NCBI RefSeq assembly: GCF_036711975.1
Contig: NC_091968.1
Coordinates: 930,001-994,000 of the forward strand
Direction of reading: 5' to 3'
DNA length: 64,000 nucleotides
Origin: Onthophagus taurus
Taxonomy: Eukaryota > Arthropoda > Insecta > Coleoptera > Scarabaeidae
Shown: positions 1 to 64,000 of the stretch, one piece after another
How positions within the stretch are numbered: the first letter of the stretch is position 1
Layout of the letters: each line of letters starts with the position of its first letter
Made by a program: the position numbers and the translations under genes
Notes under the pieces: model-generated
What the model was told of the DNA's origin: nothing
The model's database searches: none
Seen by the model: only the letters and a program-made list of their open reading frames with translations

Positions 1-1130
1 TATTTTTCAAAGCGGGTTGGTTCATTGCAAAGAGGGCACTTTTATTACCATTTTGAGAAATTTTCATATTCATATTCCAAGAAATCAATTGTATACAAAT
101 TTTTAAAACTTAATCGGCGATAATTGCAAAATTCGAAAAAATTGTCGATCATTTCAAAAATTTTTTTCTCAAAAATTAAAAGCGATTTCTCAAAATGGCT
201 TGTTGCATTAAAAAGAGCATACTTTAATTAATAATTGGTGATATTGCCACAAGTATCCTTCAAGAAATTAATTTTGTAGCGAATTTTGAAAGTTATCGAT
301 GAAAATTGCAACATCGAAAATTTTATCAAAACTTCAAATATTGTTTTCTCAAAAACTAAAAGTTATTTTTCAAAACGGGTTGGTTCATTGCAAAGAGGAC
401 ACTTTTATTACCATTTTGGGAAATTTTCATACTCATATTCCAAGAAATCGATTTTATACGAATTTTTAAAACTTAATCGGCGATAATTGCAAAATTCGAA
501 AAAATTGTCGATCATTTCAAAAATTTTTTTCTCAAAAATTAAAAGCGATTTCTCAAAACGGCTTGTTGCATTAAAAAGAGCATACTTTAATTAATAATTG
601 GTGATATTGCCACAAGTATCCTTCAAGAAATTAATTTTGTAGCGAATTTTGAAAGTTATCGATGAAAATTGCAACATCGAAAATTTTATCAAAACTTCAA
701 ATATTGTTTTCTCAAAAAGTAAAAGTTATTTTTCAAAACAGGTTGGTTCATTGCAAAGAGGATACTTTTATTGCCATTTTGGGAAATTTTCATACTCATA
801 TTCCAAGAAATCGATTTTATACGAATTTTTAAAACTTAATCGGCGAAAATTGCAAAATTCAAAAAAATTGTCGATCGTTTCAAAAATTTATTTCTCAAAA
901 ATTAAAAGCGATTTCTCAAAACGGCTTTTTGCATTCAAAAGAGGATACTTTAATTAATAATTAATGATATTTCCACAAGGATCCTTCAAGAAATTAATTT
1001 TATAGCGAATTTTGAAAATTATCGATGAAAATTGCAACATCGAAAATTTTATCAAAACTTCAAATATTGTTTTCTCAAAAACTAAAAGTTATTTTTCAAA
1101 ACGGGTTGGTTCATTGCAAAGAGGACACTT
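1..1130. repeat. Satellite A, 363-bp tandem repeat, first array
   Basis: About three head-to-tail units. The landmark ATCGATGAAAATTGCAACATC recurs about every 363 bases (near 297, 660, 1020). Open frames of 66-102 codons inside it are repeat shadows with identical low-complexity translation, not genes. The array stops abruptly at about 1130, where a piggyBac-like coding remnant begins in the middle of a unit. The same satellite recurs at 21140-22830 and 27746-29128. Confidence 0.95.
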
Positions 1131-2330
1131 TTCAAAACTAAATGAAATGGAGAAATGGAGGAATGAAAATGACATTACACCTTCTTTGGAGGATTATTCA
1201 ACCGTTTCGGGTGAAACTGTGGAATTAAGTGATACACCGAGTATCAGTGAAATAATGGATTTATTTTTTGATGACGACTTTTTTCATTTACTTTTTTCCA
1301 AATGAAAAGTAGCATAAAAATTCTGCTAAAACTTTACCACGGACGGAAGTTACAACAAGCGACATGAAAAAGTTTCTTGGGTCGATGGGACAAACTAAAA
1401 AAGCTTGTTGGAGAGATTACTGCTCAACGGACCCTTTGGTTGAAGCACCAATATTTTCCTAAAACTATGAGCAGGATGAGGTTCGAGCCTTACATTTTTC
1501 CATCTCAGTGATAATGTACAAAATGCACCTAATAGAGGCAGACTTTGTAAAATTAGCTCCCCTCTAGCTTCAAAGCGTATAATCCGGCAAAGATTACAAA
1601 ATACGGTATTTTACTGAGAATGGTTTGTGAAAGTGAGTCTGGGTATATTTGCAACTTTCAGATTTATTCGGGTGGAGGACAAAAACTACAAGAAACTATA
1701 TTATCAGTCTTGCAACCGTATTTTGGTTATAGGCATCATGTATATCGAGATAATTACTACAACAACGTTTCTACAGCTGGTATATTATTAGAAAAGAAAG
1801 TACTGATATGTGGTGGCATACGAGAGAACCGTGGTTTGCCAAAGGTACTAATAGAAAAGTCTAAAAATCTTCAGAGAGGGCAATTATTCATGATGCGTCT
1901 ATGATATCAACTGAAAAGCGGAATAAAAATTATACAAATGATAAAGTGAAACCTTCGTGCATAATACAATACAATAAACACATGACAGGAGTCGACCGTG
2001 CAGATATTTGGCGAACAGTATCTATCGAAAAAGTATAAAGTGGTATAAAATCACAAAATGAACTAAGATACAAAAAATGTCTGCTAGAAGTAGCTAGGAC
2101 ATGGATGGTCTCATACTTCTAAAAGGGCTCTCTACAAAGATCCACCTTCCAGGCTTTCAAAAAAAACTAAAAAACCACATTTAATAGTTACTGGCGTAAA
2201 GACAAATCCAACTAGAAGATGTGAGTACCTATGCTCTTCAAAAGGAAAGCGCAGAGAAACGAGATACATTTGCAAAATTTGTTGTGTACCATTACACGCA
2301 TTTAAGATGTTTTCAAGATGACCGCCATTT
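1131..2330 (+). pseudogene. Decayed piggyBac-like transposase
   Basis: Broken frames in order resemble the DDE transposase of piggyBac/PGBD proteins. An acidic N-terminal part (1140-1305) is followed by a core stretch (1620-1904) with RDNYYNN and CGGIRENRGLPK, which match the conserved DNYY/F and C-G-T-x-R-x-N-R-G-x-P motifs of the family. Then MTGVDRAD (about 1981) and a C-terminal Cys-rich tail (about 2215-2325) follow. Stops and frameshifts separate the pieces, so it cannot make a full transposase. The N-terminal frame opens inside satellite A. This may mean that the satellite grew inside, or was captured by, such an element. Confidence 0.8.
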
Positions 2331-3780
2331 CCGGTCTACCAGAAGTAGACCATAACTTCGTTATTTTAAATGGAATGCTATAGTTTTTGTTGCACCTTCT
2401 AATTGTACCTACGTAAAAAATGTTGACTTTGATAAAAGTTATTGGTTTTAAGCTTTTTTTTGGCAAATTTCACCATGCGCTTTAAAACCCTATATTTCAG
2501 CCAACGTTCGTTCAAGAGAGCTCTAAATTGGCACGATTACTCTTCAGCTGTCAAATACATTGTCATTTGATGTATCAGAGTATCTTGGTAAAAAATTGAA
2601 TTACAGTTTCTCCATATTTAATGGCGAGAAAGTAGAAAATTTTAAATGGAATGCCTCATCTTTTTTTAACCTATCAGAAAGAGAATTTAAAACTCTACAA
2701 ATTATCTATAGACATTCCTATACCTATTTTAGTAGTTTGTCTCATATTGTGAAATTTATCAAAACATACACAAAGAAATTCATAACAAATAACTTTTCTA
2801 AAGAAATTTTGTTGTTGATTATTATTGTTATTAAGAATACAATTTGAAATAAAACAATCATTTGACCTCTGTTATTGCATAACAACTTTCGGAGATCTAC
2901 ACTACTGATTTTGTCACATCGACCATACCAGTAAATTAAATTCAAGGATATTATAACTACAATTGTATGTATAGCAACGATTTTAATACCATTCGGAAGA
3001 TGGATCGGAGGACGAAATGTATGAAAACGAAAAAAGCGTGTGTGTTTCACCGAAAATAATTTGTAAATACTACAATAAAAACATTAAGTGACCAAATTAT
3101 GTTATCTCTTCTTAGAACATGAGATGAAAAAGGTCACAAAAACACTCTTAACTACGTAACGACGTGAATACTACATATATTTGAAAGTAAAATTTCAGCT
3201 ACTGCATTGCGTAGTGTTGTGTTTAGTTGTTGAAGTTAATAATATTTTTTAATCGGAACCAACATTAACAGGTAAATCTATTTTGTTGAAATAAATTTAC
3301 TTATTAGAATTGTACTCAAGAAAATTAACTATGAAGATATTAATTAATGAAACTGTTGTTACCAGAAAATTAAAGAGATTAAAAACTGACTCATCTCTAA
3401 AATATTCTCATCCACTAAAAAGGCGTAATAAAAAAATGCAAACTAAATATTTCTTTGAATAATGTAACGAACGTGTCAGAAAAACATATTTGCATTTTGC
3501 ATATCATTTATACTAATAAATGTATAAGGTTAAAAAGGTTCTTCAAATTTTATGCTTTTTAAGAAATGTGTATTGTTATGATCACACGTCATCAACAAAT
3601 TATTTCAATGTTTCTACTCATTAAGTTTATTAACAACTTCCTTCGTTATTGAGCTTACTTTAAAAATCATTCGGTTTAATAACATTTTTTGAGAACGTTG
3701 TCTATTTTAACTACTAAACTTTGTTTTTTTTTATAGAAACAGAATTTTAATATTTATGCGGTGCAGAAATCGGAGAAAAA
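2331..3780. other. Non-coding stretch upstream of the sodium channel gene
   Basis: No supported gene. Short open frames on both strands are low-complexity and lack splice or family support. It presumably holds the promoter and 5' UTR of the channel gene that starts at 3781, but I see no convincing TATA or initiator element. Confidence 0.5.
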
Positions 3781-6700
3781 ATGTCTAAATCTCGAAAGGA
3801 ACGTGATATTTTCCGACCATTTACCCATAAATCGTTGGATGCTATCAAAACAACAAATGAAGAAAATGGGGTAAGTTATTTCCTTTTCCATTTCCTAAGA
3901 CACCAATTTAATTTGATTGATGTTTTGATTTTATCTCATTTCGTTATCTTTCAAACAAAAACATTAAACACAATTTAATCGCCGTTGAAATATTTAGAAT
4001 TTAAAAACGTCGTTAATGTTATCTTTAAGAGTTTATTAAATTGCTTAACATTATTTTGATATAAACATAGAAAGTGATAGGAAATGTTTCCGAGAAAGTA
4101 ATTTGTTTTTGCAATTATTTACGCTTTTCTTATGATCGTTAAAAGTAAAAGATCTACTTTTATATATTTTGCTGAAAGATCTTTTTGATGATTTCTCATT
4201 GTTCCCGGGAGTTGCTTTCCTTATTTTGTCTCCTCTCCTTTTGATTAGGATAGTTGTTAAACTCATTCCTGTCTCACTAATCAATTAGAAGCTCGCCATT
4301 ATTGTTAATAATGGATTAGTTGTATTATATATTTTTATCTGGAGATTTAATATATTCACAATCGAACTTAAAAAAAATAATTTAATAGATATTTAATATC
4401 ACATATTATGAGAAATTAGTTTTTAAAACATTTTTTGTATTCTCAGATTCAAAATGAGGATGAAACTCTTCAACCAAATCAGATGTATGAGCAGTTCTCA
4501 CCACTTCCGTTAAAGTTACGAGAAAGTTTTCCATCAAAACTCACCGCTACTCCACTTGAAGAAATCGACCCTTATTATAGGGACCAAAAAGTAAATGATA
4601 TAATAATGCCTAAATATTAATACAATTCTTCTTGCATTTTAGACATTTGTAGTGATCAATAACCGCAAGGATATATTTAGATTTTCTGCAACAAATGCTC
4701 TTTGGATATTTAGCCCTTTAAATCCCATTCGTAAATTAGCCATCAATGTTCTTGTACATCCGCTGTTTTCTTTGTTCATTTTCGTAACTATCTTGGTTAA
4801 TTGCTTGTTTATGATAATGCCTCTTACACCCACTATTGAGTCAACTGAGTAAGTTTTATTTTTTTTTGATATATTTAGTTATAAATTACTCATTTTTAGA
4901 GTAATATTTATTGGCATCTACACATTTGAAGCTGCAATTAAAATTGCGTCCAGAGGTTTTATTCTTCAACCATTTACCTATCTTAGAGATCCTTGGAATT
5001 GGTTGGACTTTATAATCATAATTTTAGCGTGAGTATTAACATAAATTAAATTGTACTAAGTAAAAATTGGTTTTTTAATTTTAGTTACATTTCTTTGGGT
5101 ATAGATCTTGGAAATCCCGCAATTTTGAGGGCCTTCAGAGTTTTAAGAGCTCTCAAAACCGTTGCAATCGTTCCAGGTTCATAAAATTTATTAATAAATA
5201 AATACTATTGTTATAAAATTATTAATCTTTTTGATAGGCTTAAAAACTGTGGCAAGCGCAGTACTCGAATCAGTGAAAAATCTCAAAGATGTAATTATTT
5301 TAATGATCTTTTCGTTATGTGTATTTGCTGTATTGGGTCTTAAAATTTACATGGGTGTATTAACTCAAAAGTGTATTAAAATATTTCCCTCTGATGAGTC
5401 TTGGGGAAAATTGACCGATGAGAATTGGTTCATCAGAGAATTCACCAATAACGAAAGTAAACTTTAAAAAATTTTAATTTTTAGGTTGCTCATTTATTTT
5501 TTTTTTTAGCAAATTGGTACTTTGATGGTTGGGATTATTCTTTGTGCGGAAATTCCTCAGGTGCGGGACAATGTCCCGAAGGTTATGTTTGCTTGCAAGG
5601 TTTTGGAAATAATCCAAATTACGGTTACACGAATTTCGATACGTTTGGGTGGGCTTTTCTATCAGCGTTTCGATTAATGACTCTGGACTATTGGGAAGAT
5701 TTATATCAAATGGTGAAATAAATTTTTATTATTTATTGTAACTAAAAATGTTTTTGCAGGTTTTACGTTCCGCGGGACCGTGGCACATATTATTTTTCAT
5801 AATGATAATTTTTTTCGGATCGTGTTATTTGATCAACTTGATTTTAGCTGTAGTGGTGGCAACTTATGATAAGTTACAGAAAAAAGAGGAAACAAGCGAG
5901 GAGGAGGTGACTAAAGCATGGATAATAATTATTTTAAATTATTATAAATGCTTTTTCTTCAAGACCAGCAAATCTTCTTCCGAATTAACAAACGATGAGG
6001 AGCAGGATGTTGAGTTGAAAAATGTTATGGTTATTAATGTCACTAAAGAAAACGTTGATGAAACTAATCAAGGAGGTAATGATAAAGATGATAAAGGTAT
6101 CATAGAAATAAACGATTCACTTTCGAAACAAATAATTGATTACCTTTGTGTATGGGATTGTTGCTCATGCTGGGTACAACTGCAGAAAATCCTTTCCGTT
6201 ATTGTCTTTAATCCGTTCTTCGAAACTTTTATTATGTTGTGTATTATTTTAAACACGCTTTTTATGGCACTCGATCATCACGATATGAGCAGAGCTCTAG
6301 AGACGACCTTAAGACTTGGAAATTATGTAATTATAAGACAACATTCATTTAATTTTTATTCATTATTTCTGATATTATTATTTAAATAGATTTTCATCGC
6401 AATTTATACGATTGAGGCCATCATAAAATTGATGGCTATGTCACCGAAGTACTATTTTCAAAAAGCATGGAACATTTTTGATTTTACCATAGTAGTTTTG
6501 TCACTGTTGGAAATGATGTTGGAAGGTGTACAAGGATTATCTGTTTTGAGAGCATTTCGATTGGTATGTCTTAAATAATTTATAATTATAATTAAGGAAT
6601 ACAACAAAAATGATAAATGTGTGTTGCCGCAAACATTATATTGTTATCAGGTTGACATTAAAAATTAATAACACAAAAATTGTCAAGATGCAATGAAGAA

Positions 6701-9700
6701 CCAGTTGCTGTACAGTAGTGTTTCCCAAACTTTTGCCATAATATATCGTCGGTATACAAGAGAATGTAACCAAGTCCAAAATTTTAGATTTTTAGGTTTC
6801 AGTGCTCATGTACCGGAAATTCAATATTATTTTTCTGGAAAAAATGAACAAGTCCAAAAATGCCATAATAATGCTTATAATTTCAAATTCCATAATGACC
6901 AAGTCCATTTTGTAAAAACCTGTACAGGAGAAAATGACTAAGTGGACTTAGTCATGTTTTCTTGTCAATATTTTTATCTCTAGGATTTGTCTTAAATTAA
7001 GATAGCCATGCATTATGCTTAACAAAAAAAAAAAACGAGAGAAAAGATACAGAAATATGATGTGACAGACAGGGAAAAGAGAGTGACGTTTGAAGTTTAA
7101 ACAGTTTATCATAACAATTATTACTTAAATCAAAATAAAATTGTGTTCTATGTTATTAGACTTAATCTTTGGTAACTATCTACACGTATTACAATAATTT
7201 TGTTTTTCGGATATTTAGTTTTAAAAAATAATAAGCTAATGCAATAATACCTTATTTTAGTGGTAAAATGAGTTGTTCGAAAAATTATTATAACAACGTA
7301 CAAGAAATTATTAATGATCTTAGGGATGTTCCGGTAGGATTTGCTACTAATTCTAGTAATACAAGCCCTACGACTTTAATAATAAATGAACCACTAGTAA
7401 ATCCTACGTAAGTTATAGAAAAACGTAGATAGATAATAAAAAATCCTCAAGGAACAAAACGTGAGAAAAACAAGTTATTAAAAAAATCGTGTTTAGCGTA
7501 TATTAATACTAAAGGCAAACAAATGCCTGCAAAGTCCCCTAGAAATGTAAATTGTGACAATTGCCGCTACAAATGTACAGAAGTATTTCCTGCAGATCGT
7601 CGACAAGATATCTGTAAACAGTATCACAGTCTATCCTATGACAGACAAAAGGACTTTATAATTAATACCGTTGCAACTTCTGAATGCCGAAGAAAACGAA
7701 CGAGGGACTCTAGTAGACCTGCAAAAAATGTCTCTAAAATTTATACATTTGTTAAAAACGGAGAAAAGAAAAGAGTTTGTAAAAATTTTTACTTAAAAAC
7801 CTTGTCGATAAGTCATGGACCGGTTGATTCTGCTATAATGAACATAGACACAAATGGAATAAATCATTCAATTCAAGATCGACGAGGAAAAAGTTTCCCA
7901 GCAAATAAAACTAAACCTGTCATTTTGAATGAGGTGAAGAGACATATAGAATTATTTCCTGTGATGGAATCACACTATTGTAGACGTGGAACTACACGGA
8001 AGTATCTTGACTCTACCTTATCCATTCTTAAAATGTATGAATTGTACAAAGATTTACAGATCAGCAATCAAAAGGATTTTGTTTCTCCAATAACATATAG
8101 GAGGGTGTTTTGTACGCAGTATAACTTATCTTTCTTCAAACCAAAGAAAGATCAATGTTTGCTGTGTGTTAAAGAAGCTAAATCTATTGAAAAATTAGAA
8201 GAATTTCTTTCTCACATAAAGCGAAGGGATGATGCTAATAGAGCAAAAGATTTAGATAAACAAAGAGCAATTCATGACAAAACTTTTGTATCAGTAAGTT
8301 TTGACTTACAGAGTGTCCTGCAAATTCCATGCTCCGATGTATCACCTCTTTACTACAGTCGAAAGCTATGTGCATACAATTTAGCAATTTATGAAGCAGC
8401 TCCACCAAATAAGGGATATTGTTACCTTTGGTCCGAAGTTGATGGCCAACGAGGAAGTTGTGAAATAGGTACAGCTTTATTGAAGTGGTTTAAAACTTTA
8501 CCTGATACTGTCAAAGAAGTGTCACTCTTTGTGGCGGCCAAAACCGAAATAAATACATTGCGGCTCTTTTGTTGTTTGTAGTCAACCAGTTACCTATAGA
8601 GATTATTACTCATAACTTTTTAGAAAAAGGTCACTCGCACATGGAGGCCGATTCGATGCATAGTGCAATTGAAAGTGCAAAAAAATACATTCCTGTATTT
8701 TGTCTTAATGATTGGAAGACAATTATGACAGTAGCAAGATCCAAGAGACGCAAAAATAAAACTTCTGGTGCCTACATTGTAGAGCAAATGACTTACCGTG
8801 ACATTATTGACTTGAAAGCACTCAATACATCTATACTACAAAATACAATTCGGGATGTAGGGGGAGAAAAAATAGAATGGTTAAAGATCAAACAATTAAG
8901 GTACGAAAAAGAGAAAAAAAGTTTATAATGTTCCGATACAACTATGAAGAAGAGAATAAAATGTTTAACATTAAAGGCAAAGGAAAAGGTAGGCCCAGTA
9001 ATAATATTCCAAAAGAAACTGAGTTAAAGAAATGTTATACTGAACCCTTGCCTATATCGATCAAGAAGAAAAACGATTTAATTCAACTTTGCCGTAAGGG
9101 GGTAATTCCGATCGAATACCATGGTTCCTTGAAAGGCAAGTGTCCAGAACCCTCACACAATGAATATAGTGATGAAGACATATGAAGTTGAAGCTAGTTA
9201 CTACTACTTGTTTAATTATAGTCTTTTTTAAGTTTAAATACATATTCTAGAATCTGCATTGTTCATAGAAACCATTACAAACCTATGCAGTTGAAATGAC
9301 TTACTGGTTTAGTATTTGCTTAAATTAATTATAGACTTTTTTAATTTAAAATACATATTCTAAAAACTATATTATTTATAAAAATCATTATAAACTAATC
9401 TCACGTAAAATAATTGATTTTATAATAAGAAGCAAAAATTAGAATACTAATAACTCAAAACCACTATCTGTGGACTTAGGCTCGTTACTACCATCTTCTG
9501 GTTAAGCTATCTAAGGGATTATTACTTAAATTTACCATCTTTTAGGTAAATTTATCTAATAGATAAACCCATCTACTAGCCAATGAGAGCGCGTAAAATA
9601 GCCGTAACCATGGTAATAATCCCTTAGATAGCTTAACCAGAAGATGGTAGTAACGAGCCTTAGTCATTTTCTCTTGTATACCGACGATATGTGTATCCCT

Positions 9701-12700
9701 TTTTAATTTGTTTCCAAGCCCACTTGCTAACTCTCCAAATGCTATGTTATGCATTTCAGAGTATCAGCATCATTTTTAGTAGCCGAACTTGTTATAACCT
9801 CATGAAGAGATGGAAACGAATCTATTTCTCGTTTTGCCATAAATTTAGTTTTGCGATGGCAGCATTTACTTTATCTTGAACGTGAAACAATGAAATTTCT
9901 TTGGCTTGTAACGATAAGTATGCTAGTTTACGAAGCGATTACCAGTCATGCAAACAATTTCTCAACTCAAATATATCATTAAAAAAATACTAAAGTTCAT
10001 GTCAAATTTCAAACAATCGATTAGAATTTTTTCTCGAGATAGCCAACGAACATCGGTATGAAAAAGAAGGTGGGTATGACTACTTTCCATTTCTTCACAT
10101 ATTTGCATATTCAACGGCAAATGATGGTTTGCCGAACTTTCCGTCTTTGGGTGGTCGATATAATTTTCGAAGATCCAACTTTCCTGGCATGTATGATAAA
10201 CTACTTTACACGGATTGGTCTTTTCTAAATGTGGAGGTTGATGCGGATGATGCTTTGCGAGCTTTTTATAAAAAGTTGTATGAGATTTTGGATTTATTTG
10301 TTCCTAAGAGATTGAGTCGGGGATCCTCATACCCTATTTGGTACACCCCAGAAATTAAGCGGCTAATAAAGTTGAAAGAGTATTATAGGAGGAAGTGGAG
10401 GAGAAGCAATAGTGCTTTCTATTCAGCGGAATATAAAAGACTGAGATGTTTGACTAAACAGAAAATCTGATGCGTATACTTCCTTTACTATTAGTGCTGA
10501 ACAATCGCTTAGTTCTGATCCCCGTAACTTTTGGAATTATATAAGACAGAAAACAACGACCTCTCGACTTCCTGGAAAAATGATGCGTGATAAGTCCACC
10601 TACACTGATCCTGAGAAAATAGTTAATGCTTTTGCAGATCAATTCTCTGGAGTATATTCTGGTGTCTCTGCTTATAACATGGTTGATGTACACTCTACGT
10701 ATCCTCCAGTATTTGTTGCCGATGTCACCGAATAAGAGGTTCTTCATTTCCTAAAAAGGTTACCTAATAAATTTACTGCTGGTGATGATGATCTTCCTGC
10801 ATTTTTCATTCGTGATTGCTGTGCAGTTTTTGCAGTTCCGCTTCATTTAATAATTAACCTATCCTTAAGCACTTGCTCGTTTCCTAAACTTTGGAAGCGC
10901 TCACGCATTGTTCCTGTATTCAAGCATGGCGAACGTACCAACATTACTGATTATCGACCAATATCGTTATTGTCCAATTTCGCTAAGGTATTTGAACAGA
11001 TTATTTACAGGATGATTTATCCACAGGTTCAGTCATTTGTGTCACCATATCAGCATGGGTTTATCAAGCGTCGTTCGACCATTACCAACGTCGCGGTGGT
11101 TACTGAGGTAATTTGTGAATCTTTGGATAGGGGCGGTCAGGTAGATGTGGTATACACTGATTTTTCTAAAGCATTCGACATGATTCATCATGACGTCCTC
11201 TTGTATAAACTTAGTGCTTTTGGCTTATCTCCTAAGTTTATGAAACTATTTGCCTCTTACCTATCGGGTCGTATAAATTATGTGTACTACAACGGTTATG
11301 CGTCTATGGAGTTTACGGCTAGGTCTGGTGTTCCTCAGGGCTCAAATCTAGTTATCTTCTTGAATGACCTTCTAGACAAATTTTCATCAAGCGTACTAGC
11401 TTATACGGATGATCTGAAACTATTCCGACCTATTTTTGCGGACCGTGATGTTGTCAGTCTTCAGTCGGATTTGGACGTCTTGGTGGAATGGTGTAACCGT
11501 TATCAGCTAAAGATTAATGCCAATAAGTGCGGTGCAGTTAGTTTTACACGCAAGCTGTCTCCTGTTCCATCTTCTTATTATATAGAAGGTGTTCTTCTTG
11601 AGAAATTATCTACAATCAAGGATCTGGGAGTAACTTTTGACCGCAAATTGTCTTTTGTACCTCACATCGAAAATATTGCATCTTCTGCAGCGAGGATGCT
11701 CGGTTTCGTTTTGCGCACCTCGCGAGCTTTTTCTGATATCGGTGTGTACAAGACCCTATTTTCGACCTTTGTATTGTCCAAATTGGAATATGGCTCTGTA
11801 ATTTGGTCGCCACATTATGTGTGTCATAGACTTATATTGGAGAGAATTCAGAGGAGATTTCTCAAATATTTGTCTCTACGCCTGGACGGATCATACCCGG
11901 ATCGTGGAATGGATTACGCATCCCTGCTGCGGCGTCACAATTTTTCTGCACTAGCCGTAAGAAGAGATGACCAGTGCATCAAGTTTTTGCAGAAGTTAGT
12001 GCAAGGTGAATTGGATTGTGGTTGGTTGTTGTCGCGGATCATTTTCGCGGTGCCTACGCGTGCAACACGTAGTACAAATCAGTTTTATTTGAGGAATTGC
12101 AGATCCAATGTTTTAGCCAACTCCCCGGTGCAGAGGATGTGTAAACTAACTAACAATCAATAATAGTGTAAGAGTGTTTATGTGAATTATATTTGTTTTA
12201 TGGCATGTGTTATTTTTTATTTTCTTTTTCTTGTAATATTGTCCTGTAATTGATCTTTGTTGGGCAATAAAGTGAATTATTATTATTATTATTCAAAAGA
12301 CGGTCTTTAATGTAGTTAACGATTTTCACGCTTTCATCCAAAAATAAAAACTCAAATAAAACTTCCAGAAAAGAAAAGTTGAGTTAGTTTTGGTTAGTTT
12401 TGTTTACAAATGTCAATCAACTCAAGTTTTCTTTTGAAAACGCAATTATAGCGTGAAGGAATGTTAAGACAGGTAGTTTTGTTTTGAATTCCAATTATAG
12501 CGTGAAGGAATGTTGGTTTTCTTTTGAACCCTAATTATACTGTGAAGAAACCGCAATTAGAGGGTGAAGAAATGTTAGGATAAGTCAGTTTTCGTTGGAA
12601 CTGCAATTATAGCGTGAAGGAACTTCAATTATAGCGTGAAGGAATGTTAGGATAGGTCAGTTTTGTTTTGAACCTCTAATTATAGCGTGAAGAAATGTCG

Positions 12701-15700
12701 ATTTTCTATTGAACCCTAATTATACCGTGAAGAAACCGTAATTATAACGTGAAGAAATGTTAGGATTGGTCAGTTTTGTTTTGAATCTCTAATTATAGCG
12801 TGAAGGAATGTCGGTTTTCTATTGAACCTCAATTATAGCGTGAAGGAATGTTAGGATAGGTCAGTTTTGTTTTGAACCTCTAATTATAGCGTGAAGGAAT
12901 GTCGGTTTTCTATTGAACCCTAATTATACCGCGAAGAAATCGTAATTATAGCGTGAAGAAATGTTAGGATTGGTCAGTTTTGTTTTGAATCTCTAATTAT
13001 AGCGTGAAGGAATGTCAGTTTTCTATTGAACCCCAATTATACTGTGAAGAAATCGTAATTATAGCGTGAAGAAATGTTAGGATAGATCAGTTTTGTTTTG
13101 AATCCCTAATTATAGCGTGAAGGAATGTCGGTTTTTTATTGAACCCTAATTATACCGTGAAGAAATCGCAATTATTGCGTGAGAAATGTTAGGATTGGTC
13201 AGTTTTGTTTTGACCTCCAATTATAACGTGAAGGAATGTCGGTTTTCTTTTGAATCCCAATTATAGCGTGAAGGAATGTCGGTTTTCTTTTGAGCCCTAA
13301 TTATAATAATAATAATAATAAATAAATTTATTGCCATAATAAGAAACAAAAAATACAAATTAAAGAAAATGTATACATTTAACTTAATGCATAAATACGG
13401 GCAAAAGGGTCGATTTATCGCGTAAGCGATATCTTCCAAACAACCCAATCAATCAGCAGTATACTAAGCTATATAAGAAAAACTATGAATAAACGGCAAG
13501 CTGCTATGCTAAACTTATGGTCACTAAAAACGGTGCATAATGATAGTTGCTGGAATAAAAGAAGAAGAGAAGAAAAGTAGAAGAAGAGAAGAAAAAGTTC
13601 TCAGGAAGATACTTGGAGAGCCAATAAATAACGTTTTAGGTGGTTTTTAAATGTTACAAGGTGAGGAATATTACGGATCTCAGCAGGCAGACTATTCCAA
13701 AGGGTTATTGCCTGCACAGCAAACGATTTATGGTAAATCTCGGTACTATGGGTCGGGGACATAAGCACAGAATCTAACTGAGATCTAGTGGGTAAACCAT
13801 GCGACGACAAGCGTTGAAATATACAATACAGATGCCTCGGGGTTTGATTGTGAAGAACAGTATATAACATAGTTAATATACGAAACGATCTACGGTTCTG
13901 ACAGCTTAATATCTGCAAATAATTACGGTATGGGGTTATATGTTGAGATCTCTCGAGATCAAAGATATACCGTATGCAGTTGTTTTGAAGTTTTTGCAGT
14001 TTGTTTCGTAGTGTTACCGAAAGATCAGGATATGCCGTGTCAGCATAATCAATATGGGGGAAAATCAGGGAAAAACAAAGATTACGACGGATCATGGGAG
14101 GAAGGAAGCAACGGAGACTTTTCAGTGAGTGGAAACAATGATAGACCTTTCTGCAGACGGATTGAATTTGAGGTTTCCAGGACATTGCAGAATCCATAAC
14201 CACCCCAAGTTTTCTAACCGTGTCTGACAGCTGAATAATGTCTCCGTCAAGCATTAAGTGAATGGATGAAAAATCATTCAGCTTTGCCAGTAAAGGTCGA
14301 CTGCCAAACGCAATTGCTTGAGTTTTAGCAGTATTTAATTTAAGGCCATAACTGTGTGCAATTGCTTCGGGAAAATCATCAATAGTTGTCGTAGTGTAAA
14401 TTTGGAGGTCATCAGCATACACATGATAATTACAAGAAATACAGTGGGTGACGGCATTAATGAAAATCGAAAAGAGCAACGGACCCAACACACTACCCTG
14501 GGGTACACCACATTTAATATCACAAGCAGACGAGAGCGCAGAATCAGCACGCACACACAAGGAACGACAGGAAAAGTAAGATTGAAACCAAGATAAACAT
14601 GAAGAGGTAAATCCAAGGGCAGCTAGTGACGCCATCAAAAGATCGTGATCAACCGAATCGAACGCCTTGCTAAAATCAAGTAATACAAGGATGGTAACAC
14701 AACGTTTGTCGCAAGCATACCTAATATCATCTGTAATCTTAATAAGCGCTGTTGTCGTGCTATGACCCTTACGAAAACCCGATTGAATGTCGTTGTGCAA
14801 GTTAAATTGTTGTAAATACTCTTGAACTTGTAGATAAACAAGGCGCTCGAGAGCTTTAGATAGAACAGATAAAATGGAGATAGAGAGAATTATACCATGA
14901 ACCATGAAGAAACCGCAATTATAGCGTGAAAAACTGTTAGGATAGGTCAGCTTTGTTTTGAACTCCAATTGAAGACCTTGCTGCAAGGTAAGTCTACATT
15001 TATGGTTTCCGAGATTATCAAAAAAAAGCTCTAGTATCGTTAGGTACCTTTTCTAAAAGGTCTCAACATTTTTGTCAGCACTCACTGAGCACTTGTGTGT
15101 AAGTTTTCACTTTAAAACTAGATGGTTTTTCGAAATTGCGGATTATTTTTAAATAAATAAAATGGATTTACCTCTTTCTTGTCTCCAAACTTCGTCATTT
15201 CATGAATATGTAACTAAAACTATATTAATTGAAAAAGAAGCTTTATTTATTGTAAAAGAAAATAAGCAATATATCTCTCATAGTATATTTATAGTTTTCA
15301 ATGCAATGTGTTAAAAGACTGATGGTCTTATTTAGGGGTTTTCTACCAGTCACTTCATCATAGTGACGTAGACTTATTCAGCTTTGCAGAATGTATGCAG
15401 AAGTTTTCGTCACTTCTCGAACTTTATATGTTCAAGAACTGCCCTCACATTCCATTTTATATAATAAACTGTTTACTTAAACGTTATTAAATGTAATACT
15501 GAACGAAACCAGCACGGCACTTCAACCTATACAGTGCTAGCGTAAAGTAACCCCCCCCCCCCCCCCCCCCGTTTAACTTCTGAACAGATTGAGATATCAA
15601 TATGAACAAAAAAACCTCAGTTTCTATATTTCATCAGCACAAATATTTTCTTATGGAAAATTTTGCTATCACTTTTAGTTTTTCTGAAAAATGGATCAGC

Positions 15701-18700
15701 TTTGTTTTTTTAAATGGAACACCCAGTATATTATGGCATCTTTCAAAAGAATAAAACAATACGAATTCAACGATACCTCACAATCAAATATCAGTTTATT
15801 AGTTTTTTACATAAAAATTAAACAAAATGCGGAATTTCGCCGGAAAAACCAACGTATCTTCGTTGACTACCTGTCGAGATACAATGAGCCAGATAAATGG
15901 TGGACGGTCAGTTAAAGGTCGGTCTACGCTCGGGTTAAGCAGGGTTAAAATCAGCAATTCTTTTAGAATGTTTTTATGAAACAATCAATACAAGAAAGGG
16001 ATAAAAAGAAAGTTCTTTTTAAAACTTGTAAGAAAAAATTGTCATAACAACAATTTTAAAGTTTGTAGGTACTTTGAAATTTTGTATTTAAGGCAGCATG
16101 CAAATATTTTCCTTCATTTCTATCTTTGAATTCTACCCGACCAAGTATAACCAAAGAAAGGCGAGATCAAAATGGCTAGAAGGAGTTTAGAGCACAAAAT
16201 CGAAGCAATTTTAATATTCGCTCGTGCTGACAGAAATCTACATGAAACAGAGCAACAATTTAAGGAACGATTTCCTGAACATCCAATTAGTCGAAAATAT
16301 TTAAGAGAACTTGTGAATTAGTTTTTGGAAACTGGAAGCGTCGAAGACCGCAAAAGAACTGGTCGTCAGATATTAACAGAACTTATTAATGCGCCCATGA
16401 TGTCGTCTGCTGGTATCGCATCAACGTGTGGAAATACTTAAGGAAGAATAAATATCATCCATTTTAAATAAAAATGCTTCATGAATTAACAGAAGATGAC
16501 CCTGATATAGAACAACAGAATTTTGTGAGCTAATGACAAGTATGGTTGAACGAAATCGATTATACTTGAAACAGATTTGTTTCAGTGATGAATGTACTTT
16601 CTTTTTGGGTGGAAAATTGAACCGGCGTGATGTTAATCCACATGAATATCGTGAAGTTATCACTCAATTTCCCTAGAAAGTAAATTTTTTTTCAAGACTT
16701 TTGCAAATTGTACAACAGAATCCTGACGATTTTGAAATGGAATTAGTGTTTCATCAAGACGGAGCATCTCCACATTATGCGCCAATGGTACGAAATTATC
16801 TTGATAAAAATTTTAATGGACAGCAAGATCACCAGATCTGACACCTTTAGATTTCTTTTTATTAGGTTATTTAAAATCCAAGGTATATGAAATTCCGTTG
16901 GGTAGTATTGAGGATTTAAAACAAAAAATTATTGACGTCTGCCAAAATATTGATCATCACATGTTAAGCCGTGTGAGAGAGGAAACACTACAAAGATGGT
17001 ACCACTGCCTAGAAGTTCAGGGTAATCATATCGAACAATTTACTTAATAGTTTGTTCTTAATAAATAAAAAATTCTTTTATTATTCAATAACAACACTAA
17101 GCCAATTTTTCAACCGTTACCTATACTAGCAAAATCTTTAATAAGAAAATTTCATTTCTTATATTGACTTTTTTTCTTTATAAATATTTTTTGATAAAAT
17201 ATGATTAATTCATAAATTTAATATACTTCCACCCAACTTTTATTTCATTTCTAAAAAAAATAAGTAATTGAACTTGCAATTTTAAATCCGTCTTAGCTCG
17301 AGCGTATACCGACCGTCCACCATTTACCTGGCCGATTGCATTTCGACAGGTAGTCGACGAAGATACGTTGGTTTTTCCGACGAAATTCCGCATTTTGTTT
17401 AATTTTTATGCGAAAAACTAATAACCCGATATTTGATTGTGAGGTACCATTGGATTCGTATTGTTTTCATCTTTCGGAAGATACCATAATATACTGGGTG
17501 TTTCCATTTAAAAAAACAAAGATGATCTATTTTCCCGAAAAACTAAAAGTGATGGCAAAATTTTCCATAAGACAATATTTATGCAGATAAAATATAGAAA
17601 CTGACGTTTTTTTGTTCATATTGATATCTCAATCTGTTCGGAAGTTAAACAGGGGGGGGTTACTTTACGCTAGCACTGTATAATTTGATATAATAAGTTT
17701 CCCATTTTTACACCATGTACGTTAAAAGTAGTTAAATATATAATTTGAGGTTATAAAACTAGACTTTGCAATTATAATTGATGCAAGAAAGAGGTAAGGC
17801 CGGACTTACATCATTAATACACCAATTAACTTATGTTAAAATAGCTTGTTAATTAGGCAACGAAATATAAACGAACTTGTATTTTATTTGCACCTAACAA
17901 CATGGAATAGTTGATAAGATCAAAAATTGGACTTACCTCTTTTTTGCAACAAGTTCTTCCATTATAGCGTGAAAGTATGTCGGTTTCCTTTTAAACTCCA
18001 ATTATAACGTGAACTTGGAACACCCTGTACAGAGTTCTGCTCCTGGTATTTCGTCAATTCGTGTGATCATTTATTTCTGTCCATGATATTTTGTTTTGTA
18101 CATTTTCTGTATTATCTTTATTTATAATATAACATGTTATTACAGCTTCGTATTTTACGATTAGCAAAATCTTGGCCAACATTCAACTTGTTATTATCAA
18201 TTATGGGCAAAACTATGGGTGCTGTTGGAAACTTAACCTTCATATTGTGCATTGTTATTTTTATATTTGCCGTGATGGGTATGCAATTGTTTGGACGAAA
18301 CTACATAGGTAAGTAACTCCAATAATTAATCACAAATACATCGTTCACATTAATTTTTAGATAACGTTGATAGATTCCCAAATGAAGAACTTCCAAGATG
18401 GAATTTCACAGATTTCCTCCATTCCTTCATGATTGTTTTCCGCGCGTTATGTGGGGAATGGATCGAATCTATGTGGGATTGTATGTTGGTGGGAGATGTA
18501 TCTTGCATTCTATTTTTCGTGGCAACTGTGGTAATTGGTAATTTTGTGGTAAGCATTTGATGTTACATATTTGTTTGGGTATATTAAGCTTTACTTTTTA
18601 GGTTATAAATCTTTTTATTGCTTTGCTTGTGAGTAATTTTAGTTCGAATTTTTTGTCGGCACCAACATCAAACGATGATACCAAAAAGATTCAATTATTA

Positions 18701-20886
18701 CCTAAACCCCGAGATTCATCTTCTTGGAGCAAGCTTCAACACAATTTTCTCCAATTAATTGAGAACAAATATTTTGAAATTTTCATCACCACTATAATTT
18801 TAATAAGCTGTTTAACATTAACATTAGAAGACATCAATTTATCTCAAAGGCCCGTTTTGCAAATCGTTTTATTTTACATCCATACAATAATCGCAGCTAT
18901 ATTTGTTATTGAAATGTTGATGAAATGGTTGGGAGTGGGATTAAAAAATTATTTTACGAACCCTTGGTGTTGGATTGATTTTATCGTTGTTATTGTGTCG
19001 TTAATCAATTTTATAGCAACATTATGTGGTGGTGGAGTTCAATTCGTCAAATTAATTCGACTTTTTAGAGCTTTATACCCACTCCGGGCTATATCTCAAA
19101 TAAAACGCATAAAAGTCGTTGTCACCACCTTAATCCAAACGCTTCCTTCTATTTTTAGCGTGTTTTTGGTATGTTTGATATTCTGGCTGATTTTTGCTAT
19201 TATGGGAGTTCAATTATTTGCTGGAAAATATTTCAAAGTAAGAACTTTACTTGATGATGTTGATTGATATAAATTTATTTTTTTTTTTTAATTTTTAGTG
19301 TGTTGATGAATACGAAACAACATTTAATTACGAAATTATCCCCGATTACAATGCTTGCATTACTCAGAATTATACTTGGGTTAATTCTCGGATGAATTTC
19401 GATCACGTGGGGAACGCATACCTTTCCCTGTTTCAAGTAGCAACCTTCAAAGGTTGGATTCAGATCATGAACGATGCAATTGACTCAAGAGAATTGTTCA
19501 AACAACCGATTAGAGAAACTAATATTTATATGTATTTGTATTTTATCTTTTTCATTCTTTTTGGCAAATTCCTAACTATGAATTTATTCATTGGAGTCCT
19601 CATCAATAATTACAATCAGGCGAAAACGCCGCTTGATAAATTTATGACTGATAAACAAAAAAAGTATTACAATGACTCAAAGATAATGGGATTTAGGAAA
19701 CCAGCAAAAGTTATTCCTGCACCAACGGTTTGTATTTGTATAAATTTAGGTTTATTAATTTAATATTGTTATTTTTTTTTTATAGTGGGGCCCACAAAAA
19801 GTTTTCTTTAAAATAGTAACAAACAAAAAGTTCGATATGGTTATTCTAATATTAATTGTTTTGAACATGTTAACGATGAGCATCGACCACTACCAACAGA
19901 ACGAAACATATGCTCAAATCCTCGATTATCTAAACATAATTTTTATAATAATTTTTACTATTGAGTGCATCATAAAAATTTTTGCTCTACGTCATCACTA
20001 TTTTAAGGACTCTTGGAACGTGTTCGATTTTGTCGTGGTCGTTTTATCTATATTGGGTAACATCCCATTTTGACACACAATTTCTTTGTAATTCTTTTTT
20101 TTTATAGGTTTGGTACTCACTGATATTATCGAAAAATATTTCGTATCCCCCACTTTACTCCGAATCATTCGAATAATCAAATTAGACCGTTTACGATTTT
20201 TAAATGGAACGAAAGGGATTCGATTTCTTCTTTCCATCTTAACCATGTCGTTCCCAGCACTCTTCAACATCTTCTTAGTACTATTTTTGATCATGTTCAT
20301 CTTCGCAATAGTCGGAATGTCGTTCTTTATGCACGTGAATGGACTCAACGATGTCTATAACTTCCAGACTTTCGGGCAATCCATGATTTTGCTATTTCAA
20401 TTATGTACGTCTGCCGGATGGGACGGCATCCTCAATGACATCACCAACGAGGAAGAGTACACAACGATAGCCGTAATATTCTTGTTAAGCTACTTATTGA
20501 TTTCATTCTTAATCGTGATCAATATCTGCGTTGTTATAATTATGGAGAATTTTTCGCAAACGAAAAATGATTTAGATATACTTACGGATAAAGATTACGA
20601 CATGTACTTTGAAATTTGGCAGCAATTTGATCCTAATGCAACATGCTACATTCGTCATGACCAACTTTCGGATTTTTTGGATGCACTCGAGGCTCCATTA
20701 AGAATCCCGAAGCCTAATAAGGTAAAGATAACAGAAATGGACTTTCCAATGCACAAAGATGATACGTTATTATGCGCAAATATTTTGCGAGCTCTTAAAG
20801 ATAATTTATGCAACGAATCGAAACCACACGCTTCAAATCATGGTCAAAGCAGTTTTAATTCTATTGTCACAAATGAAGGGGGATAG
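3781..20886 (+). CDS. Compact para-like voltage-gated sodium channel, 15 exons, 1,429 aa
   Basis: Exons: 3781-3870, 4447-4590, 4643-4848, 4900-5028, 5085-5176, 5238-5456, 5510-5712, 5760-6326, 6390-6563, 18146-18308, 18361-18548, 18602-19237, 19299-19727, 19786-20056, 20108-20886. All introns read GT..AG and the sum (4,290 nt) is in frame. Four six-helix repeats lie at about residues 110-405, 515-740, 775-1040 and 1090-1330. Pore residues are D (5686), E (18456), K (19449) and A (20413), the Na-selective DEKA ring, so it is a Nav1/para-type channel and not a DSC1/NaCP60E (DEEA) or calcium channel. Compared with para (about 2,000 aa), the I-II linker (about 107 aa), the II-III linker (about 40 aa), the turret loop of repeat IV and the C-tail are short, and the IQ motif is missing. 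The inactivation motif reads KFM in place of MFM. The S4 helices of repeats III and IV have lost charges. Conserved introns exclude a retrocopy. I infer a divergent paralogue of para. Expression and function are unknown. Confidence 0.9.
7523..9185 (+). pseudogene. DUF7869-type putative transposase, frameshifted
   Basis: The first frame (7523-8581) has Cys clusters CDNCRYKC and DQCLLC and the block [20 protein letters not shown], typical of the insect transposon protein family annotated as DUF7869. At about 8532 the frame breaks. The next block, [18 protein letters not shown], continues in another frame and joins 8569-8928 ([15 protein letters not shown]) and then 8877-9185. The residues normally just before CGGQN (SDN in relatives, as I remember the family) are deleted. 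An in-frame ATG upstream at 7268 is followed by stops. It is non-functional as it stands; the DNA transposon superfamily is uncertain. Confidence 0.7.
9479..9659. mobile_element. 181-bp MITE with 47-bp perfect TIRs
   Basis: The arms 9479-9525 and 9613-9659 are exact inverse complements starting GGCTCGTTACTACC. The element is flanked by a TTA direct repeat (9476-9478 and 9660-9662), a target-site duplication of the PIF/Harbinger type (3 bp, TWA). Perfect arms argue for a recent insertion. It lies inside the 6743-9690 transposon. Confidence 0.9.
10126..12292 (+). mobile_element. 5'-truncated LINE with (TTA)n tail
   Basis: It encodes the end of the endonuclease-RT linker (10129-10470, with [13 protein letters not shown]) and then a reverse transcriptase (10970-12163), and ends in AATAAA-like sequence and an (ATT)n tail at about 12270-12292. 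The clade is unresolved (Jockey/CR1/I-like). Confidence 0.85.
10970..12163 (+). pseudogene. LINE reverse transcriptase with deleted palm segment
   Basis: RT motifs are visible: TDFSKAFD (motif A), SGVPQGSN (motif B) and AYTDDLK (motif C, with YTDD for the usual YADD). After PQGSN the expected GPLLF block is missing and the sequence goes straight to VIFLNDLL, a small in-frame deletion. The 397-codon frame otherwise stays open to the C-terminal region with a WSPHY motif. It is probably inactive. Confidence 0.85.
12420..13303. repeat. Minisatellite with core AATTATAGCGTGAAG
   Basis: Irregular tandem blocks built from AATTATAGCGTGAAGGAATG followed by spacers such as TCGGTTTTCTATTGAACC and TTAGGATAGGTCAGTTTTG. 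More than 20 core copies are visible. Further copies lie at 14905-14970 beyond the inserted minus-strand LINE, and two at about 17960-18012. No coding potential. Confidence 0.9.
13304..14895 (-). mobile_element. 5'-truncated LINE on the minus strand, inserted in the minisatellite
   Basis: Its (TTA)n tail starts at about 13304 and its 5' truncation is near 14895, where minisatellite units resume, so it landed inside the repeat. The minus frame 14986-13601 (461 codons) has [27 protein letters not shown] and YADDLQIY, a well-preserved RT core. Between YADD and GLKLN the chain is shorter than usual, suggesting a deletion. About the first 33 residues of the open frame are read from minisatellite DNA and are not LINE protein. 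Confidence 0.85.
15000..15531. other. Intronic AT-rich sequence, nothing recognised
   Basis: No coding or repeat signature could be supported between the minisatellite end and the mariner terminus. Confidence 0.4.
15532..17678 (+). mobile_element. Mariner-type element with about 390-bp TIRs
   Basis: The left end CAGTGCTAGCGTAAAGTAAC matches the inverse of the right end ending GCTAGCACTG, both next to TA. The inverted similarity runs about 390 bp inward (to roughly 15930 and from roughly 17285). A run of 20 C (15551-15570) faces a run of only 8 G (17652-17659) in the other arm. The dead transposase is listed separately. Confidence 0.85.
16172..17047 (+). pseudogene. Broken mariner transposase
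   Basis: The helix-turn-helix part opens with [13 protein letters not shown]. Catalytic regions survive in pieces: [11 protein letters not shown] (first Asp), [11 protein letters not shown] (second Asp) and [20 protein letters not shown] (third). Stops (for example near 16319) and indels interrupt it. Confidence 0.8.
17679..18145. other. 3' end of the large channel intron
   Basis: It contains two minisatellite cores (about 17960-18012), then ACACCCTGTACAG, which resembles a transposon terminus, and the splice acceptor TTATTACAG before exon 10 at 18146. Confidence 0.6.
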
Positions 20887-20996
20887 ATTTTGCAAAACTT
20901 TGTTATTGCTTCAAAGAATACTAATAGTCATAATGTATAACAAAGATGATATAATATTTTTTTACTAATTTTTTTTGTATCCAAGCTTTCTGAAAG

Positions 20997-21002
20997 AATA
21001 AA
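20997..21002 (+). terminator. Polyadenylation signal of the channel gene
   Basis: AATAAA lies 111 bases after the stop codon at 20884-20886, followed by a T-rich stretch. It is the first canonical signal downstream. Confidence 0.6.
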
Positions 21003-21139
21003 ATGATGTTGCTTTAAACTTTTTTTTTTACTTGTAATTATATTTCTCCCAAATAATTAGCATTCCAACCACCCTAATCCCATCTTTCCATCAATTCGAC
21101 ATTCTATTTATCGTCTATTTATCGAATTGGATGTGATTT

Positions 21140-22830
21140 TGCAAAAAGCCGGTTAGTTCATTGGAAAGAGGACATTCTTATTAACACTTTGGAAAATGTT
21201 CATACTCATATTCCAAGAAATGGATTTTATACGAATTTTTTTAAATTAATTGGCAAAAATTGCGAAGTTCGAAAAAATTGTCGATCATTTCAAAAATTTA
21301 TTTCTCAAGAACTGAAAGTGATTTTTCAAAATGGCTTGTTGCATTAAAAAGGGGACACTTTAATTAATAATTGGTTATATTTCCACAAGGATCCTTCAAG
21401 AAATTAATTTTATAGCGAATTTTAAAAATTATCGATGAAAATTGCAACATCGAAAATTTTATCAAAACTTCAAATATTGTTTTCTCAAAAACTAAAAATT
21501 ATTTTTCAAAACGGGTTGGTTCATTGGAAAGAGGACACTTTTATTAACACTTTGGGAAATTTTCATACTCATATTCCAATAAATGGATTTTATACGAAAT
21601 TTTAAAACTAAATCTTCGAAAATTGCAAAATTCGAAAAAATTGTCGATCATTTCAAAAATTTATTTCTCAAGAATTGAAAGTGATTTTTCAAAATGGCTT
21701 GTTGCATTAAAAAGGGGACATTTTAATTAATAATTGGTGATATTTCCACAAGGATCCTTCAAGAAATTAATTTTATAGCGAATTTTAAAAATTATCGATA
21801 AAAATTGCAACATCGAAAGTTTTATCAAAATTTCAAGTATTGTTTTCTCAAAAACTAAAAATTATTTTTCAAAACGGGTTGGTTTATTGGAAAGAGGACA
21901 CTTTTATTAACACTTTGGGAAATTTTCGTACTCATATTCCAAGAAATGGATTTTATACGAATTTTTAAAACTTAATCTTCGAAAACTGCAAAATTCGAGA
22001 AAATTGTCGATCATTTCAAAAATTTATTTCTCAAGAACTGAAAGTGATTTTTCAAAATGGTTTGTTGCTTTAAAAAAGGGACACTTTAATTAATAATTGG
22101 TGATATTTCCACAAGGATCCTTCAAGAAATTAATTTTATAGCGAATTTTAAAAATTATCGATGAAAATTGTAACATCGAAAGTTTTATCAAAATTTCAAA
22201 TATTGTTTTCTCAAAAACTAAAAATTATTTTTCAAAACGGGTTGGTTCATTGGAAAGAGGACACTTTTATTAACACTTTGGGAAATTTTCGTACTCATAT
22301 TCCAAGAAATGGATTTTATACGAATTTTTAAAACTTAATCTTCGAAAATTGCAAAATTCGAAAAAATTGTCAATCATTTCAAAAATTTATTTCTCAAGAA
22401 TTGAAAGTGATTTTTCAAAATGGCTTGTTGCATTAAAAAGGGGACACTTTAATTAATAATTGATGATATTTCCACAAGGATCCTTCAAGAAATTAATTTT
22501 ATAGCGAATTTTGAAAATTATCGATAAAAATTGCAACATCGAAAATTTTATCAAAACTTCAAATATTGTTTTCTCAAAAACTAAAAATGATTTTTCAAAA
22601 CGGGTTGGTTCATTGGAAAGAGGACACTTTTATTGGCACTTTGGGAAATTTTCGTACTCATATTCCAAGAAATGGATTTTATACGAATTTTTAAAACTTA
22701 ATTGGCAAAAATTGCAAAATTCGAAAAAATTGTCGATCATTTCAAAAATTTATTTCTCAAGAACTAAAAGCAATTTTTCAAAACAGCTTGTTGCATTAAA
22801 AAAAGGATACTTTAATTAATAATTGGCGAT
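21140..22830. repeat. Satellite A, second array
   Basis: About 4.6 units of the 363-bp repeat in the same orientation as 1-1130 (landmark at about 21430, 21793, 22156, 22517). Units here share variants such as AACTTAATCTTCG that are absent from the first array, so the arrays have evolved locally. Confidence 0.95.
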
Positions 22831-22839
22831 ATTTCAAAC

Positions 22840-22930
22840 TTGGAAACTTTAGAGTATCAAAATAATCAAATTTGGCGTTTTCAATACTAAAATTAGTTAT
22901 AAGTATAACTCAAAGGTTTCTCCCGGTCTA
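22840..22930. repeat. Inverted fragment of satellite B
   Basis: The sequence from AAACTTGGAAACTTTAGAG is the reverse complement of part of the 173-bp satellite found at 25896-27745. The HAUS7-like copies are therefore bracketed by this satellite in opposite orientations. Confidence 0.75.
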
Positions 22931-23606
22931 AAAGAGGATATAAAAAAATTTGTTGAACTGCAAGAAGATGTCAAAGTTATTGCTAGTTTCAAAGAAAATT
23001 TGTCTGCGATTGAAGTCCGAAATAATCCTATAAAAAAGGAGGTTGAAGATCATGTTGTAGTAAGTAGAGAACTTCTTGAAAAATAACTGAAACCAATAAA
23101 AATTTATTTTTTGTACAATGACTTTGTGTTTTAAGTAAAATTTCAGCAAATTCTTTAGCAAATTCTTCAATTTCCGATTCTCCCAACTCAATTTCTTCGT
23201 ACTGATCAAAATTGGTGCTTTTTTGTATAAAATTGCGTCTCAATCTATTGATTTAAACCAATCGTGTGCTTTAACATCTCTCGGTCCTTTTTATCCCTCA
23301 TGTTTTATTTATAATAATATTAAAGTCCAATAATAATATACTTTAAATAATATTATTAATTAGCGCCCTCTATTATAATTGTGGTGTTACTACTTTATTA
23401 CTTATTTCAGAAAAATATGTTTTCAAAAATTATCAATAATTAATTACTGCATGGCGCTTTAAGAAGAAAAATATATTAGATGATTTATTATCGATTGCAA
23501 AAAAAATTAATAAATATTAAGGAAAGCTAAATATTATTAAGCTTACAGAATCCACCGAAAGATGGAGAAAACAAACATCTGTCAAAGTCAAACTAAGAAA
23601 AAGTAA

Positions 23607-24319
23607 ATGTGTGATTTAGGAGAAATTAAGGAGAGTTTAATAACTCTCGATTATCCAGGGATAAATTCGATGAAAATTGAAAAAGATATCCTTAATATAA
23701 TAGGCCCAGAGAATCGAAAAACATTTTTAAAATGGGTTTTTGTCAAATTGGATTCTCAAGTTTTTATTAATCTTGACGAAGAAAATATTATTAAAGAATT
23801 ACCTGAATTAATTGAAAACCATGGATTTTGTCCAGATGAAGAAACAACAAAATTTATCGATGGTAGTCTCGATTTTGAATCACAGGTTAATAAAAAAAAA
23901 GTCGTAGTTTGTTAAATAAAAATTAATTTTTCTAATTTTAGTTTAAAATCATTGAAAGAATTTTAAATTTTCTTATATTGTGTAAATCCTCGAACCAGGG
24001 TACCACACCACGTCCGCATAAAGATTTAAATTCGATATTAAAACAAATAGATCAAGTTTTCCCAAACCTTCAATATGTTACGGAAGATTTTACGGAATTG
24101 GGAGAATCTCTTAAAAAAGAAAATGCGATTTTATTGAAGGAGTTGGAAGAATTAGAAAAAACCAAACTGATTGATTTAGCGTTAGAAGGAATTAAAGAAC
24201 CAAATCTGGATGAATTACAAAAAAAAATGGATCAATTTCAAATTAAATGCGCTTCGATTACAGATAAACCGAAAAAGGAAATTTTTGAAAATCAATCCGT
24301 TAAGGTTTTCCTTAAATAA
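23607..24319 (+). CDS. HAUS7-like protein, copy 1
   Basis: Two exons, 23607-23885 and 23942-24319, with GT..AG ends, give 218 residues. The N-terminal half resembles the calponin-homology-like domain of augmin subunit HAUS7: a block with FLKWVFVKLDSQ, then HGFCPDEETTKFIDG followed by a helix (FKIIERILNFL), in the same order as the human protein as I remember it. The C-terminal half is Leu/Glu/Lys-rich and should form a coiled coil. Augmin recruits gamma-tubulin to spindle microtubules. A short block GCGCCCTCTATTATA precedes the gene (about 23364) and follows it (about 24391), marking a tandem duplication unit. The family call is moderate. Confidence 0.55.
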
Positions 24320-24690
24320 TTACTTATCATTTTTTTATAATTATTTATATTTTTCTATATCATTTTATGTAAAATTTTTTATTAAGAGTAGCGCCCTCTA
24401 TTATATGGTGGTCCTACTACATTCGGTTTATTTATATAACAAATATTACTGTTTCTAAAAAAGAAATTAAAGATAATAAATTATCACTATTATGATTTAC
24501 TACTGATTTAAAAAAAAAATAATAAATTTTAAAAGAATACGTTAAGTTAAAACGAAACATTACAGCTTACAAAACCTACGAAGAGATGGAGTCACTTCTT
24601 TATTCATATCCGTCAAGGTCAATAGGTTAATGAGGTTAAGCCTTAGTTCTTACAAGGTGTCGCCATGGTGTTACAAGGACAAGAAAACGT

Positions 24691-25292
24691 GTGAGAAACA
24701 TGTCCATTTCAGCATTCAATAAAATTAAGGAGGGCTTAATAAGTCTCAATTATCCAGGAATAAATTCCATGCCAACTGAAGATGATATCCTTAATATTAT
24801 AGACCCAAAGAATCGGATAACATTTTTAAAATGGATCTTTATGATACTAGATTCGGAAGTTTTTATTAATCTAAGTGAAGAAGAGATTATTAAAGAATTA
24901 CTACCTGATTTCATGGAATGTTATGGATTTTGTACTAAAGAAGAAATAACACCATTTAGTGATGGTACTCTCGATTTTGAATCGCAGGTTAATGAAGAAA
25001 AGTCGCAATTTCTTAAATAAAATTTTTTTTTTTGTTTCAGGTTGAAATCATTCAAATATCTACTCGTTTTACTGTATTATGTGTACGTGGGAGGGCGCGA
25101 ACCTCGCCACCTCCTCATAAAGATATAAATTCAATATTAAGACAGATTGATGAAGCTTTCCCGAATCTTCAAGAGGTAGAAAACATTGATGATGATACAA
25201 AATTGGATGAGGAATCCCTTCAAAAAGAAAATGCACCTTTATTGAAGGAGTTTGAAGAGTTAGAAAAAACCAAACTGATTATTGATTTCTAA
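24691..25292 (+). CDS. HAUS7-like protein, copy 2, C-terminally cut
   Basis: Exons 24691-24987 and 25041-25292 give 182 residues, closely similar to copy 1 (LNYPGINSMPTEDDILNI, FLKWIFMILDSEVF, YGFCTKEEITPF). It carries an extra stretch RARTSPPPHKDINSILRQ. The frame ends at KTKLIIDF exactly where the inverted copy 3 begins, so about 36 C-terminal residues present in copy 1 are missing. A start at 24700 (MSISAF) is equally possible. It may be expressed but lacks part of the coiled coil. Confidence 0.5.
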
Positions 25293-25895
25293 ATTCATAC
25301 AGATTTTTTCTTAATTCATCCAGATCTGGGTTTTTAACTTTTTTTAAAGGTAAATCAATCAGTTTGTTTTTTTCCAACTCCTTCAATAAAGCCACATTTT
25401 TTTGTTGAAGGGATTCCTCATCCAATTTCGCATCATCTTCAGTGTTTTCTACCTCTTTAAGATTCGTGAAAGCTTCATCAATTTGTCTTAATATCGGATT
25501 TATATCTTTATATCCCATGTACACATAATACTGTAAAACGGATACATCTTTGAATGATTTCAATCTGAAAGAAATAATTTTTATTTAAGAAATTGCGACT
25601 TTTTTTCATTAACCTGTGATTCAAAATCGGGAGTACCATTAATAAATGGTGTTATTTCTTCTTCGGTACAAAATCCATAACATTTCATGAAATCAGGTAA
25701 TAATTTTTTAATAATCTCTTCTTCACTAACAATGAGATTATTTTATGTTATATGTTTAAATGTTATCCACATCTTTGGGGCTATGATATTAAGGATATCA
25801 TCTTCAGTTGTCTTGGAGTTTATTCCTGGATAATCGAGACTTATTAAGCCCTCCTTAATTTTTTTGAATGCTTAAATGGACATTTTTCTCACACT
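25279..25895 (-). pseudogene. HAUS7-like copy 3, inverted and broken
   Basis: On the minus strand, exon 1 (about 25895-25613) and exon 2 (25564-25279) mirror copy 2. Exon 1 has lost the codons for FLKWIF and carries deletions. In exon 2 a deletion after the LCVHG codons shifts the frame into a stop, while the coiled-coil part (INPILRQIDEAF onward) continues in another frame and keeps the C-terminal residues that copy 2 lacks. It stands tail-to-tail with copy 2. Confidence 0.75.
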
Positions 25896-27745
25896 CTAAA
25901 GTTTCCAAGTTCGAAATAATTCACTTTGAAATAAAATGCATTATCAGTTAGGTATTTTGGATCAATAAGAAACATTTTTTGTCCACAACAGACCTTTCTA
26001 TTGTTTCTACTTCTTGAGTTATAACTAATTTTGTTGTTGAAAACGTCAAATTTGCTTATTTTGATACTCTAAAGCTTCCAAGATTGAAATAACCTTCGGT
26101 GGGATAAAATGCATTATCAATTAAGTTTTTTGAATTAATAAGAAACATTTTTTGCCCATAACAGACTTTTCCATCGTTTCTACTTTTCGATTTATAACTC
26201 ATTTTGTTGTTGAAAACATCAAATTTGATTATTTTGAAACTCTAAAGCTTCCAAGTTTGAAATAACCCTCTGTGAGATAAAATGCATTATCAATTACGTT
26301 TTTTGAATTAATAAGAAACATTTTTTGCCCATAACAGACTCTTCCATCGTTTCTACTTTTCGAATTATAACTAATTTTGTTGTTGAAACGTCAAATTTGG
26401 TTGTTTTGATACTCTAAAGCTTCCAAGTTTGAAATAACCCACGGTGGGATAAAATGCATTATCAATTAAGTTTTTTGAATTAGTAAGAAACATTTTTTGC
26501 CCATAACAGACTTTTCCATCGTTTCTACTTTTCGAATTATAACTAATTTTGTTGTTGAAAACGTCAAATTTGGTTATTTTGATACTGTAAAGTTTCCAAG
26601 TTTGAAATAACCCACGGTGGGATAAAATGCATTATCAATTAAGTTTATTGGATTAATGAGAAACATTTCTTGTCTACAACAGACCTTTCTATCGTTTCTA
26701 CTTTTTGAGTTATAACTAATTTTAGTGTTGAAAACGTCAAATTTGGTTATTTTAATACTCTAAAGCTTCCAACTTTGAAATAACCCACGGTGGGATAAAA
26801 TGCATTATCAATTAAGTTTTTTGAATTAATAAGAAAAATTTTTTGCTCATAGCAGACTTTTCCATCGTTTCTACTTTTCGAATTATAACTAATTTTGTTG
26901 TTGAAAACGTCAAATTTGCTTATTTTGCTACTCTAAAGCTTCCAAGATTGAAATAACCCTCTGTGGGATAAAATGCATTATCAATTAAGTTTTTTGAATT
27001 AATAAGAAACATTTTTTGCCCATAACAGACTCTTCCATCGTTTCTACTTTTCGAATTATAACTAATTTTGTTGTTGAAAACGTCAAATTTGCTTATTTTG
27101 CTACTCTAAAGCTTCCAAGATTGAAATAACCCTCTGTGGGATAAAATGCATTATCAATTAAGTTTTTTGAATTAATAAGAAACATTTTTTGCCCATAACA
27201 GACTCTTCCATCGTTTCTACTTTTCGAATTATAACTAATTTTGTTGTTGAAAACGTCAAATTTGCTTATTATGATACTTTAAAGCTTCCAAGTTTGAAAT
27301 AACCCACGGTGGGATAAAATGCATTATCAATTAAGTTTTTTGAATTAATAAGAAACATTTTTTGCCCATAACAGATTTTTCCATCGTTTCTACTTTTCGA
27401 ATTATAACTAATTTTGTTGTTGAAAACATCAAATTTGGTTATTTTGAAACTGTAAAGCTTCCAAGATTGAAATAACCCACGATGGGATAAAATGCATTAA
27501 CAATTAAGTTTTTTGAATTAATAAGAAACATTTTTTGCCCATAACAGACTTTTCCATCGTTTCTACTTTTCGAATTATAACTAATTTTGTTGTTGAAAAC
27601 GTCAAATTTGCTTATTATGATACTCTAAAGCTCCCAAGTTTGAAATAACCCTCTGTGGGATAAAATGCATTATCAATTAAGTTTTTGGATTAATAAGAAA
27701 CATTTTTTGTTCATAACAGACTTTTCCATCGTTTCTACTTTTTGT
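25896..27745. repeat. Satellite B, about 173-bp tandem repeat
   Basis: About ten head-to-tail units. The landmark CCATCGTTTCTACTTTTCG recurs near 26171, 26344, 26516, 26862, 27035, 27208, 27380 and 27556, a spacing of 172-178. The last unit fuses directly into satellite A at about 27745. Confidence 0.95.
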
Positions 27746-29128
27746 CATACTCATACTCCAAGAACTGGATTTCAAATATAGTTTTCTCAAAAACTAAAAG
27801 TTATTTTTCAAAACGTGTTGGTTCATTGGAAAGAGCACACTTTTATTAACATTTTGGAAAATTTTCATACTCATATTCCAATAAATGGATTTTATACGAA
27901 TTTTTAAAACATAATTGGCGAAAATTGCAAAATTCGAAAAAATTGTCGTTCATTTCAAAAATTTATTTCTCAAAAACTAAAAGCGATTTCTCAAAACGGC
28001 TTTTTTACATTAAAAAGAGGATACTTTAATTAATAATTGGCGATATTTCGACAAGAATCCTTCAAGAAATTAATTTTATAGCGAATTTTGCAAGTTATCG
28101 ATGAAAATTGCAACATCGAAAATTTTATCAAAACTTCAAATATTGTTTTTTTAAAAACTAAAAGTTATTTTTCACAACGGGTTGGTTCATTGGAAAGAGG
28201 ACACTTTTATTAACACTTTGGAAAATTTTCATACTCATATTCCAAGAAATGGATTTTATACGAATTTTTAAAACTTAATCGGCGAAATTTGCAAAATTCG
28301 AAAAAAATTGTCGTTCATTTCAAAAATTTATTTCTCAAGAACTAAAAGTGATTTTTGAAAACGGCTTTTTGCATTAAAAAGAGGATACTTTAATTAATAA
28401 TTGGTGATATTTCCACACGGATCCTTCAAGAAATAAATTTTATAGCGAATTTTGCAAGATATCTATGAAAATTGCAACATCGAAAATTTTATCAAAACTT
28501 CAAATATTGTTTTCTCAAAAACTAAAAGTTATTTTTCAAAACGGGTTGGTTCATTGCAAAGAGGACACTTTTATTGCCATTTTAGGAAATTTTCATACTT
28601 ATATCCCAAGAAATCGATTTTATACGAATTTTTAAAACTTAATCGGAGAAAATTGCAAAATTCGAAAAAATTGTCGTTTATTTCAAAAATTTATTTCTCA
28701 TGAACTGAAAGTGATTTTTCGAAACGGCTTTTTGCATTAAAAAGAGGATACTTTAATTAATAATTGGTGATATTTCCACAAGGATCCTTCAGGAAATTAA
28801 TTTTATAGCGAATTTTGCAAGTTATCGATGAAAATTGCAACATCGAAAATTTTATCAAAACTTCAAATATTGTTTTCTCAAAAACTAAAAGTTATTTTTC
28901 AAAACGGGTTGGTTCATTGCAAAGAGGACACTTTTATTGCCATTTTAGGAAATTTTCATACTTATATCGCAAGAAATCGATTTTATACGAATTTTTAAAA
29001 CTTAATTGGCGAAAATTGCAAAATTCTAAAAATGGTCGATCATTTCAAAAATTTATTTCTCAAGAACTGAAAGTGATTTTTCAAAACGGCTTGTTGCATT
29101 AAAAAGAGGATACTTTAATTAATAATCG
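27746..29128. repeat. Satellite A, third array
   Basis: About 3.7 units of the 363-bp repeat, same orientation as the other two arrays. Open frames in it (for example 28452-28703) are repeat shadows. Confidence 0.95.
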
Positions 29129-29551
29129 AAAGTGATAACAGCGACAGTTTTGTTAGTAATGAATGTAATGATGAATTACAAGCGAAGAGAAGCAAACTAG
29201 ACGAAACTGCAACAAGACATTTTATATATCGTATTGGTATTGTTACAATGAGGTTGCTAATAACAAACCTGATATAAATTAAGTTGTATTCAATGAAAAT
29301 TCTATTAGGGTTGAATTTGATTATTATCTACAGTGTCCAACACCTAAATGAGATACTAATTCCTAAAAAAATTCCTAAATAAAGCAATATTTATATTTAA
29401 ATGTTTATAGAATCCTAATTCAAAAGTTTTCGCTTTTGGTTTATAGATGGAAATATTTTTGGGAGTTTTTTAATTCCCAAAACTTGTTCTCATTCCACCA
29501 CGTTTTCTCAAGTTTTCAGATGACTTTATAAAGTTCAATATCGATTTTATT
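29129..29551. other. Transposon remnant and intergenic DNA
   Basis: Directly after satellite A a short frame (about 29125-29235) reads ESDNSDSFVSNECNDEL, an acidic start like that of piggyBac transposases, echoing the satellite-to-piggyBac junction at 1130. The rest has no recognisable content. Confidence 0.35.
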
Positions 29552-29891
29552 ATGGCTGTAATCGTGACTTGGGTGCAAAATTTAGCAGTTTCAGCAATCA
29601 ATTTATTAAGCAATAACACTTTGTCGAATTTTGATACAACTAATCCGGATACAGATTTCATCCAACTCGCAAACATCGATAATGGAGATGATCTAGCTCT
29701 TGAATCATATGAGTAAGTCAATAAATACATTTGATTTATAATTATTATAGTTTTAATTCAGGGTTGATTCACGTACCGTTTATTCATTACAATTGGAGGT
29801 TGAAGATACTTATGTTGATGCCGTATCTCGTTTAAACAGAAGATCTTCACAGTCGTTTTCACCATTTACAAAATTTATAAATAATAAATAA
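29552..29891 (+). CDS. Small protein related to its convergent neighbour, no membrane segment
   Basis: Exons 29552-29712 and 29762-29891 (GT..AG) give 96 residues. The start MAVIVTWVQNLAVSAINL and the end VDSRTVYSLQLEVED..VDAVSRLNRRSSQSF match the gene at 30365-30849 in order and share the same splice phase before the VD(S/T)R exon. The hydrophobic stretch and the basic middle exon of that gene are replaced by an acidic segment (NFDTTNPDTDF). I do not recognise the family. It looks like a diverged duplicate, possibly soluble. Confidence 0.55.
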
Positions 29892-30364
29892 TTAGTGAGT
29901 TTGGTTTAATGAAATGGGAGTTTATATTTATTTAACGAAAAGAAGAGATATTTTTATGTGTTTTTTATTAAAAATTATTTTTTATAATAATTATAAATAA
30001 TAAATGTTATGATTATTATTACACCATGTGTTTAGTTTTCAATTTCTCAATAAAAAAGATCTTGAAACTTAAAAATTCGCTAAAGTTTAATATTAAAGGA
30101 TTGTTTAAAAAGAATTTTAAGTGATGATGCTAAAAACAAATTAATACAAAAACTAACAAACTAAAGAACTGCATGGATTTTCGCTTAATGGTACAGAAGA
30201 CAATTGTGATGGGAAATATATATTAGGGAGACCACATATATTATGGTATTAAATTGTATAACTTGTAAAGATAAAAATAAAAGAAAGAAATTAATTATAA
30301 AATATACTTTACTTAAAAAAAACAAATTAAAAACACCATCAATATTTAATTACGACTTTCTTAA

Positions 30365-30849
30365 TTAATTTTGTGCTGATAAAAACGATGGTAAAGATTG
30401 TTCGCTTATACAAGAAACAGTATCAACATTCGCATCTTCAATCACCAATTGAAGTTGATCAAAGCTACGTGTATCAACCCTAAATCAATTAATATTAACC
30501 AAAACACACAATAATCTACTTATCGTTTAACTTACTCTTCTGGTTCAAGCGCTCTTGAAATTCTTCGAACGTCTTCAACGCGATGAGTATCATTTTTCGG
30601 TTGCATATAACCATTTTTTGAACGTGTTATACTAAAAACCGATAAGGTTTTGTTCAAAATGTAAATGTTTTGAAATCGTTTTTTATTATAACCTAAACTG
30701 CAAGAATTAAAAATTAAAAGAAGGATAAAAAATTGATTTTGATGATCTTACCAAATGCAAAATGCTAAAAAACCCATTACTGCTAATAAAGCTGATAAAG
30801 AGATGGCTAAAACCACCCAATTTTGAACCCACGCTACAACTATGGCCAT
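30365..30849 (-). CDS. Small single-pass membrane protein, family unknown
   Basis: Exons 30849-30752, 30697-30536 and 30479-30365 (all GT..AG on the minus strand) give 124 residues. Residues about 10-33 (WVVLAISLSALLAVMGFLAF) form one transmembrane helix right after a short N-terminus, followed by a basic segment (YNKKRFQNIY), so an N-out, C-in single-pass topology is likely. The tail has VEDVRRISRALEPEEVDTRS and an acidic end. I do not recognise the family. It is convergent with its relative at 29552-29891. Confidence 0.65.
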
Positions 30850-31063
30850 TATTAATTATTGTTGAATAAGTTTGATAAAATTTTATGAAAGTATGGCGAG
30901 AAAACGTGTTGTAACCAGTAACAAGTTTTTGTTTAGAACAAAATGCCATCTCTGAATTAACAGTGAAAATATTTTTAGTTATAAAAAACAGTATTTTAAA
31001 ATTATAGTATGAATATTTTAGAAAAAAAGTTGTAACAAACTTTATTCTTAAGAATATTGTTAA

Positions 31064-34000
31064 CCCTTTGTGTCCAAAGAAGTCCTCATTAAAGGTCTTT
31101 GGAATCAGTTTTAGTAAAATATGCAATCCCCCCATTCCAGGGGAATAATGGTACTTGATACAAAAACTTCTATTGCTAATATAAAAATAATACATTTTTT
31201 ATTACGTTAGAAAATAACACAAGTGTCAAAAAACATGCTAATTTAAAAATTCCTGGAAACCGTATTTATTAAAATTAAGTAATGAGACTCATTCTAAATT
31301 AAAGCTTAATGTTTTCCCTTTAAAATTATGCATAATAATGGTTATGTTGGATCACGAAAATGTGGAGAAAAAAATGTTGAAATTAAACTTACATTTTCGT
31401 ATAACCTAAAAATGTCAAAAAAGATGCTAATTTAAAAATTCCTGGAAGCCGTATTTATTGAAATTAAGGAATGAAACTTATTTTAAATTAAAGCTCAAAG
31501 CTTTCTCTTTAGAATGATATATAATAATCGTCGGGTTGGATTGGAAAAATATTGAGAAAAAAAAATTTAAAACAAAACTTACATTTTCGTATAACCTAAA
31601 AGTGTCAAAATAGATACTAATTTAAAAACTCCTGGAAGCCGTATTTATTGAAACTAAGGAATGAAACTTATTTTAAATTAAAGCTCAAAACTTTCTCTTT
31701 AGAATGATATATAATAATTGTTGGGTTAGATTGGAAAAATATTGAGAAAAAAAATGTTGAAACAAAACTTACATTTTCGTATAACCTAAAAGTGTCAAAA
31801 GAGACGATAAATTAAAAATTTCTGGAAGCCGTATTTATTGAAATTAAGGAATGAGACTTATTTTAAATTAAAACTGAAAGATTTCTTTTTAAAGTGATGT
31901 ATAATAATTGTTGGGTAGGATTGGAAAAATAGTGAGAAAAAAATATTGAAATAAAACTTATATTTTCGTATAACCTAAAAGTGTCAAAAAAGATTCTAAT
32001 TTAAAAATTTCTGGAAGCCGTATTTATTGAAATTAAGGAATGGGACTTATTTTAAATTAAAGCTGAAAGATTTCTTTTTAAAATGATGTATAATAATTGT
32101 TGGGTAGGATTGGAAAAATAGTGAGAAAAAAATATTGAAATAAAACTTATATTTTCGTATAACCTAAAAGTGTCAAAAGAGACGATAAATTAAAAATTCC
32201 TGGAAGCCGTATTTATTGAAACTAAGGAATAAAACTTATTTTAAATTAAAGCTCAAAGCTTTCTCTTTAGAATGATATATAATAATTGTTGGGTTAGATT
32301 GGAAAAATATTGAGAAAAAAAATGTTGAAACAAAACTTACATTTTCGTATAACCTAAAAGTGTCAAAAGAGACGATAAATTAAAAATTTCTGGAAGCCGT
32401 ATTTATTGAAATTAAGGAATGAGACTTATTTTAAATTAAAACTGAAAGATTTCTTTTTAAAGTGATGTATAATAATTGTTGGGTAGGATTGGAAAAATAG
32501 TGAGAAAAAAATATTGAAATAAAACTTATATTTTCGTATAACCTAAAAGTGTCAAAAAAGATTCTAATTTAAAAATTTCTGGAAGCCGTATTTATTGAAA
32601 TTAAGGAATGGGACTTATTTTAAATTAAAGCTGAAAGATTTCTTTTTAAAATGATGTATAATAATTGTTGGGTAGGATTGGAAAAATAGTGAGAAAAAAA
32701 TATTGAAATAAAACTTATATTTTCGTATAACCTAAAAGTGTCAAAAGAGACGATAAATTAAAAATTCCTGGAAGCCGTATTTATTGAAACTAAGGAATAA
32801 AACTTATTTTAAATTAAAGCTCAAAGCTTTCTCTTTAGAATGATATATAATAATTGTTGGGTTAGATTGGAAAAATATCGCGAAAAAAAATGTTGAAACA
32901 AAACTTACATTTTCGTATAACCTAAAAGTGTCAAAATAGATGCTAATTTAAAAATTCCTGGAAGCCGTATTTATTGAAATTAAGGAATGAGACTTATTTT
33001 AAATTAAAGCTCAAAGCTTTCTCTTTAGAATGATATATAATAATTGTTGGGTTGGATTGGAAAAATATTGAGAAAAAAAATGTTGAAACAAAACTTACAT
33101 TTTCGTATAATCTAAAAGTGTCAAAATAGATGCTAATTTAAAAACTCCTGGAAGCCGTATTTATTGAAACTAAGGAATGAAACTTATTTTAAATTAAAGC
33201 TCAAAGCTTTCTCTTTAGAATGATATATAATAATTGTTGGGTTGGATTGGAAAAATATTGAGAAAAAAAATGTTGAAACAAAACTTACATTTTCGTATAA
33301 CCTAAAAGTGTCAAAATAGATGCTAATTTAAAAACTCCTGGAAACCGTATTTATTGAAACTAAGGAATGAAACTTATTTTAAATTAAAGCTCAAAGCTTT
33401 CTCTTTAGAATGATATATAATAATTGTTGGGTTGGATTAGAAAAATATTGAGAAAAAAAAGTTGAAACAAAACTTACATTTTCGTATAACCTAAAAGTAT
33501 CAAAATTGATGCTAATTTAAAAATTCCTGGAAGCCGTATTTATTGAAATTAAGGAATGAAACTTATTTTAAATTAAAGCTTAAAGCTTTCTCTTTAGAAT
33601 GATATATAATAATCGTCGGGTTGGATTGGAAAAATATTGAGAAAAAAAAATTTAAAACAATACTTACATTTTCGTATAACCTAAAAGTGTCAAAATAGAT
33701 GCTAATTTAAAAACTCCTGGAAGCCGTATTTATTGAAACTAAGGAATGAAACTTATTTTAAATTAAAGCTCAAAGCTTTCTCTTTAGAATGATATATAAT
33801 AATCGTCGGGTTGGATTGGAAAAATATTGAAAAAAAAAATGTTGAAACAAAACTTACATTTTCGTATAACCTAAAAGTGTCAAAAGAGACGATAAATTAA
33901 AAATTCCTGGAAGCCGTATTTATTGAAATTAAGGAATGAGACTCATTTTAAATTAAAGCTGAAAGATTTCTCTTTAGAATGATATATAATAATCGTCGGG

Positions 34001-35363
34001 TTGAATTAGAAAAATTTTGAGAAAAAAAATGTTGAAACAAAACTTACATTTTCGTATAACCTAAAAGTGTCAAAATAGATGCTAATTTAAAAACTCCTGG
34101 AAGCCGTATTTATTGAAACTAAGGAATGAAACTTATTTTAAATTAAAGCTCAAAGCTTTCTCTTTAGAATGATATATAATAATTGTTGGGTTGGATTGGA
34201 AAAATATTGAGAAAAAAAATGTTGAAACTTACATTTTCGTATAACCTAAAAGTGTCAAAAGAGACGATAAATTAAAAATTCCTGGAAGCCGTATTTATTG
34301 AAATTAAGGAATGAGACTTATTTTAAATTAAAACTGAAAGATTTCTTTTTAAAATGATGTATAATAATTGTTGGGTAGGATTGGAAAAATAGTGAGAAAA
34401 AAATATTGAAATAAAACTTATATTTTCGTATAACCTAAAAGTGTCAAAAAAGATTCTAATTTAAAAATTTCTGGAAGCCGTATTTATTGAAATTAAGGAA
34501 TGAAACTTATTTTAAATTAAAGCTCAAAGCTTTCTCTTTAGAATGATATATAATAATTGTTGGGTTAGATTGGAAAAATATTGAGAAAAAAAATGTTGAA
34601 ACAAAACTTACATTTTCGTATAACCTAAAAGTGTCAAAAGAGACGATAAATTAAAAATTCCTGGAAGCCGTATTTATTGAAACTAAGGAATGAAACTTAT
34701 TTTAAATTAAAGCTCAAAGCTTTCTCTTTAGAATGATATATAATAATTGTTGGGTTAGATTGGAAAAATATTGAGAAAGAAAATGTTGAAACAAAACTTA
34801 CATTTTCGTATAACCTAAAAGTGTCAAAAGAGACGATAAATTAAAAATTCCTGGAAGCCGTATTTATTGAAATTAAAGAATGAGACTTATTCTAAATTAA
34901 AGCTCAAAGCTTTCTTTTTAAAATGATGTATAATAATTGTTGGGTTGGATTGGAAAAATATTGAGAAAAAAAATGTTGAAACAAAACTTACATTTTCGTA
35001 TAACCTAAAAGTGTCAAAATAGATGCTAATTTAAAAACTCCTGGAAACCGTATTTATTGAAACTAAGGAATGAAACTTATTTTAAATTAAAGCTCAAAGC
35101 TTTCTCTTTAGAATGATATATAATAATCGTCGGGTTGGATTGGAAAAATATTGAGAAAAAAAATGTTGAAATAAAACTTATATTTTCGTATAACCTAAAA
35201 GTGTCAAAAAAGATTCTAATTTAAAAATTTCTGGAAGCCGTATTTATTGAAATTAAGGAATGAGATTTATTTGAAATTAAAGCTCAATGTTTTCTTTTTA
35301 AAACGATTTAAAATGAGTGTTTAAAACTACCGGTACTTTAAAGTCCCATCAGGACACAAAGGG
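31064..35363. mobile_element. 4.3-kb non-autonomous element with piggyBac-like ends, filled with a 190-bp tandem repeat
   Basis: The ends CCCTTTGTGTCC (31064) and its inverse (ending 35363) are flanked by TTAA on the left and TTAG on the right, consistent with piggyBac target TTAA and one later mutation. Between them stand about 22 units of 188-191 bp with the landmark ACATTTTCGTATAACC. There is no coding sequence. A block of about three units near 31796-32360 is repeated almost letter for letter at about 32361-32925, a higher-order duplication. Confidence 0.85.
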
Positions 35364-35559
35364 TTAGTCAAAATACCATACATTTAAATAGTAATCTAAT
35401 TCGGGTCAAGAAATATTGAGAACTTCGCATAAGTTTTATTGAAATCTTTGATTGAAACAAAATAAACAGTACAGAACAAAAACCTAAACTAATTAATAAA
35501 CTTTCGATTAATACTACTTTAAAATTAAGAAACAATGGCAAAAGAAAGCTAAATGAAAA

Positions 35560-36213
35560 TTAATAATTAAATCGGTGAGTGTAATAAACAATGTATTTTG
35601 GTATAAATTCATCATCATGAAATTTGACGTATACGTGACGATTTCCAGTGGCAGTATCAATACCTTCAGGTAGAAAATCGGTGTAAGATCCCCCTTTTGC
35701 AGTATTCCCCACCAAAACATCAGCTATAATCATTGCACGCTGTGAACCAATCGCCCTAGCTGCATAGGTATCCGCGTAGTCTGCATCATCAGAAAAACTA
35801 ACACCTCTTCCAAATTTATAACGAGTCACTCGCCTCCAATTCAAATTCGAACGCAAAATCGACTTAACGTTACTAGCTCCGGTCACATGCAGCAACCTTT
35901 TCTCGCAATGTCTAAAACCACGACTTTCATATTCGGCTTTTTTCATTAAATACCACCCGTAAAGTGATGGACAGCATACTTTTTCGATTCTCGTTACGGT
36001 TCGTTTTTGATGTACACTAAGATGTTTCCAAACTATGCTTTCGTAAACAGAATCGGTTTTGGATAGTTGTATTAAACGCGTATTCATTGTCGAATCGAAT
36101 TGTTCTGGAATATAACTCATTACAACGTCTTGAAAAGATCTACAAAAATAAGGAGAATGATTAAATGGAAACTAAAAAAAAAAAAAAGATGTTAAGATTT
36201 GTGACTTACAACA
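35560..36213 (-). CDS. PARP catalytic-domain protein (TIPARP/PARP11-like), small
   Basis: Exons 36213-36209 (coding ATGTT) and 36139-35560 give 194 residues. The alternative start at 36120 (MSYIPEQF) gives 186. It is almost entirely an ADP-ribosyltransferase fold: LLHVTGASNVKSILRSNLNW matches the first motif (HGT in most PARPs), GRGVSFSDDADYADTYA matches the G-x-G-S-Y-F-A block, and VYVKFHDDEFIPKYIVYY matches the last strand. The His is kept, the second triad Tyr reads Ser, and the third position is not Glu. If active, it would be at most a mono-ADP-ribosyltransferase; loss of activity is likely. No WWE or zinc-finger domain is visible. Confidence 0.8.
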
Positions 36214-36890
36214 TTTTTGTCTTAAAAAAATCGAGACGAAAGTTCAAACAATGCGATTATAACTGGTGAGATTACTCGACTAAAGGCACACTAACAATAA
36301 GTAATGCATTACAAATAAAAGGGGAAAGTACGTGTTGCAATTTAGATAGGCGAGGGAAGTCCCTGTTGTTAATACAAAAATGTTGAAGGAAATGGTGGAG
36401 CTACAACTTTCAGTCAAGAGGTGCCGCACAATTTTTTTAAATTATAAATTGTATAATATGTATAATATAGAGCTGGGTACAAAAGATATTAAATCCTTAA
36501 AAATAAACATTTACATCATCAACTTGTGATATTTCAATATCAGCCTTATTAAAACAACAGATCGCATTTAGGAGATCCACATTCAATATAAAACTCCTAA
36601 GGAAAGACCCTCGAATGCTTCAAGAGTTCTAAAATAAGGAAGGAGAAAAAGAGAAAATATTGAATGCTTAAAAAGAAGAGGCATGGAAGAGACTTGGGAC
36701 GCCTACAAGAATTCTATAATAGTGGCAGCCGAAGAAACGTCACAGATAGATGAACAAACTGTAGCAATGAAAGAAGCGAAGAGCAAATGTCGCGGTCTAA
36801 AATAGTAAAAAGACCAAGCCACGATACGAAAACTGATCACTTGCTAAAATTGCAAATTCAAATCACTCTAAGAAATATATAGTACAATTA
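36214..36890. other. Intergenic DNA with TE debris
   Basis: No gene supported. A fragment near 36666 (MEETWDAYKNSI) looks like degraded retroelement coding sequence but cannot be assigned. Confidence 0.35.
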
Positions 36891-37250
36891 AAACTTGAAG
36901 ATAAACTATGCCATATGGAGCTAGATAGCTTCGACTTAAAACTTATACAGGAGAGATTATAAAACCTTTAGGCAAGTGTGAAGTACAAATAAATTACCGA
37001 GACCAAATTACAAGAGGAACACTTTATATCTTGAAATAAGATGTTGATACAATCTTAGGTCGTGACTGGTTAAGCAAAATAAGAATAGATTGGAGCCAAA
37101 CAAATAAAATCAACATGGACGAAGGAATAAATTACAAAGATGAGCTAGAGAAATTACTACAAAAGTTCAAAAAATTGTTCGAAGAAACATTGGAGAATAT
37201 TCCAAATACTACATACTCATTACAACTAAAAGACTCAACTGCGGTGGTAG
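36891..37250 (+). pseudogene. Ty3/gypsy-type pol fragment
   Basis: One frame with a single stop reads PLGKCEVQINYRDQ, then DTILGRDWLSKIRIDW and LLQKFKKLFEETLENIPNT. These are the end of the aspartic protease (LGRDWL) and the linker into reverse transcriptase of Ty3/gypsy elements. RT, integrase and LTRs are absent. Confidence 0.65.
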
Positions 37251-37700
37251 TTCGTTGTAGAGTTTTGGACCCCAGTAATCCACATACTTTTGCGTTGATG
37301 CAATTCTGTGGTATGGTACCTGGTATTGGTGTCGTGATCTTGTCAGATAGCTATGGGTACCACCATTGGAAGGAAAACTGTCTCTGTTATCATGAACATG
37401 CAGCAATGCCGTAAGTATATATATGTTTAGTAAGGTAAATATATTCTCATATTTAAAGTACAGCACCTGTAATGCCCTCTTTTGTAGTCGGAAGATCCTT
37501 AAGAAATCAGATGCCCTACCCCAGAAAAGAACACCATACGACGCCACCGAGTGAAAAGATGCAAAGTATAACAACCTGGCTGCCTGGTGAGTGGCTACTT
37601 GTTTTAGTCTTCGTATTGTGAAGATAGCAGAAGTCAGCCTAGTCCTCAGATGCTTCAAGTGCATTTCCCACGTCATTTCGCTGACTAGATGCATACCCAG
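37209..37700 (-). pseudogene. C-terminal part of a LINE reverse transcriptase
   Basis: The minus frame 37694-37209 has the post-RT region common to Jockey/CR1-like LINEs (TSAIFTIRRLKQVA, YGVLFWGRASD, LQKRALQVLY). The RT core is absent. It abuts and partly overlaps the gypsy fragment on the other strand, so one element broke the other. Confidence 0.7.
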
Positions 37701-37779
37701 AAATTTTTTTGAAATTGTTTTCTACTATTTCTATCGCTCTGTCACCCATGTAAGCGATAGTTTCTATTCTGCCGTGGCA

Positions 37780-38290
37780 TAATTTTAATAATTCCACGTT
37801 TCTATTTAGATCTAGAGAACTAAAAGTAGAACTAACACTAGACCAACAACTAGAATCATTCGGGTTTAGCCGCACGTCTCTAAAGACGGCTAAACCCAAA
37901 TGATTCTAGTTCTAGTTATAGTGTTAGTTCTACATAGTAACAGTGCTAGTTAAACCTGCGACGTGCGGTTCTAGGTATAGTGTTAGTTTTACTTTTAGTT
38001 CAATAAAAATGTACAATAATCAGGTGCTGAACAACAATTAAAATTAGAACTAACACTAGACCTAGAACTAGAAACATTCGGGTTAAGCCGTGCGTCTGAA
38101 GACGGCCGAAAACTCAGAGTTATCATAAAGACGTCACCTTTTTCCAAGCAAAACTTTTCCTTTGCAAAACTACCCAATGCGTGCATTTTATGTGGGACAG
38201 TACAAGTGCCTACTAGTTTTATAACTATGGTTACTGCATTCATATATTGCGAATTATAAGAAATTCTCGGTATACAAAACATGATTTTAA
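37780..38290. repeat. Palindromic CTAGAACTAACACTAG repeat block
   Basis: Direct and inverted copies of AGAACTAACACTAGACC.. with a companion ATTCGGGTTTAGCCGCACGT and its inverse. The block and the next 200 bases recur in opposite orientation at about 59390-59790. They look like subterminal parts of one transposon family. Confidence 0.75.
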
Positions 38291-38602
38291 TGTATTTGTT
38301 ACCGGCAATCTGTATAATCCGGTATTCTATACAATACCTAGGCAACTTATACATTAAATATTATTAATTTTATACTTTGCCTAGGTATTCTATAAAATAC
38401 CGAATGCGGAGCCGGCAATGTGTGTAAAAGGCGAGAAAATCGAATATCTTTGGTATATCTTTACCTCTTGATCATACTCATAACCTGGAGAGTGAAGAGG
38501 ATCTAGAAAATGTGATTAAGTCATCACCAAGTATTCCCATTCCTTCAGAATCTTTAATATAGAGGTCAATCTCGAAGCTCTACATCAACAAAGTTCTGAC
38601 AC

Positions 38603-39306
38603 ATGACTATCCGAACTGCCGAGATTCTTAATGAACCTGCGAATGTTGAAGGTCTTCCTTCTGAGGTACATAGACAACCCTTAGATGTTCTAAATTTCGT
38701 ATCAGAACGTGAGCAATCATTGGATTCCCCACTCTTGTGCTGTGTTTGTACTGAGGAGACAACGGGTGCTCATTCGTGTAGAACATGCAATAGACCCATT
38801 CATGCTATTTATCCTGCTCCGGAGAAAGATATGGCAGAAGGCTATGGTTCTAAAGTTGTTTGCCCATTATGCTTAAAAACGCTTTAGCTGTAGAGAACTG
38901 CATCAGTTCAGAAAGCTCAGAAAATGTTTAACATTTCTGAAAAAAAATTCCCCCTGTATCATTGGGTACCACTGTAAGAATCCCTGTTCCGAAAGTCGAC
39001 AGAGGTCATGGACAAAAAACGGATGACGAATTTTATAAAATAGGAACAACGCAAGGTGTTGTAAAGAATTTATATTCAAGGCAGCACTTTACAGTTTGTC
39101 GTCAAGAACTACTTAAAAAAGAAGATGTCCCTAAGCTAGAAACGACGCTCCGTACAGTTGCGAATCTGCAATATACGGGGACAGGTCAGGGATTTATTAA
39201 ATGTACTTGCAAAAAACACTGTGATACTAAAAAGTGTTCATGTGTTAAAAGTAAGATTTTATGCACTTCAAAATGTCACAATAGTTCCTCATGTAAGAAT
39301 AAATAA
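38603..39306 (+). pseudogene. C-terminal fragment of a KRBA2/SCAND3-like integrase-type transposase
   Basis: Two pieces. 38603-38887 holds a Cys-rich cluster (LLCCVCTEETTGAHSC) like a small zinc finger. 38962-39306 reads IPVPKVDRGHGQ and then a Cys-rich tail CTCKKHCDTKKCSCVKSK..CHNSSSCKNK, closely matching the end of KRBA2/SCAND3-type proteins that derive from Ginger-like transposons. The integrase core (DDE) is missing and stops lie between the pieces. Confidence 0.65.
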
Positions 39307-39541
39307 ATATATTTTTTTACTTACTCAATTCTGAGAGGCCAGTAGATCTACTATTACTTGATTACTTATAAGCAAAAGACGTTATGTTAGTTAACCCAGA
39401 AAAATTTTAAGTTTAATGTAATTTAATTGTGATTTTACTATGGTTACAGAAAGGTATTGGGTGCTTTTTTTTGTACAATAACTTATAGATTGTAAAAAAG
39501 TTTATTATGACTAAAAATTGATAAATACCTTTGATTATATA

Positions 39542-41422
39542 CAGGGTGTCTCAGCGAGACCGGTCATTAGACGTTTCTGGGGTTCTGGCTAAACAAAAAA
39601 TTTGAGAATGCAGACTTAAGTATTATCAATTACGTTCTCTTCATCTAAAATATTTTCAGATTTCTAGCACTTCCGGTTATACCGGAAGTCGCCACCTACT
39701 TTATTTTTTTAAATGGAACACCCTGTATATTTTTACATATTTGGATTTGTCTGTTTTGAAGGTTTATAAATAACTTTACTTTCTGCAATTTGATTCTGCC
39801 GTTCTCGAGTTATTCGATTTTTTCTAGAAAAATCTGCTCCAGCGGACATTTGTTCAAAAAATCATAAAACACTCAATTTTTTAGATATCAATTTAGGATT
39901 CAGAACATGCTTAAACAACATGATGGAGTATGTTTTGGTGCCGAGAATGGCTGTCTAGATCGTTTGGTCACTTTACTATGACACGTTAACTTTTCGAAGT
40001 TTGGAAGCACCATAACTTCATTTTTTTAAATGGCACCCCCCATATTTTATTACTTAGTCGTCTTCGGCGTCTCATTTTATATCTTTTATATTCCATATGT
40101 CCTATGCCTAACATTAATAGTTTGAGAAATAATTAGGGTTTTTTGAAAAATGCTCACATATCATATCGATATTAACCTAGTGTGCCATGGAAAACAAATG
40201 TTTAATGACTTATTGATAAACGTCAAAGTCTGATTTACGTTGTTTGATGCTTTTGAGTCTAAAACTAGTTAAAATGGATATTAATAACGTAAATAAAGTT
40301 TATACAAATGAAGAAATCCATAATTTATTTTTTGTGCACGATAAGTGCGACAAAGTTCTTAGTAGAACTTGCAGAATGTTTAATGAAAATTATCCACATT
40401 TATCTCCGATGATAAAAGGTAAATTTAGAAGAATAGAAGCAAATTTTTTGCATTTTGGACGAGTTAATCACGTGTTAAACTGACCAAAAAATGTAGTAGA
40501 TAATGCAACGGAAAAGGTGAATACCTTGGCTTATTTCGAGCCCAGTCCCTACACCTCAATTCGAGCTGCCAAAGAAGATCTGGGAATCATACTACGAACT
40601 TTGTAGATATTATTTTCGTTATTGTTATCGATTTTAACTCGTTTCAGTAATATTAATTAAGGGACAAAACAGATAATTATTAGCTCACATGCATCAAGTG
40701 ACGTAAACAAGTGAGTCTTTGACAAGAACTCATTGAGAAGGCTTGTTTTTCATGGCACACTAGGCTAAATATCCATATAATATGTGTGCATTTTTCAAAA
40801 AACCCTAATTATCTCCCAAACTATTAATATTAGGTATGGGACATATGGGATATAAAAGATGTAGAATGAGACACCGAAGACGACTAAGAAATAAAATATG
40901 GGGGGTGCCATTTAAGAAAATGAAGTTATGGTGCTTCTAGTAAACTAGTAAACTCTTACTAGTTTGGTCACTTTACTAGTAAACTAGTAAAGTGACCAAA
41001 CGATCTAGACAGCAGTTCTCGGCACCAAAACATACTCCATCATGTTGCTTAAGCATGTTCTCAATCCTAAATTTATATCCCAAAAATCGAGTGTTTTCTG
41101 ATTTTTTGAACAAATGTCTGCTACAGCAGATTTTTCTAGAAAATTCGAATAACTCGAGAACGACCGAATCAAATTGCAAAAAGTAAAGTTATTTATAAAC
41201 CTTGAAAACAGACAAATCCAAATATGTAAAAATATACAATTGGTGTTCCATTTAAAAAAATAAAGTTGGTGGCGACTTCCGGTATAACCGGAAGTGCAAG
41301 AAATCTGAATATATTTTAGACGAATAGATCGTAATTGATAATACTTGAGTCTGAATTCTCAAATTTTTATTTTCGCCAGAACCCCAGAAACGTCTAATGA
41401 CCGGTCTCGCTGAGACATCCTG
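39542..41422. mobile_element. Foldback (mariner-derived) element with about 650-bp inverted arms
   Basis: CAGGGTGTCTCAGCGAGACC at 39542 is mirrored at the right end (41422), both next to TA. The arms stay alignable to about 40195 and 40746. The middle holds a transposase N-terminus. The right arm has a local palindromic disturbance at about 40936-41000 (repeated TTACTAGTAAACTAG). Confidence 0.85.
40244..40620 (+). pseudogene. N-terminal helix-turn-helix part of a mariner-type transposase
   Basis: The frame NEEIHNLFFVHDKCDKVLSR, then KFRRIEANFLHFGRV and YTSIRAAKEDLGI, follows the DNA-binding half of a common insect Tc1/mariner transposase family. The catalytic half is missing. Confidence 0.7.
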
Positions 41423-41426
41423 TATA

Positions 41427-41665
41427 ATATGGATTGAGCCAACGAGAGAGATAGCTTGCGCAAGGTGATCGAACCGAGATAGACATAGAAGCGTAGTGCC
41501 ATATAATGGGTGTACTGATAGAAGTGAGATAGATATAGAAGCGTACTGACATATAATATATCTATCTTTGTTACACTTTCACATTATCGCTTTCCATCTG
41601 CGTCTATTCACCTTGAGCAACATTTTTGTTAGTAGATATATTCAGTTAGCTCAATCCATATTATA
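41427..41665. mobile_element. Small MITE-like insertion with TIR ATATGGATTGAGC
   Basis: ATATGGATTGAGCC near 41428 is mirrored by GCTCAATCCATAT at about 41652-41664. Internal short direct repeats (GATAGA.ATAGAAGCGTA) occur. No coding sequence. Confidence 0.6.
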
Positions 41666-41962
41666 TATAATCAAAGATAAATACAGACCAAAATCTATTT
41701 ATTTTACACATTGCCGATTGACCAACAGGTACTCTATGTAATTCCTAAGAATTGTATACATTACCTAGGTAAAGTATCTAAGGGACAATAATCTTCATAA
41801 TATTTCATACATTGCCTAGACACCCCCGGTATTTTATACATTACCTAGGCATTGTATAGAGTTATAGAGTACCTGAATTATACAAATTGACGGTAACATA
41901 TTCAATGCACAAAGGCTAAATTGCTTAAGTTCAAAATACTCAAAAATATATATTTAAACAAG

Positions 41963-42034
41963 TCCCAGATAGTATAGTGGTCAGTATCCCCGCCTGTCAC
42001 GCGGGAGACCGGGGTTCGATTCCCCGTCTGGGAG
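41963..42034 (+). tRNA. tRNA-Asp (GTC)
   Basis: 72 nt with a perfect acceptor stem (TCCCAGA / TCTGGGA, discriminator G). The A box is TAGTATAGTGGTCAGTA, the anticodon is GTC at 41996-41998 in CCTGTCAC, and the T arm is GGGGTTCGATTCCCC. A run of T begins at 42037, the Pol III stop. No intron. It matches the eukaryotic tRNA-Asp pattern throughout and looks functional. Confidence 0.95.
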
Positions 42035-42293
42035 TATTTTTTTCCCAATATTTTATACATTTTTTATCAATAATAGTTAGATAAAGAAAATCATAAAAAA
42101 ATAAATAAATAAATCATAATTACAAATATTATTAAATACAAAATGAGTGTAATTCAAGTTAATTTTAATTAAATTAATTATATAAAACGTCAAAATGACA
42201 CATAACCTACAAAATATAAACATTTTCTACATTAACATTTTTACATAAACATAATTTACACTCTTTATTTCAGCTATTTATTATTAAATAAAA

Positions 42294-43105
42294 ATGGTAT
42301 GTTATATGCAATATCGATGGAGTAAGCGATAAAAAAATTAGAGCCATTTCGTAAAATTAAAATTTTTCATTATTTTTTAGCATTAAATCCTGTAATTCCT
42401 AACGATGGTAAGATTCTTCTTAAATAAATCGTTGTTAAACGTAATCAAATAATACCTTTTCGTTATTAAAGATGACATATCAATATGTGAGGATAATTAT
42501 TCAGTTAAATCAAGAACAACGATTAAATCAGCTAAATCTGGGGTTTCTTCTAGTCCTCCTAGTAAAACGAAAATTATCGAAGAAAATAGGACTTTGATGG
42601 TAAATTCAGATTGTCCGATTCAAATTTTGATCGATTATCTCGCAACTGAAATGGGGTTTGATAAAACTCGTAATACTTAAATTAGTTAAAATAAAATTGT
42701 ACTAAATTTAATTATTTTGTTTGAGGTGGTTTCGATTTTTGTAACTCGGATGGCGATCTTATAGGAATTAATGATTTACAAAAATGGGAAAACGCAAAAT
42801 ATATAATGCCTCCAGATAAAACGTACATAATCGTTTTTACTGCACGTAAACAATCTTTTTTTTTAATACATTTTTTTGTATTTTAAAATTTTCTTTTTGT
42901 AGGCAACTCATTTCACGATTATATTGATTTTGATATCTTTTTAAAAAAGGATACCGACATTTATAACGATTATTACAAAAAGTTGCGGAAATATATTTTG
43001 TATAGTAAGCTTCAATCTAAAAGTAGAAGTGCTCCACAGAAATTTCTCAACTTTTCTGCAACTCAAACCACATCAAGAGCTTTTAGTGCAAGAAATTTAA
43101 AATAA
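42294..43105 (+). CDS. CXorf65/C22orf15-like protein
   Basis: Exons 42381-42407, 42472-42669, 42726-42845 and 42903-43105 splice in frame. The first coding exon is tentatively 42294-42300 (ATGGTAT) with a weak donor, so the start is uncertain. The core LMVNSDCPIQILIDYLATEM then FDFCNSDGDLIGIND and YIIVFTARNS matches the ubiquitin-like fold of the poorly known human CXorf65/C22orf15 family (NTNCAVVLLLHYI.., IDLCDETG..). It is about 184 residues, with a Ser/Lys-rich insert before the core and a basic tail. The function of the family is not known. Confidence 0.65.
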
Positions 43106-43573
43106 ATTCCAGTTTTACAATATTTATACAAATATTTTCTTCATTTATAAATAAAAAGATGATTGTGATAAAAACTTTAAATAAATTGTGATATGAATAA
43201 AGTTGACCTTTGATCTTCTTATCAATAAAAAACAACTCTTGATAAATAATTTTTGCTTAATAATCCAGTAAAAGAGTTTCAAATCAGTTTAACTTTAAAT
43301 TTTTTATAAGCACATAACCTCAGTTTTCTAAAAAAATCTTCAAACATAACCTAAAATTGTAAAAAAAATATTTAATTCAAAGATAATGTGTAAGTTTTCA
43401 TTTCAAATCATAAAATAATTGTTTTATTACTTTATTCCATATAAATACTTTTATTAATAACAAATAAAAATAGTAATATAATAAACAAAATTTAATAATA
43501 AGAGTAATCGAAACATAACCTCAAACTTAACCTCAAAATTAATATGTAAGATTAAATAAAAATTAATTTAAAC

Positions 43574-44605
43574 ATGTTATTACAAAGACTATTAAGAATA
43601 AACAAAACAAATTTAAGAAGATTTTGTGACCAAAAAAGTATAAATTAATTGAATTAATTCAATTTCTTTATCATAATTCATTTTTTTTTAGCAACCGCAA
43701 CCGTTTTAGTAAAAAAAGAAGGCCCCATAACAACAATAGGAATAAATCGGCCAGAAAAACGCAATTGCGTCAATCTCGCCACTGCGGCTCTCCTAAAAAA
43801 AGCAATCGAATCCTTCGAAAATGATCCCACATCTTATGTTGGTGTTCTTTATGGAGTTGGAGGAAATTTTTGCGCCGGTTACGATCTCCAAGAATTATCC
43901 ACAATGGGAGAAAGCGATGTAACGGTTTTACCGGTGGATGGGACTGTTGGACCAACTTTACGATTTATCAAAAAACCTTTAATAGCTGCCGTTAGTGGAT
44001 ATGCCGTAGCTGGGGGTTTGGAGTTAGCTATGTTATGTGATATGAGAGTTGTTGAGGAATCGGCGATTATGGGGGTGTTTTGTAGGAGGTTTGGAGTTCC
44101 TTTAATTGATGGAGGAACCGTTCGGTTACAAGCTGCTATTGGGTTATCAAGAGCTTTGGATATGATTTTGACAGGGAGAGGGATTGGGGCAAAAGAAGCT
44201 TTAGAATGGGGATTAGCTAATCGAATTGTTGCCACAGGAACTGGTGGGATTATAAAAATTTTAATTGATTCATTTAATACTTTAATTTTAAAAATATTTT
44301 TAGCTTATGGTCAAGCGTTAAGTTTAGCAAACTCTTTAGTTAAATTTCCTCAATTTTGCATGAACACTGATAGAAAGTCCGCGTATAACGCAGCCTATGT
44401 AACAAAATATCAAGAATTGTTGGATTATGAGAGAGACCATGGTTTTAATGTTGTTGCTAAAGAATCAGTTGAAGGAGCCCAACGATTTATGTCAGGAATT
44501 GGTAGGCATGGAACGACGCATAATTTAACTGAAAAGAAATTACCTGATTGGGAAGTTGAGGAAAATAAAATTGCACAAAATCTCGATAAAAAAAGCAAAT
44601 TATAA
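43574..44605 (+). CDS. Crotonase-family (enoyl-CoA hydratase/isomerase) protein, probably mitochondrial
   Basis: Exon 1 starts at 43574 (MLLQRLLRINKTNLRRF, a basic leader fitting a mitochondrial presequence). Its donor is the GTATAAATT at about 43638. Exon 2 begins near 43692. A 60-bp intron 44244-44303 (GT..AG) joins VATGT to AYGQAL; it lacks stops and keeps frame if retained. Domain signs: YGVGGNFCAGYDL (oxyanion-hole loop) and AVSGYAVAGGLELAMLCD (second oxyanion Gly and the Glu equivalent to E144 of rat ECHS1). The E164 position is not Glu; this stretch reads GVFCRRFGVPLIDGG, typical of a bacterial-like subgroup near carnitinyl-CoA dehydratase. A simple hydratase role is therefore uncertain. 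Confidence 0.8.
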
Positions 44606-44647
44606 AAAAATCCTTTTTTATTAATAAACACAAAAAGAAATACAGAT

Positions 44648-47600
44648 TTATTCAACTTCAGAAACGACGTGTTTTTTACGCTCCGGAACATGAGGAACCA
44701 TTCCTTTCCTCGAATGAGCCCTACGATTCCCTTCTTTCCTTTTAACTTTATCTTTAATCGTTCTCATTTCTTGTTGGGCGTTATAAATGTGTTTCGGAAC
44801 GTGTCGATGGCGTTTTATCCTTTTTATTTGGGGATGACTCGCGAATTTCTCCTTTAATGTTTCGCTATAATTCAAAGCCCTTTTTTCTCTTGGTTTTAAC
44901 TAAAAAATTTAGTAAGATGTAAAAATGTGGTAATAGAGGGAATTAAAGAAGAGAGATTTGAAAGTTTCTAAAAGAGAGGGAATGAGGTGATTAACTTGAT
45001 GAGGAATATTGGAGTAAATTAATGTAAAGAGAACAACAATAGGCCGATATTAGTAAAACGGTAAAGTGTTGAAAGGAACGAACATATGGATAGATAAGGA
45101 CTACTCTAAGCAAATTCGGGGAGAGATATATGATTTAATGACTGAATTAAGGGAAGTCGGGAGGAAAGGAGTTAAAGCTCATTTACAATACAAGAAAATA
45201 ATTGTAAAGGATGAAACAAATGACGAGGAGAAGCTAGTGCATGGCTGACAGGAATAATAAACGTACAGTTTCGGAAAGATTACCGCACGATATGGAGGCG
45301 CCCTATAAATTCAACAAACTAAGTGTAGAAAGAAGAGCAAGGAAAAACAAGGAGAAAATAGGAAAGTAAGAATTCTGGAATTGGGAATTGACCTAAAGGG
45401 AAAGGTGCATATAATTTAAATCTACGCATCAATGGCCTATCTACTCAAGTCTGCAGAAAACTTTGAATAAATCCAGAGAACAAGGAGAGGAAGTAATTAT
45501 AATGGGAGACTGGAATGAGAGAATAGGTTATGATATACACAAGGGGGAGGTAGTATAAGATAATATGGGGATCAAGGAGAGACAATGATGAATAGAAATG
45601 GACAAAGAATGCTGGAATTTTGTCAAATAAACGACTTATTGATTGAAAACACTGTGTGGAGTCAGAGGAGGCAAGATACATATACGTTTGTGGTGGAAGA
45701 AAGGATGCTAAGAGTGTAATAATACTCTTAGATGTAACTCTTTGATGTAATCAATAGATTACATCACATACACCTGGAATCTGCAAAACGCAGTCGAGGA
45801 GGTAAAGACTGAAGGAGAAGCAGAAATGGGTACCAACCACAAACTAGTCATGACAACCATTAATAATATAGGAATCGAAAGAGAAAAGATGAAAACCTAC
45901 ACGAAAATAAACATCCATAAACTAAGGCAGGAGGAAGAAATCTTAGTTAGAGTGGATTCGATGTTCATCGTGAGTAGTTAAATAAGAAGTGTACAAAACC
46001 GATGAAAAATTATTTATTATTTGTTTCGGTGCTACATGTTGTGATGAGCAAAAACACATGTGAGTATGTATGAGATAATGTGAAACACGTTTGATGTGAA
46101 GTTATGGAGGAGAAGCCGATCAGATTACGTTTTGAACGTTCGTGACATTTCTTCAGAGCAACGATTTCAGGTTTTAAAAAAGGAAAGATAGAAAATCCAG
46201 GAAATTGAGGTGGAAAAACTTTATAAAATTATACGTGTTAGAAGACGGGAATTGAAGAGGTTCAAATTAAAAATTTTTCATCGTTAAAAAATGTCATCAG
46301 AAAATAAGTCATGTTAAACAAACACGTTAAAAGGTGTGTACACGTGGTTGAGTTGGACTCAAACATCGCGCTTCTAGTTTAATTATTTTCTGATGACATT
46401 TTTTAACGATGAAAAATTTTTAATTTGAACCTCTTCAATTCCCGTCTTCTAACACGTATAATTTTATAAAGTTTTTCCACCTCAATTTCCTGGATAATCT
46501 ATCTTTCCTTTTTTAAAACCTGAAATCGTTGCTCTGAAGGAATGTTATGAACGTTAACAACGTGGAAGAAAACAAAGGAGGAAGAAAGACTAAAATACCA
46601 AGAAAAAAACAAACAACGAATTTCAAAAACTAGAACATACAGAAAATTTAACACTGGAGGAAAGGTGGAGAATTTTTAAAGAGATAATGCGAAATAAAGC
46701 TATGGAGGTGTGTGGAATGAGAAAATATAATAATCAGACAAAAACAACACAGTGGTGGAATAAAGAGGTCCGACGGGCAATCAAGAAGAAGAAAGAGTCA
46801 TAAAAGAAATACATAAAAACGAATTCGGAAGAGGGTAGAGCAAACTATAGAACGAACAGAGATTTAGCTAAGAATATGGTAAGGGAGGCGAAAAAGAAAA
46901 GTTAGGAAGAGTTCGGAACAAGCTTAAGTGAAACATACGTTCTGGAATCAAATAAGAATATTGAAGGGAGATCTAAGGAAACAAATAAAAGCCGTCAAAG
47001 ATAAAAACAACGAGATAAAGACAACTACCAAGGAAATTCTGGACAAATGGGCGGATTTTTATGCAGAAAAGTTGATGGAAAACGGACACAAACAATGGAG
47101 GAGGGAAGAGAAGATCGGACAAGGGAAGACACTACAGACATAGCAACTGAAAAGACAACAATGGAAGAATTAAGAGAGGCAATGATGAAGTTGAAAACAG
47201 ACAAGGTTTGCAGAAAAGACAAGATAGATCCGGAAATGATAAAATATTTGGGAATAAAAGGGAAGAAGTGGCTTCTAAGTATACAAGCTGTTTCTAAATT
47301 GAATGAAAATTAAGGGATGTCTTTCATATAACTTTTTGTTCAAAACCCCTTCTCCTCCAAGTCTGTAACTTTCTTATCTCTTGACATTTTACAACTTGTT
47401 AGTTTGATCACAAAAAATAAAATAATGCTAAGATCATTTTGACATAACTTCATTTCTTTGAGTAATAATAACCAATCTCTGAATTAATTCACTTGAACCT
47501 GTGTATTATTTTATGTTTTTGTGATCAAACTAACAATTTTAGGAGAAAATGTCAAGAGAGAAAAAAGTTGCGTATTGAATTCCTCTATTTAAATCAAGTT

Positions 47601-50600
47601 AAAATAGATAAATAAAAAAATAAGTTTAAATAGGGTTCAAAAAAAAGTGTCATTTTATTAACAACAGTTACCTGCCAAATTTCATTCTTCTAAATTCCTT
47701 CATAGTGGATTTATTAAATAAAAACAATTTTTTCCCCTAACTTTAGAGTGCTGTAACTCGGTGGGGAAGAGGTTTTGAACAAAAAGTTATATGAAAGACC
47801 CCCTTAATTTTTGCTGAAAAGTCACTCGTTGAAATCTTTCTCATCAATTTAGATACACCTGTATATAAAACCGTATGGGAGTCAGAAACAATCCCGAAAG
47901 ATTGGGAAGATAATATCATCTGACCAAGGCATAAAAAAGGAAGCTACTCGAACTGTGAAAATTACAGTCATATGCCTATCATCTACAAGTTACAAATTAT
48001 ACACAAAGATAACAGAAAAAATGTTAAGAAGAGTAGTGGAAAATAAACTAGAATATGAACAAGCAGCATACAGAAGATAACATACATGTAATCTGAAATG
48101 TCATTGAAAGGAAAATAGAGACTATACCTAATATTCTTGGACCTAAAAGCAACTAATGGTACCACAAACACTAATGGGGGCCATACACCATAGGGTATCA
48201 TGGTTTTAGCCTTACATGCATAACCGACAGGCAAACCCTAGCGTGTATATGATAAAACTGTGCAGTTATCGGCACATGTACATGCAACTAAGCAAATATC
48301 AAAATTGATATTTTCTACGCTCGGTTACGTTTGCGCGCATGCATAACCAGGCGTGTGTGGCGTCCGGCGAGCTTGCATCGCTTGCATGCACAGTCCTCAG
48401 ACTTCTCAGTTTATTGTCTGCGACGGTGAAAGGTCGTGCGCACGCACCTTCCCACTCGTATGAGACTTTAAGACACTCGTATATTCTTCCTGTAGCAAGA
48501 AATCTTAATGTTGCTGCTAGTTTCTCATGTGCTGATATATGTCTAGTATTATATGTATTGATCATGTCTTTGTATTAACGGAGTGATCAATGATAACAGT
48601 TACAAATAAAGATTTTCATCCATTCGTAAATAATTTTTGTAATCTGTTGGTGTAAATGTCAATTCATTTAACAAATTTACGTGAGAGAACTGCTTTCTTT
48701 TCAATAACCAGTGTTTACACCATTCCGAGCGAGCTCTTGTTCTTTTTCTATTCTGTAGAACAACTGTTATATTAGCTACCAGATCGTCGTCGTCCATTGT
48801 TAGTTTGGTATACCGTGCACAGTAGCGTAGATAACTGTCCTACATATACCGTCAAGTAGCTCCAACTGTCTTTAACTGAGAGTTTATGGCAAAACTGTAC
48901 AAGCAAACCCTAACGTGTATGTGTATAACGTGTACAATATGAAACTCAGTTCTCCACCAATATTCCACACTGAGTTTTAAAAAATGCTTCTCATACCAGA
49001 TAATGAGCTCCCTTCTGGTTGCGCATTGACAGAGTGTGGGTCTGCCGCCACCGCTAGGAGGCGCTATGCTGTTTTTCTGTTTGGGCAGCAGTGTTCGCAA
49101 TACCTGTAAATCTCTTAATAGTCACAGATCTTGCTTTTGCGTTTGAATGTTTTTGTAATCTTTTTGTTCTACCTAAATTTGTTCTTAATTTCTGGGGAAC
49201 CCTTTCGAGTACTGACATGGTATCCATAACGACTTGTTGTGGCCTTTGGTAGTATTCACCTAAGTATTATATGTTAAAACTCTTGTTTTGTTTATAGCTT
49301 TATACCGTTGCGCGTTGTCGCGATTCTTTTTTTTTATATTTAATACGCTATACTGTTTTTTTTCTCTTTATATACTTCATGGTGAGGTGGAAGAACAATA
49401 TATATTGAACCTCGCCATAAGATTGATCAGTTGTTTATTGGAAACCATTTTTAGTTGTTTATTCTGAAGTGTAGTACATTGTGATCAATAAATATTATTA
49501 TTATTATACCTGTCGGTTATACATGCAAGGGTAAAACCATCATGCAAACCCTAAGGTATGGCCTCCATAACAAAAATAATTGAAAACCTATACAAGAAAG
49601 TCAAGGGCATAGTGCAAATGAAGGGAGAAACATTAAAAGCTTTTGAAAAGAGCACGGGAATAATAAAACAAGGCGATAGCCTAAGCCCTTTGTTATTTAT
49701 AATATTAATGGATAGAGTGATAAAAAATACAAGAACAAGAACAAATAAATATCAAACAGTAGTAGGTTATAAAAGATGGAATCAGCAAAAATAGATAATT
49801 TACTATATGCTGACGACATAGTGTTGATAGCAGAGAACCATAAAAAGGCAAAGAAGTTGGTTGAAATATGGATAGAAGAAATTGAAAAGATGGGCCTAGA
49901 ATTGAACTTAAAATATGTAAAATCGTGATAATAAATAAAAAGGAAATAAGAAATTACCCAAAAGAAGATAAATAAAAGAATTATTTATTAAGGAACAAAA
50001 GATAGAAGAAGTATCACCATATGAGTACTTGGGCAGTATAATATCACAAGATGGAAGGATAGATTTAGACATAAATGCAAGAACAAGGAAAACAAACAAC
50101 ATATTATATCATACTCTAAACAGAACAATTTATGGGAAGAAGGAGATAGATAAAACGATAAAATTGAAAGTGTACAACTCAGTGGCAGTCCCAGTATTAA
50201 CATATGCCAGTGAATCATGGACATTCCAAGAAAAAGAAGAAAGAAAGATCACAGCAATGGAAATGAAATGTTTATACAGGGTGTTCCAGTGACTCGGGGC
50301 ATAAAATTAATCTCATATACTAGAGCAAAAATGATGACGATTCGTGAAAAAAAATTATTATAAAAGTCTTCAAATGGTCAAGATATGGGCCATCAAAGTT
50401 CAGAAATTTTAACACATTTTTCTAAATATTTTCAATACCATTTATGGTAGAGCGTTGAAATTTGGATTTGGTACAGGGTAAACAAATATCAAACAAAATC
50501 ATTGAACCAATTTTGACTTTGATCGGGCGGCGGCAACCATGCTATACAGGTGTCCCCAAAATTTGGTCAAAACTGTCTGGAGTGTTCTTCACGAGCAACA

Positions 50601-53434
50601 GCTTTATCCATTTCATTGTTACAAAGTTCAGGAAGTTCGACTGGCTGATTGTGATTACCCACTGCGACTGCAATATTGCCAAATAATGCAGCACAAAATC
50701 CAAATTGATGATCAGTTTTAAGAAAAAGTGCGTTTTACCCGAATCCACTTTTTCTAAAGATGGAATCATCAATTTGAGAAATTTACATAGTTGGGCAGAC
50801 GAAAATCCAAGATTTAAGAAAACTTGGAAATCACAATGGAGATTGGGCTGGTATTGTGAGCGATGTAATTATTGGAGCTGTTTTCTTGCCATCAAGGCTG
50901 GATGGACATACATAGAGGCGACATTTAGAGGAATTAGATGATTTTTTAGATGACGTTCCTTTAAATACAAGGCAAGCAATGTGGTATATGCATGATGGTG
51001 CTCCTGCGCATAGCACACAGGCTGTCCAAGAATTTCTGAAGGACCGTTTTCCGGGACGGTGGATTGGACGAGGAGTAGGTGCACCGATAAGTTGGCTCCC
51101 CCGATCGCCGGATCTTACATCTGTAGATTTTATGGGGACGCGTTAAATCGCTAGTTTACTGCGTTGAAATAACTTCAGTTGATCAACTGAGGTTGCGAAT
51201 TTTTGATTCATTTGATCAACTTCGAACTGTGATCAATGTTCTCCGCAGAGTGCGCTTTAATTTAAAACGGCGATGCATTGATGCCGGCGGGAGTGTTTTT
51301 GAACATCTGCTTTAGTATTTTTTTGTTCTTTTTTATTTATTACTATTTGTTTATAATTTTATTGTTCTTGTTAACATTTTTGTTATGTTCTTGTTTGTTG
51401 TAACCGTGAAAATTAAATTTATGGTTTTGAAAATTACATTCTTTTATTCAACTAAAATAAATTAACACTGGATTTAACTAAGTCTGCACTTAGAAATTTA
51501 TGCAAATAATAGTTATTAGCTCAGTTTGTTTTTCAATTGTCATCGCCAACTCAGATCTTGCGGAATATGTTTCCTTTTTTTCAAAGCTTAATAGTTTCGC
51601 GTATAACTCGAAAACGGTCAATGTTATCAAAATTTTCAGAGAGTGATAAAAGTTTCTAAAATAAATTTTCTATTAAAATGTACAAAAATAAATGTAGGAT
51701 TACGAGCGAACAAAAAAGTTCTGAACAAACAAATTTTAGGGACACCTCTATAACATGGTTGTCGCCGCCCGATCAAAGTCAAAATTGGTTCAATGATTTT
51801 GCTTGATATTTGTTTACCCTGTACCAAATTTCAACGCTCTACCATAAATGGTATTGAAAATATTTAGAAAAATGTGTTAAAAATTCTGAACTTTGATGGC
51901 CCATATCTTGGCCATTTGAAGACTTTTATAATAATTTTTTTTCACGAATCGTCATCATTTTTGCTCTAGTATATGAGGTTAATTTTATGCCCCGAGTCAC
52001 TGGAACACCTGTAGAAAATAGTGGGGAAGACGAAATGGGATAGGATAAGGAATGAGGAAATAAGACTGAGAGTGGATCAAGAGGAGATAATCAGCAAAAT
52101 AGAGAGAAAGCAACTAAACTGGTACGCCCATATTAAGAAAAAGGTATTTGAAGCAAAGAATAAGGATAAGAAAAAGAGAGGAAGACCTAGCAAGAAGTGA
52201 GAGGATTAGGAGAAGAACAAGAAGATAAAAAAAAGTATTACTGGTCCCAATTTCTCAGAAGCTTTAGCTTTCCAAATGCGAATATTCATTTCATCTGATC
52301 CACTCAACACAAATTTATTATCCAAAGTCCATTGAACGCTTGTTAATCTTTGCATTCGTTTTGTGTGATAAACATCTCTTGAGTGTCCTTTATCAGCCTC
52401 GAAAATCCGTATGGTTTTATCATAACTTCCGGTAACAAATTCTTTACCAGTTGGGGAATAATCAACATCAATTACTGCAGAAACATGATCCATATGAATA
52501 TTTATTGGCTGTTTTAAATTTCTTGTGTCAAAAGTGTATAAACTGAAAATGAAATAAAATTATTTTTATTAATTAAGTATAGGTTAAAAATAAATTAATT
52601 ACTTATAATCTTCATTAGCACAAGTAAAAATATAAGCCTCCATCGGATTCCAAGCAACTTTATTTGTCCGTAATTTCAAAATAACCTTCCTCATAACCCC
52701 ACTTTCCCTGGTATCATATAAAATTACACTTCGATCACTTGCACAAGCTGATAAAACGTTCGTTTCAACCGGACTAAACGCTACATGATGTAAACTATCA
52801 ACGCCCCACTTAAATGTTTTAACAGCCTCATTACGGGTTTCCTCCCATAATTGGCAAATTTCCCCACAAGTTGCAAATTTAGCTTCTTTATAATTCCTTG
52901 CAATACTCGTCAACACATACTTATTAATAATCGTATTAACAGGCAAGTTTTTATCGTAATCATGGGAAAGATCGGAATTCCAAAATTTAATTGTTTTATC
53001 ATCACCGATACTTAAAAATAAATCGCCACTACAAGTATAAGTGAGATCACGAATAACACCTTCGTGAGCGACAAAATTACGCAGACAAACTCGTTGAGCT
53101 AAATCCCAAATTCTCACTTCACCATCGTAAGCGCCCGAGATTAAAAATGAAAGGCGTTTTGTGTGTTTTGCTAATGAAGAGATTGCGTCTCTGTGTCCGT
53201 CTAAACTTCCTATGAATGGTTTTGCGAATACTCGTTCCAATTTAACAGCGTTTAAAGCACGGACGTATTCTCTAGCTGCTTCGAAATGGTGCAAATTTGG
53301 ATCATAATTTCGAGGGGCTACAAAAAAAAATTTATTATATAAAAAGATAGGTGTATTAATTTACCTTTATGAATATCCTTTTTTGTTTCACGTAAATATT
53401 CGTCGGGGTTTCGACTAATTACTTTAACTTTCAT
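44648..53434 (-). CDS. DCAF13: DDB1- and CUL4-associated factor 13 (Sof1 orthologue), 445 aa
   Basis: Exons 53434-53365, 53317-52603, 52542-52242 and 44899-44648 (all GT..AG) total 1,338 nt, giving 445 residues, the length I know for human DCAF13. It begins MKVKVISRNPDEYLRETKKD. WD repeats fill residues about 60-360 (for example GAYDGEVRIWDL, GDDKTIKFWN, GSYDKTIRIFEAD, SGSDEMNIRIWKA). The C-terminal Sof1 domain has FASHPQIKRIKRHRHVPK and ERKKHVVSEVE. It acts in the nucleolus in the small-subunit processome (18S rRNA maturation) and as a CUL4 substrate receptor. Joining SEKLGP to LKPREKRAL needs removal of a 7,342-bp intron made of transposons. The 5' end is head-to-head with the ankyrin gene. 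Confidence 0.95.
46134..46557. mobile_element. Foldback MITE, arms about 170 bp
   Basis: GAACGTTCGTGACATTTCTT.. near 46134 is mirrored by ..GGAATGTTATGAACGTT near 46557. The arms match through ACTTTATAAAATTATACGTG and meet around a roughly 70-base centre. It interrupts LINE sequence. Confidence 0.8.
47309..47813. mobile_element. Foldback MITE with AATTAAGGG ends
   Basis: TTTCATATAACTTTTTGTTC near 47322 is repeated in inverse near 47800, with flanking AATTAAGG / CCTTAATT. Inner similarity (CTAACAA/TTGTTAG near 47400 and 47530) suggests older pairing. Non-coding. Confidence 0.75.
48176..49568. mobile_element. 1.4-kb TIR element containing a LINE 3' end
   Basis: The ends GGGGGCCATACACCATAGGG and the inverse ..CCCTAAGGTATGGCCTCC share about 65 bases (TAACCGACAGG at their inner edge). 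Inside, a sequence ending ATCAATAAATATTATTATTATTAT (about 49480-49506) is a LINE 3' tail. The interior around 48300-48500 is GC-richer than its surroundings. No transposase frame is supported. Confidence 0.7.
50277..52011 (+). mobile_element. Mariner-type element with about 290-bp TIRs and a dead transposase
   Basis: CAGGGTGTTCCAGTGACTCG at 50277 is mirrored at 52011 with TA on both sides; the arms stay similar to about 50570 and 51720. The interior (50700-51315) holds transposase pieces: TFSKDGIINLRNLHSWADEN, then AMWYMHDGAPAHSTQAVQEF (second catalytic Asp) and RSPDLTSVDF (third), separated by frameshifts. Confidence 0.85.
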
Positions 53435-53727
53435 TGTTTAATCCACGTTTTAGAAATCTAACCTCAAAATGATGTATGTCAAAATAACATAACCTAAAAA
53501 TTGAATTTAAAATAAATTGCATGATTAATTAATTAATAAAAGATTGTATATTAATAAAAAATTATTTAAAATTTATTTTTGGTGTAATAATTAGACTAAT
53601 TTTATTTATTTAAAATAATAATTTTTTTAGCAAGTACTACCGATTACCGATAGATGGAGCTGTTCGATCTGTCACTGTTCACCCTGTTCACTGTCAATGA
53701 AAATTCGTAAATTAATTCTGTTTTAGT
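53435..53727. promoter_or_regulatory. Shared head-to-head promoter region of DCAF13 and the ankyrin gene
   Basis: Only 293 bases separate the two divergent start codons. It must hold both 5' UTRs and core promoters, so a bidirectional promoter is likely. It is AT-rich; no clear TATA box can be assigned. Confidence 0.6.
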
Positions 53728-54429
53728 ATGGAAAATTGGGTTAATAAGGAAGAGGAGGATACAAAACCTATATTTGAGATCACCGACAACGACTCACTTT
53801 CAAATTATAACAATAAAAAATGGTTACCGGAAGTTTTACAAGATGGTTCAAGAAAAAGTGCTTTTCAACCATACAAAAATATCGGTTCAGTATTAACAAA
53901 TCTCCAAAGGGGGAACGTACCCGCTGAAACACCCATTCCCCAACCGACGGATATAAATTTTCACACACGAGCAGGACAAGGTGAAATCACCCAACAAGAC
54001 ATCGACAGTGAACAATCCGTTGATATTTGCGATTCAAACGGTTTAACAGCTTTACATTGGGCCTCCGCATACGGACAGCTCCCCACAGTACAATTATTAC
54101 TTAATAATAAAGCTGAAGTAGATAGGAAAGGACCTAAAAGTGAAACCGCGTTGTTATTAGCTGCGGAAGGTGGACATATCGATATAATTAGGTTATTATT
54201 AAAAAATGGTGCCGCCGTTAACCACGTTGATGATACAGGATGTTCCGCTTTGATGTATGCGGCAGCTGGGAATCATGCGCATTCATGTAATGAGTTGTTT
54301 TTATATGGAGCTGATTTAAATATGACTAATTTTAATAATGAGACTGCATTTAGTTTAGCAGTTGATTATAAAAGTCATTTGGCTCAATCTGTTATTGAAA
54401 ATTTTATTGTTTCTTTATTAGAAATGTAG
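53728..54429 (+). CDS. RFXANK/ANKRA2-like ankyrin repeat protein, 233 aa
   Basis: Single-exon frame as seen. The N-terminal half is acidic and unstructured, with TNLQRGNVPAETP (RFXANK has a similar TNRQRGN segment). Ankyrin repeats start near residue 98: NGLTALHWASAYGQLPTVQL, SETALLLAAEGGHIDIIRLL, GCSALMYAAAGNHAHSCNEL and NETAFSLAVDYKSHLAQ, ending SVIENFIVSLLEM (VIENHILKL in RFXANK). In vertebrates RFXANK is part of the RFX5 complex on MHC-II promoters and ANKRA2 binds PxLPxI peptides of HDACs and megalin; the insect protein likely keeps peptide binding. The length fits the family. Confidence 0.8.
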   Translation: MENWVNKEEEDTKPIFEITDNDSLSNYNNKKWLPEVLQDGSRKSAFQPYKNIGSVLTNLQRGNVPAETPIPQPTDINFHTRAGQGEITQQDIDSEQSVDICDSNGLTALHWASAYGQLPTVQLLLNNKAEVDRKGPKSETALLLAAEGGHIDIIRLLLKNGAAVNHVDDTGCSALMYAAAGNHAHSCNELFLYGADLNMTNFNNETAFSLAVDYKSHLAQSVIENFIVSLLEM

Positions 54430-55596
54430 AAATACCTTTAAAATGTGATAATGAGAGTTAGGTTATTTTAAAATACAAGAAGGGATAATTAAAAAGACAT
54501 TTTTAAACTAAAATTTATTAATACGTGAAATAAATAAGTCGATTTTAAAAGATACAAGATTTTTGTATTTAAAACAATTCCGATTCCTTCTTTAAATCCA
54601 CTTGTATTTATTTATTTTTTTACCGTACATCTTGCAGCTTTATATATATTTTTTAAGTTCTTTTGGGAGGGTTTAGGGGAGACATCGCTTATTATTATCG
54701 TTTCATTTTTATTTTAATATGTATTTCGTTGGCGAACAAACATTGGACAAGTATAGGTTTACGCTGTAACTATATTATTGTAAATATTGGGTTAGATTCT
54801 TTTTAAAAAATCATTTTGGAATATTCAGCGTGCTTTTAGGGATGTTTTACAAGTAGCTGGAAATTATATTTCAATTTAATTTCAATTTTTAATAGTTGGA
54901 GTAATTAATAAGTATTTCACTCCAAATATTTAAAAAATAACCAAGATACAATTAATGACTAGTAGATAAAAAAGAATGAAGAGATAAAAGGGGTTAATAA
55001 TTTTTAACATCAACAAATTGTGCAAAAAAAATTCTTTTTGTTGTTAAAAAGACTAGGAATTCTTTTAACAAACAATAGATTAAGTTAAATTAGGTCTATT
55101 TATTCATTAAATTAGAGTCTATTCGTTCTCATTTGATGTAAATATCAATCGAGAACAAATAGAGTAGGAAATGATTCTTATAAATCTAAAAGAAACTTTA
55201 AACAACAAAGTTTGCAAGCGATTATTTTTACATCTCACGTTATTTATTCACTTTTTAGGGGGAAAAGCTTTTTACCACATCGTTTTTGTTCTCTCTCATT
55301 TTTATACATTGTTTTTTTAATATAAAAGTCTTTCTCTTACATCTACCGATAGCGACAACGACATACGCAATAACTTAACCGAAAAAAAATTATCCTTAAT
55401 AAAAAAAAATCGTGGAATTCTTATTGAAATGTATCACAAATTACACAGCAACTGCGTCTTTTAGACTGTTTCTTATTCCTTATTATCTTTTTTAATTTCT
55501 TTAGCATGCACTGAAAAATCTCAATCACTTTTTGTTTTTTGTTTAAAGACACTGTTCCTCGACTAGGTTTTTTTCATTTATATAACTTTAACTTTA
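54430..55596. other. Convergent intergenic region
   Basis: It holds the 3' UTR of the ankyrin gene and of the minus-strand SH2 gene. There is no further coding sequence or repeat that I can support. Confidence 0.5.
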
Positions 55597-58500
55597 TTAA
55601 ACGTTTAAATCCGCCATCATTTTACGAAAATCGGCCAATGTGTTGTAATCGGGGTCCAAATCGATGTCGGCGAAATCCCGTTTGGAGTCCGATTTTACAA
55701 AACTCGGGTTGTAACGGCTTAATGAGAGTGGACAAGGAAGTAATTCGGGCATCACTGAATGATGTGTTATTAATGACGTTAATGTTGCGAATTCTTTTGT
55801 AAATCCCTAAAAATAATCAAAACATTAATTTTTATTATAGGATATTTGAAATAAAATATTGAAATGAGTTCAAATATGCAAGAATTGATAAAGTGATGCA
55901 AATCACGCCAGAAGGAGCGATATCAGACTCAATAGATGAATCGGTAAGTTCAGATAACTTAAAATTTGATAGTACAAGTTTTAAAACTAATTTAGTATCT
56001 TTTTAGAGAAGGAGAAGGGAAAAAGGGAAGAGAGAGACCCAGAACGAAGGAGCTGGGCAATCAGGACCACGATTCGGTAGAGGGAAAAGAACATTGAGGA
56101 AGCATTTTAATAAACAAGAAATTAAGAATACCCACTTTCAATTTGAACTCATTTGAAATAGTGTTAATCGATATTAGAAATCTTTTAAGAATCCTTACAT
56201 TTTAATCTAATTACACTAATTTACAAGAAAAATCTCGAAGACTGTGATATTTTTTTATAACGTAGATTCTGAAACTGTTTTCAGGTTTTCTCCATCACGT
56301 CCAGTTTTCGAGATATCCCCAAAAATGTGGAAAATCATGAATTAAAAAACAAAGTGTTCTTTTGTAGCTATATGGACATGAAAGTAGAGATTCAGATTCT
56401 AACATTTTTGTTTCATACAGCCTAAAACAACTCAACAAAATCAGATTTGTTGGCATTTTTTTTCGATTAATCGCATCGTAACAAAAATAAAGTATACAGT
56501 GTGTCCCTGGATAGGTGAAACGACTCTTATAAAAGGTAAAATTTTTTCGATATTAATTGTCATCTTTTGGGGTTTAGCCCTGCTTGATTAACGACTAATT
56601 TTGAACATATTATCAATTATTAAAAAACAAGTGAGCCTTGACAGTGAAAGAAAAACTCTTTTTGTGGCAGGTAAAGTACCTTTTCTGTTTACAGTACGTG
56701 AAAGTGTTACTAAGAAGTTTTGTTCAGAATGAAAAACTATGGGCATATGCAAATTTTCGGATTGATCGGCCTACTTTGTAAAAATCCATATCAAACAATT
56801 TTATTTCTAACAAAGACTGCAATGGAAAAACAAAATTGCTTTCCTGTCACTGTTAGTCTCTCAAACTGTAATTTAGTAAACTTAAAGTGTTTTTTAAACA
56901 GAATGTTAACATTACAGGAAAAAGTTTACGTGATTCAGTGTTATGGAACCGGGAAAAAACCGATTATTGCTTTATTTAGTGAAAAATTTCCAAATACTGC
57001 AATTAAAAGAAGTACTTGTTGGCGTTTAATCAAAAGATTTCTTACAGCAGGAAGTATTCACTCTAAGAAAAAAAAATTATGATGAAACTGATTAACTATG
57101 ATCAACTGTTTTCCTTTGTGGGCGAACACACACTTAATTTCTTGTGAACATTTTCAGAACGGTTTGTTTATTTCTCCCTAATAATCTGAATCTCAAAACA
57201 AAAAGTCGTAATAAGGTACTGTTGACGAAAATAATAAACAATAGGTCTTATCAAAGTAGGCTGATGAAAATTTGCATATGGCCATAACTTTTCATTCTGA
57301 ATAAAATTTCTTAGTAACATTTTACCATACTGTAAACAGAAAAGGTACTTTACCTGACACACAAGAAGTTTTAGCTTCAGTATCAACACTCACTTGTTTT
57401 TTAAAATTTGAAAATATGTTCAAAATTAGTCTTTAATCAAGCAGGCCTGAACCCCAAAAGATGACAGTTAATATCGAAAAAAATTTACATTTTATAAGAG
57501 TCGTTTCACCTATCCGGGGACACACTGTATATAAACAAAAAAGTTAGCTATTCTATCCTGCAGAACATTTAATTCTTTAAATATCGAAGCATTAGACATC
57601 ATGGTCGAACATATTTTACCGGAGATATCGTTAATTTACAAGAATCGTGCAAAATTTCATTTTTTGCCATTTTGAAACTGCATTGTTCAAACATTATTAT
57701 GAACAATTTTTTTTAATAAAGGGATGTTTTAACTCTTTCAGGCACTAAGTATAAACATTAAATTCACTGAAATCAATATTATTTTTTAAATACAACAAAC
57801 AATAACATTCTTGGAAAAAATTCACTTCTTTATGTATTTGAACCTTGTACCTTAAACAGTCTTTGAATATTTTTTTAGTATAAAAGGAGAATATATTGTC
57901 ATAATATTTAGTTCTTCTTGAGAATCTTCAGTGATCTTTCGTTTAAGAAAATAACAAAGTATTGTAGAAGTTTTGTTGATAATGGGTAGCAGCAGTAGAA
58001 GTTTTGGATGCAAGAATAGTCCTGATTTGCGGACAATACATTATTACAACTGTTATAAAACAGGCGTTTTCTCATTATTTTGGGTTTGCTTTGACGAATT
58101 TAGACAAGCCATGGACTTTGAATTGATGGATGGCGGGTGCATCTACGAATTTATAGTTTGGTATTCCAATGTTATGGTCACAGATATCAGATTATTCCGA
58201 CTGCTGTTTCCGTAATATAAACCTAGATAGTATCTAATGTACGGTCAGCCATACAGCCGATTCCGCACAGCGAAACGTTACCAAGACCAAATCCAACTAA
58301 TGGAATCCAGTGAACATGATCAGAGTAAAGGGAAGAGTGAAGATATGCCATCTAGCAGCGACTATGAACGAAAGAGCAAGGTATTTGTTATTGTAATAAC
58401 GTGCGGAGACTGTTTGATGAATTCAAAATAGATCAATGACCAAGTGAATAGCGTCTTTTTATCGATAGGTCTAAAAACAGTCTTAAAGCAGCTTTACTTG

Positions 58501-61500
58501 ATAATGGAAACACACTACCAACTATTTCACTTATTCATGCCGTCAATATTAAAGATATATGTGCGCATATCAGAGGTTTTGAGTCTAATTCAGTACAACG
58601 CATTTCAATGGAAAGTTTGTGCAGATTAAAAGGTAATTGCCTCAGTAAAGAAATTTACTAACTTCTGCTTTGAAAGTATTGACTTACATTTCTATAATTT
58701 TCAGGTAGTTGCTGTGGTTACTGGCTTACAAGGCGGTGTTACAAAATATTGCTGTTTCCTTTGCTTGTGGGATAGCCGAGTGAGAGAGCATCATTATGTG
58801 CGCTTTCAATGTCTTAAACAAGCCTCCAATTAATCCAAGTAATATTGCCTCCATTATACATCAACCCGGGTTTAATGAAACTTTGTGAAAACGTTGAATC
58901 CAGAAAGCCCAGCATTTAAATATCTTACCGAGCTCTTTACACAACTATCGTATGCTAAACTAAAAGAAGGCATATTTGTTGGCCCTCAAATAACAAAATC
59001 AATATTAACAAAAAAAGAAGCAACGGCGTGGATTAGGTTCAAACAAACCATCCATGGATTTTTAGAAAACCATAAAAATGAGAATTGTCGCGAAATGATT
59101 TCCAACTTATTACACAATTACTATGTCATAAATGCAAATATGTCGCTCAAAATACATTTTCCCATTCGCAATTAGATTTTTATACAAGCAATCTTGGAAT
59201 GGAAAGTGACGAAAAAGGCGAGCGATTCCATCAAGATTTAATGACATTGGAAAGACGTTATCAAGGTTACGCAGGGATGGTGGGAGATTATCTCTGGAGT
59301 GTTATCAGAGAAATCGACCAAAAGACATACAAAAAATTGTAAAAAAACTAATCATATCCCGCACTATACTAACAATAAGTAAAGTACTATACCGGGAATT
59401 TCATATAACTCACAATATATGAATGCAGTAACCATAGTTACGAAACTACTATGAATTTGCATTGTCCCACATAATATGCAACATAGTACAGGCATTGGGT
59501 ATTTTTGCAAAGGAAAAGTTTTGCTTGCAGTTTCTGAGCCGTCTTAACCATCTTGAGAGACGTGCGGTTAAATCCGAATGTTTCTGGTTCTCGGTCTAGT
59601 TTTAGTTCTAGTTTTGCACTACCACTATCACTAGAACTAACACTAGACCTAGAACTAGAAACATTCGGGATTAGGAGTCTTAGGAGACGTACGGTTAAAC
59701 CCGAATGCCGTTAGTGTTAGTTCTAGTTTTACACTAGCACTATCACTAGAACTAACACAAGACTTAGATCTAGAATTAGATGTGGTATCGTTTGTAAGAT
59801 CAGTCGAAAAACGCCCAATTAAAACAATCCAGTACAGTAAAAAGAAAGTCTAGCGGCGACTGCCAATAAATTTTAATTATTTGATATGCTTAATGTTCAA
59901 CATTTGGAACAGGTAAAATAAAATTGATTTCAGTGTTCTTCAGGATAGAATAGCTAACTTTTTTGTTCATATACAGGGCTACCCATTTTGAAATTTGAAT
60001 TAAAATTTTTTTAGTTAACAAAACAAACTTTTTATTATACTAAATTACAGCTAACTTTTTGGGATTTATGATAACTTATAAATATTTGGCTAATTTAATT
60101 CTAACTTTTAAAAATCACGTCTTCTAATTGACCTCCACCAACTTCAACACATTTTTCAATATTAGATAAAAAGTGGTTCATTACACGGCGTAGCAAACCT
60201 TCGTGTATTCCTTCAACTTCTTCACGAATTTTGACTTTGAGTTCCTCGATTGTACCTGGACGACTCGCAAACACTTTGGCTTTTAAATATCCCCACAGGA
60301 AAAAATCGGGTGCCGTTAAGTCGGGGGACCTCGAAGGCCAAGGCAAATCTCCGAATCGAGAAATGAGTCGACCATTAAACATTTCTCGCAGAACCCTCAT
60401 TGAGTTTCTGGCGGTATGAGCTGTTGCCCCATCTTGTTGGAATAGTAAGGGATTGTTTAGTAATCCTCGTCTATTTAATTCTGGAATGAGGAATGTCTCT
60501 AGCATGTTTACGTAGCGCTCGGATGTTACTGTTACAGCGCGGTTATTTTCATCCTCAAAAAAATATGGACCAAAAGATCCTACTCCACACCACACAATAA
60601 CTTTTGGATTATGGAGGTTCTGTGTAAAGATTTCACGAGGATTTTCATTTGACCAGTATCTAAAATTCTGTTTATTAACCATGCCGTTCAAATAAAAATT
60701 TGCTTCGTCGCTCATTAGGAGATTGTGAATTGCTCCTTGATGTAAATCCAAAAATTCTTGACAAAATGCTAACCTTGCGTCTTTATCTTGATTGCTAAGG
60801 TGCTGTGCCATTTGGTACTTATAGGGATGAAATTTTAAATCCTTTCGAATAATTCGATCTAAGCTTCCCTTTGATATTCCTAGGATAAGGCTTTGTCTAT
60901 TAGCAGACCTTTTAGGACTTCTTGTAAACGCAATTCTAACTCGTTCAATATTTTCTGGTGTACGAATTGTTCTTCGACGTCCAGGCTTCTTCAAATCTTG
61001 TACAGAACCATTTTCACGCCAATGACGAACCCATAACTTAACAGTTTTACGATTTGGCGTGTGACCCCTATTGTTGTTATTAAACTGACGCCGGAATGCA
61101 CGCCTAACTTCTTCTATCGAATTGCTTCTAATGTAAGTTTCTACACAAAACACACGTTGTTGGACTGAGTAATTCATGAAAGTTCAAACAGATGTTGAAA
61201 AAAAATGACGAAACTAAAAATAATATCGAATATTATCTCGATAATAATAATTAATAATTTAAAACTTATTTGTGACAGGCGACTACTTGATTAATAATTA
61301 ACTTAAATCCCAAAGACTACAGAAGATACTCCCACAGAGAAAAACTTATTTAGTTATCTCATAGGGAATTTATTAATAAAATAAAATGGGTAGTCTATTA
61401 TGGGGAACCCTGTATAATTCTTTTTTGTTACGGTGCGATAAAAAAATGGGGGAAACTCCAAAATTGATTTTGTAGAGTTGTTTTAGGCTATAGCAAAATA

Positions 61501-62831
61501 ACGGGGAGTCTAATTTATGCCATCAATACCTCAAAATGTTCGTCTGGATCTCTACTTTCATGTCCATATAACTACAGATGCACACTATGCAAAATAAAAA
61601 ATATACTGAACATGAATATTTTTGGGGACATCTCGAGAATTGAAGACAGTTTCTGTATCAGCTCACATTCTATGTTATAAAAAAAATATCGTGGTGTTCA
61701 AGGAAAAAATTGATTAAAATTAGTAAACTAGTGTTTAATATTTACCTTAATTTTATATCCTCTGTTTGTTCTAACTATTAAATAATGTGCAATTCCTGTC
61801 GGTTGAAAACTTCTCGGTACTCGAAGCGATAACGCAAAACAACCAGGTTTGCTGGTGCTTTCTCTAACCATAAAAGCCCCGACTGGTTCCTGCGCTAAAA
61901 TTTCCAAGGCGATTTCTCTTGGGATTCCAGCTTGAAACCACGGCGCTAATCTTAACTCGCCTTCTTCTTTGTTATTCAAAGAATCGGTTCGTTCGGGTAA
62001 CGGCGGAGGCGTTGGCATAAACGACAAAATGCCACCGCCGCCGCCACCGCCATCGGTAGTTTGAGCACAACTACTCGAACTACTCGAAGAAATCTGCGAT
62101 ATCCTTTTATTTTTAAATTCTTGGTCTACTTGTAACGATGGTGAGCTATGAAGTGGTGACGAATTTTGTAATAATTTTGTTGTTTCGATTTCGATATGTT
62201 TCGGCGATAAATCGGTTTTTAAATTTTCACTTTTATTTTCGCCGTTTGTGTTATTCGTTTCGTTAACGTAACCGCCGCTTAGCGGCCGATTTGTTGGACT
62301 ACTCGGCGTACTACTTAAAGAATCATTAACTAACGGACAACTATCGTCATCTTGATTTTGATGGTAATGATTTCCGGTTAATCCCATCGCTAATCGCTTT
62401 ATTAACGGCGGCTTTTCCGCCATTCTTTTATAAGAGTTCATTTCTGTTGGGGAATTACTTTCATCGCTACTCGGGGTGCTTTGTTGAGATTGATTCTTTT
62501 CGGTTGTTGTTGAGTTTTGGCAAAGAACGTTAAATTTATGATTCGATTTTAATCCCGGGATTGAATTCGGCGGGGCTAATCTAATCGCGGTTGAATCCGC
62601 GTTGTTTAATTGGACGTCCATTTCGGCTGTTGATGCGTTGTTTAATATTGTTGTTGAGGGTTGTTTTTCCGAGGATGGTTTAAGTGTTAATTCTTTAGCC
62701 CAAAGAACTTTATCTTGTTTGGTTTGGTCTAATTGCGATACTATTACGTCTTGGAGCGTGGGTTGTTTTTGTAATTGAGCTGCGTACGCCATACGGAAAG
62801 CATTACCTACTATCGAATTTAATTCTTCAGC
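55597..62831 (-). CDS. PTB-SH2 adaptor protein, C-terminal two exons (gene continues off the window)
   Basis: Exons 62831-61746 (362 codons) and 55806-55597 (69 codons plus stop), phase 0, GT..AG. The first begins AEELNSIVGNAFRMAYAAQL, the final helix of a PTB domain whose rest lies upstream. A Ser/Asn/Thr-rich linker follows with PPPLPERTDS (proline-rich). The SH2 domain starts at APWFQAGIPREIALEILAQE, with GAFMVREST (phosphotyrosine-binding Arg), and continues across the splice, GYKIK to GFTKEFATLTSLITHHSVMP. The tail is DIDLDPDYNTLADFRKMM. It is a cytoplasmic phosphotyrosine adaptor by architecture. I recognise the SH2 type but cannot name the orthologue. The 5.9-kb intron contains the transposon nest. 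Confidence 0.85.
56497..57527 (+). mobile_element. Mariner-type element with about 250-bp TIRs, transposase remnant
   Basis: CAGTGTGTCCCTGGATAGGT at 56497 is mirrored at 57527 with TA on both sides. Only the transposase N-terminus remains (56899-57082: MLTLQEKVYVIQCYGTGKKP, then WRLIKRFLTAGSI), a DUF4817-like helix-turn-helix. Confidence 0.85.
58237..59342 (+). pseudogene. Degraded transposon protein with GERFHQD motif
   Basis: Pieces in order: RFRTAKRYQDQIQLME, LKAALLDNGNTLPTISLIHA (about 58476-58535, out of frame with the first), VTGLQGGVTKYCCFLCLWDS (near 58710), FTQLSYAKLKEGIFVGPQI and LGMESDEKGERFHQDLM. They match a protein family abundant in insect mobile elements, annotated only as uncharacterised. 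I cannot assign the superfamily. Frameshifts and stops rule out function. Confidence 0.6.
59390..59790. repeat. CTAGAACTAACACTAG palindromic block, second copy
   Basis: This is the inverse-oriented counterpart of 37780-38290, including the adjoining ATATATGAATGCAGTAACCA stretch and AGACGTGCGGTTAAA. It lies inside the outer transposon. Confidence 0.75.
59974..61412 (-). mobile_element. Intact rosa-like (DD41D) mariner, 1,439 bp
   Basis: The ends CAGGGCTACCCATTTTGAAA and the inverse of ..GGGGAACCCTG are both next to TA. The terminal repeats are short and imperfect. The internal transposase frame is uninterrupted. Confidence 0.85.
60101..61177 (-). CDS. Rosa-like mariner transposase, 358 aa, uninterrupted
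   Basis: A DUF4817-like helix-turn-helix (MNYSVQQRVFCVETYIRS) and a second HTH with RTPENIERVRIAF are followed by the catalytic DDD domain: D157 (LLMSDEANFYLNG), D249 (FQQDGATAHTAR) and D291 (SPDLTAPDFFLWGYLKAKV). Forty-one residues lie between the second and third Asp, the DD41D spacing of the rosa group. The linker-like GRRRTIR is present. No frameshift or stop; length is normal for the superfamily. It would cut and paste its own element at TA sites. It looks recently active. Confidence 0.85.
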   Translation of the reverse strand: MNYSVQQRVFCVETYIRSNSIEEVRRAFRRQFNNNNRGHTPNRKTVKLWVRHWRENGSVQDLKKPGRRRTIRTPENIERVRIAFTRSPKRSANRQSLILGISKGSLDRIIRKDLKFHPYKYQMAQHLSNQDKDARLAFCQEFLDLHQGAIHNLLMSDEANFYLNGMVNKQNFRYWSNENPREIFTQNLHNPKVIVWCGVGSFGPYFFEDENNRAVTVTSERYVNMLETFLIPELNRRGLLNNPLLFQQDGATAHTARNSMRVLREMFNGRLISRFGDLPWPSRSPDLTAPDFFLWGYLKAKVFASRPGTIEELKVKIREEVEGIHEGLLRRVMNHFLSNIEKCVEVGGGQLEDVIFKS

Positions 62832-62879
62832 CTAAAACAAAAAAAAAGGGAATAATTAGTTATTTGGTAAAAATTAAAG

Positions 62880-63300
62880 GGAATTCTCTTAACTAATTAC
62901 GTAATAGAATCAGAATAACAAAGGAGATACCGAGCGATCTGGTTTTGGAATGGAACGCCGTCAACCGCGTGGAAAGCGAAATGCGGGCCTGGAATGCCAG
63001 GGAATGCAGGTCCGGCTCTCGGCACCCCGATTCCGCTCGAAATTTTTCCTTCCTCGCATGATTTTAATATCGGCATTCCACGGGGACCTCCGGGTGGCGT
63101 GGTCCGGCCGCATTCCCCGACCACTTCTGGGAAGAAGAGTGGTTGGAGGGCCGCGACCGTCCACTCTCGTCATACTCTGTAGTGTTTGTCTGCCGGAAAA
63201 CAGGACCGTACTTACCCACCCTATATTGCGACCGAATATATCGAAAAGGATCGTAAGGACTTCTGAAGGACACTCGACGTTGTTTTTAGAAAAAGAACAT
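62880..63300. other. GC-rich segment of unknown origin
   Basis: Base composition jumps to clearly GC-rich between about 62930 and 63240 in an AT-rich neighbourhood. Overlapping open frames on both strands are a by-product of composition; none has a recognisable domain. It lies within or upstream of the intron preceding the PTB-SH2 exon at 62831. It could be a CpG-rich promoter or first exon, a transposon piece, or an assembly chimera. Confidence 0.4.
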
Positions 63301-64000
63301 GGGTAATTTTCGTTGGAAAATTCTTATTTTTTTTAATTAAAACTTTAAATCATAGTTTATATGATTTTAATAGAAAACATTTCCTCCACGTGTCTTAGAA
63401 ACTCCCCTTTGATTGTCTTGTCCTAGTTTCGATGTCCCATGTGTGCCATCTCTTGTAATTTTTCATCTGCCCACCACTCGACGAGTTTCCCTCTCGAACT
63501 AGACTCATCTATCAGACGTAATCGAAGGTCCTCTCCGGTCTTTCCACTTGACAAATAGCTCCTGTATCCGACGTAGTCGTCGTCATCCCCTTACACACCC
63601 AAAAACCGTTTCTTTCACCCCCAAAAACAAGAATATCCTTCCACATCTTTTGCTCCACATCGGAAATCTCGAGTATTTACAATCCAACTTACATCACTCG
63701 ATTTATATTCGACTATGTAATATGTACCCTCGACATCTCTCTAAATTCAGAATCACGTGTTACACCGCAACTGTGATTGATTAAGTGGTGGCGGTGGCGG
63801 AAGGAAAGGAGGAGGAAGAGAAACAGGCGTGTTACGCACACCCCTTTCGGCGGGATGGTTGGTTAGAAAAAGCAATCCACCATGAGGAGACGCGATGCAT
63901 CTGAGAGTGACACGTAATTAATTTGCTTTAATGCAAAATCCGTGGTAGACGAAGAAACAACTCTCCCGACAAGGAGAAGACAAAGAAACGAGACGGAGAA
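63301..64000. other. Right edge, no gene recognised
   Basis: Mixed AT-rich and purine-rich sequence (GGTGGCGGTGGCGGAAGGAAAG near 63786). No supported exon. Confidence 0.4.

Follow-up and report, generated by a model that had tools for sequence, protein, structure and literature searches.

The 64,000-nt window of DNA that we analysed, from the dung beetle Onthophagus taurus (Scarabaeinae), carries a complete and intact four-repeat Nav1 gene at positions 3781-20886 of the plus strand, here called the compact gene. Exon-by-exon re-derivation of the model, checked by script, gave 15 exons and 4,290 nt of coding sequence, with GT...AG boundaries at 14 of 14 introns, consistent phases, and an open reading frame of 1,429 codons that begins with the ATG at 3781 and closes with a single terminal stop at 20884-20886 (Table 1). 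The first-pass annotation, made from the sequence alone, had described 15 exons joined in frame, 1,429 residues and an intron of 11.6 kb; all three were re-derived as given, the intron measuring 11,582 bp, but the exon count and the length probably need revision. Within exon 8, a 57-nt segment (5907-5963) is in frame and bounded by GT and AG, and the nr protein P0001 lacks exactly the 19 residues that it would encode, so that a 57-nt intron is probable. On this comparison, the true product is most likely a protein of 1,410 aa encoded by 16 exons.

P0001 is the nr entry 'sodium channel protein para-like [Onthophagus taurus]' (1,409 aa) and is 99% identical to the window protein over the full length; this match, together with the 14 good introns, rules out chance open frames. 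The compact gene is already named in nr, although such a record does not prove that it is expressed, and it is a variant of a known channel kind. No description of it was found among the listed titles and abstract beginnings of the open-licence literature; a paper that brings up O. taurus together with sodium channels deals with Nav1 of another beetle, and the accessible part of PMC6259924 contains nothing on insect Nav1 duplicates. Ten residue differences and one deletion separate the window protein from P0001. At five of the ten, the window has lost a para state that P0001 keeps, and at two it has a state seen in para that P0001 does not have; the window's departures from para states kept in P0001 may reflect relaxed constraint.

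Table 1. Positions of the compact-gene exons, two introns and neighbouring open frames in the window
Feature	Position	Strand	Content
Exon 1	3781..3870	+	Start codon, N-terminus
Exon 2	4447..4590	+	N-terminus
Exon 3	4643..4848	+	Repeat I S1-S2
Exon 4	4900..5028	+	Repeat I S2-S3
Exon 5	5085..5176	+	Repeat I S3-S4
Exon 6	5238..5456	+	Repeat I S4-S5 linker, S5, extracellular loop
Exon 7	5510..5712	+	Repeat I pore, D of DEKA (LDYWE)
Exon 8	5760..6326	+	Repeat I S6, short I-II linker, repeat II S1; probably 5760-5906 + 5964-6326
Probable 57-nt GT-AG intron within exon 8	5907..5963	+	Absent from nr protein
Exon 9	6390..6563	+	Repeat II S2 to first half of S4
11,582-bp intron	6564..18145	+	Inside repeat II S4; transposon remnants abundant
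Exon 10	18146..18308	+	Remainder of repeat II S4, S4-S5 linker, S5
Exon 11	18361..18548	+	Repeat II pore, E of DEKA (CGEWI), start of S6
Exon 12	18602..19237	+	Remaining repeat II S6, 33-aa II-III linker, repeat III S1-S5, k-type S3-S4 segment
Exon 13	19299..19727	+	Repeat III pore, K of DEKA (TFKGW), S6, III-IV linker with KFM replacing MFM
Exon 14	19786..20056	+	III-IV linker end, repeat IV S1-S3
Exon 15	20108..20886	+	Repeat IV S4 (one-residue deletion), pore, A of DEKA (TSAGW), turret absent, EF-hand region, stop ahead of any IQ motif
PARP catalytic domain frame	35563-36171	-	
Enoyl-CoA hydratase frame	43658-44602	+	
WD40 protein frame	52602-53360	-	
Ankyrin protein frame	53716-54426	+	
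SH2 protein frame	61731-62831	-	

The gene is embedded in satellite-like repeats, with arrays of 363/364-bp units flanking it on both sides (1-1132, 21151-22835 and 27771-29126). Further tandem arrays have a period of 173 bp (25893-27742) or 190 bp (31221-35321, about 21.6 copies). The large intron holds two RVT_1 reverse-transcriptase frames, a 382-aa frame with no Pfam match and fragments whose translation is mariner-like, in the intervals 7433-8578, 10736-12160 (+), 13604-15052 (-) and 16151-17044; it also contains tandem repeats. A 360-aa open frame with a DUF4817 helix-turn-helix (60104-61183, minus strand) and a DDE_Tnp_1_7 transposase fragment (1557-1901, plus strand) lie outside the gene. 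The neighbouring enoyl-CoA hydratase, WD40, ankyrin, SH2 and PARP frames can serve for synteny with other beetles. When the window was searched by tblastn with both O. taurus channel proteins, P0001 and the ordinary para described below, no further channel exon, no hidden turret or IQ exon and no second channel was detected, and the nine non-exon matches all had E values of at least 0.24.

Protein anatomy beside the para of the same species

The next-best match after P0001 is P0002, 'sodium channel protein para isoform X6 [Onthophagus taurus]', a conventional para of 2,046 aa. With the whole protein as query, P0001 scored 3,180 bits, ahead of the O. taurus para with 2,073 (best 120 of 6,588 matches); with the divergent repeat III of P0001 as query, P0001 scored 669 bits and was followed by an Anopheles para at 461 (best 120 of 1,753). 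Identity to the O. taurus para is 68.3% of 1,403 columns, against 65.8-67.2% for five other paras and 53.8-61.3% for three compact channels of other insects. Since an ordinary para is recorded in the same species, the compact gene is a paralogue, and the sequence comparison shows one that kept the pore and lost regulatory parts. That it would be a separate paralogue of para had been proposed in the first-pass annotation, and the protein records bear this out with P0002 as the second para. The compact gene is not the sole para-type gene of its species, P0002 being a separate protein among those records. It is para-like in build throughout, as an orthologue of para in a fast-evolving species would be; that reading is nevertheless contradicted by the complete ordinary para P0002 under the same species name and by the 99% identity of the window protein to that species' para-like record, and we regard it as scarcely credible unless the records of two organisms have been mixed under one name.

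DSC1 (Nav2) channels have a four-repeat Nav-like topology, as does the compact gene. Their ring is given as DEEA in the accessible text of PMC7017565. An assignment to DSC1 was ruled out because the compact gene has the ring DEKA, with lysine in repeat III.

The DEKA ring is intact (LDYWE, CGEWI, TFKGW, TSAGW), and the re-derived translation and alignment confirmed the initial identification of a sodium-selective DEKA filter in a para-like channel. The linkers are strongly shortened. In alignment columns, the I-II linker has 67 aa against 318 in the O. taurus para, or 86 if the 19 disputed residues are counted, both below the earlier figure of about 107 aa; the II-III linker has 33 aa against 271. 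The reported absences of the repeat-IV turret and of the IQ motif both held: a 15-column gap stands in place of the turret in the alignment to the O. taurus para, and the C-terminal tail has 21 residues after the EF-hand region and does not reach the IQ segment. Pfam recognised PF00520 (Ion_trans) in four stretches of P0001 (775 bits), whereas Na_trans_cytopl and Na_trans_assoc were found in P0002 and neither in P0001. The two O. taurus channels share the four repeats, the EF-hand region and a 15-residue stretch in the repeat I loop; the compact gene differs in the absence of these two Pfam domains, of the IQ tail and of the turret, and in the replacement of MFM by KFM.

Parts concerned with gating are altered. 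The S4 charges are kept in repeats I and II, with one lysine changed to arginine in repeat II. In repeat III, one S4 arginine has become tyrosine and a further arginine just after S4 has become glutamine, and in repeat IV one residue is deleted after the fourth charge. In the III-IV linker, which has four residues fewer than that of para, KFM stands in place of MFM, with phenylalanine and methionine retained; the MFM/IFM inactivation particle of Nav1 is thus not present as such. The S6 of repeat II (18531-18613) reads IGNFVVIN, and at the site of its phenylalanine the other para and compact rows shown have leucine, except P0001; we take this site to be the kdr position L1014 of para.

Divergence is unevenly distributed. 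Membrane segments are 59-88% identical to those of the O. taurus para, and the same segments are 91-100% identical between the O. taurus and locust paras. The extracellular loops are 71-75% identical to the O. taurus para, about the divergence between the O. taurus and locust paras (69-74%). The acceleration thus struck a core that is normally frozen. Voltage sensors I-IV show 77, 72, 59 and 67% identity to the O. taurus para, the III-IV linker 56% and the C-terminal domain 61%. The P-loop/S6 stretches are on the whole better preserved than the voltage sensors, with 79, 87 and 85% in repeats I-III; in repeat IV the P-loop has 77% and the turret plus S6 64%. From their common node, the compact-gene branch is about 36 times as long as that of the O. 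taurus para (1.19 vs 0.033).

Compact channels in other insects and the origin of the gene

The first-pass annotation had started from the premise that insects have one Nav1 and one DSC1 gene. This is incomplete: compact Nav1-like proteins also occur in Periplaneta, Manduca and Ischnura, and an aphid sodium channel is split over two genes, as stated in the available part of PMC4954994. The best solved-structure match of P0001 is NavPaS (PaFPC1) of Periplaneta americana (PDB 5x0m, 1,648 bits; the next non-chimera, a Nav 'type 8' entry, has 1,395). A search with NavPaS, in which a length limit of about 1,590 aa excluded full para, returned the NavPaS chimera, P0001 and Manduca sexta P0223 and, below shortened Culex para isoforms, Ischnura elegans P0240 among the 120 listed of 707 matches. 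By name and by inspection of five sequences, four insect species with a compact channel were recognised among those 120. All four channels have shortened linkers, short tails and a DEKA ring; the compact gene, with short I-II and II-III linkers, DEKA and no IQ, has the full compact form.

NavPaS resembles the compact gene in its shortened I-II and II-III linkers (70 and 102 aa), in lacking IQ, in the DEKA ring, in an altered inactivation motif, in the sequences TLDYWED and FRALCGEW near the filter, and in having the same three Pfam families, without Na_trans_cytopl and Na_trans_assoc. Their identity is, however, only 53.8% over 1,267 columns, below the value for the O. taurus para. The repeat-IV turret and an unbroken S4-IV are present in NavPaS but not in the compact gene, and the NavPaS inactivation motif is ATD (accessible portions of PMC7957711 and PMC8996304) rather than KFM. 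In P0223 (1,561 aa) and P0240 (1,426 aa), the I-II linker has 66 and 123 aa and the II-III linker 142 and 64 aa, respectively, with short tails and DEKA; unlike the compact gene, both retain the turret and MFM and have an l-type repeat III S3-S4 segment. Annotation faults are possible in both, since repeat III S6 is disturbed in P0223 and the P0240 record breaks off early in the C-terminal domain.

A quick joint tree with distant rows showed a risk of long-branch effects, and later trees used fewer rows: 23 of 36 in the C20 joint tree, 26 of 36 for the compact gene alone, and 23 of 36 each for NavPaS, Ischnura and Manduca alone. The joint AU tests, regional signal, simulations and half-gene trees used the 23 joint-tree rows, and the LG+F+R4 and reduced tests of the compact gene alone used 20. 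Partial and distant rows were omitted from the careful trees, for example the short copepod P0287, which is in the quick tree and serves as an outgroup in the state-sharing count. The NavPaS repeat-IV sensor was masked because its full-length record, P0222, is a chimera with human Nav1.7, so that VSD-IV has 38 trimmed columns in the regional and half-gene analyses. The paras used include none from Lepidoptera or Odonata and one partial sequence from Blattodea, and this restricts how well the other three compact channels can be placed.

In the quick joint tree, the C20 joint tree and the tree of the compact gene alone, rooted on other Nav1 channels, the compact gene lies inside or as sister to the insect paras. 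Placed alone, it falls inside the beetle clade (100/100), with the scarab and staphylinoid paras (91/96). The proposed Nav tree with other beetles thus sets it within the beetle paras, while joint trees group the compact channels. Under LG+F+R4, the compact gene alone is sister to the O. taurus para, and a position outside the insect paras is rejected (AU p 0.008), while positions outside the beetles (p 0.31) or beside the Trypoxylus para (p 0.13) are not. Diagnostic columns are few. Of 81 beetle-specific columns, 10 have the beetle state in the compact gene, 1 in NavPaS, 4 in Ischnura and 2 in Manduca. The 2 matches of the compact gene among 25 scarab-specific columns do not exceed those of NavPaS or Ischnura. 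The 25 strict beetle columns divide into 2 derived, 1 ancestral, 3 with a third state and 19 gaps; the 31 O. taurus columns into 3, 6, 5 and 17; and the 61 Trypoxylus control columns into 2, 15, 15 and 29. In the extracellular loops, identity is 74% to the O. taurus para and 73% to that of Nicrophorus; a beetle para was best in 1,545 of 2,000 resamplings and that of O. taurus in 709, a weak lean.

On balance, we somewhat favour the view that the compact gene is a second Nav1 that arose from para by duplication in the beetle line, evolved far faster and reached a NavPaS-like form, probably still as a sodium-selective channel. The ordinary para would have been duplicated after the beetle line existed, most likely after the split from rhinoceros beetles, and the copy would then have changed far faster than para, coming to resemble the cockroach NavPaS. 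The suggestion in the first-pass annotation that the gene is lineage-specific is the better-supported reading, but it is unproven.

The evidence on the origin conflicts, and the joint trees speak against a recent duplicate. In the quick joint tree, the four compact channels formed one clade (SH-aLRT 99), and the 24 insect para rows together were its sister. This grouping speaks for a single ancient compact Nav1 paralogue of the NavPaS type that survives in a small number of lineages, such as damselflies, cockroaches, moths and dung beetles, and has disappeared from most others; the compact gene would be its beetle member, and gene conversion from para may have overwritten parts of it. The C20 joint tree also grouped the four (98/96), although nested in Holometabola beside the beetles (89/85), which cannot be right for a group that includes cockroach and damselfly genes; the compact channels are among the longest branches in the joint trees. 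Moreover, when placed singly, the compact gene goes to the beetles and NavPaS, Ischnura and Manduca attach at other, weakly resolved points. In the joint AU test the compact clade was best, with p 0.20-0.23 for the ancient history and p 0.107-0.122 for sisterhood to the O. taurus para, so that no history was rejected; the compact grouping was 20 log units better than kinship with the O. taurus para under LG+F+R4 and 15 under C10.

By region, support for the compact group was found in both voltage sensor I (+11.2) and voltage sensor II (+14.5), in the repeat I pore (+6.3) and in sensor III (+3.3). The repeat IV pore (-5.7), the repeat III pore (-4.0) and the I-II linker (-2.5) favoured the O. 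taurus para. With all compact rows present, the N-terminal half grouped the four compact rows at 99, and the C-terminal half placed the compact gene as sister to the O. taurus para with a support of 67. With the other compact rows removed, both halves gave that sister relation, each weakly supported (75 and 47). An ancient paralogue with conversion by para would also fit this half-and-half pattern. Five columns hold a state common to the four compact rows and absent from 22 of 22 insect para rows, all of them in voltage sensor II. Pairwise sharing of non-para states among the compact rows is 26-32%, moderately above other channels, with 12-31% for ten outgroup rows and 18-40% for two aphids (few columns). 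Of the para rows, the horseshoe crab shares most lone states with the compact gene (17 columns; O. taurus 3), and it is also top for the other compact rows.

Alignments were simulated under C20, and scoring, on fixed trees, used LG+F+R4, with 8 or 24 sets each. The joint difference, observed at +20, was -54 to -114 and always negative when the simulated tree had the O. taurus para as sister (24 and 8 sets), and +82 to +157 for the free and ancient trees (8 sets each). In the reduced test, the corresponding values were +74 to +104, -19 to -57 and -41 to -74, with +21 observed. Because the simulated values miss those observed, neither simple history under these models yields the observed mixture. 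Against the ancient-paralogue history, all 8 ancient and 8 free-tree simulations were negative in the reduced test.

Para has two alternative exons in repeat III, named k and l. The S3-S4 segment is of type k in the compact gene and NavPaS and of type l in the Manduca and Ischnura channels, and this difference leans towards separate origins. The columns that unite the compact rows lean the same way: they are mostly membrane residues of the voltage sensors, in which parallel change under similarly relaxed or altered gating is conceivable. Given also how few species (four) were recognised among the 120 listed NavPaS matches, we consider a single ancient paralogue rather unlikely. That insects have repeatedly remade spare copies of para, with short linkers, no IQ, a conserved pore, parallel changes in sensors I and II and an inactivation gate that is altered in the beetle and the cockroach, so that dung beetle, hawkmoth, damselfly and NavPaS would be independent cases, is a serious possibility, although we would put it at somewhat less than an even chance.

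Selection, proposed function and significance

Neutral drift of the coding sequence to the 31.7% amino-acid divergence seen here was simulated in 200 runs and gave a mean of 30.7 stops (minimum 18), whereas none is observed. The 1,410 codons contain neither a stop nor a frameshift, and the splice sites are all good. The contrast of 0 with about 31 expected stops argues against a pseudogene, in agreement with the earlier argument from in-frame exons, and argues for selection through most of the gene's history; it says nothing for the present state.

It is possible, in our estimate improbable, that the compact gene is a decaying or non-conducting duplicate, whose product may fold and reach the membrane without passing current, or which is turning into a pseudogene. 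NavPaS, the channel closest in form, gave no sodium current in Xenopus oocytes according to the accessible text of PMC13087302. The deletion in sensor IV, the charge loss in sensor III, the KFM gate, the degree of change in membrane segments that are nearly invariant between the beetle and locust paras, and the ten amino-acid changes and one deletion relative to P0001 all point in the same direction. The open frame, the good splice sites, the untouched DEKA ring and P-loop/S6 stretches mostly better kept than the voltage sensors speak against decay.

The compact channel is most likely sodium-selective and voltage-gated, given that the pore, the DEKA filter and the charged sensors I and II are kept, and it would conduct sodium on depolarisation. 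Its gating has probably changed, including the coupling of sensors III and IV. With an arginine lost from sensor III, the charge spacing broken in sensor IV and KFM in a shorter linker, fast inactivation is probably slower or incomplete. Lacking the long linkers and the IQ segment, the channel would be expected to be largely free of regulation by phosphorylation and calmodulin. Its role could be to carry a small persistent current in some cells, and the action-potential channel of the beetle would remain P0002.

Insects are generally regarded as having para as their only Nav1, a strongly conserved channel on which pyrethroids and many venoms act. Where a beetle has, in addition to para, another Nav1 whose filter is intact and whose gating parts are altered, neither sodium current nor drug sensitivity has to depend on one gene. 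The resemblance to NavPaS matters for structural biology as well. The O. taurus para is 81.9% identical to the locust and 81.8% to the Hermetia para, and the identity of NavPaS to the six paras in the comparison is 57.0-58.7%. The cockroach BgNav1-1a is called orthologous to NavPaS at about 59% identity in the available part of PMC13087302, a value which, against about 82% among paras, suggests that NavPaS too is a paralogue. If insects have indeed repeatedly remade spare copies of para, NavPaS, the cryo-EM model of an insect channel, would be a specialised paralogue and not the orthologue of the insecticide target.
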